A stretch of DNA of 60,512 nt from Lachnospiraceae bacterium (lineage in GTDB: Bacteria > Bacillota > Clostridia > Lachnospirales > Lachnospiraceae), in assembly GCA_024690825.1 (NCBI GenBank), contig JAILOK010000059.1, forward strand, positions 1 to 60,512, written 5' to 3'. The position numbers and the translations under genes are program-made. Shown piece after piece: positions 1-60,512 of the stretch; positions within the stretch are counted from its first letter, which is position 1, and each line of letters begins with the position of its first letter. The notes under the pieces are model-generated. The model saw only the letters and a list, made by a program, of their open reading frames with translations, did no database searches and was not told the origin of the DNA.

Positions 1-1104
1 ACCCATTATGCAGTTATGTATATGATTTCTCCTGATCGTCACATCTATTGCCGCATGCAGCTTGATGCCGGCTGTTTCAGCTCCGCCGAGCTGCTGTGAA
101 TTGCAGATATGATGTATATGACAGTCCTCGATAGTCGAAAAGACCGCTCCCATCCTTCCCACGATACCCGTCTGTTCACAATGATGGACATGGCAGCGTC
201 TGATGATATGATGTCCGATCTTTTCTTTAAGCCACCCGTGATACTGGCCGCGGCAGACCGCATCCCTTTCCATCTGGGTCGGACTCTTCACATGCTTTGT
301 GTAGAAATACATATTGTTTTCTTCATCGAGATATTTGCCTAACGAAATCCCGCAGCACCTGCTGTTGCTTATTTCGCAGTCCTCTATTATCCATCCCCTG
401 CTCCAGTGCGGTCCGATCATTCCATCCTGATATGCCGCCGGCGGAGCCCAGGTCGTGGCAGCCTTCGTTATCAGAAATCCGCTCACGGTAATATTGTCTA
501 CCCCGTTTTTATCGGGCATGAAGCAGTTCCTTCGGACACTTATCTCTACCTTTTCCCTGTTGGGATCTTTGCCTTTAAAATTGCCATAAAGCACGGTTGA
601 GTCTCCGTCCTGCTTTGGAAACCATTTATATACGGACTCTTCCTTCTGCCAGGAACAGGGATCGGGTTCTCCCTTAAGACACTCTTCCAAAGTCACTGTC
701 TCATACATCATGAGATCATTCAGGAAAACGCTTCCGGTATGTCTGACCGTGGGTGCAAAATACCAGTCCCCACATACATATTCGGTATAGGGATTGTAAT
801 CACCGAATACGCTGTTCTTCACACGGGCTGTCCAGACATCACCCTCGTATCTTTCCCAGCTGTCTATAATCTCGGCACCCGTGATCACGGCCTCCAGAGG
901 TTTTTCCGATCTGTATGTGATCCTTTCCTCATCCGTTCCCGCGTTTTTCGGATTTACATATTCGCGGTATATTCCCGGACGGACTACTACCTCATCGCCG
1001 GGTTTTGCAATATCCGCTGCCTCCTGTATCCTTTTAAATGGTCTGTCCTCACTTCCGTCTCCGGCTTCTGTCGCATTAATATCCACATAATAAATACTGC
1101 CCAT
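1..1104 (-). CDS. GH120 beta-xylosidase, 3' end outside window
   Basis: This reading frame runs off the left edge, so only the first 368 codons are present. It opens with ATG at 1104 behind an AAAGGAGG ribosome site five bases upstream. The protein has no signal peptide and begins with the YYVDINATEAGDGSEDRPF/IQEAAD pattern of right-handed beta-helix (pectate-lyase fold) carbohydrate enzymes. The segments WAPPAAYQDGMIGPHWSRG and IIRRCHIHHCEQTGIVG match, as I remember it, the GH120 beta-xylosidase XylC of Thermoanaerobacterium along its length. GH120 enzymes release xylose from xylo-oligosaccharides inside the cell. The two catalytic acids (Asp382 and Glu405 in XylC numbering) would fall just beyond the window, so activity cannot be judged here. 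It follows a YunG-like gene by 39 bases and is probably co-transcribed with it. Family call fairly firm; exact substrate inferred. Confidence 0.85.
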   Translation of the reverse strand, partial: MGSIYYVDINATEAGDGSEDRPFKRIQEAADIAKPGDEVVVRPGIYREYVNPKNAGTDEERITYRSEKPLEAVITGAEIIDSWERYEGDVWTARVKNSVFGDYNPYTEYVCGDWYFAPTVRHTGSVFLNDLMMYETVTLEECLKGEPDPCSWQKEESVYKWFPKQDGDSTVLYGNFKGKDPNREKVEISVRRNCFMPDKNGVDNITVSGFLITKAATTWAPPAAYQDGMIGPHWSRGWIIEDCEISNSRCCGISLGKYLDEENNMYFYTKHVKSPTQMERDAVCRGQYHGWLKEKIGHHIIRRCHVHHCEQTGIVGRMGAVFSTIEDCHIHHICNSQQLGGAETAGIKLHAAIDVTIRRNHIHNCIMG

Positions 1105-1143
1105 AAAAACCTCCTTTAAAAACCTGTTTTTTGATCTGCAGTC

Positions 1144-1575
1144 TCATCTTCTTACATATTCAAAGAGTTCTTTTTTAAGATACTCATACCTCTGTTTTTT
1201 TTCTTCTTTTGCAAAATGCACTTCGCGAAACTGCTCGGGGTTATCCGTATAATCAAGGACTTCCTCTCCGAACTGCTCGCTTGTCAGATCAAATACCGCC
1301 TTCCCGACTGCATTGTAGCAGTGATAATTTCCTCCCGGACGCTTTATCCCGTACACCTTTCCTCCGAAGATATCCTGCGCAAGAAATGCCGTGATCGAGC
1401 ACTGTCCCAGTGTTTTATTATCTTTTCCGTAATCCGCCCGCAGCCTTGGCGCACAGGTATATTCGCACCAAAGATCACTGAGCGCATTATAAAGATCGTC
1501 CGGATCATCTATACCCGGATATTCATCTGTAACAGGCCTGACACCTGCCGTATTTTCATGACCGTAATATTTCAT
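1144..1575 (-). CDS. YunG-family protein
   Basis: A 143-residue cytosolic protein. The central block LGQCSITAFLAQDIFGG, then YHCYN, then FDLTSEQFG follows the pattern of Bacillus YunG-family proteins. The Cys, His and Asp in these three blocks are spaced like a papain/transglutaminase-type triad, which is my inference; no reaction is established for the family. The start at 1575 has AGAAGAGG seven bases upstream. The C-terminus is Lys/Glu/Tyr-rich and probably helical. It sits between the TgpA-like gene and the GH120 xylosidase gene and is likely the first gene of a two-gene unit with the latter. Nothing in the sequence ties the two functions together. Confidence 0.65.
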   Translation of the reverse strand: MKYYGHENTAGVRPVTDEYPGIDDPDDLYNALSDLWCEYTCAPRLRADYGKDNKTLGQCSITAFLAQDIFGGKVYGIKRPGGNYHCYNAVGKAVFDLTSEQFGEEVLDYTDNPEQFREVHFAKEEKKQRYEYLKKELFEYVRR

Positions 1576-1601
1576 CAGCAGCCTCTTCTTAAAAAATCCG
1601 A

Positions 1602-1630
1602 TAATAAAAAAGTATAACCGATAATCTCAA
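1602..1630 (-). promoter_or_regulatory. candidate promoter for YunG-like/GH120 unit
   Basis: On the minus strand TTGAGA, 17 bases, TTATTA lies in the 55-base gap after the TgpA-like gene. The octamer ATTATCGG occurs twice in this gap, twenty bases apart, and could be an operator; this is a guess. Confidence 0.35.
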
Positions 1631-3847
1631 TTAATTCATCTTTTTTACATAAGCCCTGTATATTTCGACAGTTCCGGCGTCGATCTCTTTTTGTCCTGCC
1701 CATGTCAGAAGTTCAAAATTATAGGTAATTACAGAAATATCGTATCCGTTCCTGTTATACCTGCCGAACAGTTCCCTGGGTGTCAGTGCATAAGCATTTG
1801 GCACGGTCCCCTTTTTTGCACATCTTTTCTGAAGCCCGGAATAAGCCATCCTTACGGCTTTCTCCGGTTTTGAAAAACTAAGCCTCATTCGGAATAATCC
1901 TTCTGATGCAAGCGGTATCAGCAGTCGTATCAAAACAAGAACAAATACAGCAAAGGCCAGAAAAACCGTGATCATGCCCGCCAGTCCGTAATCAACGGAA
2001 AATTTTGAAATGAGATCAAGCAGGGAATGATCATCATTGAAAAGAGCCGCGGCATTCCCCCCTATGGTAGGTTCAAAGACCACCCATCCCGTATTTGACA
2101 GAAACACCTCCGGATACGCATGGCTGTCTCGTTCGGATATCGTATAGTAACCGGATCTGGAGGTCATTTCCGGAAGATATCCTTCCGTATAACGGACTGT
2201 AAGCCCCGCCGCTCTTGCAAGCAGGGTAAAGGCCGTCGCAAACTGTGAACAGGAGCCGGTCCTGCTTTCAAAGAGAAAATATTCCGGGCTTTTATCCAAA
2301 GCTTTATAATTCAGATCATATTTAACTTTTCCGTTCCTGAAGTATTCCGTTATGGCATAAGCCTTAAGGTAATCACTGTCGATACCCTGTGTGATCTCTT
2401 CGGAAAGTGTCCGGATCTTTTTCGGGATCAAGGCTGTGTTTTCCGCAGTCATCCTGTCGTAATCAATGGCAGCGATCTGTTCATCAAGGAAAGCAAGAAC
2501 TGTTTCCTTTTCACTACTCCCTCCCTTTCCGAGCACTAAAGCCAGTTCATTTAACATGGCAGCTGCCTCCTTGTCGCCAAAATCCGATGCGCCGAGAGAA
2601 AGCCAGGCAGGAACTGCTTTCATCTGGTCATAATACTCCAGTCTGTAAGTGAAACTGTCCGGATGTTTTCCGTTCCGCCTCAAGAACATGCCGGAACGGG
2701 TGACATCATAATCGGAATCCGTACCCGAAGGCACCACACCTATGGAACGACCGGCCGAAAGATAATAGACAGCACCGAAATTTTCTGACCGTACAAAGAG
2801 CGATCTGACTCCGTCATCCACATTGGGAGCTTCAACAATACCGGTCAGTCCGTATTTTTCTATGAGATCCGGCTCCATCAAAGAAGCCGCGCGGATCGCT
2901 TTCTGAAGAGCGGTGACCGAAAGCTTTCCCTGCCTGCTTCTCCACTCCGATGCCGGGACAGTGTTTTCAAGTTCCTCTTTCTCATAGTACCAGCGGTTAT
3001 TTTCAAAATCATAGAGATCAAAATTCTGAACCTTGGCATATGTATATGTATCACCGAAAAGCGAATAGAGCCTCCGGTTACCGGTTCCGTCATAATTGTC
3101 GGCATTTCCCGAAAAATCAGAAAGATCGGAATAATCCTCCGAAACCTCGGAAGTTGTATCTCCTCCAAGAAAAGCATCCTCAAATCTGTCATAATACTTT
3201 GCCTCGGCTTTTTTCGGTATCAGAGCGCTGATGAGAAGGACAGTCAGGATAAAGAATATAACGGAAACAGGAACATGTTTTATCAGGGACAGTCCGGGAG
3301 ATAAACGATCCTCATTTCGTGTTTCATATTCCCTTTCCCAGCGGCTTCTGCATATATGAAGCAGAATACTTCCTCCGGCTATCAGGATCAGATAGAAATT
3401 GTTGATGTCGGCCATGACCTTGGCATACAGGATACACGGCATGAGGCTTATAAGGGTCAGGAAGGAAATGCGGTAAAGGACCACATCAAAATAATAGACC
3501 GTAACCGAAAAGAACATGGATGACCCAAGTAAGAGCGCGATAATGAAAAAGATATTTGACCCGGCCTCATCACCGGAAGTCAGAACCCACTGCCAGAAAT
3601 AAACATCCGTGGTCTGAAAGCCTGCAATTGAAAGAAGCCTTACAAGGACAAAGACCAGAAATATATAAGCTATCATGACAAGTGTCCCGGCAAGCCTGTG
3701 TCTGTCTGTAAAAATAAGCACAACAAAAGACACGATGCAGAACACTATAATAAGGACCAGCGTAGACAGCGGCAGCAAGGTACCGTACACGCTGATGGTC
3801 GATAAAGTCAATATCACAGAGAGAATAAAGGATGGAAGATATATCAT
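1631..3847 (-). CDS. TgpA-like membrane transglutaminase-domain protein
   Basis: A 738-residue membrane protein. I chose ATG at 3847 because it overlaps the TGA of the DUF58 gene (ATGA), the usual coupling in this trio; a longer frame to 3943 would add 32 residues that duplicate the DUF58 3' end. The first ~210 residues hold six or more hydrophobic segments, then a large extracytoplasmic region carries a transglutaminase-like core: Cys533 (GSCSQFA), His576 (DSHAYPEV) and an acidic third position Glu592 (VVFEPT, as is common in TgpA relatives). One more membrane helix and a short cytosolic tail follow. Together with MoxR and DUF58 this forms a conserved triad thought to be a chaperone-assisted envelope system; its substrates are not known. 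Confidence 0.85.
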   Translation of the reverse strand: MIYLPSFILSVILTLSTISVYGTLLPLSTLVLIIVFCIVSFVVLIFTDRHRLAGTLVMIAYIFLVFVLVRLLSIAGFQTTDVYFWQWVLTSGDEAGSNIFFIIALLLGSSMFFSVTVYYFDVVLYRISFLTLISLMPCILYAKVMADINNFYLILIAGGSILLHICRSRWEREYETRNEDRLSPGLSLIKHVPVSVIFFILTVLLISALIPKKAEAKYYDRFEDAFLGGDTTSEVSEDYSDLSDFSGNADNYDGTGNRRLYSLFGDTYTYAKVQNFDLYDFENNRWYYEKEELENTVPASEWRSRQGKLSVTALQKAIRAASLMEPDLIEKYGLTGIVEAPNVDDGVRSLFVRSENFGAVYYLSAGRSIGVVPSGTDSDYDVTRSGMFLRRNGKHPDSFTYRLEYYDQMKAVPAWLSLGASDFGDKEAAAMLNELALVLGKGGSSEKETVLAFLDEQIAAIDYDRMTAENTALIPKKIRTLSEEITQGIDSDYLKAYAITEYFRNGKVKYDLNYKALDKSPEYFLFESRTGSCSQFATAFTLLARAAGLTVRYTEGYLPEMTSRSGYYTISERDSHAYPEVFLSNTGWVVFEPTIGGNAAALFNDDHSLLDLISKFSVDYGLAGMITVFLAFAVFVLVLIRLLIPLASEGLFRMRLSFSKPEKAVRMAYSGLQKRCAKKGTVPNAYALTPRELFGRYNRNGYDISVITYNFELLTWAGQKEIDAGTVEIYRAYVKKMN

Positions 3848-4980
3848 CGCAGATGCCTCCATTCCCCGGATGAAGAGGCATATATGTGAATGCCCTCTCC
3901 CGAGAGTTTTCCGGTGGTTTCCGACGAGAACTCTGCCTGACATATGATCGTTCCCGTATTCTCATCCGTACTTTTTAACGGGAGGTCGAAATCTGTCCTG
4001 TCCAAAAACATATGAAAGGCAAGTTTCCTTAATAACGAAATGAGCGTATCTTCCGACCATATCTTTTCCTGCAGCCATTTCCCATCAGTCATATAAAAAA
4101 ATGTTACGGAAAGATCAAGGTTTATCAATGTAAGGATCAGACCCGCTGTTTCCTCCAAAACAGTCTGAGAAAGCTCCGGATCTGATTCCTTCATAAAAGG
4201 ATCAAGGATCACGGTTATATCCGATGAAGCCTGACGCTCGTCAAGCCTTACCATGAGGCGGTCCCTCTTTGCGGACATTTTGCTGTTGATGCGTTTTAAG
4301 GGATCTTGCGGCCGGTATTCCCTGTATTCATATCCGGGAAATCCGCCGGAAAGGGAAACGATATCATTTACCGTTTCATCGGTCTTGTCAGACGCAAAAG
4401 CATCACTGGCTGAAAGAAGAAGGTCTGTCGCGGCAGGCATCCGTATGATATCGGGGATCACACCCGTCTTAAAAAGATACTGTCCGCCCCTTTCAGGCGT
4501 GTAAGAACAGATCCCGAAATAGTCGGTAATGATAACGGAATCGATCCCGATCATGGCGCCTCCGGCAAGCTTTGCCATAAAGGATACAAATGCGGATGAC
4601 GATCTTTTCGGAAGAACCGATAAGCAGATTTCTTCATCACTCAAAATCGTGACCGCCGGATCATTTTTGATCTTTACCTTTACCGGCGGGCAGGGAAGGA
4701 TGCCTTTGTTTTTTACGGTTACGGTAAGGACGCAATGATCCCCTTTGCTCATCAGATCATGATCGATCGAGGCTTTTACCTCCAGACTGTTTTTGCAAAG
4801 ATATGTCAGAAGAACGGAAAAAACCGGGGTCAGCACGAGAGTAAGCAGTAAAAACCATCCTACTCTGCCGCTGCAGTAGATCGCAAAGATAAATATGAAC
4901 AATGCCGCAAAGATGCAGCTTATTATTTTCCTGATCTTTATATTGATCTTCATCTTTTCAGACGGGAACAGGGATTTCAT
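3844..4980 (-). CDS. DUF58 domain protein
   Basis: A 378-residue protein with two hydrophobic segments near residues 15-55, followed by a beta-rich region and the DUF58 signature around GYEYREYRPQDPLKRINSK, where the downstream region resembles a von Willebrand A fold (DITVILDP). The ATG at 4980 overlaps the MoxR gene by 23 bases; a second ATG at 4953 (MKINIKIRK) is an equally possible start because neither has a clear ribosome site. DUF58 proteins are nearly always next to a MoxR ATPase and are believed to be its partner or client. The 3' end overlaps the TgpA-like gene by four bases, so translation is probably coupled. Confidence 0.88.
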   Translation of the reverse strand: MKSLFPSEKMKINIKIRKIISCIFAALFIFIFAIYCSGRVGWFLLLTLVLTPVFSVLLTYLCKNSLEVKASIDHDLMSKGDHCVLTVTVKNKGILPCPPVKVKIKNDPAVTILSDEEICLSVLPKRSSSAFVSFMAKLAGGAMIGIDSVIITDYFGICSYTPERGGQYLFKTGVIPDIIRMPAATDLLLSASDAFASDKTDETVNDIVSLSGGFPGYEYREYRPQDPLKRINSKMSAKRDRLMVRLDERQASSDITVILDPFMKESDPELSQTVLEETAGLILTLINLDLSVTFFYMTDGKWLQEKIWSEDTLISLLRKLAFHMFLDRTDFDLPLKSTDENTGTIICQAEFSSETTGKLSGEGIHIYASSSGEWRHLR

Positions 4981-5899
4981 CCAAAAGATACTTAAGACAC
5001 TTTGAGGCGGTCCCCCATTTTGCCCTGCCCTGCGCCGTCAGTATCATCCTGTGTGACAATACAAAGGGAACCAGATATTTGACATCATCCGGACAGACAT
5101 AATCCCGTCCCTGTATCAGGGCAAATGCTTTTGATGCCGCCTGCAGGCCCAGAGACCCTCTCGGACTGACACCGAGCAGAATACCTTCATCGTTTCTGGT
5201 CCTTTCGGATATCCCAATAATGTATTTATTGATCAGTTCGCTGCAGCTGACCTTTTTTGCGGACTCCTTCAGACGGTCGATATCCTTCAGTGAAATGACC
5301 TGATCTATATCCTTTGCCTGCGTATTTTCGGGACGGCTTAAGATTTCGAGTTCATTTTCACTTCCGGGATATCCCATTTCAAGACGCATTAAAAACCTGT
5401 CCATCTGGGCTTCGGGAAGATGATAGGTGCCATATGTTTCCACGGGATTCTGGGTGGCCAGCACCATGAACGGGGAAGGCAGGTCATAGGTGTTTCCGTC
5501 AATGCTTATCTGGGATTCCTCCATTACTTCAAGCAGTGCAGACTGTGTCTTGGGAGAAGACCGGTTGATCTCATCGGCAAGCAGAAAGTTGCAGAAAGCA
5601 GCGCCCTGTCTGAATGAAAGTTCCTTTGTCTTCGGATCTATCAGTGAAAAACCGGTGATATCCGAAGGCATGATATCAGGCGTCAGCTGAAGTCTGTTAA
5701 ATACCCCTCCGCAGGATACCGAAAGGGCCGAAGCAAGCTGTGTCTTTCCGACCCCGGGAATATCTTCGATGAGGACATGGCCTCCCGCTATCAACGCCGT
5801 AACCGTAAGTCTGATCACATCCTTTTTTCCGATGATGACTCTTTCAATATTGGATATAAGCCTGTCTATTTCGGGATTTATCGTATCAATGGAACTCAT
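4958..5899 (-). CDS. MoxR-family AAA+ ATPase
   Basis: A 313-residue AAA+ ATPase of the MoxR family. The start ATG at 5899 follows GGAAAGGAAAG; an in-frame ATG at 5944 lacks such a site. Walker A is DIPGVGKT (residues 46-53), Walker B is FLLADEIN (D109-E110), and a sensor region ATQNP and an arginine-containing EAQMDRF follow, all as expected. MoxR proteins act as chaperone-like ATPases that mature or load vWA-domain partners, here presumably the DUF58 protein downstream. It is the first gene of the MoxR-DUF58-TgpA operon and is divergent from guaA across a 167-base gap. Confidence 0.92.
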   Translation of the reverse strand: MSSIDTINPEIDRLISNIERVIIGKKDVIRLTVTALIAGGHVLIEDIPGVGKTQLASALSVSCGGVFNRLQLTPDIMPSDITGFSLIDPKTKELSFRQGAAFCNFLLADEINRSSPKTQSALLEVMEESQISIDGNTYDLPSPFMVLATQNPVETYGTYHLPEAQMDRFLMRLEMGYPGSENELEILSRPENTQAKDIDQVISLKDIDRLKESAKKVSCSELINKYIIGISERTRNDEGILLGVSPRGSLGLQAASKAFALIQGRDYVCPDDVKYLVPFVLSHRMILTAQGRAKWGTASKCLKYLLDEIPVPV

Positions 5900-6001
5900 A
5901 GTCTTTCCTTTCCTGTAAAAACTCCGGCCGCCGGATACCGGCATTTATGTCCAAAGCATCCGTTTTGTGTATACAACGATTTTAAAATATTCATGTTTTT
6001 T

Positions 6002-6030
6002 TTGCAATCGCATGCAGGCTGTCGTAATAT
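6002..6030 (+). promoter_or_regulatory. promoter of guaA
   Basis: TTGCAA, 17 bases, TAATAT. The expected transcription start is about 30 bases ahead of the guaA start codon, leaving a short leader that only holds the ribosome site (AAAGGA). There is no room for, and no sign of, a purine riboswitch. Confidence 0.7.
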
Positions 6031-6066
6031 TAAAAGTATATTAAAACTTTTATAAAGGATAGAAAA

Positions 6067-7614
6067 ATGAAGGAAATGATAGTAGTCCTCGATTTCGGTG
6101 GGCAATACAACCAGCTGATAGCAAGGCGTGTCAGGGAATGCGGTGTTTACTGTGAAGTTCATCCAAGCGAGACATCCGTGGAGGATCTTGCCGGATTGTC
6201 TCCAAAGGGGATCATCCTTACGGGCGGACCCAACAGCGTATATGCGGAGGGTTCTCCTTTATGCAAAAAGGAGATCTTTGAGATGGGAATACCGGTACTG
6301 GGGATCTGTTACGGAGCCCAGCTGATCGCTCATGTTCTGTCGGGAAAAGTAAAGACCGCTCCTGTGTCCGAATACGGACGGACAGAAGTGACGGTAAACG
6401 ATAAGTCGGTCCTTTTTAAGGATGTGAAAAGCACATCGATCACCTGGATGAGCCATACCGATTATATAGCCGAAGCGCCTTCGGGTTTTGAGGTTACAGG
6501 ACACACCTTAAACTGTCCGGTTGCAGCGATGGAAGATACCGAACACGGCCTTTATGCGGTCCAGTTTCATCCGGAAGTATCTCACTCGGAAGAGGGTTTT
6601 AAGATACTGGGAAATTTTGTCAGGGATATCTGCGGCTGTTCCTGTGACTGGAGGATGGATTCCTTTGTGGAAACTTCAGTGAAGGATCTTCGGGAAAAGA
6701 TCGGAAACGGCAGAGTATTATGCGCTCTTTCGGGAGGAGTTGATTCCTCCGTTGCCGCGGTCCTTCTTTCAAAGGCAGTCGGAAAACAGCTGACATGCGT
6801 TTTTGTGGATCACGGGCTTTTGAGAAAAAATGAAGCCGACGAGGTTGAGGCGGTATTCGGTCCGGACGGTCACTATGATCTGAATTTCGTCCGCGTCAAC
6901 GCGCAGGATCATTTCTATGAAAAGCTTAAAGGTGTGACCGAACCCGAGAAAAAAAGGCATATCATCGGTGAAGAATTCATCCGGGTATTTGAAGAGGAAG
7001 CAAAAAAAATCGGACAGGTGGATTTTCTGGCACAGGGAACCATCTATCCCGATGTGATCGAGTCGGGACTCGGAAAATCAGCCGTCATCAAATCCCATCA
7101 TAATGTGGGAGGTCTCCCGGATCATGTTGACTTCAAGGAGATAGTGGAACCCTTAAGGATGCTCTTTAAAGATGAGGTGAGAAAGGCAGGACTCGAACTG
7201 GGGATACCCGAACATCTCGTTTTCAGGCAGCCTTTTCCCGGACCGGGACTCGGTATCCGCATAGTAGGAGAAGTAACAGCGGAAAAGGTAAAGATGGTGC
7301 AGGATGCGGATGCGATCTTCAGAGATGAGATCGGAAAAGCGATACAAAACGATCCTTCCTGGAAACCTGCCCAGTATTACGCGGCGTTGACCAATTTAAG
7401 ATCTGTCGGTGTAATGGGCGACGAGCGGACCTATGACTACGCGGTGGCCCTGCGTGCGGTGATCACTGATGATTTCATGACAGCCAATTCGGCGCCGGTG
7501 CCATTTGATCTACTTACCCGCGTAACAGAAAGGATCGTAAATGAGGTTTCCGGAGTAAACCGCGTCTTCTATGACCTTACCTCAAAACCTCCCGCGACCG
7601 TGGAACTTGAATAA
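6067..7614 (+). CDS. guaA: GMP synthase (glutamine-hydrolysing)
   Basis: A full-length 515-residue GMP synthase, converting XMP to GMP with ATP and glutamine in the cytosol. The N-terminal class I glutamine amidotransferase domain shows the nucleophile Cys81 (GICYGAQ) and His168/Glu170 (QFHPE). The ATP pyrophosphatase domain follows with the SGGVDS loop at 222-227, and the C-terminal dimerisation domain ends in the typical PPATVELE. The ATG at 6067 has AAAGGA eight bases upstream. The gene stands alone on the plus strand between two minus-strand operons, with its own promoter and a terminator shared with the pilus operon. Confidence 0.98.
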
Positions 7615-7656
7615 AAATACATTGTCCAAATGCAAAGTGGTGTACCTATAGATTAT

Positions 7657-7686
7657 AAAAGCCGGAGGAAAAAATCCTCCGGCTTT
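7657..7686. terminator. bidirectional terminator, guaA / pilus operon
   Basis: A nine-base-pair stem GCCGGAGGA/TCCTCCGGC with an A5 loop, flanked by A-runs on the left and T-runs on the right, so it can end transcription from both directions. It separates guaA from the convergent DUF5057 gene. Confidence 0.9.
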
Positions 7687-7702
7687 ATTCTGCATTGCTT
7701 TA

Positions 7703-10700
7703 TCACTTCAGATCAAACATCCTCGTTCTGATAAGTGAAAGTACATCGTCCGAGTAGCTTGTGGCGACCCTTCCTCCTTCTCTCTTCTGGACATCATCTC
7801 TCATGACAACCCTGACACCCGGCGTATTGGTCACCGTGGCAAGATTTGATGTATCCACATCAAAGCTGTCAAGGTAATATACGAGCTTATACATCTTGCC
7901 CGCATTGGTGGCGTTTGCATGGTTATCGTTTGTACTGTCATAGAGCAGGTATCCCTTTGTCGGATCAGGAACAGTTATCGCTCCGTAGCCCACAGCCTCC
8001 TGTCCGTCATCGGTCAACGCCACAACTTCTTTTACATCCAAAGTTCCGGGTTCCAGACGGTCATGGGTATTTGCAAGCGCCGCATTTTCCTCCTTGTAGA
8101 ACTTCGCGTAGATCATCTTCGTCGCAACCACATTCGTATCATCTATTTCAAAATAAGTGGTCTTGGTCGGACGTCTCTCATCGGGAGTATTGCCGCTTGT
8201 GGTCATGGGAGCAGTATCCTTCTGCCACTCAAGCGTATCGGCATTGTTAAGAGCGTCAAACGGAAGGATATCACTTGTGATGCTCCTCGAATTGTATTTT
8301 CCGTCCTCATGGAAGTGTACCTTGGCGGCTCTCGTACCTGCCGCATAGGAGGCGATGATGGTATTGACTATCAGCTGGCTCTCATAGGTACTGTTCTTGT
8401 TGATATCGGTATTGTTCAGGTCATCATATCCGGGCTTGTTGTCTTCTCCGGTTATGAAATTAACATGTCCCTGTCCTGAGTAAACCACATTGCCCTTGTT
8501 ATAGATGAAATAGTTGTTCCTTCCGTCCTTACCCACGCCGGAGTATACGATCTTCCTGTTTCCGGAAGCATTCGCATCACCCATGGTATACCAGACGACC
8601 ACATCGGTCTCGCCATCCTTGTCATCGTCAAGGTCAAGATTGAGCTGCCAGTACTGGGCATGCGTTACCTTTACGGGTATCTCATCCGGAAGATGATAAG
8701 GATATTCCGTTATCTGTCCCCTGTTGAGGATGTTTACCTTGGTCGTACTCTTTTCACCACCGATGGAAACGGTTGTATAATCATCCTTGTTGCGTCCGGC
8801 AAGCCTTATATACTTCAGGATCCTGTCATCTCTCTGTCCGTTATTGTTGATATCATAATTGGTAAAGTCTTCATTACTCATCTTCCAGTTATTTTCAGGC
8901 ACGCAGCCGTTGCTGATGAGACCGTATCTTAACATACCGTGGTAACATGCACCCTGGGACTGGGTATCTCTTATACTTTTTTTGTTTTTCTCCGAATCCC
9001 TGGACCTCGGTTCCCAGATATCATCCTTGGTCTGGTTTTGAAGAAGCGACTTAAGGCCCGGTATCCTGTCGGTATCGGCTATCTCTTCAGCTCTGGTACG
9101 TACTCCGTACCTGTTCATACCAACGATGCTTCTGATGTACTGATTTATCTCGTATCCGAATTCGGCACCGGAGTAATTGTAGTAGGATGAAGCATCATGA
9201 CAGAAAAGCACGCTCTTTCCGACGGCAATATACTGAAGCAGCGCCTCAGCCGTTGCAGTGGAGTAGGTTCCTCCCCAGGTATACATATCACCAAAGCCCA
9301 GTATCAGCATATCGTACTGTTCAAACAAAGCCAGGTAATCGGCAGCATCCGTAGTTCTTCCGTTTCCGTCCGCATCGGGCACGGTCACCTTTCTCGAGGT
9401 GCGGTTCGATACATAATCCGAATATTCCGCGGTAATATTCAAGTCAAAATCCCTGACCTCCCTTAAGTACTTGCCGAGAATCGAATTTGAATTACCCATT
9501 CTTTCCTGAAGATCAAGGGACTGCTGGTTGTTATAACTGCCGTCATGGGAGTTTCTGGATGATTTCAGCTGCAGTACATTGATCCTGTCTCTTCTGCCCG
9601 TAGGCGCCAGGAAGTAGGCTATCTTTCCGTCTCTCCTATATTCATTTCCGTTCTGGTGCACCTCAAGTTTCCAGGGATATATACCCACGGGAGCATCATT
9701 GAGCTCGCACATTATCCTGTACTCGGTACCGGAATTCAGATGTGACCTGTCAACAGCACCCATTGAGCCTGCATCATATATCCTTATGGCTCCACCCTTG
9801 ATCTTTTCACTGGCAGCATATTTACCGTCCGCATTCAGATCGATATAGGCTTCCGCAACATATTCCGAACCCGAACCCGGATCATCTATACGGAACTTCA
9901 CATCTATGAAATTCTTGTCGCTTCCGTCTATCGTACTTCCGACCTTGACATCCCATTTATCGCGCTGGGTCAGATCGGGATCCGTGAACACTATCTCGGG
10001 CTTTAAGATACCTAAGGACTCTTCAAATTTCTTTCTTCTCTTCTTTGCAGCTGTCGTGTCATCAAGAAGATCATCTATCCTGAAGAGATTATCCTCTGTA
10101 CCGTCATCATCAAGGATCTTTTCCACCATCTCGCACATATGTGAAGTATTATCCACATAATGCTCATCCACTTTTCTGTCCTGTGTCAGGATCTCATTTC
10201 CCAAAAGTATCGGATAATCCGCCTTGGCAAAATTGAAGAATCTGTCTATATCCGATCTCCTGATATCATTGCCCGAGTAACGGAGCCTTCCTATGGTGGT
10301 GTCAGGATGATCGGCATCATCCTCAGCCTTGAACTCCGACTCCTCATAGATATCGTTCAGATTGTGGGTAACAGTGCCTCCCCTGTATTCTGAAGCCAGA
10401 GCTCCCATGGATCTTTCGCGGACCATATAGGAATAATCACCGACATTGAAATATACAAGACCATTCATGGTTGCATCATTAAACTTCGTCGATGAAGTTG
10501 AGTCATTTTTTCTGGTATGGTTGAGACCCGTGGAATCATCACCGATAAATATCAGGTCATATGTACAGTTCAGATCGTCTATCTTGCCTATGAATTCCGG
10601 CGTTCCCATCTGTGTCAGATGTATGGTGCCCGTAGTTTTGATCAGTTCTGTCTTTGTATGAGTATTGGGCTTCGTAGCATCCGCAAAGTCGTCATGCTTG

Positions 10701-13153
10701 CAGTACCAAAGAGTGCTGTATTTGGTATTGCCGACTGTTTCCTCCGTTACCGAAAGGTCGTACTGGAGTGAAATATTAGAGGTTCCCCAGTATTCATCCT
10801 GACCGGTTATGCCCATATTCGTAGGCTCAAGCTCAAGGACATTGATGTTGTCCTTTGATGCCATCGTTTCCACCTTGCTGTAGTTAAGGATATGCCGGAT
10901 TATGGTCGCCTCATAGATCCTGGTATTGGTAACCTTCCTGCTGTTGCTCCTTCCGGAATTTGTATCCTCGATCTTTTTCCTTACTTCCTGAAGACCATCA
11001 TCGACATAGCTCTGATCATAGGTATCCTCTAAGAAATTGTAGTTAAGGATCGTATGTCCAAGGTTTTTGTCCACGAAATCATTGAAGATATAAACATTTT
11101 TGTTGACCCAGGTATGATCCCTGTCAGTCATCTGTATGATGCCGTCAACCTTAAAGCTTGAAACATATCTGTTGTAGGCTGCCTTCACATCGGCTGCGGC
11201 AAGCACAAAGGCTGCCTTCCAGGCATAGGTCGCCCTTATCGCAGTGTCGGTCTTTTTTACAAATTCATAGTCTGCCATTACCGGCTTGTTTCTCATACTT
11301 GCCTGATAAAGAAGGGTGCTCGAAACCTCCTTTGAAATATCAAGCTTATCCGAATAATCCGGCACCGTAAGACCCGGGTATTCGGGCATGAATCCCTTAT
11401 CTGCAACCAGTCCCCTGTTTCCTTCTGAAAGGTATATGAGATCCGCATTCTCGACATCGCTTATCGTGACGTTCGCTGCGCTTACGGTATAGACCTGGAT
11501 GCTCATATTATCACGGGCTTTTTTGTCCTGCGTATCGCGGTCAAGATCGAATACCCGCTTCTTGAACCAGTCATTATTCGTAAATCCGCCCTTATAATAT
11601 ATGTCGGTCCCCTTCAGATAATAAGAGTTACCGCCGCCAACGGAGAACTTAAAGTTTCCGGATACCGTCTTTTCAAAGCAGAGCCAGGGTGAATTCATGG
11701 GGGCAAGCACACCGATGCTTCCGTGAGTACCGCTGTAATTTGATACCAGAGGCTCGCTTGTCATTACCTTGTATGGAAGACCCCTGAGGCCCGGATCCGT
11801 GTCATCGGCCATCCTTTTGTAATCCGATACATAATAAAGGATCTCCGAATCATCAACCTCGCTCTCGGTATATTCAAATACAACCGAATAAAGAGTCAGA
11901 GCTTCTCCCGCAGGTTCCTCGGTTCTTACCGGATCGACCGGTTCCTCTGTGGGATCCGTCGGATCTGTTGGTCCTGCCGGATCTGCGGGATCCGTAGGAT
12001 CCGTGGGTTCTGTAGGATCTCCGGGTGCTTCGCCTTCACTGACAGTCCTGTTTTCGGAAGGAGAATCGGGATCTCCCGCAGGCTCCTCTTCTCCGTATTC
12101 GGGATCAGCCGGATTTTCGGCTGCATATCTTTTCATATCAACAAAGATCTCATCACGGACATCCGCAACTGTATTTATGGATACACTGACAGGAATGGCA
12201 TTGATCGAAACCTTGCCGCCGTCCTTATATATATATCCCTTTACCCTGAACCTGTCATTGGCATCCTTCTCATAGAGGATGGTATTTTCGGCGATAGAAA
12301 GATCCGCAGGCCAGTCTTCTCCTGTATTTATGGTGTATTCTTTTACGGAAGCCGCACGGAAGGCCCCTTTTCTTATTCCTGCCGGAAGCTGGGCAAACTC
12401 CACAAAATACAATCCTGTTCCGTCCTCTGCTCTGGAATCCAATATGAAATTGGGATCAAAATATCCGTTCCTCGGCGGATCCGTTGCCGTGATCTTCTGA
12501 AGATTCGTTTCTATCCCCTTGTCAAGGAAGTCTGAAGCGATGGAATTGGCACTTCCTGTCACATCCGGGTTCATGTATCTCATGACATAATCACCGGCAC
12601 CCTGACTCGGAGTCATGGTGATGTCATTTACAAGCTGGGCTCCGTCCGCGGAGAATTTTCCATACTCCATCTTCTGGTCATCCGGAAGAGCTTCCCACTG
12701 CTCGGAGGTTATCTCCTGATAATCTCCGACCCAGTTTAAGGCTCCGGTATTGGTGCTTCCCTCAACAAGTCTTGTAGACAGAAGCATGTTCTTTAATTTA
12801 TTGTTTACGAAATCCTTCCTCTTATTACTGTCCTGAAGCTGCTGCAGGGTAAGCTCGGGCCTCATGGGCTCGTTTCCGCTGATGAGCCATCCCACGGTAC
12901 CCGTGGAAAGCTTGAACTGGCCGCCCGTTGCCGCCGGCTCCGATACCGTCACGGTGGATGTCGGCACGATCTCCAGTATGGTGAAGGGTTTTTCGGCCGA
13001 ATTCCTGCTGATGATATCCTCTATACCGTCAAGAGAGGGGCTTGCCTGAACCTCAACATTATGTATGCGGGTCGCTATTCCTCCCACAGTAAGTACGCCC
13101 GCCAAAGCGACCGCCACTCCTCCCATTATAAATTTTCTTTTGCTGCTGTTCAT
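7703..13153 (-). CDS. giant DUF5057-like extracellular protein of pilus operon
   Basis: A 1816-residue exported protein; ATG at 13153 is preceded by AGAGGTGAT. An N-terminal hydrophobic segment (about residues 10-28) is a signal peptide or anchor. Around residues 55-62 is PFTILEIVP, a block I associate with DUF5057-type proteins found with clostridial type IV pilus genes. Near residues 375-405 lies a Pro/Thr/Asp-rich linker encoded by a 9-base tandem repeat. A later stretch (YDMLILGFGDMYTWGG, then AVGKSVLFCHDASSYY) resembles the Rossmann-like core of a class I amidotransferase or beta-galactosidase middle domain, without clear catalytic residues. There is no sortase motif at the C-terminus. 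It is the last gene of the pilus operon, 44 bases after the PilW-like gene, and may be a pilus-associated surface protein or adhesin. Function unknown. Confidence 0.7.
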   Translation of the reverse strand: MNSSKRKFIMGGVAVALAGVLTVGGIATRIHNVEVQASPSLDGIEDIISRNSAEKPFTILEIVPTSTVTVSEPAATGGQFKLSTGTVGWLISGNEPMRPELTLQQLQDSNKRKDFVNNKLKNMLLSTRLVEGSTNTGALNWVGDYQEITSEQWEALPDDQKMEYGKFSADGAQLVNDITMTPSQGAGDYVMRYMNPDVTGSANSIASDFLDKGIETNLQKITATDPPRNGYFDPNFILDSRAEDGTGLYFVEFAQLPAGIRKGAFRAASVKEYTINTGEDWPADLSIAENTILYEKDANDRFRVKGYIYKDGGKVSINAIPVSVSINTVADVRDEIFVDMKRYAAENPADPEYGEEEPAGDPDSPSENRTVSEGEAPGDPTEPTDPTDPADPAGPTDPTDPTEEPVDPVRTEEPAGEALTLYSVVFEYTESEVDDSEILYYVSDYKRMADDTDPGLRGLPYKVMTSEPLVSNYSGTHGSIGVLAPMNSPWLCFEKTVSGNFKFSVGGGNSYYLKGTDIYYKGGFTNNDWFKKRVFDLDRDTQDKKARDNMSIQVYTVSAANVTISDVENADLIYLSEGNRGLVADKGFMPEYPGLTVPDYSDKLDISKEVSSTLLYQASMRNKPVMADYEFVKKTDTAIRATYAWKAAFVLAAADVKAAYNRYVSSFKVDGIIQMTDRDHTWVNKNVYIFNDFVDKNLGHTILNYNFLEDTYDQSYVDDGLQEVRKKIEDTNSGRSNSRKVTNTRIYEATIIRHILNYSKVETMASKDNINVLELEPTNMGITGQDEYWGTSNISLQYDLSVTEETVGNTKYSTLWYCKHDDFADATKPNTHTKTELIKTTGTIHLTQMGTPEFIGKIDDLNCTYDLIFIGDDSTGLNHTRKNDSTSSTKFNDATMNGLVYFNVGDYSYMVRERSMGALASEYRGGTVTHNLNDIYEESEFKAEDDADHPDTTIGRLRYSGNDIRRSDIDRFFNFAKADYPILLGNEILTQDRKVDEHYVDNTSHMCEMVEKILDDDGTEDNLFRIDDLLDDTTAAKKRRKKFEESLGILKPEIVFTDPDLTQRDKWDVKVGSTIDGSDKNFIDVKFRIDDPGSGSEYVAEAYIDLNADGKYAASEKIKGGAIRIYDAGSMGAVDRSHLNSGTEYRIMCELNDAPVGIYPWKLEVHQNGNEYRRDGKIAYFLAPTGRRDRINVLQLKSSRNSHDGSYNNQQSLDLQERMGNSNSILGKYLREVRDFDLNITAEYSDYVSNRTSRKVTVPDADGNGRTTDAADYLALFEQYDMLILGFGDMYTWGGTYSTATAEALLQYIAVGKSVLFCHDASSYYNYSGAEFGYEINQYIRSIVGMNRYGVRTRAEEIADTDRIPGLKSLLQNQTKDDIWEPRSRDSEKNKKSIRDTQSQGACYHGMLRYGLISNGCVPENNWKMSNEDFTNYDINNNGQRDDRILKYIRLAGRNKDDYTTVSIGGEKSTTKVNILNRGQITEYPYHLPDEIPVKVTHAQYWQLNLDLDDDKDGETDVVVWYTMGDANASGNRKIVYSGVGKDGRNNYFIYNKGNVVYSGQGHVNFITGEDNKPGYDDLNNTDINKNSTYESQLIVNTIIASYAAGTRAAKVHFHEDGKYNSRSITSDILPFDALNNADTLEWQKDTAPMTTSGNTPDERRPTKTTYFEIDDTNVVATKMIYAKFYKEENAALANTHDRLEPGTLDVKEVVALTDDGQEAVGYGAITVPDPTKGYLLYDSTNDNHANATNAGKMYKLVYYLDSFDVDTSNLATVTNTPGVRVVMRDDVQKREGGRVATSYSDDVLSLIRTRMFDLK
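11952..12023 (-). repeat. 9-base tandem repeat, Pro/Thr/Asp linker
   Basis: Eight imperfect copies of a 9-base unit of the form GGATCYGNN (plus-strand reading) inside the DUF5057 gene. On the coding strand each gives a three-residue (T/A)DP-like unit, making a stiff acidic linker. Such a repeat could expand or contract by slippage without breaking the frame. Confidence 0.85.
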
Positions 13154-13197
13154 GTCATCACCTCTGGGACCCTGCTTAAGATCCGCAACATATCTAC

Positions 13198-16100
13198 TTA
13201 CTTCTTCACCCAGGTATCTTTAGTGAAATTATACTGGTAATCCACATCCGGACCACCATTGTAATGGAATCTGATCCTGAGATCATTTGTCTGTGCATTA
13301 TATTTATACCGCTGGGTAGGGAAATCATTTGCGCCGTTTCCATATTTTTCCCAATGATTCTGCACATATCTGTATCTGGCAAAATTCTTAGCTACCTCAA
13401 AGTCACTGTTTGCCGGATAACCGTACCATTCCAGATCATTTTTGGTCGGAATATAGAATTTATCTCCCCGTGGTGTTGTAATATTTACAGTGAACAGATC
13501 TCCCTTTGAATCCCACTGTTCTGTCTGCTCGTTATAACTGTATTTTTTGTAGACACCTGAATTTTCTTCGCCAAGAGTATAAATGTCCACACAGTACTTC
13601 CCGTCCTGACGGTAATAGGCGATCTGGTATTTGCTGTACTGTACCAGTCCGTTTGATGTCTGGTAGATCGCCATCTTGTCCGCCCATTTCTTTGAGGAAT
13701 TGGCCTGCTTTGAAATATCCTTAAATCCGGTAAAGAACTCTTCATCGCCGGCACCGGGCAGGTAAACATCCTTTGAATTTCCGTTAAGCCCGCTTATCAG
13801 GTTGCCCTTGAAATTATTTGATTTTACAAATACCCATCTTTCTTTCGATGTATCAAACTTATAATCCGCCTGATTGGGTATCCTCAGATAATAAACGCCG
13901 TCAACAATCTTCATGTAGCAGGCATAGTCCTTATTTACCGGATCTCCCGAATAGGAATTCGGATTCTTGTACTGCCTTATTGTATGCACACCTACACTTT
14001 TGTATACATCATCCAGATTTACTCCGAAAAAATCAGGATGAGCTTCAATGGTAACCCCATTGTCAGTTGTATATTCAGGATAGGGAACAAAACCTTCCCT
14101 TTTGTCATTGCTTTCTTTAGTGCTCTGCAGTGTTATGTTTCCATGCCTGAGCTTGAAGCCTAAATATCCGCTTCTGCGGTCAAAGGTCCTGTTGTTATAG
14201 GAAAATCTCGGCCATATATTATACTCTTTCTCCGAACCGGTAAAATTATCATAGAGATAAACCTTATCCGGATTAAAAATTTTACCTATAACATTGCTCT
14301 TGTCAAATACGATCTTGTTTCTCGCTTCACTCAACGGCAGTTCAAATCCCATATATACGAGCATTCCGTTTGCATATTGTTCTGATCCGTGTGCCTTACC
14401 CCTGCCGCTTTCAGTCTTCAGGATCATCGCATCATCAAATCCCCCTTCCGCTATGCAAACCGACTTGCTCAGGCCGCCATCATTACCACCTGATGAAATA
14501 TCTGCAAAACAAACCTGTTCCTGCCATACTATCCATTTTTTGTTCTGGCCGGACAGTTTTTGAATCAATAAATTACTGTCAACATTGTCATTTTTCGCAT
14601 CCAGCTTGTAGAAAGGTCCCAGATCATACTTTTCGTTGTACTTCGGAGTTTCTTTTTCATCAGAGATCCTCTCCCTGAAGCCGTACATCAGTGTTTCCGC
14701 AGGAGTACTACTCCACCAGCCGCCATCGTACTTAACAATGATCGCAAAAACGACACGCATATCCTTGTTGGGATCGTAATCCTTGAATTCAAAGCCGTTA
14801 AAATTTCCGGTATTTCCTGAATCATCTACCGGCGGTAAAATCTGCCATCCGTGACTTTCATATTCGGCTCTTGTATCATATTTTTCTTCCAGGGCACCAG
14901 GATTTACGGTATTCCAATCCGTCAGATCATCGGGATAATATTTATTCTTATAATCACCGTCAATTGCCGGTCTCGTGGCATAAGTCTTTATTGCCAGATA
15001 ATTCCGCTGCTTATTGGGAAGTGCCTCATATTCTTCCCACTCACTGAGGCCTGCTTCATTATAAAACTGTTTAAGATATTCCGGATACAGAATAGGTCCG
15101 ATGATTCCACGCAGGAACGGGGATTTGTGTACCATTACGCCTGCTTCCGTAACGGTCAGCTCCAGATCCTTGTATACCCCGTTACTGCCGGGATAAGGGA
15201 TCGTCCTGGTGGCTATACCGCCGTCTGCCAGGGAATGCAGCGCAGTAAACCTTATTTTGATCTTCGTATCCTTATGAACGGAACCGGGTACTGTGATCGT
15301 CCAATGCAAAGGACCTGAGGGCTCAAGTCTTATCGTTGCAGCAGCAGCCGGTGTTATGCTTATGATATTGGCGCTGACCATCTCTGGCCTTGTCCTGTCA
15401 ATACCGGGGGCTCCGGGGTTGGAGTTCAACTGCACCGTGATCGAACCTGAACTTCCGGCATTTATCTCGTCGTGTTCGGGTTTGCCGGTTATCTGGATAC
15501 CTTCCACATCATCCCCGGTCTCGCCAAGATCGGTGGCATTGTTGTTCGTCCACTTTACCCTGTTGATATATACTTCAAAAGGATGTCTGCCTCCCATGGA
15601 ATCCACGGCATTCATCTTGATAGTTTCCGCTCTTTCCTTCTCGTCTATATGAAGGGTTGTGGGATTTGCAAGGTCTGTCGCTGCCGAAGTCCTGCCGCCG
15701 TCTCCTCCGTCAAGCTCGTAGTTTACAATATTGGAGGCATTACCCCTCGTGATTATCCTTCTGATGGTCAGGGGCAGATCCATACCGGGCTCTGCCGTAA
15801 GATTAAGCGTATCAAGCGTCACATCCGAAGATACGGTAATGCTGTCAGTACTTAAAGCCACCTTGTTACGAAGTGACACATTGTTTGCCACATGGTACTG
15901 ATATCTTCCCTTGGATTTGCTGAAATCCATCTCAACATAGATGATCCTCTTTTTTTCCATATCGGTAAGGTCACATTTGAAGGAGCTTACATTATCAGCA
16001 AGCTTTTCGGATTCCACAGAGCCGGAATCCACTATGTCGCTTCCGTTGTAGATAAGTTCCTGCTGGTCAAATCTTATGGTGGATTTCTCATCATCAGAAA

Positions 16101-16518
16101 GATCATGCTCCCAGACTATGTCATAATGCATATCCTCTTCTTCATTGTACGCATCGGGAGAACTGATCTGATTCAGATTATAGGTATAGACGGAAAGTTT
16201 TTTCTGTGTGACATCAGCATCCGGAACCGTGATGTCGGAATCCTTTATGATCGTGACCCAGTCAGCGTCAGTGGGTGTAGCCGCAGTGGTGTATGAGTAA
16301 ACTATTTTTTTGTTTGCGTCAACCACCACATCCTGGATATGATCCATGACGATCTGCGCAGAACTCTGAAGCCCTGCCTCCGCGCTCGTGGAGGAAAAAC
16401 TTCTGGAGCTTACGATCATGATGCTGCCTATTCCGGCAACCAGGATAGCGCCTATGGTAAGAGCTATGAGCAGTTCGACAAGCGAAAAGCCCTTATTATC
16501 CCTTATGATTTTTCTCAT
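13198..16518 (-). CDS. very large PilW-like minor pilin
   Basis: A 1106-residue protein with a class III signal peptide: MRKIIRDNKG then FSLVELLIALTIGAI, with cleavage expected between Gly10 and Phe11 and the conserved Glu at +5. The N-terminal ~200 residues follow the PilW/PulJ pattern, including a Gln/Ser-rich helix after the hydrophobic stretch. The rest, about 850 residues, is beta-rich with many aromatic residues and is presumably displayed at the pilus tip. Start ATG at 16518 with GGGAGG nine bases upstream. Most minor pilins are below 350 residues, so this is a giant member; such proteins in Gram-positives can be adhesins. It lies between a small pseudopilin and the DUF5057 gene. Confidence 0.82.
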   Translation of the reverse strand: MRKIIRDNKGFSLVELLIALTIGAILVAGIGSIMIVSSRSFSSTSAEAGLQSSAQIVMDHIQDVVVDANKKIVYSYTTAATPTDADWVTIIKDSDITVPDADVTQKKLSVYTYNLNQISSPDAYNEEEDMHYDIVWEHDLSDDEKSTIRFDQQELIYNGSDIVDSGSVESEKLADNVSSFKCDLTDMEKKRIIYVEMDFSKSKGRYQYHVANNVSLRNKVALSTDSITVSSDVTLDTLNLTAEPGMDLPLTIRRIITRGNASNIVNYELDGGDGGRTSAATDLANPTTLHIDEKERAETIKMNAVDSMGGRHPFEVYINRVKWTNNNATDLGETGDDVEGIQITGKPEHDEINAGSSGSITVQLNSNPGAPGIDRTRPEMVSANIISITPAAAATIRLEPSGPLHWTITVPGSVHKDTKIKIRFTALHSLADGGIATRTIPYPGSNGVYKDLELTVTEAGVMVHKSPFLRGIIGPILYPEYLKQFYNEAGLSEWEEYEALPNKQRNYLAIKTYATRPAIDGDYKNKYYPDDLTDWNTVNPGALEEKYDTRAEYESHGWQILPPVDDSGNTGNFNGFEFKDYDPNKDMRVVFAIIVKYDGGWWSSTPAETLMYGFRERISDEKETPKYNEKYDLGPFYKLDAKNDNVDSNLLIQKLSGQNKKWIVWQEQVCFADISSGGNDGGLSKSVCIAEGGFDDAMILKTESGRGKAHGSEQYANGMLVYMGFELPLSEARNKIVFDKSNVIGKIFNPDKVYLYDNFTGSEKEYNIWPRFSYNNRTFDRRSGYLGFKLRHGNITLQSTKESNDKREGFVPYPEYTTDNGVTIEAHPDFFGVNLDDVYKSVGVHTIRQYKNPNSYSGDPVNKDYACYMKIVDGVYYLRIPNQADYKFDTSKERWVFVKSNNFKGNLISGLNGNSKDVYLPGAGDEEFFTGFKDISKQANSSKKWADKMAIYQTSNGLVQYSKYQIAYYRQDGKYCVDIYTLGEENSGVYKKYSYNEQTEQWDSKGDLFTVNITTPRGDKFYIPTKNDLEWYGYPANSDFEVAKNFARYRYVQNHWEKYGNGANDFPTQRYKYNAQTNDLRIRFHYNGGPDVDYQYNFTKDTWVKK

Positions 16519-16551
16519 TCCTGTATCCTCCCGTACCGTAAATAGAGTACT

Positions 16552-17097
16552 TTAATCTTCCGTTACCTTTCCCGTGATGCCGTGAAGAGTCAGCCTTTCA
16601 GTCACTCCCCCTCCGGTAATACTGATCTTCTTAATGGTATAATTCCCTCCGACCTGACCGCCGGAAATCTCTTTAAATGCACCGGTAGAGCGGTTGAACT
16701 GGAAATACACACCGCTGTTATTGAGCGCATATGTTGCTCCGTCAGATGCCTCGACTTCGACCACTACTCTGGCAGATCCTATCTCTCTTTCTTCCCCGTC
16801 TACATCCTCGGTCGCGGCAACTCCGCCAAGTTTCGCTATGGTCGTGGTCTGCTGGACCATGATCTTCCCATCCGGATTCTTATACAGATGCAGGACAACC
16901 TTGTTTTTTCCCATGGACGCCACGCGAACCTGATCCAGTTCGTGGCGCAGCTGCTTCTGGCACTGTCTGCAGGCTCTCGACCCGATGACATTCGTTGAGA
17001 GAAGGAACATGCCAAGCATCAGGGCCATAATGGCGATCACTGCCAGAAGTTCCACAAGCGAAAAGCCCTTATTGTTATCTCTTAAACCAGTTTTCAT
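16552..17097 (-). CDS. small pseudopilin (GspH/FimT-like)
   Basis: A 181-residue prepilin-like protein with leader MKTGLRDNNKG and the hydrophobic helix FSLVELLAVIAIMALMLGMF; the processing Gly and Glu at +5 are present. A CRQCQ pair of cysteines follows the helix and the remainder is a short beta-rich globular domain, as in FimT/GspH minor pilins. The start overlaps the 3' end of the PilX-like gene by 23 bases, indicating translational coupling. It probably belongs to the minor pilin complex that primes pilus assembly. Confidence 0.85.
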   Translation of the reverse strand: MKTGLRDNNKGFSLVELLAVIAIMALMLGMFLLSTNVIGSRACRQCQKQLRHELDQVRVASMGKNKVVLHLYKNPDGKIMVQQTTTIAKLGGVAATEDVDGEEREIGSARVVVEVEASDGATYALNNSGVYFQFNRSTGAFKEISGGQVGGNYTIKKISITGGGVTERLTLHGITGKVTED

Positions 17098-19429
17098 ACC
17101 TTACAAGCTCCCCGAAATCTACCCTCTGGCTTTCCCTGTCTACAGTATTTCCCGATACCACGGTACCCTCAAGTATGTACTGGGGACCGTCCTTAAAATA
17201 CTGTAAAGGCTTTGTCACACCATGCTCCACGGTTCCCGACTCAACAGTCACCGCCTGGAGAACACGGATAAGATCCAGTCTGTCTTCACCTATTTCTACA
17301 ACACCTCCGTTTTTGAAGGTTATCGTTCCCTTGGCTATGACCACTCCCGTGAAGTTTCCGCCGATCTCAACATTGCCGCCTGCAATGATCAAATGGATTG
17401 AAGAATCCCCTGAATAAACATAATCTCCTCCTGCCACAACACCTCTTACCGCATCGGATCCGGCGCCGCTTACAAAAACAACAGGATCGGGGCCCGACGG
17501 CAGCTTTGTTTCATCTATGATGTTTTCAAATACCGTTTTGGTCATCTCATTTGCGCTCACAGATGTCGAATCTGTCACAAGCTTGGTGCAGAGCGCATTG
17601 TAGACCGCCGAAATATCAACATTGTTCTGGCTCTGAAGAAGCGAACTGCTCTGCGCGGCTGTATAATCAAGACTGTCGATATCCGGACCGTTCAGATAAT
17701 GTCCGGCCGTGGTGATGCTGTTTGAGCTGGTCCCCGGACTTTCATCTATGAAGCTGTCCTCCAGATAATATCTGTAGAAGGAATCTACATTTTCTTTTTT
17801 GTGGTCATAATAATCCTTCGAATATTCCTTCGCTTTTTCTTCGGTCATCTGCAGATAAAAATATGCCAGAAGCTGTCCGTACTGATTTTTATAGACAACC
17901 TTGTAGCTTGAAGAATAATGTGACAGGCTGTTGCCTCCGAGCGCTTCTATGGGTCTTTGGAAATCTACCGTTTCTATACGACCCTTTGTGATATCGTGAT
18001 TTGTCCCGAGATACTGCGATGTATAGAAGTTAGGTTCTGCCTGATTTGCCTGATTAAAAGATACGGTGATATCAGGCACAGGATTCTTTCCGACAAGAAC
18101 TTCACCGTTACTTCCATTGTTGCCGTTTTCCTTCCAGACACCTATACAGGAGCCGGGTATCAGATACTGGACCTGATCGCCCTTGACCGAGATGGACTCA
18201 TCCATCATGATATCCCCGTTATTGCTGACCGTGGTAGTCTCTCCCGGATTATTCGTGCTTACTGTTCTGTTTACCTTGTCGCCTGTTCCAACAAAGGCAT
18301 GACCCGCTACAAGCACGCTTCCCGCATCCTTTAAGTCAAGCTTTGCGTTCTTGGAATTTATAATCATGGCTGAGGAATCGTTTGCGCTCACTGTGGAGTT
18401 TCCGAATCCGAAATAATCTCCCGCGATCTTCATATCTCCGGCCGCGCTGTAGATCAGGTCATTTGCCACATAGGTCTTTCCCCGCACAAGACCCGATCCC
18501 TTTGAAAGATCAATGTCATGCGCATAAAGTCTTGTCAGATTACCTGTCAGAAGTTCGGCCTTCTGTCCGACAGCCATACCGTTTAGGGAAAGAGTTCCCC
18601 TGGTCACAAGGTATTCCGCGTTCTGGGCATCAAGCACGGCTTTGTCGGCCGCCACTGCAGAATATCCCTCGCCTACCATGATGCCGTTATCTCCGGCATA
18701 GGCGCTCTTTTTTAGGACCACCTGGGATCCGTTCTCGACCTTGATCCCCGTATCGGCGATGATGGAATATTCAAAGATCGCCGGCAGTTCGGATGCCTTG
18801 GAAAATCTTACAGTGGGCAGTCCTATGGAAAGATCCGAGGTGATCTCCGAATAATTACCCGAGTCATGATCATAAAACTGTACGGTGATGTTCTTAAGGA
18901 TGACACTCTTGTCAGTCTTCTGGATATTTACACCCGCAGGACATACCAAAGACGCCTCGTAGATGCGGCCGTCAGGTCCCGGAGCCAGAGTTCCTGCATA
19001 ATGCTGGTCCCTTGATGTGGAAGTAAAAGGATTGAACATCACTTCAACATAATCCACCAGCTTATTCGGATCAAATCTGTTGGGATCCGAGGCATCCCGA
19101 TAGGCATTGTATATTTCATTTAAATAACGGTTCTGTAGTTCTTCTTCTGTGGTGCCGTTTGTATAATCTCCGAATGATGTGGAGTATACCCTTATCAGCG
19201 CATCAGAGGCATCCTTCTGCATGCCGGCCTTGATCTCTTCAAAAACGGTCTCTGCCGAATAAAAAGTCTCCTTATTCTTCGCATCCGTGGTCTTCATAAA
19301 GAAGTTTGACATGGTAACCCACATCAGTGTTGCTACCAGGATGGATATGAAGGCAACGGCAACTATGACCATTACCATTGCGGAACCCTTATTATTTTTC
19401 CTTATTTTTCCGATCAGATTCTTTATCAT
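17075..19429 (-). CDS. PilX/GspK-like minor pilin with beta-helix-like body
   Basis: A 784-residue protein with a prepilin-like start, MIKNLIGKIRKNNKG then SAMVMVIVAVAFISILVAT. The residue at +5 is Val, not Glu, the exception typical of PilX/GspK tip subunits, and SAM-type openings are usual there. Residues roughly 200-480 contain many short Val/Gly/Ala/Asp-rich turns (for example AGDNGIMVGEGYSAV and GKTYVANDLIYSAAGDMKIA) that look like a bactofilin or beta-helix fold; this part is an inference. It lies between the PilV-like and GspH-like genes. Placement with three other minor pilins suggests a tip complex. Confidence 0.75.
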   Translation of the reverse strand: MIKNLIGKIRKNNKGSAMVMVIVAVAFISILVATLMWVTMSNFFMKTTDAKNKETFYSAETVFEEIKAGMQKDASDALIRVYSTSFGDYTNGTTEEELQNRYLNEIYNAYRDASDPNRFDPNKLVDYVEVMFNPFTSTSRDQHYAGTLAPGPDGRIYEASLVCPAGVNIQKTDKSVILKNITVQFYDHDSGNYSEITSDLSIGLPTVRFSKASELPAIFEYSIIADTGIKVENGSQVVLKKSAYAGDNGIMVGEGYSAVAADKAVLDAQNAEYLVTRGTLSLNGMAVGQKAELLTGNLTRLYAHDIDLSKGSGLVRGKTYVANDLIYSAAGDMKIAGDYFGFGNSTVSANDSSAMIINSKNAKLDLKDAGSVLVAGHAFVGTGDKVNRTVSTNNPGETTTVSNNGDIMMDESISVKGDQVQYLIPGSCIGVWKENGNNGSNGEVLVGKNPVPDITVSFNQANQAEPNFYTSQYLGTNHDITKGRIETVDFQRPIEALGGNSLSHYSSSYKVVYKNQYGQLLAYFYLQMTEEKAKEYSKDYYDHKKENVDSFYRYYLEDSFIDESPGTSSNSITTAGHYLNGPDIDSLDYTAAQSSSLLQSQNNVDISAVYNALCTKLVTDSTSVSANEMTKTVFENIIDETKLPSGPDPVVFVSGAGSDAVRGVVAGGDYVYSGDSSIHLIIAGGNVEIGGNFTGVVIAKGTITFKNGGVVEIGEDRLDLIRVLQAVTVESGTVEHGVTKPLQYFKDGPQYILEGTVVSGNTVDRESQRVDFGELVRYENWFKR

Positions 19430-19441
19430 AGGAAATCCCTC

Positions 19442-20755
19442 TTACTGGTTGATCTTGGTGCTGTCAAGTGTAGTCAGTAACATGGAATCGGGGAAGCCCG
19501 CATCAGCGGCACCCTCACTGTATATCGTTACCACCGCGTCAAACATACGGTTCACCGTCCTCGTGGAAACTGCCCTGTCTGCCTGCAGCATGGAAGCGTT
19601 TACAAGCGAACTTCCAAATCTGAAGGTTATGTTTCCGGTTGGAAGATCCGCCCCATTATACAGGCTCTTCATGAGATTTGTGCATATAGTGGTCACTCTG
19701 TTGTCATAGGATGTGAAGCTGTCCTCCTTGACGGTGACATCCAGCTTATAGGTTTCCTCCTTCATGTACAGCTCAGGAAGGATCAGTGGATCAGTGGTCT
19801 TCTGTTTCATGATATATATGGTTGTCGGTATCTTGTCTTCATTTTTAAAGACTATCTTGTCATTATATTTGATGTTCCGTGCTGCACCGCCTATGTTGTA
19901 TATACCGTCATAGGCCGGATAATAGAAGAAATACAGGCTTCTGATCGAACACCCGTCATCGGCTATGTCTATATTGTTATAAGCGGTATAGTTTCTGGAA
20001 TAAGGAAGACCTATCATGCCTGCAGAAACCGTGTTATAAGTGACATTGACGGTGACAACCTGCTTGGGATTTCCGATCGCGGTAACGCCCGCATCCTTTA
20101 ACTCTATCTCAAAAGTACGGTTGACCTCTGTCCCGAGCCATCCGTTCACATCGATGAGCTTATCGAGAAATTCCTGCCTGGTATTATAATTATCCGACAT
20201 GAAGATACCGTCATAATGGCTGTCCATAACAGAAAGATCCGCAAGGCCTTCACTGTTTGGCTGGATAACATTTCCTGACAGATTCAGCCTGTTTCCCGAG
20301 GCGGTAAAGTTTGTTCCGTCAATATCAAGTTTAGCGTCATACCTCTGACCCTGATATACCAGTCCCTTCATAATGTAAGATGCAGTCAGGCCTTCAGCGC
20401 TCGATGCCGAAACCGTCGTATTGACAGAGATAACCTTTTTATCCGCCGGATTAACTATCGCCTCATTATCGATCAGTCTGAATTCGCTCGCTCCGGTAAA
20501 CTGCTTATAGATATCCTTCGTGGAATATCCCTTTATGCCTTCCATGATATCCTGCGCGATCATGGTTGCACGAAGTTTTACCTTTGCTTTCTGATTTACC
20601 TTGGCATTTACCGCAAAGCTGTTGAGCATAGGGATCAGCGCAACAGAAAGGATGAGCATGGCTATGAGAAGCTCCAGCAGAGTGAAGCCCGAATCATTGC
20701 CGATCCTCATCCTGTTATAGATTTTTTTAATAAAGATATTCTTCCCGTTCTCCAT
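19442..20755 (-). CDS. PilV-like minor pilin
   Basis: A 437-residue protein with a longish class III signal peptide, MENGKNIFIKKIYNRMRIG then NDSG|FTLLELLIAMLILSVAL, Glu at +5. The PilV/GspI pattern (FTLLE followed by MLILSVALIPML) is clear. The distal part is a beta-rich domain of unknown role, longer than in classical PilV. The gene ends 12 bases before the PilX-like gene begins. A downstream ATG at codon 16 (MRIGNDSG) would give a shorter, more usual leader, so the start is uncertain. Confidence 0.8.
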   Translation of the reverse strand: MENGKNIFIKKIYNRMRIGNDSGFTLLELLIAMLILSVALIPMLNSFAVNAKVNQKAKVKLRATMIAQDIMEGIKGYSTKDIYKQFTGASEFRLIDNEAIVNPADKKVISVNTTVSASSAEGLTASYIMKGLVYQGQRYDAKLDIDGTNFTASGNRLNLSGNVIQPNSEGLADLSVMDSHYDGIFMSDNYNTRQEFLDKLIDVNGWLGTEVNRTFEIELKDAGVTAIGNPKQVVTVNVTYNTVSAGMIGLPYSRNYTAYNNIDIADDGCSIRSLYFFYYPAYDGIYNIGGAARNIKYNDKIVFKNEDKIPTTIYIMKQKTTDPLILPELYMKEETYKLDVTVKEDSFTSYDNRVTTICTNLMKSLYNGADLPTGNITFRFGSSLVNASMLQADRAVSTRTVNRMFDAVVTIYSEGAADAGFPDSMLLTTLDSTKINQ

Positions 20756-20822
20756 AAAACCTGCTTTCTTTCCGGCTTGTAAGCGGCATCCTCTCCCAAA
20801 AACGCGTGCTTACCCTGCAGGA

Positions 20823-21758
20823 TCAGTTCCCCGGTTTGACAACCTTTGCTTCGGACTCGTCTTTCTTTTCGTCCGCTTCATTCTCCTTCTTTGCTCCTTC
20901 TTCTCCCTGGGCTTCACTTGCTGCCTTGAGTATCTCAAGGAAATCCCCGCTGTCAAATTCGGCAGATCCGAAAATATCCGAAGTTCCCGTCATTACTGCA
21001 GGCAGAGCAGGATAGTCATAAACCTTTCCGGTTCCCGTAAGAGAATATTCGCTGTAGATCGCTCCTATAGCCAGAAGTCCGTCCGAATCCTTGGCTACGG
21101 CTACATTGTTTATGGTCCTCCTGTAAGGGCTGTGAGAAAAATAATCCAGCATTCTCTTAAAGCCCTGATAAGAAGTCTTAAAATTCATATTTACCGTGTT
21201 CACATTAAGCGATATCGGTCCGAACTCTCCCTCATATCCGGGGGAAAGCACGCCTGTCGAAAACTGAAGATCCGGAACCTGGTATTCACCGTAATTTGTT
21301 GTCTCACCCGCCTGAGCCGCGGCAACATCCTGTTCGACAGTAGTCTCACCCATTTCATCCGTCTCGACAGGGGCCGGGGCCGGAGCTGCCTCTCCGCCGG
21401 ATCCGACTGTATAAAGAGTGATCGGATCCTGGAAGTCAAGAGTGGATACTCTCATAGGAGCCAGAGCCTCAAGCCTTAAAGCTTCCATCACGGAATCTTC
21501 TTCCTGGATGGCAGGAGGGAACAGCTCATATACTTTCTGAATTCCCGCATCCATCTCTGCCATGGCGTCCACATACATCTGCTGGCTGCCCATTTTATCC
21601 TTTAATTCGTCTACCTGCTGCTGCAGCTTTCCGTTAGCAGCCTGTATACCCGCCGTTTTCTCCTGATATCCTCTGTACACAAAGAAATATACAAGCACTG
21701 CAGCTAACACTGCCAGAAGCCCCAGAATAAGGGGCAGTTGCTTTTTATCAACATTCAT
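20823..21758 (-). CDS. pilO: PilO-like pilus inner-membrane component
   Basis: A 311-residue single-pass membrane protein: a helix at residues 8-28, then a coiled coil to about residue 60 (GKLQQQVDELKDKM), then a ferredoxin-like PilO/GspM domain. A Pro/Ala/Glu-rich loop sits near residue 130, and the C-terminal 40 residues are Lys/Glu-rich. The ATG overlaps the stop of the PilM-PilN gene by four bases. PilO pairs with PilN to form the periplasm-facing, here wall-facing, alignment complex between PilM and the pilin platform. Identification rests on topology and gene order more than on sequence identity. Confidence 0.78.
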   Translation of the reverse strand: MNVDKKQLPLILGLLAVLAAVLVYFFVYRGYQEKTAGIQAANGKLQQQVDELKDKMGSQQMYVDAMAEMDAGIQKVYELFPPAIQEEDSVMEALRLEALAPMRVSTLDFQDPITLYTVGSGGEAAPAPAPVETDEMGETTVEQDVAAAQAGETTNYGEYQVPDLQFSTGVLSPGYEGEFGPISLNVNTVNMNFKTSYQGFKRMLDYFSHSPYRRTINNVAVAKDSDGLLAIGAIYSEYSLTGTGKVYDYPALPAVMTGTSDIFGSAEFDSGDFLEILKAASEAQGEEGAKKENEADEKKDESEAKVVKPGN

Positions 21759-23629
21759 TGCTCTTCTCCCTCCCCTTCTTCAGTTGTTTCTGTTGTTTCT
21801 GTATCCTCTGCTGCACCGGCATCCGCCACATCCACGGTAAAGGAATCGTAAGTATCATATGATGTAGTTCCTATCTGGTTTATGGATACCACATCCGGAA
21901 GTTTATAGGTGCAGATAACGGAGAAGGTGACAGTTGATGTATAGTCCTCTTCGTCTATGTTGTCAGTGTACTGTGATACAGAGATCATCGCCACAGAATC
22001 AAAACTTCTGAGGTTGTTTACAATATTTACGGCCTCTTCCTTTGATGCACATTCAAAGGACATATTGGCCATAACACCATCGGACGAGAATGCCGTGACG
22101 ACCGACTGGGACGGAAGCTTCGTCTCAAGCTCGTCCACAAAATTCCTCAACCCGTCGTTTCGGGTATTTGTCATGTTGTATATATTGCTTACTTCGGTAT
22201 AGAGTGCCTGCTTGTCCATGTATTGATTGTAGACATCAACTATGGGCATCAGACTGTTCAGTTCATTGGTCAGTGACACATTCTTTGACTTCGCCTGATT
22301 GTAGGGCAGGATCGAAAGCGCCAGAAGGGCGCCCGTTGCAACCACGCCTACTCCAAGCAGCGCCCAGCCTATGATGGCTGTCTGATCACTTCCAAGGGAT
22401 AATCCTCCCTTTCCGTCCTTTGCATCCTTCTTTGCCGCCTTTGCGCGTCCCGCCTTCTTTTTGTCATGTTCCGGCGGTATCAGGTCCATGGGGGCTATGC
22501 AGGCTCCGATACAGGCAATATATTCACCGATGCTTATCTTTTTGACATCCTTGGCAAGCTTTGCAGAGGAAACCGTATCAAGAACCGCCACTTCGGTCTC
22601 CACCTCGGTTGAAAGCATCTCATCCAGGCCTATAAAGTCAGCTCCCATGCCGGTCAGCAGACACTTTGTAATGGGCCTTTCGGTATTTCTTGAATTGTAA
22701 TAGTCGATAACCCTTGTCACCGAACCTACAAACATCTCCAGCGACTGGGTGACATCGAATATAAGTTTCTGCCTTTTTATGCCTCTGTCCGAAGCCGGGC
22801 CTCCGATGCCGTCTTCTCCCACCGGTTCATCGGGAACTTCTTCGACTTTCTTTCTTCTGCCGGGACCGCGTTTCTTTTCAACCGGTTCCTCTACAGTGAG
22901 ATCTATGAGTTTCTGGCTCCGAAGGAGCTTTAATGCATCATCATACGAAGTTCCGCCAAGGGTATCGGCAGATACGACCTCCTCAACCGCGCTGTCGGCT
23001 CCGTATGTAATATTTCTCTGTAAAGTTATCTTTTTTGAATCAAGAACAGTAAGTACCGAGGACTGCTCATCAATCTTTATGACCAGGGTGACATCCTCAC
23101 CCACATCAGCCTTTATTACCGGCATGATAGAATTTCCGGCATAATCAAGAGCTTCTATGGAAAGCCCCGCCGCCTTTGAAAGACTGTAATATGATTCCAG
23201 CAGATCCTTGGGCGCGGCGAGCACCAGCATCTTTAACTGCTTTCTGCCGTCCTCTTCGATCTCTCCCAGCTGGTTATATGCCAGATGGTAGAGCGACATA
23301 TCCACCGGAAAATATTCCGTGGCTTTCGCATTCACCAAAGGTCCGAGGCTTCTTTCCTTGACCTTTGGAACAATCACCTCCCTGTTTGCGATCTTTGATG
23401 AGGTGATCGAATAAACCGCCTTTTTTGTCTTGACGCCATTTTCGCTTAACGCCTGCTTCAACATTTCACCGAAACCTTCAGGGTCAAGGATCTGTCCATC
23501 CTCGGTTGCCCCTTCGGGTGTGGGTATGGAGAAGCATTTGTAAACATTCGGATTGTTTCTTTTGTAGTCGATCTCAACGACCCTCGTTGTCGCAGCTCCG
23601 ATATCGACACTTACAACACTGTTTGCCAT
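21755..23629 (-). CDS. fused PilM-PilN pilus assembly protein
   Basis: A 624-residue protein joining two usually separate pilus components. Residues 1-380 are an actin-like PilM ATPase (VDIGAATTRVVEI at the start, a Gly-rich LTGMGADFIGL near 325). A charged, Pro/Gly-rich insert of about 40 residues (around 246-285) interrupts it. A Lys/Ala linker (about 388-410) leads to one membrane helix (418-441) and a PilN-like domain beginning with a short coiled coil (NQAKSKNVSLTNELNSL). The tail is Glu/Thr-rich. In other bacteria PilN's cytosolic N-terminus binds PilM, so fusing them makes that contact permanent. It lies 59 bases after the prepilin peptidase gene and overlaps pilO. The start lacks a strong ribosome site. 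Confidence 0.85.
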   Translation of the reverse strand: MANSVVSVDIGAATTRVVEIDYKRNNPNVYKCFSIPTPEGATEDGQILDPEGFGEMLKQALSENGVKTKKAVYSITSSKIANREVIVPKVKERSLGPLVNAKATEYFPVDMSLYHLAYNQLGEIEEDGRKQLKMLVLAAPKDLLESYYSLSKAAGLSIEALDYAGNSIMPVIKADVGEDVTLVIKIDEQSSVLTVLDSKKITLQRNITYGADSAVEEVVSADTLGGTSYDDALKLLRSQKLIDLTVEEPVEKKRGPGRRKKVEEVPDEPVGEDGIGGPASDRGIKRQKLIFDVTQSLEMFVGSVTRVIDYYNSRNTERPITKCLLTGMGADFIGLDEMLSTEVETEVAVLDTVSSAKLAKDVKKISIGEYIACIGACIAPMDLIPPEHDKKKAGRAKAAKKDAKDGKGGLSLGSDQTAIIGWALLGVGVVATGALLALSILPYNQAKSKNVSLTNELNSLMPIVDVYNQYMDKQALYTEVSNIYNMTNTRNDGLRNFVDELETKLPSQSVVTAFSSDGVMANMSFECASKEEAVNIVNNLRSFDSVAMISVSQYTDNIDEEDYTSTVTFSVICTYKLPDVVSINQIGTTSYDTYDSFTVDVADAGAAEDTETTETTEEGEGEEQ

Positions 23630-23688
23630 AAAGCTCTGTTACCCCGTAATGGATTTTCCCTTATTAAGCGCTTTGTGCGCTTTCTGCC

Positions 23689-24462
23689 CTACGGAATCCG
23701 CCCGGTCAGGAAGTTTTCCATATAGGCACTGGTAAGTCTGTCCCCGAACAGCATTCCCAGGTACAGACCGGCTGACAGATACGGACCCATGGCAAGCATA
23801 TGCTCCGCGCCCGTAACCTTCATCCTTATAATGTGTACAATGGAACCTATGATACAGCCGGCTATAAAGCCGAATATACACAGCTTCCATCCCAGCAGCA
23901 GTCCCATGACTGCCATCAGTTTGATATCACCGCCGCCTATGGCGCGGCCCTTTGACAATAAATACAATATATACAGCAACAGGCTTACTGACACGAAACC
24001 GATCAGATAGTCCGGCCAGTTTTTTCGGTCAAGTACTAGGTGTATCAGTCCCAATGCCAGTAAGACACCGTTGAGTCCGATTGGAATTTCATAAGTCCTC
24101 CAATCAATGATACTTATTGTCAATAACACACCTGATGCCAGGCACCAGATGCCGCTTTCAACGCTTATCCCGTGAAAGATAAAGATCAGGACGAATAGGG
24201 CGCCCGTCACAGCTTCCATGACCGGATATTTGGCCGAAAGCTTAATTCTGCATTTCCTGCATCTCCCCTTCAGGAAAAGATAACTCAGGAGCGGTACGTT
24301 GTCGTACCACTCCAGAGTATATCCACAGCTCTCACAATGTGATCTGACCTTTACCACGGATTCGTGTCTCGGGATCCTGTCCGTACAGACATTGAAGAAA
24401 CTACCGAAGCATAGTCCAAAGGCAAAGACGATCAGATAAAAGAGCGTTAGTTCGAGGGGCAT
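23689..24462 (-). CDS. pilD: prepilin peptidase (A24 family)
   Basis: A 257-residue polytopic membrane protease that removes class III leader peptides and N-methylates pilins. The N-terminal methylase-type domain has the four-cysteine zinc motif C43xxC46 ... C68xxC71. The two catalytic aspartates are Asp120 (IIDWRTYEIP) and Asp179 (GGGDIKL). About seven membrane helices are visible. The start codon overlaps the pilin stop by one base (TAATG), so the enzyme is made together with its main substrate. The five prepilin-like proteins of the operon are its likely targets. Confidence 0.95.
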   Translation of the reverse strand: MPLELTLFYLIVFAFGLCFGSFFNVCTDRIPRHESVVKVRSHCESCGYTLEWYDNVPLLSYLFLKGRCRKCRIKLSAKYPVMEAVTGALFVLIFIFHGISVESGIWCLASGVLLTISIIDWRTYEIPIGLNGVLLALGLIHLVLDRKNWPDYLIGFVSVSLLLYILYLLSKGRAIGGGDIKLMAVMGLLLGWKLCIFGFIAGCIIGSIVHIIRMKVTGAEHMLAMGPYLSAGLYLGMLFGDRLTSAYMENFLTGRIP

Positions 24463-24905
24463 TAGAATACTTTAGTTGAAGCAGGTGCTGCAACATCTTC
24501 AAAGTATGCCGGACATGAAACCTCTACCGTATTGGTAGTAGCATTGACCGTTACATTGACTGCAGGAGCAGTTGTATACTTCTTTGATGTAAGAGTAACC
24601 GTCTGTCCGCAGGTGTTTGCAAGCTCGCCCTGGAATGTAGGAGTCGAAGATGTTGTAAAGCTATATGTCTTTGATGAATGAGGAATAACTGTTCCTCCTC
24701 CAACTTGATTGTAAATAGCCTCATTTGCCATAGCGGCTTTAGCTGCGCTTGCTATCTCTGCTATAGCCTGATTGTCCTTCTGAAGCCTTGACTTCTCAAC
24801 ATATCTCAGGAACTGAGGTGCCAGAACTCCGATGAGGACTGCCATGATGGCGATAACTACGATCAGCTCGACAAGTGAAAAACCTTTGTTGTTCATTTTT
24901 TTCAT
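24462..24905 (-). CDS. pilA: major type IV pilin
   Basis: A 147-residue pilin with a very short leader, MKKMNNKG, and cleavage expected before Phe9; FSLVELIVVIAIMAVLIGVL carries Glu at +5. The mature protein of 139 residues has the usual N-terminal helix (…RLQKDNQAIAEIASAAKAA) and a small Thr/Val-rich globular head with Cys99 and Cys131, which could form the C-terminal disulfide loop. The ATG at 24905 has AAAGGAGA seven bases upstream. As first gene of the operon, smallest pilin-like protein and simplest in form, it is the best candidate for the fibre subunit. Ser/Thr-rich surface segments could be glycosylated, relevant to the GT-C genes next door. Confidence 0.92.
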   Translation of the reverse strand: MKKMNNKGFSLVELIVVIAIMAVLIGVLAPQFLRYVEKSRLQKDNQAIAEIASAAKAAMANEAIYNQVGGGTVIPHSSKTYSFTTSSTPTFQGELANTCGQTVTLTSKKYTTAPAVNVTVNATTNTVEVSCPAYFEDVAAPASTKVF

Positions 24906-25238
24906 AGATCTTCTCCTTTTTTTGAAATGTTTTTTGTTTATATTAAACCCGGAGCCCTATCTCCGAATTTAATTCAATTTATAAACAAAATATCACAATA
25001 AGTTCATAGATATTTTACATCATCATGTCAGTGATTGCAAACCCCAAATATTGTAAAAATGTATATATTTCCTACCATATTTAGAATATACCCCTTTTTT
25101 GCATCTTCGTGGCGAAATAGTAAATTTTATATTTTTTTTATACTTTCTTTATATTCTTTATATTCTACATATTTTATGTTATTATTCTCATTGTTTAACT
25201 TGATTCATTCTTTAAAGGAAAGGACTATTCCGGACACT
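24906..25238. other. AT-rich intergenic region between divergent pilus and GT-C genes
   Basis: A 333-base region. It holds the pilus operon promoter (25012-25040) and a leader of about 100 bases with a small hairpin, CGGAG/CTCCG around 24946-24962. To the right, toward the GT-C pair, the sequence is very AT-rich with several T-runs; no convincing plus-strand promoter could be picked. A longer frame upstream of 25239 exists, but its residues do not align with the paralogous protein, so I treat it as non-coding. No known riboswitch pattern was recognised. Confidence 0.6.
25012..25040 (-). promoter_or_regulatory. promoter of type IV pilus operon
   Basis: TTGCAA, 17 bases, TAAAAT on the minus strand, giving a transcript start near 25005 and a leader of about 100 bases before pilA. 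Confidence 0.65.
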
Positions 25239-26969
25239 ATGGATCCCTTACAAAATACACCGAGAAAAAAAATGATACTTATGGTTTTTATTATCATATT
25301 TCTTCAACTAGCATTATGCACTTGGTACATGGCATGCCAGAAAACCGGATTTTTTGCTGATGATCTATACAGTTACGGCTATGCTAACTCTCCAGGCTGT
25401 ATTTCCCCTCTTGAAACTGGTGAAAAACTTTATACCATCCGCTGGATACCCGGAAAAGCCCTCCACGAGTACCTCACTGTTTCTTCCGATGAGCGTTTTA
25501 CCTACGGAAGAATAGTGGAAACATTGGAAAGAGATGCTCATCCCCCTCTTTTCTATTTTATTCTTCATTCAATCTGCTCTATGACTCCCGATAAGTTTTC
25601 CGTGTGGAGTGCTTTCATCATAAATGCTTTGGGATTAACTCTTCTCCAGATGTATCTGTACCGACTATGTCTTTTCATCGGAAATAATCGCTTTATTGCG
25701 CTCCTGATATTGATATTTTTTGGTTTTTCCTCTGCAACCATCAATATGATGGTACTTCTCCGAATGTATATTCTTGCAACAGGATTTACAGTTGCATTTT
25801 CCTATTATGCACTGAAATACCTGTATGATATTTATAGTGACAAAATCATTGATGAAAATCTACTGTTGTCCTTTGTCTTTTTATATCTGTCATCCATGAC
25901 CGTTTATCTGTCCGTACTCTTTGCATTTCTTTTGACTCTGATCATATGTATAATGCTTTTGATCAGAAAAAAAATTAAAAGAATGTTCTGTTTTGGATTT
26001 TGCATGCTTTTTTCAATCGGAGTAATGTGTCTAAGTTTCCCCGTTGTTTTCACGCAGCTCTTAGGTGACAAGGTTGCTATAAAGGGGGCTGATCTGTTTC
26101 CATACATGTTGCAGATCCGAACGAGTATTTATGTGATTTCAAACGGTCTTTTCGGTATTAATACGCCCATATATCCCACTATGATACCGTTTTATACTGT
26201 AACCTCCCTTATAGGCTTAGGAATTCTGTATGCCATAATCCACTTCGTTTTTAGAAATGATACCTGGTTTATGGATTTTATAAAAAAATTAAGGACTTCT
26301 GTCGTATTTCTTTTTCAAAAATCCCTTAAATACATCCGACCTCTTCTTCCCTTTGTCATCATAAGTATTACTTTTGTTCTGCTTTTTTCAAAAGAACTCA
26401 AAATATATTACTACAAGGAACTGGCAATGAGATATTATTACATAATTACACCGTTTATAGCCATGATCATTTTACTGCTTCTTTTGAAACTGATCCGTCC
26501 AACGTTTGCGCGTTTCGGAATTATTGCAATCCTTACAGTTACTTCACTGATTTTTGGAAGCAAATGTTATCTTCAGCAACAGTTGGAAAGCGCAAAGATA
26601 GAACCTATAACAAGAGGTTGTGATGTTATTGTTATTGAAACAGACCCGCCAACATTCATGTATCACATCATGGATCTGATGGGATGTAAAAGTTTCCTAT
26701 TTGCCACAACTACCGACGTTTTCGACGGAAACGTGGATGACTCCTTATTGGAAAAAGCAAAGGAAAGTGATAATATTCTGCTTATGGTCGATCAGACTGC
26801 GGCAAACGAAAATTCCATGACTTCAAAGACTTATAAGTATGATGGGACCGAGGCTATTACATCCAAGGCTGAAAATGACGTCGTAAATCATTTCCAGTCC
26901 ATACCCGGATTTGAGCACACAGAACATGTAGGAACATATTACGGAAGCTATATATACAGGCTTAAATAA
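25239..26969 (+). CDS. GT-C-fold membrane glycosyltransferase-like protein (copy 1)
   Basis: A 576-residue polytopic membrane protein. I chose ATG at 25239 (MDPLQNTPRKKM) because it aligns with the start of the next, paralogous protein; AAAGGAAAGGA lies about 14 bases upstream. After the first helix comes FFADDLYSYGYANS, with the acidic pair typical of GT-C transferases that use polyprenyl-phosphate sugars, then DAHPPLFYF before the second helix. About ten more membrane helices follow, then an extracytoplasmic C-terminal domain. Family is that of PMT/ArnT-like transferases; donor and acceptor unknown. Base composition is clearly more AT-rich than neighbours, suggesting acquisition from elsewhere. 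Its position, divergent from pilA, makes pilin glycosylation a reasonable hypothesis. Confidence 0.7.
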   Translation: MDPLQNTPRKKMILMVFIIIFLQLALCTWYMACQKTGFFADDLYSYGYANSPGCISPLETGEKLYTIRWIPGKALHEYLTVSSDERFTYGRIVETLERDAHPPLFYFILHSICSMTPDKFSVWSAFIINALGLTLLQMYLYRLCLFIGNNRFIALLILIFFGFSSATINMMVLLRMYILATGFTVAFSYYALKYLYDIYSDKIIDENLLLSFVFLYLSSMTVYLSVLFAFLLTLIICIMLLIRKKIKRMFCFGFCMLFSIGVMCLSFPVVFTQLLGDKVAIKGADLFPYMLQIRTSIYVISNGLFGINTPIYPTMIPFYTVTSLIGLGILYAIIHFVFRNDTWFMDFIKKLRTSVVFLFQKSLKYIRPLLPFVIISITFVLLFSKELKIYYYKELAMRYYYIITPFIAMIILLLLLKLIRPTFARFGIIAILTVTSLIFGSKCYLQQQLESAKIEPITRGCDVIVIETDPPTFMYHIMDLMGCKSFLFATTTDVFDGNVDDSLLEKAKESDNILLMVDQTAANENSMTSKTYKYDGTEAITSKAENDVVNHFQSIPGFEHTEHVGTYYGSYIYRLK

Positions 26970-28693
26970 TGAAAACAATATCCTTAACATCCTGCTCCAG
27001 AAAAAAAATGGTAATATTGGTGATAACAATTGCCCTGCTTCAATTCATTCTGGTAATCCTTGAGTTTCATTTCATGAAAAAAGGCTTTGCCGGAGATGAG
27101 GTTTACAGTTATGCAACCGCAAATTCAAGTGAAGCCATGTCGCCATTGGTAGACATGGACGGGACATTACACATAAATGAATGGCTTACTCCCGGTCGAC
27201 TTTTTCAGGCTGTTGTTGTTTCCGAAGATGAAGTGTTTAACTATGCACATATCAATGAAATTCTTAGGTATGATGCTCATCCCCCTCTGTATTTTTATAT
27301 CCTTCATTTCCTCTGTTCATTTTTCATTAATAGTTTTTCCTGGATTCCATCAATCATCATTAATTCATTATCGATCTTTGTCGGTCAGATCTTTTTTTAC
27401 AGACTGTTTTTACTTCTTTCAGAGAACCGTTTGCGATCTCTCCTTGCGATGATTTTCTTCGGCAGCACTACGGCCATTATAAATTTAATGACTTTTGCAA
27501 GAAATTATACCCTGCAGACTTCGCTGACCCTGATCTTTTTGTACTATATATTTAAAGCCATGAGACAGCATTCACTTAACGAAAAAACGTCTAGAAGCAT
27601 TCTTTTTGCCGCCCTGTTTCTGTATTTAGCTTCTCTTACCCAATACCTCTCCGTTCTTTTCGGTTTTTTTGTCACGTTATCGATTTGTATTTATTATCTT
27701 TTCAAAAAAGATATACGATTTCTTCTGAATATCGGTCTTTCCATGACCGGGGCGATAGTTCTGATGATTATGTCTTTTCACCACGTCATTAACCAGCTTA
27801 TGTCAGACCAGACTGCCATGGAAAACGCCACGGACTTTCCTTATCCTCTCGAAATAAGAATTTCTATCCATATACTCTTTGATGAAATATTTGGTATTAA
27901 AACTCCTGTATCACCAACAATGCTTTTTTTCTGGATATTTTGGGGATTCGCCACAGTTTTTGTCATCTGTCTGATACTCTGGTTTCTCTTCAGGGCAGAT
28001 GAATGGTTTATATCTCTGCATTCTAAACTCCGCAAAAATTTGAACCATGTTATATTTAAACTGAAAAAACAGCGAGTGGTTCAATATTTTATATTACTAT
28101 TTTCGGTGACCATACTTATCCTTATCATCTCGTATAAATTCAAAATGTATTTTTACCATCCCAATTCGAACCGCTATCTCTTTTTCCTTTACCCATATGC
28201 AGCTATCATTTTCCTCGTGCCGGTTTTTGCATTATTCAAATTTAATCTGATCAATGCTTTGTTGATCATAGGTCTGTCGTGTTCATCTCTTATCTATGGA
28301 ACAAAAACAAATATCGGTCCTTCGGAGCTGCCGATGAGAGAAGCCATAGAAACTTTCACTGATTCCGATGTGCTGGTATTCACACCGGATCATTATACAG
28401 CTAATGCAAGTACCTTTTACCTTGAAAAATGCAATCAGGTTTTTTACACGACCAAAGGAACATTCTTTGATAACAAAGATACGTTCAAAATCGGCCTGTC
28501 AAAAAACAAGCCACTATATCTGTTATATTTCTGGCCAGCATACAACAATCAAAACGCGAAATCAGAATTGTTTGATTTGTTAAAGGTCCTTCAGGAAAAT
28601 GGCATAACCACAATGGATGTTGAAGGCAAAAATAATCATGGTGCACAACTCATTGCCGGTGTTGGAGGGCATGTCCTCCTCCGGCTGAGATGA
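26969..28693 (+). CDS. GT-C-fold membrane glycosyltransferase-like protein (copy 2)
   Basis: A 574-residue paralogue of the preceding protein, with matching landmarks: RKKMVILVI at the start, GFAGDEVYSYATANS, then RYDAHPPLYFYILHF, and equivalent helices throughout. The ATG shares its A with the TAA of copy 1 (TAATG), so the two are translated together and could form a heterodimer. It carries the same AT-rich composition. The gene meets the convergent YidC-sulfatase gene with no spacing at all. Predicted role, as for copy 1, is transfer of a lipid-linked sugar on the outer face of the membrane. Confidence 0.7.
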   Translation: MKTISLTSCSRKKMVILVITIALLQFILVILEFHFMKKGFAGDEVYSYATANSSEAMSPLVDMDGTLHINEWLTPGRLFQAVVVSEDEVFNYAHINEILRYDAHPPLYFYILHFLCSFFINSFSWIPSIIINSLSIFVGQIFFYRLFLLLSENRLRSLLAMIFFGSTTAIINLMTFARNYTLQTSLTLIFLYYIFKAMRQHSLNEKTSRSILFAALFLYLASLTQYLSVLFGFFVTLSICIYYLFKKDIRFLLNIGLSMTGAIVLMIMSFHHVINQLMSDQTAMENATDFPYPLEIRISIHILFDEIFGIKTPVSPTMLFFWIFWGFATVFVICLILWFLFRADEWFISLHSKLRKNLNHVIFKLKKQRVVQYFILLFSVTILILIISYKFKMYFYHPNSNRYLFFLYPYAAIIFLVPVFALFKFNLINALLIIGLSCSSLIYGTKTNIGPSELPMREAIETFTDSDVLVFTPDHYTANASTFYLEKCNQVFYTTKGTFFDNKDTFKIGLSKNKPLYLLYFWPAYNNQNAKSELFDLLKVLQENGITTMDVEGKNNHGAQLIAGVGGHVLLRLR

Positions 28694-31357
28694 TTACCTT
28701 GATACCTTCTTCCAACTGTTTTTATCAAACATATCCCCTTTCACCCTGTAAAATACTGTCCGGTCATCATACAGGGTATTGCCCTTTGGCAGGACAAATT
28801 CACCGTTTTCCCATACGATCTGACCTGTATCACAGATAAGCAGCCCGTCCTTAGAGTACTTGTCATCCATACTGATCGCATTTTTCGTAAAAGGATTTAC
28901 GGGATCTTCTATGAGATCTTTTACGGCAAGTGAAGGAACATCCGCATTTGTCATGAATTCCTCAGAGATCCTGAAGCCTTTGGAACCAAAATCCTTCACC
29001 ATCAAAAGCGGATTATACGCTTCCACATCCAGTCCGTCCCCAAACAGCATATCCGGAAAGTCCCCGTTAGGATAACCGTGATCCGACACCACTATTATCC
29101 TGGTATTATCCCAGACCCCGTTTTCCCTTAAATAATCAAACCATTCCGTTACACGCAAAATGGCACATATATTGGGATGATAATTCGGGTTTTCCACAAA
29201 CTCGTGATCATGCTCTGCCGCATATTTTCTGTTCATGGATTCATCCACGAAATAAGGAACATAATCCGGCTGGCTTAAGATCATGGTATTGTGAGGTGTT
29301 TCATTATCCAGCAGAAGGACCGAGTCTTTACCGTCATCATTTATCTCTGTAAGCCCTTTTAGATTTTCTATGGCATTATAAGCATTATAAAATGTGTATT
29401 TTACAACATCTTTTTTGAGCGACCAGTAAAAACCTTCGTCATAAACAAATGATCTGTATGCATACGGTACGCATCTGAAAATACTGTAATAAAGAAAATT
29501 TCTCTTCAGATTCTTTGCCGACTGTTCGGCATTGGAGGATTTTAATCCGTAATCCGATATGAGCATCGCATTGATCTGAGGATAATCTTCATATATTGAC
29601 AGATCGCTGTACCATTTATAACCTGCATAGGGCGGATCCACAACCGTAACCTCAAATCCTTCATCAGAAAAAACCCGCGGAAGCATCAGCAGGGCCTCCG
29701 TCTGTTTTTCCTGCAGGGTCTGGCCGCTCCTTTCGTTCAGCCTTTCAGGAGTATAATCATACCCTCCGAAAAGAGCCTGGGAACCGTTGTAGGTCGATCC
29801 GGCAAATGAAAGAGTATTAGGGTAATATGTAAAGCCGTCCAGCTTTTCCTTCAGTTCCGGTCTCTCCTGCAGCATATACGGAATATAGGCGTTGATCGCC
29901 CTGTCCAGCATCAGAACTATCACATTTTTCCCGGAGCGGGTAAGCGGAAGCTTATTCGCCTTTATCTCAGTATCAACACTCCTGTAATACTCTGCTGTCT
30001 TTACCTTTGTCAGTGCTATGTCCTTTATCGAAAAGAAACTGACCGTTGCCAGCATGATCATCAGGGTAAACAGCAGGATCTTCCTCTTTCTTGTAAGGAC
30101 GAAATAGATCATTATGGGGATGATAAAGGATATCATCATACTGAGTGTGTCATAGATCTCCGGATATGAGGTAAAGTCCAGAACCTCCAGATCCGATGAG
30201 ATCTGCCCTATACCCTGATCCAGAAAAAAACCGTGAATGACAGCCAGAACCGACGAAGAAGAGGATATTATTTCCAATATGAATCTTCCCCTGTCCTTCA
30301 GCAGGAAAAATACCAGCGGTATCCATATCATAAACAGACCCGCTGCAACATACAGGGTATCCGTCATGTAGCTTAAGGGGTCCGCCACCACTCCTGCCCT
30401 GACAAATTCGATCGGGGACGAAAAAACAGCCGATGCAGGCATCCAGACTCCTATCAGGACCGTAAGCACAGCCTGGGAGAATAAAAACACGGCAGTACTG
30501 CTTTTTGCTTCATTATTACGTTCTCTGTATGCCAGAATAAAAAGCGGAATCTGAAACAGGATCAAAAGAGCCGTAAATATGGTTTCCCCGGGATACTTTG
30601 AATAATTGATACCAAAGAGAACAAAGAGCACCGCTGCGATCAGGATACCCGCCAGCGAGATCCTGATCCCTTTCGAATACCGGGGATATTTTTCGATCAT
30701 CCCGACGACGATATTTTTGCATAATGAAAACAGATTGTTACAGGTCCAGTATATGACAAGACCGGCAGGACTGTTGTAGAGCAGGACCATAAAGATAAGT
30801 GCAAGAGCGGAGATCTTTATCATCTCCATAAGATCTCTTCCCTTGGTATACAGAAGACCTGATGCGATATTGATAAGTGTCATGACGACCGGAAGTATAT
30901 TTATGCTCAATCCGCCTATATGCACAAGCGCATCCGGCATCCCCAGATTTCCGATGAAAAGAAAATCACTTTCCTTAAGGATCTCCAGATTGCTCAGATA
31001 ATGATAAGCCGCCATGAAAAACGGTATCTGTATGAGAATACTCAGTGATCCCCTGAGGCTGTCTGCCGGCCTGTATCTTTTCTCCCTGTAATAAGCCTGC
31101 ATGATAAAAAACCTTTCATCCTTGGCAAAGGTTTTTTTGATATGGCTTATCCATCCCTCCATACCCTTCTGTTTCTTTTTTTCTGCCTTCTGTATCTCTT
31201 CCGCTCTCAGATAAAGAGGCAGGGTGACAAGACATACGAAAAGACTCACAAGGATCAGTACAGCCCCTGCATTGTTGACTGCCCTGTAAAAATAAACAAA
31301 TACCAGCTCTATGATGTATTCTATGGGTAACATGATCAATCTGTATAAGAAATCCAT
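28694..31357 (-). CDS. YidC/Oxa1 insertase fused to sulfatase-fold domain
   Basis: An 887-residue protein. Residues 1-225 are a YidC/Oxa1-type domain: the opening LPIEYIIELVFVYFYRAVNN, a Lys/Glu-rich cytosolic loop (52-105), RGSLSILIQIPFFMAAYHYLSN, and the final YNSPAGLVIYWTCNNLFSL are all diagnostic. Residues 230-445 add about seven further membrane helices. Residues 475-870 are an alkaline phosphatase/sulfatase-fold domain, with Asp485 (VLMLDRA), a Ser521-Thr522 candidate nucleophile (AGSTYNGS) and Asp759-His760 (VVSDHG) in the metal-binding order. Relatives of this second domain include lipoteichoic acid synthase and phosphoethanolamine transferases. The gene closes an operon with tagD and a TagB/F-like gene nine bases away, so a glycerol-phosphate or similar transfer to a surface polymer is likely. 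The fusion is unusual; domain calls are firm, function is inferred. Confidence 0.85.
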   Translation of the reverse strand: MDFLYRLIMLPIEYIIELVFVYFYRAVNNAGAVLILVSLFVCLVTLPLYLRAEEIQKAEKKKQKGMEGWISHIKKTFAKDERFFIMQAYYREKRYRPADSLRGSLSILIQIPFFMAAYHYLSNLEILKESDFLFIGNLGMPDALVHIGGLSINILPVVMTLINIASGLLYTKGRDLMEMIKISALALIFMVLLYNSPAGLVIYWTCNNLFSLCKNIVVGMIEKYPRYSKGIRISLAGILIAAVLFVLFGINYSKYPGETIFTALLILFQIPLFILAYRERNNEAKSSTAVFLFSQAVLTVLIGVWMPASAVFSSPIEFVRAGVVADPLSYMTDTLYVAAGLFMIWIPLVFFLLKDRGRFILEIISSSSSVLAVIHGFFLDQGIGQISSDLEVLDFTSYPEIYDTLSMMISFIIPIMIYFVLTRKRKILLFTLMIMLATVSFFSIKDIALTKVKTAEYYRSVDTEIKANKLPLTRSGKNVIVLMLDRAINAYIPYMLQERPELKEKLDGFTYYPNTLSFAGSTYNGSQALFGGYDYTPERLNERSGQTLQEKQTEALLMLPRVFSDEGFEVTVVDPPYAGYKWYSDLSIYEDYPQINAMLISDYGLKSSNAEQSAKNLKRNFLYYSIFRCVPYAYRSFVYDEGFYWSLKKDVVKYTFYNAYNAIENLKGLTEINDDGKDSVLLLDNETPHNTMILSQPDYVPYFVDESMNRKYAAEHDHEFVENPNYHPNICAILRVTEWFDYLRENGVWDNTRIIVVSDHGYPNGDFPDMLFGDGLDVEAYNPLLMVKDFGSKGFRISEEFMTNADVPSLAVKDLIEDPVNPFTKNAISMDDKYSKDGLLICDTGQIVWENGEFVLPKGNTLYDDRTVFYRVKGDMFDKNSWKKVSR

Positions 31358-31365
31358 CCTAACCT

Positions 31366-32598
31366 CTATGCCGCTCCTGTAATTTCCCTGTATTTGCCGA
31401 TCATATATTCGGATATCCTCCGGGCAGAATCTCCGCGTACGCTCCAGACCTGGCTTCTGGCAGCATCTCTGCCCGCAGAATAGTTGTTGTTCTGCAGAAC
31501 TTCTTCTATCAGATCCCCTATCCCGGCCAGATCTTCCTCTTTTAACTGAACCCCCAGACCCTTCAGCGCCGACAGCACATATGGATCTTCTCCTGTCCAG
31601 GCTATATCATACGGAGCAGGATCAAAAGAAGTATCAGCATATATCACAGGCTTATCAAAAACAAGGGTGTAGTCATAAACCACCCCGGAAAAGTCGCTGA
31701 TCAGTATATCCGTCCTGCACAGGACATCAAAGTTGTCGTTATCAAAATTCCACTCTATCCTTTCACTGTCAGGATGATCCTTCATTAATCCATCTATCAT
31801 TTCCCTTTCACTGATCAGTGACTGGGGATGAGGTCTGATGATGATATGATACTTTGTTTCCAGTAAGGCATCTATTATCCTTCCTCCAAATCTTGAAAAG
31901 ATCCCGCTCTTTCCCCAGGTGGGTGCCAAAAGCACTGTCTTTTCCCTGCTTTCCGGCTTCTTTGCTGCTTCTTTTCTTTTCAGCATCTCGTCCATATAGG
32001 TACACCCGCATATCTGCAGTTCTTTTTGTCTGATCTCCCGCATCTCTTCGAGCAGCCTTATATACTTCACAGCAAGCGGTCCCGTTGTCAGCACGGCATC
32101 ATAAAAATCTATGCCGAACATCCTGTATCCCACAGCCTGGCTCGCTCCATGAAAAATATGAACATACCAGTTCACGTCTTTCGATCTTTTCCATTGATAA
32201 ACATCAAGTCCCGGCGTGGTGGAAAGACAGATCCCTGCCTTCATCTGATTAAGTCTTACAAACCCTTTGTTACCCTCTCCGATGAACCTGCATTTCACCG
32301 TATTGTATTCTTTGTCCAGCCCCGGATCATCCTCGGATGCCGTCCAGTATTCAAGCTGTAACCCTTTTTTTTCAAAATAATCGCATATCGGTTCAAAGGT
32401 ATTCCAATAACGCTTATCATCCGAGTAGATGACATACGGGATCTTTTCCAGTCCCGGTTTTTCCCCTCTTCCGCCTTTGATATAAAACTTCACCTTATAA
32501 TAAATGACTCTGCAGAAATATATCAGAGTCCCAAAAATTCCCATGAACAGGGCAAAGAGCATACTTCCCGTTCCGGGATCGATATATAAAAGTATCAT
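31366..32598 (-). CDS. CDP-glycerol glycerophosphotransferase-like (TagB/TagF family)
   Basis: A 410-residue protein with an N-terminal membrane helix introduced by YIDPGTGSMLFALFMG, a start seen in several membrane-attached relatives. The catalytic part follows the TagB/TagF pattern: HGASQAVGYR, a central VLLAPTWGKSG, IIRPHPQS and finally ILISDFSGVVYDY, with the His and Asp/Ser residues that bind CDP-glycerol. These enzymes move glycerol phosphate from CDP-glycerol to a lipid-linked or growing polymer at the inner face of the membrane. tagD, 15 bases upstream, would supply the donor. Whether it primes or polymerises cannot be told. Confidence 0.87.
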   Translation of the reverse strand: MILLYIDPGTGSMLFALFMGIFGTLIYFCRVIYYKVKFYIKGGRGEKPGLEKIPYVIYSDDKRYWNTFEPICDYFEKKGLQLEYWTASEDDPGLDKEYNTVKCRFIGEGNKGFVRLNQMKAGICLSTTPGLDVYQWKRSKDVNWYVHIFHGASQAVGYRMFGIDFYDAVLTTGPLAVKYIRLLEEMREIRQKELQICGCTYMDEMLKRKEAAKKPESREKTVLLAPTWGKSGIFSRFGGRIIDALLETKYHIIIRPHPQSLISEREMIDGLMKDHPDSERIEWNFDNDNFDVLCRTDILISDFSGVVYDYTLVFDKPVIYADTSFDPAPYDIAWTGEDPYVLSALKGLGVQLKEEDLAGIGDLIEEVLQNNNYSAGRDAARSQVWSVRGDSARRISEYMIGKYREITGAA

Positions 32599-32613
32599 GT
32601 TTCCCCCTGACTG

Positions 32614-33024
32614 TTATTTAAGTGAGCGCACCTGGCTCTTTATGTCTGTAGCACTGATCCCTTGCGTTCTTTTAAGCCTCACTACATCTTTATTATTTTT
32701 TTTACACCAATCGATGACCCTGTCAAACCTTTCCCCAACATGATCCTCTCCCAGTGCCAGGATATCAAAATCTATCTTTTCCAGGGTTTCCGGTACAACC
32801 GCATCATATACTATTACCTCATCTACTATCCTCAGGGCTTTCAGGATCTCCACTCTTTCTTCCGTGGAATACAAAACCTCCGCATCGGGCTTATACTGTT
32901 TTATAAATCTTCCGTCCTGTACTGCGACTATCAGGTAGCCGGCATATTTTTTGCATTGCTCGAACAGTCTTAAGTGACCTATGTGAAAATAATCATACAC
33001 ACCAAAGGTTAGTATTTTTTGCAT
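32614..33024 (-). CDS. tagD: glycerol-3-phosphate cytidylyltransferase
   Basis: A 136-residue enzyme of the cytidylyltransferase family making CDP-glycerol from CTP and glycerol 3-phosphate. It has the H14-I-G-H17 nucleotide-binding motif and the second signature RTQGISATDI (119-128). Length and the VYDYFHIGHLRL opening match TagD rather than the longer ethanolamine or choline enzymes, though a related alcohol-phosphate substrate is not excluded. It lies between the methyltransferase (three bases) and the TagB/F-like gene, so the operon makes and uses its own CDP-glycerol. Start ATG at 33024 with GAGAGTGAT upstream. Confidence 0.9.
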   Translation of the reverse strand: MQKILTFGVYDYFHIGHLRLFEQCKKYAGYLIVAVQDGRFIKQYKPDAEVLYSTEERVEILKALRIVDEVIVYDAVVPETLEKIDFDILALGEDHVGERFDRVIDWCKKNNKDVVRLKRTQGISATDIKSQVRSLK

Positions 33025-33027
33025 ATA

Positions 33028-33768
33028 TCACTCTCTTTCCAGCAGAAAATAATACTGTGCCGTTTCTTTGCGGTTGTTCAGTTTTTTATCATCAAAAAGA
33101 AAGCCTTCTTTTTTTATTTCAAAGCCTCTGTCAAACAATGCCTTATTAAAGTGTTCCTTCAACTCGTCTCTTGTTCTGTATATTGCATTGTAATTGTCAT
33201 TTAATTCTTCGGAGTAAAAATCCTTTAATGTCAGTCTGTGTTCTATTCCTATCGGCTCTCTTATACAGATCCTGCACCTTCGATCAAGACATTTCTCAAC
33301 CTGATCCGTTACAGAGAAAATATCTTCATCATTCAGATATACCAGTATCCCTATCATAAGAACAACATTAAAGTTCTTTTCGTTGATACTGTCCAGCAGA
33401 TTTCTGATCTCTGTAACTTCAGAAACATAAAAATTGTAGTTTTCATGCGTATTTCTGTTTATTGCGAGATCTATTATATTTTTGCTGAAGTCAACCCCTA
33501 CATATCTGTCTATCTTTTTATTTATCGCATCTGCCCATCTTCCTATCCCGCAGGCAACATCCAAAACTCTTGAATCTTCATCCAGCTTTAAAAGGGGGAG
33601 CAGCCTTGATACCTCAGCCTTATTCCTTTTCTCGACAAGTTCCGGACATTCATCCTGATACATGGTAACAGAATATGGATTTTTTTCTTTATATTTTTTT
33701 CCTCTGTTCTGAAAGAATTTTTCACATTCCGAATAATCAATCTTTTCAACTTTACCCTGTATTCTCAC
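33028..33768 (-). CDS. class I SAM-dependent methyltransferase
   Basis: A 246-residue cytosolic protein with a Rossmann methyltransferase core: motif I VLDVACGIGRWADAI, then YVGVDFS and, later, VVLMIGILVYLND at motif III/IV positions. The acceptor is not evident. It starts with GTG at 33768 behind AGGA. In a surface glycopolymer operon it may methylate a sugar or a terminal phosphate group, which in other polymers caps chain growth; that is inference from context only. The N-terminal 50 residues are unusually polar and basic. Confidence 0.8.
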   Translation of the reverse strand: MRIQGKVEKIDYSECEKFFQNRGKKYKEKNPYSVTMYQDECPELVEKRNKAEVSRLLPLLKLDEDSRVLDVACGIGRWADAINKKIDRYVGVDFSKNIIDLAINRNTHENYNFYVSEVTEIRNLLDSINEKNFNVVLMIGILVYLNDEDIFSVTDQVEKCLDRRCRICIREPIGIEHRLTLKDFYSEELNDNYNAIYRTRDELKEHFNKALFDRGFEIKKEGFLFDDKKLNNRKETAQYYFLLERE

Positions 33769-33780
33769 TGATCCTGCCTT

Positions 33781-35484
33781 TCAAATATCAAACACATAGA
33801 GTTTTCCGTCCGATGAACTGACATAATCGGTTCCGAGGTCTTTATAAAACGATATGATAGCTTTTCCTTTATCCGAATAAAAGTCCGTATCTATATATAC
33901 CTTTTTGAATCCTGCTTTCTTTATCCCCTCAAGGAAAGCTTTGCTCATCCCGTCATCAACATACAGTTCCTTTGCCCTGATATCTCTTCCTGCGATGCCT
34001 CCGAAACTCCATCTGATATCCTTTGTGTACAGATATCCTATGAAAGGTTTGTACGGGCCCGCCTCCGGATAATCATAGTATGGCAGCTGATAGATCATGT
34101 CATTATCACTCATGGCCTGAACCTTTTCAAAGAATTCGGAATAAACGCTTTCCTGCTGAACATCCGCTGTCTGTTTGTAATCGTAGTACGGAAGTCTCAC
34201 CTGATCGTTAAGTCCGAACAGCAGAAGAGCTATCATACAGAGTATGCTCAAGTCCCTGTTCTTTTTCTTCAGCCTGTCCATGAAGAATATAACCACTATG
34301 ATGCACATGCAGTTTATCAGTATGGATGATCTGTTATAGCAGCGGATCATCGGTGTCACAAGATAATTGAATATCTCACCGAAACCGCCTACGGCCGATG
34401 TCAGCAAAAGCATGATCATGGAAAGCGAAAGAAAATCCATCAATGCCCAGTTCTTCGAGGATGGATCCGTTTTTCTGATAAAGGAATAGATCATGCACAC
34501 GCACAGAATGATCAGTCCTGCCGAGCCCACAATTCCTATCCCGGATGAAACATTTTCATTTATTATATATCCGGTACTGTTATAGGCCTTTGCGATATTC
34601 GACAGAAACGGAACTCTCGAATAATTTACCGGAACAAAAAGCTGGATGATCTTTAATCCCCACACCTCCTGCTCAGCAGGTGACCTGGTATAAAGGTATA
34701 CATTTGTGTTTTTCCCGTTCTGCAGGTTAAAGATAAAGGATGGTATCCTTGCGATCAGAAAACCAAGGACAGCAAAGCCTGCCGGCCACAGTTTCTTCAA
34801 CGCATCCTTAATCCCGGCATCCCTGATGCATCTGACAATAAAAGCAATCCCCCATATCATCGCGCCAAAGAAGAGGAAATAGGGACAGCCGAGTCCGACA
34901 AGAAGTCCGGCTGTGATCAGCTCGGCCTTTTCCTTCTTTTTGTTTTCGTAGACGATAAATCCCGTGATATAAAGAGACATCAGAAATACAAGCGGAACAG
35001 TCAGGGCGTTTGAGATCGCAAGATGCTCGAGCCATCTGTAAAAGTGAAACGGGGCTGCAGAAAAAAGAGTTGCGCCGGCAAAGGTCTGAAACCAGTCAAA
35101 GCCCATCCTGCGCAGCAGCCAGGCCATAGTCCACGCCGTTGTGATAAAGGTCAGCATCAGAACATAATAAAGCATCCGGGGTGTGCTTGGATGAAACAAA
35201 GTGTTTACAACAAGCATCTCGAAAGCCAGAACCGGATCCACTCCGGGAACATCGATCATGTCCGATCTATCATCCGGCGCTCCTATGCGGGGATTAAAAT
35301 ATATACCGTTCCAGCCGTTTTCCTGGACGCTTTTCATTATCATGGACATCGATGTAACATCGTTATCAAGCGAAGGAAATATATCATAGTTCTGGTTCTT
35401 TCCTCCCAGGGAAAGATGAACTATCACCACCATCAACACGGCAAGCCCGATAAAAAATCCAGCCTTCTTTGCTTTGCTTTTCAT
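33781..35484 (-). CDS. YfhO-like GT-C membrane glycosyltransferase
   Basis: A 567-residue membrane protein with some twelve helices. After the first helix comes an extracytoplasmic loop with DIFPSLDNDVTSMSM, the acidic pair expected in GT-C folds, and later HFYRWLEHLAISNAL. The C-terminal ~110 residues are a soluble domain. It resembles YfhO-type and related transferases that place sugars from polyprenyl-phosphate donors on polymers outside the membrane. AAAGGAG precedes the ATG at 35484. With GtrA and the GtrB-like transferase in the same operon it plausibly forms a three-part decoration system. Confidence 0.72.
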   Translation of the reverse strand: MKSKAKKAGFFIGLAVLMVVIVHLSLGGKNQNYDIFPSLDNDVTSMSMIMKSVQENGWNGIYFNPRIGAPDDRSDMIDVPGVDPVLAFEMLVVNTLFHPSTPRMLYYVLMLTFITTAWTMAWLLRRMGFDWFQTFAGATLFSAAPFHFYRWLEHLAISNALTVPLVFLMSLYITGFIVYENKKKEKAELITAGLLVGLGCPYFLFFGAMIWGIAFIVRCIRDAGIKDALKKLWPAGFAVLGFLIARIPSFIFNLQNGKNTNVYLYTRSPAEQEVWGLKIIQLFVPVNYSRVPFLSNIAKAYNSTGYIINENVSSGIGIVGSAGLIILCVCMIYSFIRKTDPSSKNWALMDFLSLSMIMLLLTSAVGGFGEIFNYLVTPMIRCYNRSSILINCMCIIVVIFFMDRLKKKNRDLSILCMIALLLFGLNDQVRLPYYDYKQTADVQQESVYSEFFEKVQAMSDNDMIYQLPYYDYPEAGPYKPFIGYLYTKDIRWSFGGIAGRDIRAKELYVDDGMSKAFLEGIKKAGFKKVYIDTDFYSDKGKAIISFYKDLGTDYVSSSDGKLYVFDI

Positions 35485-35507
35485 GATCTGATTCTCCTTT
35501 ATACTCC

Positions 35508-35933
35508 CTATCTTCTGAATGCCCAGTATTTATTCAAAATGAAATTCAACGGAACACTGATACACAGATTTATTACCGGAGCTATGTACTTTGATATCCC
35601 GAATATGTTTATCCAGACATAGGATAAAACATTGCTTACAAGGATTATGGTGAAACCATAGACCAGAAATGTCTTTATCAGGATCTTTCCCTTATTCTCA
35701 TCGGGATCCTTTTTTTCATTGAAAACAAAACGGTCATTTAAGAAAAATGACCATATCGTTCCCGTGATGAAACCGACAACATTACCTGCAATATAATCCC
35801 ATGACACACCGGTCTTTGACAGCAGATATATCGTCAGTATATTAAAAAGATAGCTTACCGCAGTATTGGTCAGACCGACGATCCCGAACTTAATAAACTG
35901 TATCAGGATATGTCTTGTTTTTTCCAGGTTCAA
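35508..35933 (-). CDS. GtrA-like flippase
   Basis: A small four-helix GtrA-family protein thought to flip undecaprenyl-phosphate sugars across the membrane. The core FIKFGIVGLTNTAVSYLFN and the C-terminal LNFILNKYWAFRR are typical. I propose the TTG at 35933 as start (141 residues) because it overlaps the TGA of the upstream transferase (TTGA) and has GGAAAGG nine bases ahead; GTG at 35939 is an alternative. A longer frame from ATG 36032 would overlap the upstream gene by about 100 bases and add residues foreign to the family. Confidence 0.82.
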   Translation of the reverse strand: MNLEKTRHILIQFIKFGIVGLTNTAVSYLFNILTIYLLSKTGVSWDYIAGNVVGFITGTIWSFFLNDRFVFNEKKDPDENKGKILIKTFLVYGFTIILVSNVLSYVWINIFGISKYIAPVINLCISVPLNFILNKYWAFRR

Positions 35934-36775
35934 TTGCACAGCCCTTTCCTTATCCGGATCAAAACCGGGAATGATCTTAAAAATACAAGCCTGCAGTAAT
36001 CCTTTATTGTCAGCATGATCTTCATATAACATTCATCAAACGTATTCATGTCAAAATAACCCATGGCCTTTATCCGCCGGATCAGCTTTGCATCATCCTC
36101 CATGATCTTTTTCAGTTTCATCCTGCTTGTGATATTGTCCGATGACAGCCGGTAATCCGTCAAAGCATCCTTCAGATAGGCTACTCTGCCCAAGGATGCG
36201 ATCTTCATCCAGAGTTCCCAGTCTGTCGTATAATGAAGATCGGTAGAAAATGATCCTGTTTTTTCCGTGCATTCTTTTCGAAACAGTATGTTTGAAGGTT
36301 CCCCGAATACATTGCCTTCACGAAAAGATCTTCTCCCGTAGTCATATCCTTTGATGATCACATTTCTGTCGTATCTTTTCCTGTTCATAATAAAATCATC
36401 GTTTTCATCCACCAGTGCCGTGGCGCTTGTTACCATCACAACATCGGGAAATCTTTCCATGACGGAGACTTTTTTTCTGATACAGTCCGGTCTGATCGTA
36501 TCGTCGGCGCAGAGAAAATGTATGTATTCTCCGGTAGATTTTTTTATGCATTCATTCCAGTTTCCTGCCATTCCGAGGTTTGAATCGTTTTGCAGAAATA
36601 CGATCCTTTCGTCTTTTATGCTTTTCACGACCTCTTTGGTTCCGTCCTCCGAGCAATTATCGATAACAAGGATCTCTATGTTGTCATATGTCTGCGCCGC
36701 CGCAGACAGTATGGCTCTTTTTATTGTTTTTTCTCCGTTATATACCGGTATGCAGATCGATACTTTTTTTCCCAT
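35930..36775 (-). CDS. family 2 glycosyltransferase
   Basis: A 281-residue cytosolic GT-A transferase. It opens with VSICIPVYNGEKTIKRAI, has ILVIDNCSEDGT, and the metal site appears as FLCADDTI where family 2 normally has a DxD-type motif. GEPSNILFRKEC and TTDWELWMKIA are typical acceptor-side blocks. The nucleotide sugar and acceptor are not predictable. It starts two bases before the end of the GtrB-like gene's spacing and overlaps the GtrA gene by four bases, so it is part of a tightly packed operon. Confidence 0.9.
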   Translation of the reverse strand: MGKKVSICIPVYNGEKTIKRAILSAAAQTYDNIEILVIDNCSEDGTKEVVKSIKDERIVFLQNDSNLGMAGNWNECIKKSTGEYIHFLCADDTIRPDCIRKKVSVMERFPDVVMVTSATALVDENDDFIMNRKRYDRNVIIKGYDYGRRSFREGNVFGEPSNILFRKECTEKTGSFSTDLHYTTDWELWMKIASLGRVAYLKDALTDYRLSSDNITSRMKLKKIMEDDAKLIRRIKAMGYFDMNTFDECYMKIMLTIKDYCRLVFLRSFPVLIRIRKGLCN

Positions 36776-36776
36776 T

Positions 36777-37760
36777 TCAGTCCATCCTGTCGTAGGTTCT
36801 CTCGCTGATTATGTACCTCGGACGATGCTTCGTCTCCAGATATATCTTTCCGATATACTCTCCTATGACTCCTATGCTCAGCAGCTGTATGCCGCCAAGC
36901 AGACACAATATGATCGTCATGCTGGCCCAGCCGGCTATCGTGTTTCCTTTGAGTGCACCGACGAATATCCAGATCACACCGAAAAGACTCGCAAAGAATA
37001 CCAGCAGACCTATGAGTGATATTATCCTCATGGGGCGTATGCTGAGACTGGTTATCCCGTCAAAAGCCAGTCCCATCATCTTTCCCAGAGAATAATGGGA
37101 TCGGCCTGCCACACGCTCATGTCTTTCGTAATACACTGTCCCGCTTTCAAATCCGACAAGCGGGATAAGCCCCCTTAAGAAAAGATTTACTTCTCCGAAA
37201 TTGGCGAATTCCTCAAGTACCCTGTTTGAGATGAGTCTGTAATCGGCATGATTATATATGACATCTCCGCCTATGAGTCTGATGAACCTGTAGAAGCACT
37301 GGGCTGTGACACGCTTAAAAAACGAATCTGTTTTTCTGGCATTCCTGACGCCGTATACAACCTCGCATCCCCTATCATATGCATCTATCATCTCTTCCAT
37401 TGCTTCTATGCTGTCCTGCCCGTCGCAGTCTATGGTTATGGTTACATCACACCGGTCCTTTGCCTCCATCAGTCCGGCAAGAAGGGCATTCTGATGTCCC
37501 CTGTTCCTGCTCTGGGAAATCCCGATAAAGTGACTGTCCTTTTCAGACAATTCCTTTATTATCTGCCAGGTTTTATCGGTGCTGCCATCATTGACATACA
37601 TGATCCTGCTGTCGCTGCTGATTTTTTTCTTTTCTATCAATTGCTGAAGTTCTTTTAAGAAAGAATCAGATGTGACAGGAAGTACCTGCTCTTCGTTATA
37701 GCAGGGCACTATTATATAAAGAACAGTTTCTTTTTTATTATTCCAAGCTGTATTCTCCAC
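36777..37760 (-). CDS. GtrB/DPM1-like polyprenyl-phosphate glycosyltransferase
   Basis: A family 2 transferase with a C-terminal pair of membrane helices, as in GtrB/ArnC. Blocks seen: LYIIVPCYNEEQVLP, IMYVNDGSTDKTW, NRGHQNALLAG, and TIDCDGQDS as the metal-binding site. It would load a sugar onto undecaprenyl phosphate for GtrA to flip. I take GTG at 37760 as start (327 residues) because AGAGGG lies five bases upstream; TTG at 37787 would add nine residues. It follows the epimerase gene by 67 bases. Confidence 0.88.
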   Translation of the reverse strand: MENTAWNNKKETVLYIIVPCYNEEQVLPVTSDSFLKELQQLIEKKKISSDSRIMYVNDGSTDKTWQIIKELSEKDSHFIGISQSRNRGHQNALLAGLMEAKDRCDVTITIDCDGQDSIEAMEEMIDAYDRGCEVVYGVRNARKTDSFFKRVTAQCFYRFIRLIGGDVIYNHADYRLISNRVLEEFANFGEVNLFLRGLIPLVGFESGTVYYERHERVAGRSHYSLGKMMGLAFDGITSLSIRPMRIISLIGLLVFFASLFGVIWIFVGALKGNTIAGWASMTIILCLLGGIQLLSIGVIGEYIGKIYLETKHRPRYIISERTYDRMD

Positions 37761-37827
37761 TGTATCCCTCTGTATGATAATTTCCAAGACATAAGCATTT
37801 TACGGCAATTATGGATGTAAATCAAAT

Positions 37828-38742
37828 TCAGGCCTGCTCCTGTTTCCGGATCCATTCGGCTGTTCTTCTGATCCCTTCCTTAAAGGAGACCTTTTGTTTA
37901 TATCCGGTATCTCTTTCAACTGCATGGATGTCAAACTGACCATAGTCCGTTCCATCACCGTTAAACGGGATCTCTCCTATTCCAAGATCAGCATCTTTAT
38001 CAACGACATTTCCCATGACGATGATAAATTCCTTTAACGGGGCAGGTTTTTTGCTTCCGATATAATAAGTCCTGTTCCTTATTCCCTTTTCACCTATCAG
38101 GATGAATTCCTCTATCGCATCATCGATATAAATGAAATCATAGGTCTGTTCACCGGGTGAAAAGGAACAGTGTTCCTTTTTCAGGAGTTTTCTTATTGTT
38201 GTATTCACAAATCTCGGACTGATCTCTCCCGGGCCGTAGATATTTGAGATGATGCCTCTGATATAATCAACACCCATGTTGTCCGCAAGTATCCTTGCCA
38301 TCTGATCTGCGCAGTTTTTTGCGGAAGAGTATATGGAGTTTTTCCCGATATTTTCTTCAGACCGCATGTCTTTTTCTATTTCATACTCCATGATGCTGGC
38401 AGCATTCACAAACCGTCTGCAGCCGACCCTTGAACAGATCTCCACAGCTTTGCATGTATTTTCGATATTCTTTAACTGTACTGCAAAGTCGCCTCTTAGG
38501 GTTCCGGCGCTTCCCGTCCAGCCAAAATGAAAAAAACAGTCGATCTGTCTGTCATTAACGCTTTCAGTAATAAAGGACAGATTCCCGTCATCATGTATTG
38601 TGCTTATATCTTTGATGTCTTTTATCCGGTCATCATGATCTCCCCTTACTACTGCCGTGACACTGATCCCTTTTTCCGACAGTCTCCTGCAAAGACTGCT
38701 TCCGAGAAAACCGTTTGCTCCTGTCACTATCGCGCTTTTCAT
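37828..38742 (-). CDS. NAD-dependent sugar epimerase/dehydratase
   Basis: A 304-residue extended short-chain dehydrogenase. Nucleotide-binding TGANGFLG is at residues 7-14, the catalytic Ser116 (NAASIMEY) and Tyr138-x3-Lys142 (YSSAK) are intact, and YGPGE follows. Such enzymes modify nucleotide sugars; the particular sugar is not evident. As first gene of the surface glycopolymer operon it probably makes a precursor for the transferases downstream. Start ATG at 38742, preceded by AGAAAGG. Confidence 0.88.
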   Translation of the reverse strand: MKSAIVTGANGFLGSSLCRRLSEKGISVTAVVRGDHDDRIKDIKDISTIHDDGNLSFITESVNDRQIDCFFHFGWTGSAGTLRGDFAVQLKNIENTCKAVEICSRVGCRRFVNAASIMEYEIEKDMRSEENIGKNSIYSSAKNCADQMARILADNMGVDYIRGIISNIYGPGEISPRFVNTTIRKLLKKEHCSFSPGEQTYDFIYIDDAIEEFILIGEKGIRNRTYYIGSKKPAPLKEFIIVMGNVVDKDADLGIGEIPFNGDGTDYGQFDIHAVERDTGYKQKVSFKEGIRRTAEWIRKQEQA

Positions 38743-38798
38743 GAAAATATACCTTTCTCCGATTTCAGACTTTTAAACCGTTTTTGGCCCCAATTGAT

Positions 38799-38842
38799 GT
38801 CACGAATTGCTCCGTTGCCGGGGCAGCTCCCGCAATTATGAC
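38799..38842 (-). promoter_or_regulatory. structured leader hairpin of glycopolymer operon
   Basis: In the leader of the epimerase gene, GTCA...TGAC and AATTGC...GCAATT form two stacked helices closing a GC-rich 21-base interior (38811-38831). TGATGTCA/TGACATCA extends the symmetry outward, but its promoter-side arm overlaps the -10 region. No T-run follows, so it is not a simple terminator. No known riboswitch class fits. Confidence 0.45.
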
Positions 38843-38859
38843 TTTGAGACCCTGACATC

Positions 38860-38888
38860 ATTTTATGTCATTTCAGAAAGTAACGCAA
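38860..38888 (-). promoter_or_regulatory. promoter of surface glycopolymer operon
   Basis: TTGCGT, 17 bases, TAAAAT on the minus strand, leading into a leader of about 110 bases before the epimerase gene. Confidence 0.55.
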
Positions 38889-38896
38889 ACATAACA

Positions 38897-38927
38897 AAAC
38901 GACCATGTCTGTATGACATGGCCGTTT
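38897..38927 (-). terminator. terminator after the 212-residue orphan gene
   Basis: Reading the minus strand, a 12-13 base-pair stem (AAACGGCCATGTC / GACATGGTCGTTT) is followed by TTTTGTTATGTTT. It lies 22 bases past the stop codon of the orphan gene and insulates it from the glycopolymer operon promoter just beyond. Confidence 0.85.
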
Positions 38928-38948
38928 CAAGAAATATACTCATTTCTG

Positions 38949-39587
38949 TTATTCTGTTTTGGAAGGATCGGTTTCCTCGACCGGTTTCATCCATTCATTA
39001 AATTTCTTTTCGACTGCCTCATAGGTCCTCTTTGAGATGTCCGGGAGCTTGCCGCCCCAGGTCTTTTCTGCCTGTTTGTAGCCCTCTTTGAAAGCATCCA
39101 AAAGTTCCTGTGCCTTGCCCGCATCATTTCCTGCAAGTGCCTTTGCAAAATCGAGGATCCTGTCAGAGGTTTTCTCGACTCCCCAGTATCCGTCCTCTGC
39201 GATGTCTGCCTGTGCCTGTGCCTTGGTCTCGGGATCTACCTCAAACTGCCCGCTGGCCAGGAACTTCCACATGTTCTCGTCATCATCCAGCGCTATGGTG
39301 CTGGCCTTGCTCTGTCCGAGCATCAGCTTCTCCACTATGGAACGGAGATTTTCTGTTGCCTGGGCTGCGTCAGCCTTCATCTTTGCTATGATCTGTGTCC
39401 TGTCGGAATAGATGGCGTCCGTCTTTTTGTCAGCACCCGAAGATGCCTCATATACCACGCCCTGTTCCTTTGCAGCTGCTTCTTTCGCTTCTTTTGTATC
39501 TGCCGCTTTCTGTGTGCTTCCCTGCACAGTGCTGTTCTGCATATAGAGGCTTGAATCTACAGAACCTAAACCGTTGATCGTGCTCAT
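38949..39587 (-). CDS. uncharacterised 212-residue protein, possible flagellar-regulon member
   Basis: A soluble, acidic protein without signal peptide or membrane helix. The first ~60 residues are Ser/Gln/Ala/Lys-rich and probably unfolded (STINGLGSVDSSLYMQ). Residues 60-205 look helical: an Ala/Lys helix ending in ENLRSIVEKLML, then DGYWGVEKTSDRILDFAKAL, FKEGYKQAEKTWGG and DISKRTYEAVEKKF. I recognise no named family with certainty (a resemblance to DUF5610 is possible but unverified). The ATG at 39587 has AAGGAGG eight bases upstream. A sigma-28-type promoter sits 90 bases upstream, and the disordered start is like that of proteins exported through the flagellar apparatus; both suggest a motility link. 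It is a single-gene unit with its own terminator. Confidence 0.8.
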   Translation of the reverse strand: MSTINGLGSVDSSLYMQNSTVQGSTQKAADTKEAKEAAAKEQGVVYEASSGADKKTDAIYSDRTQIIAKMKADAAQATENLRSIVEKLMLGQSKASTIALDDDENMWKFLASGQFEVDPETKAQAQADIAEDGYWGVEKTSDRILDFAKALAGNDAGKAQELLDAFKEGYKQAEKTWGGKLPDISKRTYEAVEKKFNEWMKPVEETDPSKTE

Positions 39588-39677
39588 ATCTTATTCCTCC
39601 TTGAACCGTGATACGCCTGCTTCCTGATATATGATCAAAGATACATGATTTGCTGATGACACATATCTGTATCCTTT

Positions 39678-39704
39678 ATATCGGATGATAATAAGAATAT
39701 CTTA
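39678..39704 (-). promoter_or_regulatory. sigma-28-like promoter of the 212-residue orphan
   Basis: TAAG, 15 bases, TCCGATAT, against the sigma-28/SigD consensus TAAA-N15-GCCGATAT: ten of twelve positions match and the spacing is exact. Predicted start near 39670, about 80 bases before the ATG. Confidence 0.5.
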
Positions 39705-39722
39705 ACCCTTTTTTAAGATATT
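39696..39722 (-). terminator. possible terminator of FGGY kinase gene
   Basis: A perfect ten-base AT-rich inverted repeat, AATATCTTAA / TTAAGATATT, just after the kinase stop codon. The following minus-strand sequence is only moderately T-rich (CTTATTAT), so termination may be weak; the -35 of the sigma-28-like promoter lies inside it. Confidence 0.4.
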
Positions 39723-39724
39723 TT

Positions 39725-41317
39725 TTATTTCAGACTGTCTATTGCGGCTTTCTCTATCGGAAGACCTGCGCTGTATCTTTCAAGGAAGGCATCAAAGCCC
39801 TTCACATCCGCATCTACCGGTGCCATCACCTCACCCTTCGCATCCGCGAATACCTTCTTTGAAAGGAAATCCTCCAGAGTCTCTCCGTCTGACTTTCTCC
39901 TCATGAAATCGGCAAGGATTGCCATACCCCAGGGGCCGCCCTCTCCGGCAGTTTCCATTACCTCGACCGGAACTCCCAAAGCCGCTGCCATTATCTGCTG
40001 GCCGGAGCCCTTCGCATTGAACCATCCGCCGTGTCCGGTTATCTTTTCCACCCGGACATTTTCCTTCCTGATGAGGATGTTCATTCCGGTCTTCAATGCT
40101 CCAAGCGCTGTAAAGAGCGTAACTCTCATGAAGTTGGCAAGCGAAAGCTTTGCATCGGGAAGTCTGGTAACAAGCGGCCTGCCTTCATTCATATGTGTGA
40201 TGTGCTCTCCTGACAGATAATTGTAAGCAAGCACTCCTCCTCCGTCACTTTCACCCTCAAGAGCTTTTGCGTAAAGTCTTGAGTAGAGTTCCTGCATATC
40301 AATGCTTCCGCCCGCAAGCTTTATGACTTCATCAAACAGGCTGACCCATGCATTCAGGTCAGAAGTGCAGTTATTGCAATGAACCATGGCAACCGGTTTT
40401 CCGGTAGGGGTAGTGACGATATCCAGTTCGTCATATACCTCATTTAAGTTCTTTTCAAGGACGACCATGGCAAAACAGGATGTGCCGGCAGATACATTTC
40501 CGGTACGCGCGGCTACGGCATTTGTGGCTGTCATTCCGGTGCCTGCATCACCTTCTGCGGGACAGAGCGGTATGCCTGCCTTAAGTTTTCCGGATACGTC
40601 AAGAAGCTTTGCGCCTTCTTCGGTAAGCGTGCCGGCAGAGTCTCCCGCAACCAGGACCTTTGGCAGGATATCCCTTAACTTCCAGGGATAGCCCTTGCCT
40701 GCTATATCTTCATCAAAGAGTTTTATCATGCCCTCATCATAATCAAGGGTTTCGGGATCTATGGGGAACATTCCCGATGCTTCGCCTATGCCTACCGCCT
40801 TGACCCCGGTAAGTTTCCAGTGAACATATCCTGCAAGGGTTGAGAGGTACTTTATGTCCTTTACATGGTCCATTCCCTCAAGTATGGACTGGTACAGATG
40901 CGCAACGCTCCATCTCTGCGGGATATGGAATTTAAGCAGCTTTGTAAGCTTTTCCGAAGCCTCTCCGGTAATGGTGTTTCTCCAGGTCCTGAAGGGTACC
41001 ATGAGCTCATCTTTGTCATCAAATACCATGTATCCGTGCATCATGGCGGAAAAGCCTATCGAGCCGACCGTCGTAAGCTCCGTTCCGTATTTTTCCTTTA
41101 CATCGGCTGCAAGCTTTGCATAGCAGTCCTGCAGTCCGTTCCATATGTCATCGAGACTGTATGTCCATACCCCGTTTTCCAGCCTGTTTTCCCATGAATG
41201 GGCGCCGTTTGCGATAGGCTTAAAATCCTCATCAGTAAGCACTGCCTTGATCCTTGTAGAACCGAATTCTATACCCAGTGCCGTTTTCCCCTCCAAAATA
41301 GCCTGTTTTGCATCCAT
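39725..41317 (-). CDS. FGGY-family carbohydrate kinase
   Basis: A 530-residue sugar kinase with the two-domain FGGY layout. The N-terminal phosphate loop is [15 protein letters not shown]; the second domain has [14 protein letters not shown] and the FGGY-like [19 protein letters not shown], followed by [12 protein letters not shown]. Length and the FGST loop place it near the ribulokinase/xylulokinase group of Clostridia, but the residues that select the sugar cannot be read by eye. It stands alone between the SRP RNA and an orphan gene, so context does not help. Pentose use would fit the xylosidase at the left edge of the window. AAAGGAGAAGG precedes the ATG. Confidence 0.85.
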
Positions 41318-41352
41318 AAAAATACCTTCTCCTTTCCCGAATACAACAGTTT

Positions 41353-41504
41353 AAAAAAGACCGACTGCCCGTCTGACTCCTTCCCGGAACCCCCTCGTCA
41401 CATGAAAGATCCCGCTTAGTGCTGCTTTGTTCCCAACCTGACACGGTTCACGGGTTTCCATTGCGAAGGACCGAAATATCAACGCCCGGCAGACAGCCGG
41501 CTGT
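41353..41504 (-). ncRNA. ffs: signal recognition particle RNA (4.5S-like, extended)
   Basis: The minus strand contains the universal SRP apical domain GTCAGG-TTG-GGAA-CAA-AGCAGC with its GGAA tetraloop, followed by ACTAAG. The ends pair: CCGGCTGTCT near the 5' end with the segment before GGCAGTCGG at the 3' end, all Watson-Crick or G-U. A T6 run (41353-41358) ends the transcript. Length is about 150 nucleotides, longer than the ~110-base 4.5S RNA. It partners with Ffh to target membrane and secreted proteins. Ends are estimated to within a few bases. Confidence 0.95.
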
Positions 41505-41509
41505 TTACA

Positions 41510-41538
41510 ATTTTAATATCGCGGGGAATAATAGTCAA
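41510..41538 (-). promoter_or_regulatory. promoter of SRP RNA
   Basis: TTGACT, 17 bases, TAAAAT on the minus strand, with a predicted start about six bases ahead of the first paired bases of the SRP RNA. Confidence 0.8.
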
Positions 41539-41566
41539 CATGTGTCCCCGCCCGGCCGAAGATCTG

Positions 41567-42028
41567 CTATATTTTTTCTCTCAGTTCCTTAAAGAACCGC
41601 TGCAACAGTTTGCGGCAGTCTTCCTCCAGTACCCCCGAAGTACACTCCACCTGATGGTTCAGTTCCCTTATATCAAGCAGATTCAGGATGGATCCTGCGG
41701 CTCCGGCTTTGTCAGAGGCGCAGGCAAACACGCATCTGTCGATGCGCGACTGCACTATGGCTCCGGCACACATCGGGCAGGGTTCGAGAGTAATGTAGAT
41801 GGTGCAGCCCTCCAGCCGCCAGTCTCCGAGTTTTTTTGAAGCCTTTCTTATTGCAGTGATCTCGGCGTGCGCAAGAGACACCTTGTCGGTATTTCTCCTG
41901 TTATAACCTCTGGCTATGACTTTTCCGTCACAGACTATGACTGCGCCTATCGGCACCTCTCCCGCATCATAAGCCTTCTTTGCCTGTTTTAATGCTTCCT
42001 TCATGAAGCGTTCATCAGTCGATGCCAC
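41567..42028 (-). CDS. tadA: tRNA-specific adenosine deaminase
   Basis: A 153-residue zinc deaminase that converts A34 to inosine in tRNA-Arg(ACG). The zinc and proton-shuttle residues are intact: H54-A-E56 and PCPMC with Cys84 and Cys87. The start overlaps the upstream radical SAM gene by 14 bases. It immediately precedes the SRP RNA gene, an arrangement common in Firmicutes. Confidence 0.95.
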   Translation of the reverse strand: MASTDERFMKEALKQAKKAYDAGEVPIGAVIVCDGKVIARGYNRRNTDKVSLAHAEITAIRKASKKLGDWRLEGCTIYITLEPCPMCAGAIVQSRIDRCVFACASDKAGAAGSILNLLDIRELNHQVECTSGVLEEDCRKLLQRFFKELREKI

Positions 42029-42710
42029 GCAGATTCACCTCTTTGATATATCCCGAAAGGATATCCCGAAATCTTTCCATTTCTTCTTTTGTGCAGGGCT
42101 TAAGTCCCTTTTCGGGCACATTTTCGCTCTCTTCAAATCCCTGCAGGAACATTTTCTCCGCACCAGAAAGCCATTTTCCGATGTCGTGTGCCGCCTCGTC
42201 ATCATAATAATCTTTTATCACGGTGCTGCGGAATTCGTAGTCAATACCGCTTTCCATGATGAGCTTTACGCTCTTTTCAAGTCTTTTTGTATCAAGTCCC
42301 GGCACTCCCGCAAGCTTCGGATATCTCTTTCTGTCAGTCTTTATATCCATTGCGATCATATCGGGAAGACCCTCGTCAATAAGTTCTGCAAGGACCCCCG
42401 GCATGTAGCCGTTGGTGTCAAGCTTTACCGGCAGTCCGAATTTCTTTATTCTTATCATGAAATCCTTAAGGTCCGGATCCAGCGTAGGTTCCCCGCCGGT
42501 GATACATACTCCCTGCAGGATCTTTTTCCTTTTTTCAAGGAAGGCAAATATCTCTTCCTCATCTTTCCTGTCAAAACGCTCCGGGTTTGTGACCAGCTCA
42601 AAATTGTGACAGTAAATGCATCTGAAATTACAATTACCCGCAAAGACGGTGCAGGCCGTTCTTCCCGGGTAATCAAGAAGCGTTGTTTTTGTCAGTCCGT
42701 ATATCTTCAT
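42015..42710 (-). CDS. radical SAM activase, anaerobic ribonucleotide reductase activating (NrdG-like)
   Basis: A 231-residue radical SAM enzyme with the 4Fe-4S motif C27xxxC31xxC34 (NCNFRCIYCHN), the GGEPTL glycine motif and a DTNGY block. The opening LTKTTLLDYPGRTACTVF is that of NrdG2-type anaerobic ribonucleoside-triphosphate reductase activating proteins. No reductase gene (nrdD) lies nearby, so its partner must be elsewhere or a different glycyl radical enzyme. Its presence fits an anaerobic lifestyle. Three bases separate it from the CdaR-like regulator gene. Confidence 0.85.
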   Translation of the reverse strand: MKIYGLTKTTLLDYPGRTACTVFAGNCNFRCIYCHNFELVTNPERFDRKDEEEIFAFLEKRKKILQGVCITGGEPTLDPDLKDFMIRIKKFGLPVKLDTNGYMPGVLAELIDEGLPDMIAMDIKTDRKRYPKLAGVPGLDTKRLEKSVKLIMESGIDYEFRSTVIKDYYDDEAAHDIGKWLSGAEKMFLQGFEESENVPEKGLKPCTKEEMERFRDILSGYIKEVNLRGID

Positions 42711-42713
42711 CTC

Positions 42714-43859
42714 TTACCTTGAATTGATATATCTCATGTAATCCATGACCATCAAAGCCATCTTGAGAGTCAGGGCGTCATCAAATTTCCTTATATCCAG
42801 ACCCGTCATCTTTTCAAGCTTTTCTATCCTGTATACCAGAGTATTCCTGTGAACAAAAAGCTGTCTGGATGTCTCGGATACATTGAGGCTGTTTTCAAAG
42901 AATTTATTCACGGTGATGAGTGTCTCATCATCAAACTGCTTCGGGATATTCTCGCCAAATACTTCATGAAGGAAGATATCGCACAGTGTCGGCTGCAGCT
43001 GATATACGAGCCTGCCGATCCCAAGCGAATTGTACCCGACCACATCTCTTTCGGGATAAAAGACCTTGCCCACTTCCAGCGCCATCCTTGCTTCCTTGTA
43101 TGAAAGCGAGACCCGTCTGATGTCAGACTCGGCAGTGCCGTAGGACACCCTTGCCTTTACCATGAGTTCGGAGTTCATCGTTGAAGCGAGCATCTTTGCT
43201 ATCCCCGAAAGAGGATCTTTTCTTTCGATGATCTCCTCATCCCCTTCCGCTTCTTCATCCGGCTCCTCCTGTTTTATTATCTCGGCTTCATCAAGGGGAT
43301 CCACCGTCTTGATAAGGATCACATTTCTCTCATCGACCGCCGTAACAAAATCATTTTCACTGTCCGCATAGAGGGATCTGATAAATTCCAGTCCGCTGCT
43401 TCCCTTATCCGGCTGGGGCTCGATAATATAAACGACCCTCGTCACATCCGTGGGTATGCGAAGCTTCCTGGCCTGATTATATATATCGACGCTGAGCATA
43501 TTGTCAAGCAGGAGATTCTGGAAAAAATTGTTTTTGTCAAATCTTTCCTTGTAGGCGACAACCAGGCTCTCAAGGCTTAAAGTCGTCATTTTCCCTATCG
43601 TGCCTGCATCATCTCCGCCCTTTATCACCAGCACAAAGAGGGTCTCCTCCTCATCCCTGATCCTGAAGAGCTGATGCTCTCCGATCACCTGCGAATCCGC
43701 CGGACTCATATAGAAATTGCGGATGCTCTCCGGTTCGATGTCCTGCGTCTCAAGAGTCGACGCGGCGACCATGCCGCTCGTTTCAAAGACGCTTATCTCC
43801 GCTCCCGAGCAGCTGCGTATATCCTCTATGCATTTTCTGATCACCTGATTGGTTATCAT
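42714..43859 (-). CDS. CdaR/PucR-type transcriptional regulator
   Basis: A 381-residue regulator. The N-terminal ~130 residues follow the putative sugar-diacid sensing domain of CdaR (opening MITNQVIRKCIEDI, GEHQLFRI). The C-terminal PucR helix-turn-helix is NVSETSRQLFVHRNTLVYRI, ending in the usual LKMALMVMDY. A very acidic stretch (about residues 195-215) separates the halves. AGGAG lies six bases before the ATG. The neighbours give no clue to the signal or target operon; sugar-acid or pectin degradation genes are typical targets of the family. Confidence 0.85.
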   Translation of the reverse strand: MITNQVIRKCIEDIRSCSGAEISVFETSGMVAASTLETQDIEPESIRNFYMSPADSQVIGEHQLFRIRDEEETLFVLVIKGGDDAGTIGKMTTLSLESLVVAYKERFDKNNFFQNLLLDNMLSVDIYNQARKLRIPTDVTRVVYIIEPQPDKGSSGLEFIRSLYADSENDFVTAVDERNVILIKTVDPLDEAEIIKQEEPDEEAEGDEEIIERKDPLSGIAKMLASTMNSELMVKARVSYGTAESDIRRVSLSYKEARMALEVGKVFYPERDVVGYNSLGIGRLVYQLQPTLCDIFLHEVFGENIPKQFDDETLITVNKFFENSLNVSETSRQLFVHRNTLVYRIEKLEKMTGLDIRKFDDALTLKMALMVMDYMRYINSR

Positions 43860-43916
43860 ATATATCTCCTCATATGCCGGTTTCCACGAAGGGAAAAATA
43901 AACGACAGTTCCGTTA

Positions 43917-44399
43917 CTATCTTAACATCATTTCCATCGGAGTGAAAAGTATTCCGTCCTTTATCTGCTGCGGGCCGGTATCCTTAAAGCCTCTCCTGTG
44001 ATAAAACTCAACTCCCACCGGTGATGAATTCACCGTCATCATCTCGTCCCCAAGCCCCGTGTGCCTGGATAATAAGTACTCTATCATATATCCCAGCAAT
44101 GCCGTTCCGACTCCCCTTCCCTGGAAGGTCCTGTCCACAAAAAGGAGTGACAGATGAGGTCCGCTCCTGCAGGCTGCGACGCCGATCATCTTTTCACCGA
44201 AAAAAGCCGCGCATACGGGAAATCCTCCGTTCAGGAAAACCGTATACAGAGTCTCGTCATCAAGAAACCTCCTGAAGTTCTCCTGTCCCTCAATCTCGTA
44301 AAGGTGGCCTTCACATTCAAGAAAGACGCTCCAGCACAAGGCCATAGCGTCCTCCCATTCATTTCTGTCTATCATCCTGACACAATAGTCCGCACTCAT
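43917..44399 (-). CDS. GNAT-family acetyltransferase
   Basis: A 160-residue acetyltransferase with the acetyl-CoA loop FQGRGVGTALL and the C-terminal FYHRRGFKDTG typical of the fold. Acceptor unknown. Its ATG follows the stop codon of the DUF1002 gene without a gap (TAAATG), so the two are coupled. Confidence 0.88.
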   Translation of the reverse strand: MSADYCVRMIDRNEWEDAMALCWSVFLECEGHLYEIEGQENFRRFLDDETLYTVFLNGGFPVCAAFFGEKMIGVAACRSGPHLSLLFVDRTFQGRGVGTALLGYMIEYLLSRHTGLGDEMMTVNSSPVGVEFYHRRGFKDTGPQQIKDGILFTPMEMMLR

Positions 44400-45437
44400 T
44401 TATTTCCCGCCAAAAAGACCTGTGAAGAAATTTTTTATTCCGTCAAATATTCCGGTAAAAGTATCCGAAACCTTCTGCTTTAATCCAGCCATGATGCCCT
44501 GGGCAGCCATCTTTGAAAGATCCTCCGCCGTCAGCTTATCTCCGAATTTTTCATAGATATCAGCTGCCTGATCAAGGAGCGTATTGTAATCAAGACCCAG
44601 ATCCTTGATCTTGACCATAAGGTCGACTATCTGTTTTATCTCATCTTCGGAAAGCTCGATATTGCCGTCATAATCCTTTATAGCCTGTCTGACGGCCTCC
44701 TCGATCTCTTCTCTGGTATCAAGCTTTTTGCCTGCTATCTCTGCCTTGATAAAGGCGATCATCGCCTCGACATCTTCCTTTGACGCGCCGTCAAGAGCCT
44801 CCTCGATCTGGCCTGTCGTCACAAGCTCGTTAAGAGAGGTATCCAGAGCCTGCTCATCGACCTTTGTGTCCGTCATGTCCGCATAAGCCTTTAAAGCACC
44901 GATGAGGGCGGCAGTTCCGGATATGGGCGCAGGTCCGACCACCAGGATATCGGCATCCTTTACACCTGCCGTCAGAAGCGCATTTTTATACATTCCCTCC
45001 GTACAATAAGTGATATTCTGGGTTGCCACGCTGATGCCGTGTCCGGATTCGGCAGGCCTTACCAGAACCGATGAAAGTGATTTGGTTCCTATGACTGCCG
45101 GATCGATATATGAATCAAGATACTGATGTTCCTCGGCATTTGTCACATATACCACACTGTAGGAACTGATATCCACTCCCGAAAGGCCCATCAGCGTAAG
45201 CACCGATGCAAGCTGCTCGGGGCTCAGATCCGAACCCAGCGCCAGATACGGCACGGATGCCTGCGCCGGCTGCTGTGTCTGCTGCTGTTCTGCCGGCTGG
45301 ACTTCCTCAGCCGGAGTTTCCTTTGTTTCCTCCTGTCCCGGGAAGGTGATCACCTTCATGGCATCATCCGCAAACACCGGGATCACTGATGTGATACAGA
45401 GTATCACAGATATAATAAGCGCCGATAATCTTTTCAT
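44400..45437 (-). CDS. secreted DUF1002 protein (YpuA-like)
   Basis: A 345-residue exported protein with a clear signal peptide (residues 1-24, cut near VFADD). A Gln/Pro/Glu-rich linker follows, then the DUF1002 core (LALGSDLSPEQLASVLTLMG, YSVVYVTNAEEHQYL, VAAQNITYC-like region), as in Bacillus YpuA. The C-terminal ~100 residues are amphipathic helices ending in Phe/Gly-rich IKNFFTGLFGGK. Function in the envelope is not known. It is in one run with the hydrolase and acetyltransferase genes. Confidence 0.9.
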   Translation of the reverse strand: MKRLSALIISVILCITSVIPVFADDAMKVITFPGQEETKETPAEEVQPAEQQQTQQPAQASVPYLALGSDLSPEQLASVLTLMGLSGVDISSYSVVYVTNAEEHQYLDSYIDPAVIGTKSLSSVLVRPAESGHGISVATQNITYCTEGMYKNALLTAGVKDADILVVGPAPISGTAALIGALKAYADMTDTKVDEQALDTSLNELVTTGQIEEALDGASKEDVEAMIAFIKAEIAGKKLDTREEIEEAVRQAIKDYDGNIELSEDEIKQIVDLMVKIKDLGLDYNTLLDQAADIYEKFGDKLTAEDLSKMAAQGIMAGLKQKVSDTFTGIFDGIKNFFTGLFGGK

Positions 45438-45471
45438 TTTTTCCTCCTCTGAAACTCCCTGTTAAAGCTTT

Positions 45472-46389
45472 TCATGCTTTAAGTATAAAGTCCGCGATCC
45501 TGTCAAAGATCTCATATCTTACAGACTCGTTTTGAAGTTCATGTCTTGCATCGTCTATGAGCTCCATTTTTACATTTTCCATGCCCGCGGCTTTATATCT
45601 TTCATACATTCTTTTAACACCCTCGCCGTTTTCACCTACAGGGTCGTTCTTCCCGGAGATGATATACAAAGGCAGCGACGAAGGAATGCTTGCCACCAGT
45701 TTTTTATTATTGCTCCGAAGCGCAAACTCCAGCAGCGTCTCATATCCGTTTGTTGTAAACATGAATCCGCTCAAGGGATCGCTGTCATATTTCCTTACAA
45801 CCTCAGGATCGCTGCATATCCAGGAATTTACACTCTCCCTGTTTTTCACTGATTTTATAAAGGGACCCAGAGCCAGCGCCGTACAGAATCTGCTCCTGTA
45901 ATACGGCCCCTTGATCTTTCGTATCATAGCGGCGGTACCCTTGCCCAGCTTCAATTTGAGCGTGCCGTTGTCTCCGCCTCCCTGAATGACGGCTCCCTGA
46001 ATGCCGGTGCCGTACCTTTCAATATAATTCCTTGCGATATAGGAGCCCATGGAATGACCGAAGATAAAGACCGGGATCCCCGGATATTTATCCTGGACCG
46101 TTTTTTTGAGCCTGTGTACATCGCGCACCACAACCGTGGCCGCGTCTCTTTCGCAGAAATACCCGAAGCCTTCGGGACTTTCGGCGGTCTTCCCATGTCC
46201 CAAAAGATCGATGCCGCAGCAGAGTATCCCCTTTGTGTTCAGATACTGTGCCATCTCATCATATCTTCCCATGTGCTCACTCATGCCGTGGATTATGACC
46301 AGGACAGCCTTTACTTCTCCCTTCGGAGTCCACTGGTAAGCCGCTATTTTGGTTTTCATGTCTCTGGAATCTATCCTGAATTCTTCCAT
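45472..46389 (-). CDS. alpha/beta hydrolase, monoglyceride-lipase-like
   Basis: A 305-residue serine hydrolase of the lysophospholipase/monoacylglycerol lipase group. HGMSEHMGRYDE forms the oxyanion region, Ser is in GHSMGS, Asp in SGKNDPVG and His in DARHEL, giving a complete triad. No signal peptide. It starts five bases after metG, probably in the same transcript. Substrate is likely a lipid ester; inferred from family only. Confidence 0.88.
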   Translation of the reverse strand: MEEFRIDSRDMKTKIAAYQWTPKGEVKAVLVIIHGMSEHMGRYDEMAQYLNTKGILCCGIDLLGHGKTAESPEGFGYFCERDAATVVVRDVHRLKKTVQDKYPGIPVFIFGHSMGSYIARNYIERYGTGIQGAVIQGGGDNGTLKLKLGKGTAAMIRKIKGPYYRSRFCTALALGPFIKSVKNRESVNSWICSDPEVVRKYDSDPLSGFMFTTNGYETLLEFALRSNNKKLVASIPSSLPLYIISGKNDPVGENGEGVKRMYERYKAAGMENVKMELIDDARHELQNESVRYEIFDRIADFILKA

Positions 46390-46394
46390 ATAAT

Positions 46395-47981
46395 TCAGCC
46401 CTTCTTAGGATAAAGCTCGTCTACCGTCTTCATTACATCTGCCATTTTTCTTCTTTCAAAAAGAGTTTCCGGCTCTTCGGTCACCTTTGTTCCCGACACA
46501 AAGGCTCCTCTTTTGCCGCAGTCGTCAAATGAAGGTTCCTTTGTATTTAACTGTCCGAGTATCTTCTGCGAGGTTTCGGGAAGGAAGCTTTTTAATAAAG
46601 CCGTCCCTATCGTGATACAGTCAAGGAGATTATAGAGAACCTGTGACAGTCTGTCCTTCTTTTCCTCATCCTTTGCAAGAACCCACGGTTCGGTCTCGTC
46701 AATGTATTTATTACACCTCTTGAAGAGATTGAATACCTCCGTCAGACAGTCTGCGCAGTGAAGTGTCTCCATAAGCTCCGACATACGGTCCTTTACTGCA
46801 AGCACAGTCGCATACAGGTCGTCATCGACAGCTTCCTTTGCTCCGGTATCCGTGACAGTGCCTCCGAAATACTGGTTGCTCATGGATATGGTACGCTTTA
46901 CCAGATTGCCAAGGGTATTTGCCAGATCGGAATTGTATCTTTCCACAAAGGTATCCCAGGTAAAGACTCCGTCATTGTCAAAAGGCATCTCGTGCACCAT
47001 GAAGTATCTGACTGCATCCACTCCGAACATATCGACCAGAGTGTCCGCATATATTGTATTGCCCTTTGATTTGCTCATCTTGCCGTCGCCGACTAAAAGC
47101 CAGGGATGGCCGAAGATCTGCTTCGGAAGCGGCTCTCCCAGCGCCATCAGGAAGATCGGCCAGTAGATGGTATGGAATCTGATGATATCCTTTCCGATCA
47201 GATGAAGGTCAGCCGGCCAGTATTTCTTATAAAGATCTCCGTGGTTTCCGTCCGCATCATAGCCTATTCCGGTGATGTAGTTTGTCAGCGCGTCAAGCCA
47301 TACATATACCACATGCTTTTCGTCAAATGTTACAGGAATCCCCCATTTAAAAGAAGTTCTTGAAACACACAGATCCTGAAGTCCCGGCTTCAGGAAATTG
47401 TTCATCATTTCATTCTTCCTTGCAACTGGCTGTATGAACTCGGGGTGGCTTTCGATATGATCGATGAGGGCATCCGCATATTTGCTCATCTTAAAGAAAT
47501 ATGCTTCCTCGCTTGCGGGAGCCACATCCCTGCCGCAGTCGGGACATTTGCCGTCCTTTAACTGGGCGCTTGTCCAAAAGGACTCACAGGGCGTGCAGTA
47601 CATGCCCTCATATTCATCCTTGTAGATATCTCCCTGATCATAGAGCTTTTTGAAGATCTTCTGAACCTGCTTTTCATGTTCGGTATCCGTGGTCCTGATG
47701 AAATGATCATAAGAGGTATTCATCATATCCCAGATACGCTTTATCTCTCCGGCGGAGCCGTCCACGAATTCCTTGGGCGTAACACCTGCCGCCGCGCTCT
47801 TTTCCTCTATTTTCTGCCCATGCTCATCGGTGCCGGTCTGAAAATATACTTCATACCCTTCCTGCCTCTTAAACCTCGCGATGCAGTCTGCAAGCACGAT
47901 CTCATAAGTGTTGCCTATATGAGGCTTTCCAGAAGCATAAGCTATGGCTGTTGTAATATAATATCTTCCTTTTCCGCTCAT
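46395..47981 (-). CDS. metG: methionyl-tRNA synthetase, short form
   Basis: A 528-residue class I aminoacyl-tRNA synthetase. The HIGH motif appears as HIGN (21-24), KMSKS is at 301-305, and a CxxC...CxxC zinc knuckle (CTPC, CPDC) lies near residues 128-150. The protein ends soon after the anticodon-binding helical domain and lacks the C-terminal tRNA-binding/dimerisation domain present in Bacillus MetG (about 660 residues). GGAGG is six bases before the ATG. No T-box is present upstream; transcription appears constitutive from a conventional promoter. Confidence 0.96.
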   Translation of the reverse strand: MSGKGRYYITTAIAYASGKPHIGNTYEIVLADCIARFKRQEGYEVYFQTGTDEHGQKIEEKSAAAGVTPKEFVDGSAGEIKRIWDMMNTSYDHFIRTTDTEHEKQVQKIFKKLYDQGDIYKDEYEGMYCTPCESFWTSAQLKDGKCPDCGRDVAPASEEAYFFKMSKYADALIDHIESHPEFIQPVARKNEMMNNFLKPGLQDLCVSRTSFKWGIPVTFDEKHVVYVWLDALTNYITGIGYDADGNHGDLYKKYWPADLHLIGKDIIRFHTIYWPIFLMALGEPLPKQIFGHPWLLVGDGKMSKSKGNTIYADTLVDMFGVDAVRYFMVHEMPFDNDGVFTWDTFVERYNSDLANTLGNLVKRTISMSNQYFGGTVTDTGAKEAVDDDLYATVLAVKDRMSELMETLHCADCLTEVFNLFKRCNKYIDETEPWVLAKDEEKKDRLSQVLYNLLDCITIGTALLKSFLPETSQKILGQLNTKEPSFDDCGKRGAFVSGTKVTEEPETLFERRKMADVMKTVDELYPKKG

Positions 47982-48015
47982 TTTCCGCCTCCAAAAAACA
48001 GAATATCAAACATGA

Positions 48016-48044
48016 ATTTTACCATAATAACAGCATTTTTTCAA
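48016..48044 (-). promoter_or_regulatory. promoter of metG operon
   Basis: TTGAAA, 17 bases, TAAAAT on the minus strand, about 35 bases before the metG start codon. Confidence 0.7.
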
Positions 48045-48045
48045 T

Positions 48046-48074
48046 GGTGACAGGGGGACGGTTCTGCTGTCACC
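48046..48074. repeat. REP-like palindromic element
   Basis: A 29-base imperfect palindrome with eight-base arms GGTGACAG/CTGTCACC around a GGGGACGGTTCTG centre. Elements of this GTGACAGGGGGACGGTTC type are scattered in many Firmicute genomes as small REP-like repeats. It abuts the -35 of the metG promoter and could form a stem in the transcript coming from the right. Confidence 0.6.
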
Positions 48075-48077
48075 TTC

Positions 48078-48106
48078 AAAAAACCCCCGGTCGGATGACC
48101 GGGGGC
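48078..48106 (-). terminator. terminator of the 137-residue orphan gene
   Basis: On the minus strand a nine-base-pair stem CCCCCGGTC/GACCGGGGG with a four-base loop is followed by T6. It lies 20 bases after the stop codon. Confidence 0.92.
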
Positions 48107-48125
48107 TGGATCTTTTCTTTTTAGA

Positions 48126-48539
48126 TTACAGTATGCTGAAGTTCTCAAGTTCGTTCTTCATTACATTCTTTTCAGCTACTGCTGCAGCGTTGTTCTCATT
48201 TACGATCGTCTTTGCAGCGGCTTCCTCATCGGGTACAAGCTTCTTCATGTCTTCCATGATGCGGGGCATCTTGTCGACAAGCTTGTCGGCCATATCTTCG
48301 ATCCTTGCCCTGGGGCTGTCGAGCATTGCCTTCTGATATGCGTTCTCAGGCGATACTCTGGTCTGGATCACGCCGCCGTGCTCCGCTATGTACTGTGATG
48401 CCTCATTGCGCTCCTGCTGCTGCCCGGGTGCCTGGCTGCCTGCTGATACACGGTTTATCTCTTCGGCGCTGCCGATATTGTTTATTCTTGATGATGCGTT
48501 GTAGAAACTCGGTACTCCTGTTCCTGCTCCAATTCTCAT
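48126..48539 (-). CDS. uncharacterised 137-residue protein, possible flagellar-regulon member
   Basis: A small soluble protein without signal peptide. Residues 1-60 are rich in Ser, Asn, Gly and Gln and probably unfolded (GAGTGVPSFYNASSRINN); residues 65-137 are helical (RARIEDMADKLVDKMPRIM, then an Ala/Glu/Asn-rich helix). No family recognised. AAGGAG is nine bases before the ATG. It is a single-gene unit: a perfect sigma-28 -10 box lies about 75 bases upstream and a strong terminator follows. It shares with the orphan at 38949-39587 this type of promoter, a disordered start and a helical end, but no evident sequence identity. Confidence 0.75.
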   Translation of the reverse strand: MRIGAGTGVPSFYNASSRINNIGSAEEINRVSAGSQAPGQQQERNEASQYIAEHGGVIQTRVSPENAYQKAMLDSPRARIEDMADKLVDKMPRIMEDMKKLVPDEEAAAKTIVNENNAAAVAEKNVMKNELENFSIL

Positions 48540-48609
48540 CCTTTAATCTCCTTGATCTGATCCCTTTTTGGGATGACATCCTGTCTTGTTTTGTGTCGTC
48601 TTAACCATT

Positions 48610-48634
48610 ATATCGGCTGTTTTGAGCGTGTTTA
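48610..48634 (-). promoter_or_regulatory. sigma-28-like promoter of the 137-residue orphan
   Basis: An exact GCCGATAT -10 box on the minus strand. The nearest TAAA is 13 bases upstream rather than the ideal 15; at 15 bases the sequence is TTTA. Predicted start near 48603. Confidence 0.5.
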
Positions 48635-48724
48635 AAGGGTTTTTATTGTATTTTTTTAAATACAAACCCCGTATTTCCTGACCCCGGTTTCAAAATCTCC
48701 GGTTTCGAATAATAAATTTTTGCA

Positions 48725-48788
48725 AAGTAAAACAGCCGGCTCTCACCGGCTGCTTTGGAGAAGGTATCTCTTTTTGTATTGGGGGGTA
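48725..48788 (-). ncRNA. candidate small RNA downstream of ftsH
   Basis: A strong promoter at 48794-48821 would start a transcript of about 60-65 bases that ends at a seven-base-pair stem CAGCCGG/CCGGCTG followed by TTTTACTTT. The 5' end can fold (GGGCGTACCC) and a middle GAGA...TCTC stem is possible. It contains no reading frame with a ribosome site. The same terminator also serves ftsH. Whether a stable RNA exists is an inference from promoter and terminator only. Confidence 0.45.
48733..48752 (-). terminator. terminator after ftsH / candidate small RNA
   Basis: Stem CAGCCGG/CCGGCTG with a six-base loop, then TTTTACTTTG on the minus strand, about 130 bases past the ftsH stop. Confidence 0.75.
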
Positions 48789-48793
48789 CGCCC

Positions 48794-48821
48794 ATAATAT
48801 AGCACTTTCCCGCTATGTCAA
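48794..48821 (-). promoter_or_regulatory. strong isolated promoter between ftsH and the candidate small RNA
   Basis: TTGACA, 16 bases, TATTAT on the minus strand: a perfect -35 and a five-of-six -10. No protein gene starts before the terminator 45 bases further on. Confidence 0.7.
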
Positions 48822-48883
48822 CAAGGTTCATTCTCAACAAATATTACAAACCCCGTTATCATTTTTTGTGCAATATATACAAA

Positions 48884-50701
48884 TCAGACCGTTTCCCAAA
48901 GTTCTTCAAACTCTTCTTTGGTGATCTTTTCCTTTTCAAGCAGGAGTTTTGCCGTGCGTTCCAAAACCTCCTTATGCTCGGATATGAGCTTTTTGGCCCT
49001 TTCGTGGCAGGAATCTATTATGGATCTTACCTCTTCGTCGATCTCGTTTGCGGTCATTTCGGAGATCTTTCTTGAATGGGCCAGATCCCTGCCGATAAAG
49101 ACCTCGTCATCATCGTTATCGTAGTTGACCACGCCGAGCTTCTCACTCATTCCGTAGGTCGTGACCATGCGTCTTGCGATCTGCGTTGCGGTCTTGAAAT
49201 CCTGCGAAGCTCCGGTCGTGATATCGCCTATGAACATTTCCTCTGCGACCCTGCCGCCTAAATCCACCACGATCTCGTTTAACATCCGCGTCTTCGTCCT
49301 GAACATCTCATCCCTGTCAGGCAGGGGCATGGTATAGCCTGCCGCTCCCATTCCCGTCGGAATGATGGAAACGGTATACACCGGACCGACGCCGGGAAGC
49401 ACATGAAAGAGCACTGCATGGCCCGCCTCGTGATAAGCGGTTATCTTTTTTTCCTCGTCGGATATGACCCTGCTCTTCTTTTCGGCGCCTATCCCGACCT
49501 TAACAAAAGCAGTATTTATATCTTTCTGGGTGATATACGCCCTGTTTTCCTTTGCCGCGTAAATGGCGGATTCATTCATCAGATTCTCAAGATCGGCTCC
49601 CGTAAACCCGGCGGTGGTCCTTGCGATATGCTCAAGATCCACATCATCTCCCAGGGGCTTGTTTTTTGAATGAACTTTGAGGATATCTTCCCTTCCCCTG
49701 ATATCGGGGATTCCTACGCCCACCTTCCTGTCAAACCTTCCGGGTCTCATGATGGCAGGATCAAGGATATCCACCCTGTTTGTTGCCGCCATGACTATGA
49801 TGCCCTCGTTTACTCCAAAGCCGTCCATCTCAACGAGGAGCTGGTTTAAGGTCTGCTCCCTTTCATCATGTCCTCCTCCAAGGCCGGTTCCCCTTCTCCT
49901 TGCCACGGCGTCGATCTCGTCAATGAAGATTATGCAGGGCGAGTTTTTCTTTGCCTCCGCAAAAAGGTCTCTTACCCTGGATGCTCCGACACCGACAAAC
50001 ATCTCCACAAAATCGGAACCGGAAATGGAAAAGAAGGGTACACCCGCTTCTCCGGCAACAGCCTTTGCCAGAAGGGTCTTTCCCGTTCCGGGAGAACCCA
50101 CAAGGATCACTCCCTTCGGGATCCTTGCTCCCACAGCCGTATATTTGCCCGGATTTTTGAGGAAATCAACTATCTCCTCGAGATTTTCCTTTTCCTCATG
50201 AAGGCCCGCCACCTCGGCAAAGGTGATCTTCGTATCACCCGTGTTGTACATCTTCGCGCGGCTTTTGCCGAAGGACGCCATCCTGTTCGCGCCGGCTCCT
50301 CCGCCTGCCTGGGCGTTCATCATCGCCATTATGATAAAGACCACGATGACGGAGAGCAGTATCGGAAAACCATAGGTCATAACAAGACTTTCCTGCTCTA
50401 TCTTTTCTTCCGTATAGGAAGGAAATGATTTTTTCAGTTCCTTTTCAAGTTCCGAAACATCAGCGACATACAGGGTCTTTACCCTGCCGTTCTTCAATGT
50501 TATATCTGCCTGTCCGGCCGGGGTCTTATTATACGGCTTCACATTCACGGCCGTGACCGTCCCGCTTTCCAGATCAAATCCAAACTGTTCGTGTGAATAC
50601 AGATCGTCCTTCTGCATCCTGCTGTTTATGGAAAAGATGACCACAAAGATCACCGCTGCCAGGATCAGATAAAGAGCGATCCCCCTGCTTGCTCCTTTCA
50701 A
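48884..50701 (-). CDS. ftsH: ATP-dependent zinc metalloprotease FtsH
   Basis: A 605-residue membrane-bound AAA+ protease that degrades misfolded and regulatory membrane proteins. Two membrane helices (about 8-24 and 110-128) flank an extracytoplasmic domain. Walker A is GSPGTGKT, Walker B IIFIDEID, the second region of homology contains [20 protein letters not shown], and the zinc site is H424-E-A-G-H428. It ends in a Glu/Lys-rich tail. Last gene of the divIC-tilS-hpt-ftsH operon, 11 bases after hpt. Confidence 0.97.
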
Positions 50702-50712
50702 GTGTTACCTCC

Positions 50713-51234
50713 TTATAATATAACCTCCCCGATATAGGGCAGGTTTCTGTATTTCTGTGCATAATCAAGGCCATATCCCACGACAAACTTATCCGGAATG
50801 GTAAATCCCAGATAATCGGGTTTTACATCAACCTCGCGTCTGTCGGGCTTGTCAAGGAGCGAACACAGCTTCACCGAAGCCGCTCCTCTGTGACGCAGAA
50901 CCTCGAGGAGAGTGTTCATTGTCCATCCCGTATCTATGATATCCTCCACCACGAGAACATTTTTGTCCTTCACGGGGTTTTCAAGATCGAGCAGGATCTT
51001 TACCTCTCTGCTGCTGTTGACATCATCGCCGTAGCTTGAGCAGCGCATGAACTCGATCTTTACCGGATCCTTGATCCTCTTTGCCAGTTCGCAGGCAAAA
51101 AAAGCGGCACCCTTGAGGATGCAGATGATCGTTATCTCCTTTCCCTCATAGTCCCGGCTGATGATCTCTCCGAGCTCTCTTACCCTTTCGTCTATCTCCT
51201 TTTCCGAGAAAAGGACCTCAATCCTGTCTTCCAA
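50713..51234 (-). CDS. hpt: hypoxanthine phosphoribosyltransferase
   Basis: A 173-residue purine salvage enzyme that makes IMP or GMP from hypoxanthine or guanine and PRPP. The PRPP loop reads VLVVEDIIDTGWT, with Trp where Leu or Arg is usual, and the base-binding KFVVGYGLDYAQKYRNLPYIG is typical. It overlaps the 3' end of tilS by 17 bases. Its location between tilS and ftsH is conserved in Firmicutes. Confidence 0.95.
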   Translation of the reverse strand: MEDRIEVLFSEKEIDERVRELGEIISRDYEGKEITIICILKGAAFFACELAKRIKDPVKIEFMRCSSYGDDVNSSREVKILLDLENPVKDKNVLVVEDIIDTGWTMNTLLEVLRHRGAASVKLCSLLDKPDRREVDVKPDYLGFTIPDKFVVGYGLDYAQKYRNLPYIGEVIL

Positions 51235-52624
51235 CTTCGTTTTCCTCCCATGAAAGAATCAGCACTTTTCGGGTATCCTCCGTGATCTTGCAATGCTCAC
51301 TGTATCTGACTCCCGGTATCCACAGAACCTTATCACCGTCCGCAAGCATATAAAGACTTCCCCTCTTAAAACGCGGGATCTTTTCTTCTGTCAGGACATC
51401 CTTTACCTTCTTGTTACCGTTTTTTACACCGATCACATCACCGGGCCTCTTTGTCCTGAACACGGCACCGTCACTCATTTTATCATAATCAAACCATTTC
51501 GTATACCGTAAATCCTCTATCACCGTGTCTTCCGGCTTCACAAGCCTTGCCTTTACGGTGACATTTCCGGGAAGCTTTGCCATTCCCTCCCGCATAATAA
51601 GATCAAGCCGGACCTCGGGAAGTTCTTCGGCATCCATATACTGAGGAACCTCTTCTCTTGTAATAAGAACATGATCAAAGCATCTTTCGGCATAAAGGCC
51701 GTAGATCAGGGATATCCGTTTTCCGCTCTGCATTGAAAAAAGAGCCGCCGTATCGTCGACATGCACCCGGGATACATCTTTTTTTGCACCGGACAGCTCG
51801 CCGACAGCCATGTAGACAAGCCTTTTTAAGATCACCTCATTAAGCTCATCCGCAGCCTTTATATTTATCTTTACGGTATCCGGCGCCTTTATGGCGTACC
51901 TTTCAAAAGCCTCCCTTGTCAGCTCTTCCAGAAAACTGTCGGTCTTCTGAAGGTCATGAGCGGTCTCGTTTATATGATCGGATGCCCTGAAATTAACCTC
52001 CCCGGCACAGGGCAGGATGATGTTTCTGATCTTGTTCCTGGCATAATCATTGTCAAGATTTGTGCTGTCCGTCATAAAGGTAAGGCCGTTTTCCTTTAGG
52101 TATTCCTCGATCTGCCTCCTCTGCACGCAGAGAAGCGGTCTTATTATCCGGCCGCTTACGGGCGCAATACCCGAAAGACCCCTTATGCTGCTCCCCCGGA
52201 AAAGATTAAAGAGCACCGTCTCAGCCATATCGTCGGCATTGTGCGCGACAGCGGTTTTGTCCGTGTCCATATTGTTGAACACCTCGTATCTGGCAAACCG
52301 TCCCGCCTCCTCTATGCTCATCCTGTTAAGGGAAGCGATCCGGGGCACATCCTTTTCGACACATTTAAAACCGAGTCCGTATTTTTCACAGAATTTCTGC
52401 ACGAAATCCCTGTCACGGACAGCCTCTTCTCCCCTGATCCCGTGCATGACATGAACGACGCTTAACGACAGGTCAAATTCATCCCTTAATCTCAGAAGCA
52501 CAAAAATAAGGCATACAGAGTCCGCTCCTCCGGATACACCCACGGTAACCCTGTCGCCTTTTTTCAGCATATCATTCTCTGCTATATAATTTCTTATCCT
52601 TGATTCAAATTCTCTCCTGCTCAT
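51218..52624 (-). CDS. tilS: tRNA(Ile)-lysidine synthetase
   Basis: A 468-residue ATP-dependent enzyme that modifies C34 of tRNA-Ile(CAU) to lysidine. The N-type ATP pyrophosphatase loop is VGVSGGADSVCL (about 28-39), and the conserved HNADDMAETVLFN and FRGSSIRGLSGI follow; the C-terminal TilS domain contains RTKRPGDVIGVK. The ATG overlaps the stop of the divIC-like gene (ATGA). Confidence 0.95.
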   Translation of the reverse strand: MSRREFESRIRNYIAENDMLKKGDRVTVGVSGGADSVCLIFVLLRLRDEFDLSLSVVHVMHGIRGEEAVRDRDFVQKFCEKYGLGFKCVEKDVPRIASLNRMSIEEAGRFARYEVFNNMDTDKTAVAHNADDMAETVLFNLFRGSSIRGLSGIAPVSGRIIRPLLCVQRRQIEEYLKENGLTFMTDSTNLDNDYARNKIRNIILPCAGEVNFRASDHINETAHDLQKTDSFLEELTREAFERYAIKAPDTVKINIKAADELNEVILKRLVYMAVGELSGAKKDVSRVHVDDTAALFSMQSGKRISLIYGLYAERCFDHVLITREEVPQYMDAEELPEVRLDLIMREGMAKLPGNVTVKARLVKPEDTVIEDLRYTKWFDYDKMSDGAVFRTKRPGDVIGVKNGNKKVKDVLTEEKIPRFKRGSLYMLADGDKVLWIPGVRYSEHCKITEDTRKVLILSWEENEVGRQD

Positions 52625-52908
52625 TTGGCTCTGAAGATAAGCTCCCCGTCATGTACCAGACCAAGCTTCTGCTTGGCCGTTTCCTCGGCAAACTTTTTTG
52701 TCTTTGTGTATTTCTCGTATTCCTTCAGATCCTCACTGCGCTGTATCTCGGCATCTATCTGCATCTGAATGGCGGCGATCTTTTCATCATTGGCATGCTT
52801 TTTCTTAAGAAGAACCGCGCCGTCAAAAGCCATCACGCAAACAAGCATTACCACGACTATGATAATGCTGAACACAGCGAATTTACTTTGTCTGGGTCTG
52901 CGATACAT
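52621..52908 (-). CDS. septum formation initiator (DivIC/FtsL-like)
   Basis: A small bitopic division protein: a basic N-terminus, one membrane helix (FAVFSIIIVVVMLVCVMAF), a coiled coil (KKKHANDEKIAAIQMQID), and the YEKYTKTKKFAEETAKQKLGLV block typical of DivIC/FtsB in Lachnospiraceae. I chose ATG at 52908 (95 residues) because GGAAGG lies five bases ahead; ATG at 52992 or 53043 in the same frame would add up to 45 basic residues but has no ribosome site and reaches the promoter. It is the first gene of the divIC-tilS-hpt-ftsH operon. Confidence 0.85.
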   Translation of the reverse strand: MYRRPRQSKFAVFSIIIVVVMLVCVMAFDGAVLLKKKHANDEKIAAIQMQIDAEIQRSEDLKEYEKYTKTKKFAEETAKQKLGLVHDGELIFRAK

Positions 52909-53014
52909 CGCAGCCTTCCGGTTTACAGAATCCCCTCTTTTTTTCCGGCGATCCCGTCCCCCTGCGTAATAGCTCACGGGATAAACCCCCATTCTTGATG
53001 ATATAGATGGTTTT

Positions 53015-53043
53015 ATGTTAACACCATTGAAATTCAAAGTCAA
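53015..53043 (-). promoter_or_regulatory. promoter of divIC-tilS-hpt-ftsH operon
   Basis: TTGACT, 17 bases, TAACAT on the minus strand. Predicted start near 53008, giving a leader of about 100 bases to the start codon chosen at 52908. Confidence 0.7.
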
Positions 53044-53062
53044 TGGTATGTCAAATTTACCC

Positions 53063-53089
53063 TTGACTTTTCCGGCATCTGTGTAGTAT
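53063..53089 (+). promoter_or_regulatory. possible promoter of candidate 6S RNA
   Basis: TTGACT, 15 bases, TAGTAT on the plus strand. The spacing is short of the ideal 17, so this is tentative. It is back-to-back with the divIC operon promoter. Confidence 0.4.
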
Positions 53090-53096
53090 CGTAATT

Positions 53097-53340
53097 TTCA
53101 CGAAAACGGACGGACAATCTCCGGCGTGGATGGGAGGTGTTCGTAAGCGGACAATATGTCCGGGCTGATTTCTTCACTCGGCCCGAAAATTCACTTTTAC
53201 GGTGGAAACACCGGTCAGACCGGTTTCAGGTCTACATTTTCAGTTTTTTATTCAGATATGGGTTCACACAAAAAAAGATCTTTTTTTATTTGTTAACGCC
53301 GTCCTCTCCGTCTTTCGTATCATACAAAAATGTCTGCTCT
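53097..53340 (+). ncRNA. candidate 6S RNA
   Basis: This 410-base gap has little coding potential but much structure. TGTTCGTAAGCGGAC (53138-53152) differs from the conserved 5' segment of E. coli 6S RNA, as I recall it, at two of 15 positions, and the following GGGCTGATTTCTTC resembles the next conserved part. The later GTCTGC (53332-53337) can pair with GCGGAC exactly where 6S pairs GCGGGC with GCCTGC, a compensated change. Local stems CGGAC/GTCCG, GGGC/GCCC and CGGTG/CACCG are also present. An alternative closing helix is GGATGG/CCGTCC. 6S RNA binds and restrains the housekeeping RNA polymerase. Ends are uncertain; the right end could be near 53300 or 53380. Confidence 0.5.
53270..53287. 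repeat. perfect palindrome A7-GATC-T7
   Basis: An 18-base perfect palindrome inside the leader region. It is terminator-like only in its T-run; the stem is too AT-rich for confident termination. Confidence 0.5.
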
Positions 53341-53453
53341 GCGGATATATCACATTATCTTTTAACGCCTCACAGGCATTTTTGTCTCATGTAACCGTTG
53401 TTACCGTCCTAAAGGCGGTCTTATTAAGGAAATTCTCACATAAGGAGAAGCAT

Positions 53454-53684
53454 ATGTTTTCATCGCATAATGCTGTGAAGTATGACGAGATCCAGTTCGA
53501 GCTGATGATGCAGCTCGGGGACTATGTGCATCAGGGCATACCTTTGTACTTTAACGATGAGCCCAGCACTCCCAGGGATATCGTCAACAATCTGATGACA
53601 AACCAGGACGAAGTCTATATGGCAGATTATGTCCGGGACGACAGGGGAAACCTGTCACAGATCAGGTATGACAAAGTGACCTGA
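53454..53684 (+). CDS. uncharacterised 76-residue protein
   Basis: A small acidic protein starting at ATG 53454 with AAGGAG six bases upstream; a longer frame from 53202 would run through the structured leader and is unlikely. Sequence features: HNAVKYDEIQFELMMQLGDY, GIPLYFNDEPSTPRDIV, then DEVYMADYVRDDRGNLSQI. It has no membrane segment or cysteines and could be a compact alpha/beta domain. I do not recognise the family. It lies downstream of the candidate 6S RNA and could be on the same transcript. Confidence 0.65.
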   Translation: MFSSHNAVKYDEIQFELMMQLGDYVHQGIPLYFNDEPSTPRDIVNNLMTNQDEVYMADYVRDDRGNLSQIRYDKVT

Positions 53685-53845
53685 TCCAAAAAAGCCACGA
53701 TCCTTTGTGCTGTGAGATTGAAGGAAGCGTACCTGTTTTTGGCGCCCCAAAGCTAAACTGCGCTGTATTCACAGCACAAGGAAATTGTGGTAAAGTATCT
53801 AATGTTGACGGGAGTTGATCCGTGACACAAAGGATATAATCAGAT

Positions 53846-55576
53846 ATGAAAAAGAAAAAACAAAGCTTTATCCCCGTAGCCGTAGCACTCTTTCTGATCG
53901 TGATCGTAGCTGCGGTAAGCCTCCTTGGCGGATATTTCGGAGACATCCCGACCCCGTCCGCCTCAAAACAGACTGATCTGAACGAATATTTCGGCATCAC
54001 GGGAAATACTGATGCCGCTGTCATATATAATAAGACCCTTATTCCCGAAAGGGCCCTTTTCGTAAACAATTCCTTTTATCTTCCTATGGAAATGGCAAAT
54101 GAACTCGCAGACATATTTTATTATGATCAAAATGAGAAACGCCTCTTTGCCACAACGGGAACAAGCGTCCATGAAGCAGATCCTTCCGAATATGCCGTAA
54201 ACGGTGACAGTATCTTTATATCCGTGGCTCTTTTGAAAAACTATGCCGACATGTCTTTGGAGACCGCAGAAAACCCCGCAAGGATATCGATCCGGACAAC
54301 ATGGGGCGAAAAGACTACGGCTGCCGTTTCAAAAAAGACCCATATGAGGGTTTCCGAGGATAAAAAGGCAGAGACCGTAAAAACCCTTGAGGAGGGAACC
54401 CGGGTTGAGATAATAAGTTCAAATGAACTCTGGTCGTACTGCGAAACCGACGGCCTCCTTTTCGGATTTGTGGAAAACAAGCATCTTGAGGATTACGATA
54501 CCCAGAGTGAAACACCCGTAACAGGCGCCGTCCCGCTTGCAGGACCTTCCGTGATGCTTGACGGCAGCGTGGTGCTCGGCTGGCACAATGTAACAAATGA
54601 GACCGCAAATTCCGCCGTGGGTGAGATCCTTAACCGCGTGCACGGCATGAATGTGATAAGTCCCACCTGGTTTTCGATCACGGGCAATGACGGCTCCATC
54701 TCCTCGCTGGCAGATGCCTCCTATGTGGAGACCGTGCATAATGCCGGGATAAAGATCTGGGGGCTCTGCGATAACTTCTCGGTCGATGTCGATACAAATG
54801 AGGTCCTTTCGCACACGACATCAAGAAGAAATCTTGAAAACAATCTCCTGAACGCAGCCCTGACATACGGGCTTGACGGCATAAACATAGACTTTGAACA
54901 GCTCCCGAAAGAAGCCTCCGATGACTTCTGTCAGTTTTTGCGCGAATTTTCGATACTGTGCCATGCCAACGGCCTCACACTTTCTTCCGACAACTATGTA
55001 CCCAAGGAATATACGAATCACTACAGACGCGACATCCAGGGAAAGGTCTGTGACTATCTCATCATCATGGGATATGATGAGCATACCGCTTCATCAGACG
55101 AACCGGGCTCCGTCGCATCGATCGGTTTCGTGACCGAGGGAATAGAAAATACATTGAAGGATGTCCCTCCCGAAAAAGTGATAAACGGCATTCCGTTCTA
55201 TACCAGGCTTTACTGCCTCGATAACGGGATACTCGACTGTACGACACTCGGCATGGCAGATGCCGCCACAAAGCTTGCAGACAGCGGCATTACGCCCTCC
55301 TGGGACAATACGACCTGCCAGAATACAGCAATCTATGAAAAGAACGGAGCGCATTACAGCATATGGCTCGAGGATGCTCAGTCTATCGCGGCAAAGCTTT
55401 CCGTAATGAGGAGCAACAATCTGGCCGGAGTTGCCTGCTGGCGTCTGATGCTTGAAACAGAGGACATCTGGGATGTGATAAATGCCTATTATCCCATCGT
55501 ACCCGGCGGGAATGCCGCAGAAAACGCGGATATGGGAAATGACGCCGATGCCGCGGCGGGAGCAGGCGCGCAATGA
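53846..55576 (+). CDS. membrane-anchored GH18 protein with SH3 domain
   Basis: A 576-residue protein anchored by one N-terminal helix (about 9-30). Residues 55-150 resemble a copper-amine-oxidase N-terminal-like domain (LYLP-type repeats: NNSFYLPMEMANEL, GDSIFISVALLKNY). Residues 158-215 are a bacterial SH3 domain (MRVSEDKKAETVKTLEEGT). From about 235 the GH18 barrel follows, with the catalytic D344-G-I-N-I-D349-F-E351 intact. Such SH3-GH18 proteins (YaaH-like) act on peptidoglycan or spore cortex. The tail is Ala/Asp-rich. It overlaps tsaC by four bases. Confidence 0.85.
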   Translation: MKKKKQSFIPVAVALFLIVIVAAVSLLGGYFGDIPTPSASKQTDLNEYFGITGNTDAAVIYNKTLIPERALFVNNSFYLPMEMANELADIFYYDQNEKRLFATTGTSVHEADPSEYAVNGDSIFISVALLKNYADMSLETAENPARISIRTTWGEKTTAAVSKKTHMRVSEDKKAETVKTLEEGTRVEIISSNELWSYCETDGLLFGFVENKHLEDYDTQSETPVTGAVPLAGPSVMLDGSVVLGWHNVTNETANSAVGEILNRVHGMNVISPTWFSITGNDGSISSLADASYVETVHNAGIKIWGLCDNFSVDVDTNEVLSHTTSRRNLENNLLNAALTYGLDGINIDFEQLPKEASDDFCQFLREFSILCHANGLTLSSDNYVPKEYTNHYRRDIQGKVCDYLIIMGYDEHTASSDEPGSVASIGFVTEGIENTLKDVPPEKVINGIPFYTRLYCLDNGILDCTTLGMADAATKLADSGITPSWDNTTCQNTAIYEKNGAHYSIWLEDAQSIAAKLSVMRSNNLAGVACWRLMLETEDIWDVINAYYPIVPGGNAAENADMGNDADAAAGAGAQ

Positions 55577-56628
55577 TCACAAAGATAATGAAGGCTAAAG
55601 GGCAGCTGCCCGAAGATGAAGAAGTCATGAAGGAGGCAAAACGGATCATAGATTCCGGAGGACTTGTGGCCATCCCGACTGAAACCGTATACGGACTTGC
55701 GGGAAATGCGCTCGATCCCACTTCTTCAAAAAAGATATATGCCGCAAAAGGCAGACCCTCGGACAATCCGCTGATAGTACATATCGCGGATACGGATGAT
55801 TTATCCGTGATAGCACAAAATATTCCCGACACGGCTTATAAGCTTGCAGAAAAATTCTGGCCGGGACCGCTTACTATGATACTCAGTAAAACGGAGGCTG
55901 TGCCGAAAGAAACCACGGGAGGCCTTGATACCGTCGCCGTACGAATGCCCTCCGACAGGATCGCTTCCGAATTCATCAAAATCTGCGGTCCGTTCATCGC
56001 GGCGCCCTCTGCCAATGCCTCAGGCCGGCCAAGCTGTACCACAGCTAAACATGTTGTCGAGGATCTGAACGGAAAGATAGAACTTGTGATTGACGGAGGA
56101 GAGGTCGGCATAGGTCTTGAATCCACCATAGTCGACCTGACAGGCAGGATTCCCTGCCTGCTGCGTCCCGGTTTCATATCAAGAGAAGACCTTGAAAGGA
56201 TCACAGGTCCGATAGATGTGGATCCCGCGGTGTATAATAAAAACAAGCCGGACACCGCTCCGAAAGCGCCCGGCATGAAATACAGACACTATGCTCCAGA
56301 GGGTGAGCTTACCGTCGTAGATGGACCGCATGAAAGTGTTATAATATATATTAACGAAAAATGCGGGGAAGCTTCCGTTTCAGGTAAAAGATGCGCCGTG
56401 CTTGCAACAAGCGAAAACCTTAAAGCCTACAGCGCGGATATGATATTTGATATGGGAAGCAGGGAAAATATAAACGCCGTCTCCCACAACCTTTTCTCGT
56501 GTCTTAGGAAATGTGACGAAAACGGGGCGGATATCATCTTTTCCGAAGCCTTTGAACCTGAAGGCCTGGGTGAAGCCCTCATGAACAGACTGTTAAAAGC
56601 CTCGGGAAACCGGGTAGTAAAACTATAG
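55573..56628 (+). CDS. threonylcarbamoyl-AMP synthase (Sua5/YwlC type)
   Basis: A 351-residue Sua5-type enzyme that makes threonylcarbamoyl-AMP from threonine, bicarbonate and ATP for the t6A modification of tRNAs reading ANN codons. The N-terminal YrdC domain has IPTETVYGLAGNA, KGRPSDNPL and PSANASGRPS; the C-terminal Sua5 domain starts after APGMKYRHYAPEG. Translation is coupled to the GH18 gene by an ATGA overlap. Confidence 0.95.
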   Translation: MITKIMKAKGQLPEDEEVMKEAKRIIDSGGLVAIPTETVYGLAGNALDPTSSKKIYAAKGRPSDNPLIVHIADTDDLSVIAQNIPDTAYKLAEKFWPGPLTMILSKTEAVPKETTGGLDTVAVRMPSDRIASEFIKICGPFIAAPSANASGRPSCTTAKHVVEDLNGKIELVIDGGEVGIGLESTIVDLTGRIPCLLRPGFISREDLERITGPIDVDPAVYNKNKPDTAPKAPGMKYRHYAPEGELTVVDGPHESVIIYINEKCGEASVSGKRCAVLATSENLKAYSADMIFDMGSRENINAVSHNLFSCLRKCDENGADIIFSEAFEPEGLGEALMNRLLKASGNRVVKL

Positions 56629-56640
56629 AGGAGGATCATT

Positions 56641-57072
56641 ATGATAGCCATAGGATGTGACCACGGAGGATATGAACTGAAGCTTTTCCTTGAAAAACAC
56701 TTGGATGAACAGGGTATATCTTACAAGGATCTGGGCTGTGACAGCACCGATTCCGTAGATTATCCGGAATACGGACGGGCAGTGGCAAAGGCCGTAGCCG
56801 ACGGAACCTGTGAAAAAGGAATAGTCATATGTTCAACGGGTATAGGGATATCGATAGCGGCAAACAAGGTTCCGGGCATAAGAGCGGCTCTTTGCACAAA
56901 TACAATGATGGCAAAGCTTACGCGTGAACACAATGACGCAAATGTCCTCGCGCTCGGCGGCTATATCGTCGGTCCGCAGCTTGCGGCCGCGATCATGGAC
57001 ACCTTTATCTCAACGGAATTCTCCGGCGGGGAAAGGCATGTCAGAAGGGTAGGAAAGATAGAAAATGTCTGA
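56641..57072 (+). CDS. rpiB: ribose-5-phosphate isomerase B
   Basis: A 143-residue RpiB/LacAB-family isomerase that interconverts ribose 5-phosphate and ribulose 5-phosphate. The GCDHGGYELK start and the CSTGIGISIAANKVPGIRAA loop with the catalytic Cys are present. GAGGA lies eight bases before the ATG. It overlaps the deaminase gene by eight bases. Confidence 0.95.
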   Translation: MIAIGCDHGGYELKLFLEKHLDEQGISYKDLGCDSTDSVDYPEYGRAVAKAVADGTCEKGIVICSTGIGISIAANKVPGIRAALCTNTMMAKLTREHNDANVLALGGYIVGPQLAAAIMDTFISTEFSGGERHVRRVGKIENV

Positions 57073-57550
57073 CAAACGAACTGATTATATCTCATGGGAC
57101 GAATACTTCATGGGCATTGCCGTGCTTTCCGGGATGCGCTCAAAGGATCCTAACTCACAGGTAGGCGCCTGCATCGTAAGTTCGGACAATAAGATCCTGT
57201 CCATGGGCTACAACGGCTTTCCCATTGGCTGTTCGGATGATGATTTTCCCTGGTGCAGAGAGGGCGATCCCCTTGAGAACAAATATTTCTATGTGACACA
57301 TTCGGAGCTCAATGCCATATTAAATTACAGGGGCGGAAGCCTTGAAGGCTCCAGGCTCTATGTGACATTATTTCCCTGCAACGAGTGCGCCAAGGCCATA
57401 ATCCAGAGCGGGATAAAGTCCATAATCTACGACAGCGACAAATACGCGGAGCTTGCATCGACGATAGCATCAAAAAGAATGCTCGATGCCGCGGGCGTAT
57501 CCTACAGAAAATATATCAGAAGCGGAAAAAAGATCGAATTCGAAGTATGA
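57065..57550 (+). CDS. comEB: dCMP deaminase (ComEB-like)
   Basis: A 161-residue zinc deaminase converting dCMP to dUMP for thymidylate synthesis. Zinc site: H-S-E-L-N near residue 78 and PCNECAK near 102; GYNGFPIGC is typical. A long loop with DDDFPWCREGD lies between. The stop overlaps the start of the next gene (ATGA). Confidence 0.92.
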   Translation: MSDKRTDYISWDEYFMGIAVLSGMRSKDPNSQVGACIVSSDNKILSMGYNGFPIGCSDDDFPWCREGDPLENKYFYVTHSELNAILNYRGGSLEGSRLYVTLFPCNECAKAIIQSGIKSIIYDSDKYAELASTIASKRMLDAAGVSYRKYIRSGKKIEFEV

Positions 57551-58887
57551 ACAGAAGCTTAAAGAAACTGACAACCTCCATATGTGCCGTTCTCCTTTCC
57601 TTCTGCATGCTCGTAACAGCTTTTGCGGAGACCACCTCCGAAAAGCTCGAGAATGCGCAAAAGGACATGGAAAAGACGGAAGACCAGCTCGATAAGACCC
57701 AGGATACCATCGACCAGTTGAAGGATTCCAGAAAGGCTCTTGAAAGCAGTCTGAATAACCTCAACGACCAGCTGACCGATGTATCAAAACGGCTTGAGAA
57801 CATAGAAGAAGAGATGCGGCAAAAGCAGGATGAGATAGATGCAGCAAGGACCGCTCTCGCAGAGGCAGAAGAGGCCGAGGCTGACCAGTATGCCTATCTC
57901 AAGACGAGACTTAAGGTCATCTATGAGAGCGGCAATAACTCCTTTATCGACCTGCTCTTTAACAACTCCGATTTTGCGCAGCTTTTGAACAAGGCCATGT
58001 ACATCGAAAAAATGAATGAGTATGACCGCCAGATGCTGCAGAAGATGAAGGACCTGAAAGAAGAGACAAGAGCTCGTAAAGAAGAGCTTGAGGCCGAGGA
58101 AAGGGAACTTGAATCATTAAAAGGAGAAGTCGAATCCGAACAGGCCAAGGTGGAGGACCTGGTCAGTAACACTTCAGATTCCATCACAAGCTATGCCGGT
58201 GCCATTTCGGAAAAGGAAAAGGAAGCCCTTGCCTATGAAGCAAGGCTGATCGCAAACCAGAATACCATAACAGCCTTAAAGGAACAGCTGGCAAAGGAAG
58301 AAGAGCTGGCCCGTCTTGCCGCAAAGATGAAAAAAAGGAATCTTTCCGAGGTTTCCTTTGCGGGAAGCGACCGGGATCTTTTAGCTGCCATCATCCAGTG
58401 CGAAGCAGGCGGAGAACCCTACGCCGGAAAGATCGCAGTGGGCGCAGTCATAATGAACAGGGTATGCTCCGGAGCCTTTCCCGATACCGTAGTAGGCGTT
58501 GTCTATCAGCCAGGCCAGTTCCAGCCTGTCAGGTCCGGACGTCTGGCCATCCGTCTGGCTGAAGGAGCTAACGATGAATGCTATCGCGCGGCCGATGAGG
58601 TCATGGCCGGCGCCAATAATATAGGAAACTGTCTCTTCTTCAGGACAGTAGTACCCGGCATCCAGGGCACGATCATCGGCAATCATGTATTCTACCTGCA
58701 CTGGACAGGCAAAGAAAGCGGCTACGGGGATGTAGAGGAATCTCTCAAAGAAGGTGAAGACGGAGATAACGGCAAATCGGAGGAAGACGCTCCCGAGGAA
58801 GAATCCGACGATGAGGATAACAGCGACGATGACTCTTCGGATGAAGAATCGGAAGAACCGGAGGATGACAACTTCGAGGATGGGTAA
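57547..58887 (+). CDS. secreted SleB-like cell-wall hydrolase with coiled coil
   Basis: A 446-residue secreted protein, starting at ATG 57547, which overlaps the deaminase stop; a longer upstream frame would be a shadow of that gene. Signal peptide to about residue 27 (VTAFAE). Residues 30-255 are two long coiled coils of the PcsB/CwlO N-terminal type. The catalytic SleB/Hydrolase_2 domain follows (DRDLLAAIIQCEAGGEPYAG, Glu286 as probable acid; GQFQPVRSG; NHVFYLHW). The last ~45 residues are almost purely Glu/Asp/Ser, perhaps binding calcium or repelling the wall. Coiled coils of this type are regulated by FtsEX in other species; no ftsEX is nearby. Confidence 0.9.
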   Translation: MNRSLKKLTTSICAVLLSFCMLVTAFAETTSEKLENAQKDMEKTEDQLDKTQDTIDQLKDSRKALESSLNNLNDQLTDVSKRLENIEEEMRQKQDEIDAARTALAEAEEAEADQYAYLKTRLKVIYESGNNSFIDLLFNNSDFAQLLNKAMYIEKMNEYDRQMLQKMKDLKEETRARKEELEAEERELESLKGEVESEQAKVEDLVSNTSDSITSYAGAISEKEKEALAYEARLIANQNTITALKEQLAKEEELARLAAKMKKRNLSEVSFAGSDRDLLAAIIQCEAGGEPYAGKIAVGAVIMNRVCSGAFPDTVVGVVYQPGQFQPVRSGRLAIRLAEGANDECYRAADEVMAGANNIGNCLFFRTVVPGIQGTIIGNHVFYLHWTGKESGYGDVEESLKEGEDGDNGKSEEDAPEEESDDEDNSDDDSSDEESEEPEDDNFEDG

Positions 58888-58896
58888 AATACAACT

Positions 58897-58920
58897 ATGC
58901 CCCCGGAAAACCGGGGGCAT
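58897..58920 (+). terminator. terminator of the GH18-SleB operon
   Basis: Perfect ten-base-pair stem ATGCCCCCGG/CCGGGGGCAT with an A4 loop, followed by TATTAT, nine bases after the SleB-like stop codon. The mirror strand has few T residues after it, so it mainly serves the plus strand. Confidence 0.85.
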
Positions 58921-58940
58921 TATTATGACATGATATTGAT

Positions 58941-59051
58941 TTATAATTCTCCATACTTCGCCTTATAAGCCGCAAGAGCAGCCTCAGCCCTTTCGGCTCG
59001 TTTCTTTTCACGCTCAGTATTTGCGCGCTCTTCCTCACGGCCTTCCTCGCG
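58941..59051. repeat. direct repeat, copy A (with 59491-59601)
   Basis: These 111 bases match 59491-59601 with only five differences by eye. Both copies are the 3' ends of minus-strand reading frames and include the stop codon. Outside them the genes diverge at once. Confidence 0.9.
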
Positions 59052-59377
59052 TCCCTCTTCGCGGCCTTCTTCATGTCCTTCTTCACGTCCTTCTTTATGG
59101 GCCTCTTCAATTACTTCCCAACTCTTCATATACTTCACCCGACCGACTCGTACTTTTTCCAGTTTAGCCTTTAAATCTAAAATCTCCGATTTGGATGCAG
59201 TGATACTTTCGATCAATGTATTTATTGTACTTGTCAAAGATTGTATCTGTTTCATCAGATCTTCTATAATTTTGTTATTTTCAGCTATAGTTTTTTATGC
59301 TCTTCCAGATCTTCCTGGAGATCTTCGATATATGCCTCATCGAGGTCTTTCTGCGTATATGCCAGATAATCGCCCAT
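58941..59377 (-). pseudogene. frameshifted coiled-coil/REEG-tail gene related to the Rpn nuclease 3' end
   Basis: AGGGAGG precedes an ATG at 59377 that gives MGDYLAYTQKDLDEAYIEDL and continues to EEHKK, where the frame hits TAG right after an A6 run (59291-59296). Adding one base at that run restores a single frame of 146 codons to the stop at 58941: a coiled coil (KQIQSLTSTINTLIES), then a tandem REEG/HEEG stretch, then the ending AERAEAALAAYKAKYGEL. Reading leftward of the ATG the frame stays open from 59422 without a start. The last 37 codons are almost identical to the Rpn gene at 59491. Either a decaying gene fragment or a slippage-controlled gene; decay is simpler. Confidence 0.65.
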
Positions 59378-59490
59378 GATCGCCTCCCTGTACTTCTTCA
59401 AAAATTCCGGCACTTCTGCTTGTTAATGAGTAATTAAGCAATTGATTTAATCAGCTGAGCACAGCCCTTTAATCACGCTCTTCAATTGAC

Positions 59491-59601
59491 TTACAATTCT
59501 CCATACTTTGCCTTGTAAGCCGCAAGAGCAGCCTCAGCCCTTTCGGCTCTTTTCTTTTCACGCTCAGTATTTGCGCGCTCTTCCTCACGGCCTTCTTCGC
59601 G
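59491..59601. repeat. direct repeat, copy B (with 58941-59051)
   Basis: Second copy of the 111-base repeat, at the 3' end of the Rpn nuclease gene, offset by exactly 550 bases. Confidence 0.9.
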
Positions 59602-60351
59602 GCCTTCCTCGCGAAGTCCTTCTTCATACACTTTCTCATCAAAGGTTGTTAACATCTCTAACATAACAGCCGATCTCTCCTCTAAAAAAACATCCCTTAA
59701 GATACCATTCTCTATGCATTCTTTTACAGCCTCATCCACTGCCTTTTCATTCGGCATAGATCTGCAGTTTGTCCGTACTCTGTCTACGAAATAGCTGTAT
59801 CCTCTTAATGGTTCGCATGAATCCATCAGATCCTTGTTCATACCATAATTGATATTGTACACCGTGGCAGTGAATTCATAATCATTATCATCTCTCGGGT
59901 TAATAAAAGCTTCTGACAGCCTCTGCTTGCTGTGTTCAGGATAATCCTTTGTCCCGTTATAAAACACGATGTACTGAGGTGTGGGGATCTTCACAAGTGC
60001 ACTGTTGTATATACCGGCTTTTTGTCTTTTCAAAATTTTGCTGTACAGCTCTCCATAATACATGAATCCGCGCACAGGCATATTTTTATTCACGCTGCTT
60101 TGATGTTCATATACGGCTATCGTCCCGCTGACAAGGTAAGCGATGTCATTCTTCATTTTAATATAAACGGCATCTGTCAGTGTAATTATCTCCAGATCCA
60201 AAAGATCAGAATAGTTGCTGCCGTTTATGGCGTTATAAAGCTCCAGCGCATACCTTTTGTACTTTTCCGTTCCAAAGATAGTACAGAAAAGCCTGTCCTT
60301 GTGTTTCGGATTGACCCGGTACCAAACCCGTCTTATCCAGTTAAATTTCAT
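59491..60351 (-). CDS. Rpn-family recombination-promoting nuclease / PD-(D/E)XK transposase-like
   Basis: A 286-residue protein of the Rpn (YhgA-like, PD-(D/E)XK) family. The nuclease core shows Asp69 (KMKNDIAYL) and Glu82-His-Gln84 (IAVYEHQSSV), then NMPVRGFMYYGELYSKI, typical of Lachnospiraceae members. Residues 240-286 are a Glu/Arg-rich REEG repeat and an Ala-rich helix. In E. coli RpnA promotes RecA-independent recombination; these genes often occur in multiple copies and vary at the 3' end. AAAGGAG is eight bases before the ATG at 60351. A related fragment follows it at 58941-59377. Confidence 0.85.
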   Translation of the reverse strand: MKFNWIRRVWYRVNPKHKDRLFCTIFGTEKYKRYALELYNAINGSNYSDLLDLEIITLTDAVYIKMKNDIAYLVSGTIAVYEHQSSVNKNMPVRGFMYYGELYSKILKRQKAGIYNSALVKIPTPQYIVFYNGTKDYPEHSKQRLSEAFINPRDDNDYEFTATVYNINYGMNKDLMDSCEPLRGYSYFVDRVRTNCRSMPNEKAVDEAVKECIENGILRDVFLEERSAVMLEMLTTFDEKVYEEGLREEGREEGREEERANTEREKKRAERAEAALAAYKAKYGEL

Positions 60352-60380
60352 ATTCTCTTTCTCCTTTCATAGAAATATCC

Positions 60381-60417
60381 GCAGGAGAAAGAATCTGCTC
60401 TACACTCTTTTTCCTGC
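60381..60417. repeat. inverted repeat in the leader of the Rpn gene
   Basis: GCAGGAGAAAGA and TCTTTTTCCTGC form arms matching at 11 of 12 positions around a 13-base loop. TAGAAATATCCGC just left of it recurs, with one change, at 60494-60506 near the window end. No transposase-type boundary can be set. Confidence 0.6.
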
Positions 60418-60512
60418 TTAATTTTGTATTGGATTTAAAGCAGGAAATTTCGAAATGTAAGAACTACATAATAAAAGACGCGGTTTCCCGCAATAGAAAT
60501 ATCTGCTTCGAT

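Follow-up and report, generated by a model that had tools for sequence, protein, structure and literature searches.

The YidC-AlkP fusion gene and its neighbours

The window, the whole stretch of 60,512 nucleotides analysed here, carries on its minus strand a single gene in which a YidC/Oxa1 domain is followed by seven more helices and a domain of the alkaline-phosphatase (AlkP) fold whose active site is complete (Table 1). An earlier note had claimed an uninterrupted 887-codon frame at this place; its coordinates and length were correct, and the strand is minus, the plus strand of 28694-31357 being stop-rich on inspection of the frames. A sequencing-error join of two genes, or another assembly artefact, is ruled out because fusion ORFs of at least 800 aa numbered 107 in 80 of the 82 loci examined among the matches listed (L029 and L098, whose fusions were masked by a longer antisense ORF in ORF calling, are kept in the denominator). 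A stop codon terminates 106 of the 107, and some come from records without a MAG label, e.g. Butyrivibrio sp. INlla21 and Butyrivibrio sp. MB2005. The genome of the window contains five fusion genes as well as a separate, unfused YidC.

Table 1. Features of the fusion gene and of the same-strand run beside it.
Feature	Position	Strand	Basis
YidC-AlkP fusion gene, 887 aa	28694..31357	minus	single ATG-initiated frame; Pfam; AF2 model
YidC/Oxa1 domain, residues 1-222	30692..31357	minus	PF02096, alignment to solved YidC, model helices
Cys42 at groove-Arg position of solved YidC	31232..31234	minus	alignment to solved YidC
Optional two-helix hairpin, residues 229-276	30530..30673	minus	model helices, alignment gaps, hydropathy
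Five membrane helices, residues 288-465	29963..30496	minus	model helices; hydropathy comparison
AlkP/LtaS-fold catalytic domain, residues 466-887, predicted extracellular	28697..29962	minus	Foldseek, PF00884
Asp485, presumed metal ligand	29903..29905	minus	86/86 fusions, 9/9 stand-alone AlkPs
Thr522, presumed nucleophile	29792..29794	minus	86/86 fusions, 9/9 stand-alone AlkPs
His689, presumed active-site His	29291..29293	minus	86/86 fusions, 9/9 stand-alone AlkPs
Asp759-His760, presumed metal ligands	29078..29083	minus	86/86 fusions, 9/9 stand-alone AlkPs
c1, TagB/F-like GT-B-fold transferase, 410 aa, one N-terminal membrane helix	31366..32598	minus	PF04464, model
YIDPGTG motif, c1 residues 5-11, membrane-helix start	32566..32586	minus	alignment
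TagD/RfaE-II-like cytidylyltransferase, 136 aa, presumed head-group activation	32614..33024	minus	PF01467 E 8.8e-18
SAM methyltransferase, 246 aa	33028..33768	minus	PF13649 E 2.2e-11
Rest of same-strand run	33781..38742	minus	Pfam, TIGR scores; epimerase by eye
Terminator-like hairpin upstream of run	38895..38929	minus	15-pair stem; consensus match only

The neighbouring protein c1 matched PF04464 with E 3.6e-12 (46.4 bits, cut-off 22.1), its profile matched Cps3D, Bcs3 and TarL, and the top Foldseek match of its model (pLDDT 88.1) was TagF 3l7k (E 1e-13). It shares the GT-B fold with the TagF/TarL/Cps3D family and differs from it in being about 410-430 aa long with a YIDPGTG helix, or in being fused to YidC. 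The YIDPGTG motif is invariant in 40/40 aligned c1 proteins and was found in all 63 clustered ones. The locus had been labelled a CDP-glycerol operon; this label is less secure, as the TagD-like protein reached 61.8 bits against the glycerol-3-phosphate cytidylyltransferase model TIGR01518, far below its cut-off of 165.4. A glycerol-type group is nevertheless possible for this gene. The methyltransferase has a homologue at positions 3823-4614 of locus L146 in genome G052 (34% identity over 251 aa), where it is grouped with genes for c1, a TagD-like protein and a fusion, so that the four-gene set of the window recurs. The rest of the run encodes a 567-aa protein lacking a Pfam match above cut-off, a GtrA protein, two GT2 glycosyltransferases and an NAD-dependent epimerase-like protein, the last assigned by eye from its sequence.

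Domain structure of the fusion protein

The N-terminal domain, which the note had extended to about residue 225, is confirmed as YidC-like. Pfam 60KD_IMP (PF02096) matched residues 31-218 (E 5.8e-20; 72.3 bits, cut-off 35), the TIGR03592 score of 79.7 fell slightly under the cut-off of 84.3, and a family profile of 86 sequences (that of the window and 85 relatives) matched solved YidC chains at E ~6e-12. An AlphaFold2 model (mean pLDDT 87.7, pTM 0.84) showed a YidC-like order of helices followed by seven helices at 229-465 and the C-terminal domain. YidC chains were absent from the 50 Foldseek rows listed for this model, all of which belong to the AlkP superfamily, and the assignment therefore rests on sequence profiles and helix pattern.

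The seven extra helices described earlier are present in the model; most probably the first two form an optional hairpin, and the other five are the membrane helices that belong to a complete enzyme of LtaS/EptA type. In paralogues L009 and L010 the hairpin is truncated or absent, and the spacing of the five helices resembles that of L139 and L204, the two stand-alone AlkPs compared by hydropathy. With an odd count of further helices, model and hydropathy predict that the AlkP domain lies outside the cell.

For the C-terminal domain Foldseek returned LtaS 2w5r (E 2.7e-7) and MCR-1 9nww (E 2.8e-7), and the 50 rows listed also include LtaP, EptA, YejM/PbgA, sulfatases and phosphonate monoester hydrolases; Pfam Sulfatase (PF00884) matched residues 740-766 (E 1.8e-6). 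The fold and the metal and nucleophile residues are those of the AlkP superfamily. Asp485 and Asp759-His760, named in the earlier note, are identical in 86/86 fusions and recur with the other presumed active-site residues in stand-alone relatives (13 found, 9 aligned). In LtaS a five-helix membrane domain precedes an AlkP domain with a Thr nucleophile and an Asp-His pair, and the first metal ligand is Glu in LtaS/EptA and Asp in sulfatases. The fusion keeps Thr522, Asp759 and His760 of the LtaS set, while Asp485 replaces the Glu. With this sulfatase-like first ligand, hydrolysis is possible for the domain.

Gene neighbourhood of the fusion loci

We examined the neighbourhood of the fusion in a non-random sample: out of 507 confirmed matches, which may include ordinary YidCs, the best 80 supplied 77 loci. 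Among the matches listed, a TagB/F-like gene lay within 100 bp of the fusion on the same strand in 58/80 loci, the nearest pair overlapping by 4 nt in 16. Within the locus as a whole a TagB/F-like gene was present in 62/82 and a tagD-like gene in 2/82 of those listed, so that a constant association with tagD/tagF holds mostly for the TagB/F-like gene and fails for tagD. Three of the five fusions in the genome of the window have no TagB/F-like gene nearby. In a survey of the class, the close TagB/F-like subfamily (E <1e-170) occurred in 8/291 genomes, all of them within the at least nine genomes bearing a fusion, and by genus both occurred in the same 4 of 181; G389 has a fusion and no c1 at E 1e-20.

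Genes for the synthesis or activation of head groups such as phosphocholine and aminoethylphosphonate were found in 29/82 fusion loci among the matches listed versus 0/40 background stretches, a comparison that favours the query loci since the HMMs were built from them, and in which the background came from fusion-carrying genomes and included ten short stretches (<13 kb). In three of the 29 (L028, L030, L063) a nucleotidyltransferase match is the sole evidence, and 53/82 listed loci had no recognised head-group gene. Of 79 listed loci, 13 had a recognisable choline-type pathway, 7 an aminotransferase-linked one, 5 a phosphonate one and 1 TagD alone. The idea of fusion clades each specific to one head group was considered; head-group labels, available for 26/79 rows, clustered only weakly on the fusion tree (choline 5 changes vs 9.0 shuffled, all groups 9 vs 11.6).

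These neighbours bear on the earlier proposal of a polymer made with TagD and TagF, in which the TagB/F-like enzyme and the AlkP domain would jointly build a poly(glycerol-phosphate)-like chain. The PF04464 protein, LtaS-like fold and TagD-like gene adjoining in the window, and their recurrence at L146, fit this scheme there. As a general rule it is not supported, given the rarity of tagD and the commoner choline and phosphonate genes: neither phosphocholine nor aminoethylphosphonate offers a free hydroxyl from which a chain could be extended, and phosphodiesters cannot link such groups in series. A polymer synthase is thus improbable, and terminal decoration is the likelier outcome at choline and aminoethylphosphonate loci.

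A domain swap between two partners of YidC

The main new finding, shown at the level of sequence, is a domain swap. In other Clostridia, most of them Lachnospiraceae, YidC is joined to the TagB/F-like enzyme, leaving AlkP as a protein of its own. Matches to this form came from 20/397 family genomes, including one split across two contigs (G502), one lacking a start (G537) and two with an internal stop. Among the 22 swapped loci examined in these 20 genomes, 17 had strong head-group matches and 12 a stand-alone AlkP gene within 2 kb on the same strand; the other ten had no AlkP gene in the stretch examined, two of them at contig ends. A same-strand YIDP helix was present in 20/22, as judged by a pattern composed after examples were known, which gave three matches in 649 kb of background, reading F[IL]DP rather than Y. 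Beside YidC-AlkP this helix starts the TagB/F-like protein; beside YidC-TagB/F it usually forms a small protein by itself. The catalytic residues are common to fused and stand-alone AlkPs (nine of the latter aligned), and model and hydropathy predict that the cytosolic end of YidC precedes TagB/F. Putative cytosolic loader, membrane passage and outside transferase modules thus co-occur in two arrangements.

YidC was perhaps recruited twice, once per partner. Its tree has two fused clades with one unfused YidC between them (L147, whose genome shows 4% contamination), and a single origin of fused YidC was not rejected by the AU test (p 0.105).

The swap also bears on a rival explanation. Here the TagB/F-like enzyme would add its decoration to a lipid-linked glycan on the cytosolic side, in the manner of LicD or TagB; the AlkP domain would work independently, either as an LtaS/EptA-type enzyme that uses ordinary phospholipids or as a hydrolase in remodelling; and YidC would be a mere anchor or scaffold. 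AlkP relatives without YidC are indeed common, two of those in G135 (L140, L141) lie on contigs other than that of the YidC-TagB/F gene, LicD occurs in 4/82 listed fusion loci, and both the Asp ligand and the hydrolase and sulfatase matches would suit such an enzyme. However, a plain anchor is unlikely to fuse with either of two partners predicted to lie across the membrane from each other, and the two stand-alone AlkPs tested own about five membrane helices, making an extra anchor unnecessary. We regard this explanation as rather unlikely.

The groove of the YidC domain

The position aligned with the groove Arg of solved YidCs is Asn in 75, Ser in 7, Gln in 2, Cys in 1 and Thr in 1 of the 86 fusions, none of which has a positive residue there. 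The unfused YidCs sampled (n=22) have Lys in 11, Tyr in 5, Arg in 3 and Asn in 3, so a positive residue, absent from 8/22, is not a strict mark of YidC, and loss of the Arg is weakened as proof of lost insertase function. The YidC-TagB/F form has Lys in 17/17.

The YidC domain might still insert a membrane protein of the pathway, e.g. the YIDP-helix protein or an acceptor that AlkP then modifies. It retains the fold and cytosolic hairpin of YidC, and by eye the small YIDP proteins resemble short single-helix insertase clients. The uncharged groove of the AlkP form, read with the variation noted above, and the lack of a constant acceptor protein in the recurrent neighbour clusters of fusion loci speak against this, and we consider it very improbable. 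Lipids are scrambled in vitro by E. coli YidC (PMC10491306).

Distribution

Phylum-wide, the fusion was found in at least 3/398 genomes, one of these outside the class; counts in the class and phylum surveys are lower bounds, the best two or three candidates per genome having been scored. By record label, the fusion loci include single Treponema and Coriobacteriaceae contigs (L043, L076). None of 15 plasmid records covered 80% of the query, and in the ten plasmid rows among the matches listed the YidC part matched alone. Literature searches found no description of the YidC-AlkP architecture; as far as we know, it would be the first surface-modifying enzyme that contains a YidC domain.

Discussion

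We propose, with a probability of about 0.5, that the fusion forms the outward-facing half of a modular machine spanning the membrane, whose task is to attach a small phospho- or phosphono-alcohol group to a molecule of the cell surface. Its modules are evident from sequence, and the roles given to them here are putative. In the cytosol a cytidylyltransferase would convert the head group to an activated form, CDP-X or CMP-X, as the neighbouring gene families suggest. The TagB/F-like enzyme, held at the membrane by the YIDP helix, would load it on a membrane carrier; the YidC domain with its groove may allow the polar head to pass into the outer leaflet (compare in vitro lipid scrambling); and the AlkP domain, judged by fold and active site, would transfer it to an external glycan or protein. 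LtaS and EptA likewise transfer from lipid donors, which is phosphatidylethanolamine for EptA/MCR. By analogy, the logic would be that of three-component transmembrane glycosylation with phospho-groups.

That the YidC fold has been reused in a surface phospho-group pathway, as the earlier note proposed, is supported: the domain is fused to AlkP or, in other genomes, to the TagB/F-like partner encoded in this type of cluster. More tentatively, and with less confidence than in the machine itself, we suggest conversion of YidC/Oxa1 from an insertase to a dedicated passage for lipid-linked phospho- or phosphono-head groups, in a machine of YIDP helix, TagB/F-like loader, YidC and AlkP transferase that may serve phosphocholine, aminoethylphosphonate and others in gut and rumen Clostridia.

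The fusion resembles LtaS/LtaP (2w5r, 4uoo, 4uop) in its AlkP fold, Thr and Asp-His residues and predicted five-helix membrane domain, and differs from them in the YidC domain in front, the Asp ligand, and neighbours among which signs of choline or phosphonate outnumber those of glycerol. With the phosphoethanolamine transferases EptA/MCR (5fgn, 9nww) it shares the fold, the predicted five-helix layout and, putatively, a small phospho-head group, but it has a TagB/F-like enzyme, and in many cases also a cytidylyltransferase, encoded next to it. Unlike TagF/TarL/Cps3D systems, many loci suggest decoration over polymerisation. Its N-terminus has the fold and hairpin of YidC/Oxa1 insertases; it is enzyme-fused and, in the AlkP form, lacks the groove charge. 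The proposed machine would resemble GtcA-type systems (PMC7389260, PMC8035078) in loading its cargo in the cytosol, passing it through the membrane and transferring it outside; it would use phospho-groups for sugars, YidC for GtrA/GtcA and AlkP for the GT-C enzyme. Several loci have PepM, decarboxylase and cytidylyltransferase genes beside them, as in the Pnt pathway, whose later phosphonate tailoring steps are called 'enigmatic' in the abstract of PMC6697681; YidC, TagF and sulfatase do not occur in its main text.

The domain swap found in nature offers a clean genetic test for the step performed by YidC. Phosphocholine and phosphonate decorations are relevant to host recognition and phage binding. 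If true, the proposed machine would be a route by which phosphocholine and phosphonate head groups, once activated, arrive at the cell surface in gut Clostridia.

Architecture of the fusion protein

An uninterrupted 887-codon frame with a YidC N-terminus and an alkaline-phosphatase (AlkP) fold had been claimed; Pfam and profiles, and for the AlkP part Foldseek on an AlphaFold2 model, agree with this for the protein, which is encoded on the minus strand. Pfam matched 60KD_IMP (YidC) at residues 31-218 (E 5.8e-20) and Sulfatase at residues 740-766 (E 1.8e-6). An AlphaFold2 model based on 86 sequences, the window protein with 85 relatives, reached a mean pLDDT of 87.7 and a pTM of 0.84. All 50 Foldseek matches listed for this model were AlkP-superfamily chains, among them LtaS (2w5r, E 2.7e-7), MCR-1, LtaP, EptA, PbgA/YejM, sulfatases and phosphonate monoester hydrolases; whole-model TM-scores were low (query-normalised about 0.2-0.28) because AlkP accounts for only half of the modelled chain. 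YidC was absent among these 50 matches, and its assignment to the N-terminus rests on profiles, which align with solved YidC across the core (E about 6e-12; YidC2, E 5.5e-9).

The seven extra helices are present and can be reread as a two-helix hairpin followed by five LtaS/EptA-type membrane helices. Hydropathy of two stand-alone AlkP relatives revealed five helices with similar spacing ahead of the catalytic domain (one with a sixth hydrophobic peak farther along), and the fusion therefore reads as YidC joined to a whole LtaS/EptA-type enzyme. Since the hairpin has two helices, its loss would keep AlkP outside.

Asp485, Thr522, His689, Asp759 and His760, which include the proposed metal residues (Asp485, Asp759-His760), are invariant in 86 of 86 aligned fusions and in the 9 stand-alone AlkPs aligned (of 13 found). 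The earlier note had asked about the conserved groove residue: the Arg of aligned YidC structures is replaced in the fusions by N (75), S (7), Q (2), C (1) or T (1). At this position 8 of 22 unfused YidCs sampled also have no positive residue.

Searching titles and abstracts, with few subscription papers covered, we found no description of YidC fused or linked to LTA synthase, glycerophosphotransferase, phosphoglycerol transferase, sulfatase or teichoic acid. Public domain databases may hold uncommented entries for this architecture.

Features of the fusion and of related loci
Feature	Locus	Position	Strand	Remarks
YidC-AlkP fusion gene	window	28694-31357	minus	single frame, 887 codons, ATG start
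YidC domain	fusion	residues 1-222
Two-helix hairpin	fusion	residues 229-276		L009 and L010: shorter or absent
Five membrane helices	fusion	residues 288-465
AlkP domain	fusion	remainder after residue 465
Two long hydrophobic proteins	window	25035-28693		run towards fusion; no Pfam matches; second ends at 28693, touching fusion stop codon
Own-genome unfused YidC	L011	6119-7435		Tyr at usual groove Arg/Lys position
Tandem fusion array	L060	66-20591		eight head-to-tail fusion ORFs or pieces; single TagB/F-like gene mid-array
Long TagB/F-like frame, 721 aa (usual 410-430)	L041	12705-14870
Long TagB/F-like frame, 734 aa	G036:C43	near 30729
Winged helix + LicC-like nucleotidyltransferase + choline kinase, one protein	L044; L205	4588-6387; 8679-10439		neighbours both arrangements
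Nucleotidyltransferase + class I/II aminotransferase fusion	L026; L142	6961-8766; 1714-3576
1511-aa protein	L010	3192-7727		adjoins phosphonate-type fusion; no Pfam match; signal-like start by eye

Family size and distribution

The window's genome carries five YidC-AlkP fusions, the other four (loci L007-L010) with 35-39% identity to the window copy, and one unfused YidC whose neighbours resemble mnmE, jag and rnpA (names by eye). A scan of GTDB contigs gave at least 507 confirmed matches; 77 loci from the best of these and the five own-genome loci form a set of 82, 80 of which contain 107 fusion ORFs of at least 800 aa and 9 shorter pieces. A stop codon closes 106 of the 107 ORFs. Tandem copies are frequent (L060, and further L023, L061, L065 and L084). 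The distribution is patchy, with lower bounds of at least 9/291 class genomes and at least 3/398 phylum genomes. The fusion copies of L043 and L076, whose contigs carry Treponema and Coriobacteriaceae labels, may reflect true spread or a binning error.

The TagB/F-like partner

The adjoining TagB/F-like protein, c1, whose model best resembles TagF (3l7k, E 1e-13), was found in 61 of 80 fusion loci, and in 58 it lies within 100 bp of the fusion on the same strand (49 upstream, 9 downstream). That fusions always adjoin a tagF-like gene holds for these 58, but not for genome G389, where the fusion is present and c1 was not found, nor for three of the five own-genome loci, which have no c1 nearby. 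Close c1 matches (E <1e-170) occur in 8/291 class genomes, all among the nine with the fusion, and by genus both sets comprise the same four; as six of the nine share one genus, these counts overstate the number of independent events. The motif YIDPGTG is present in 63/63 clustered c1 proteins of the window arrangement, with a variant, YIDPATG, in G307. Genome G052 (L146) has the window's combination of a methyltransferase, a TagD-like protein, c1 and the fusion as well (34%, 66%, 49% and 27% identity, respectively), and the window run also holds GtrA and GT2 genes (Pfam).

A swapped arrangement

Weaker c1 matches in G383 and G286 and the second match of G022 turned out to be proteins in which YidC is fused to the TagB/F-like enzyme. 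In L139, L142, L143 and L144 Pfam matched YidC (E 8e-31 to 6e-34) and then Glyphos_transf (E 3e-9 to 2e-15) within one protein. Matches at E 1e-60 or better were obtained in 20/397 family genomes; 19 of these and G383, from another family, provided 22 loci in 20 genomes. A stand-alone AlkP gene lies within 2 kb on the same strand in 12 of the 22 (contig ends cut L202 and L208), and a same-strand YIDP helix in 20: in short frames of 67-140 codons in 17 loci, within longer open stretches in L205 and L207, and N-terminally in the AlkP protein of L144; it was not found in L193 and L208. Two small YIDP proteins tested had no convincing Pfam/NCBIfam cover, the best match being an inovirus coat model (E 2.6e-5, one protein). 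Reshuffling of modules in a similar gene context is a classic sign of joint action, which suggests that YidC, TagB/F, AlkP and YIDP act together.

When 55 YidC domains were placed in one tree, AlkP-fused and TagB/F-fused YidCs formed separate clades, with the unfused L147 YidC between them, and the TagB/F-fused clade joined other unfused YidCs; a single origin of fused YidCs was not rejected (AU p 0.105).

Head-group genes

Genes making or activating small phospho- or phosphono-alcohol head groups accompany 29/82 fusion loci (three by a nucleotidyltransferase match only): choline kinase with LicC-like, PEP mutase with phosphonopyruvate decarboxylase, nucleotidyltransferase-aminotransferase fusions, or TagD-like. 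None was found in 40 background stretches (649 kb) with search models built from the query loci. Strong matches occur in 17/22 swapped loci, weak nucleotidyltransferase matches only in L195 and L202, a weak fragment in L139 and none in L144 and L206.

Own-genome contexts differ per copy: TagD-like in the window; aminotransferase in L008; BCCT transporter, LicD-like and nucleotidyltransferase in L007; and PEP mutase, TPP-type decarboxylase, class V aminotransferase and nucleotidyltransferase in L010, as for aminoethylphosphonate. No head-group genes were found in L009. Since phosphodiesters cannot link choline or aminoethylphosphonate into chains, these head groups favour a decoration over the earlier proposed polymer made by the TagD and TagB/F-like neighbours. 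The aminotransferase part of the L026 and L142 fusion is presumably CobD-like, and this fusion suggests one protein that makes and activates an amino-alcohol phosphate.

Proposed mechanism

The C-terminal end of YidC would be cytosolic, on the side where TagB/F would work, and the helices after YidC would carry AlkP to the outside; the topology of both fusions would thus put YidC in the middle, with the loader in the cytosol and the transferase outside. Lipid scrambling in vitro by E. coli YidC, Oxa1 and Get1, as described in PMC10491306, makes it plausible that the YidC domain passes the loaded lipid head group. The modules, their linkage, the swap and the conserved active site come from the sequences themselves; carrier, direction and flipping are what we infer, as is the acceptor, for which the 1511-aa protein of L010 is a possible candidate. 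Such a phospho-group machine would follow a logic parallel to that of three-component glycosylation (PMC7389260, PMC8035078).
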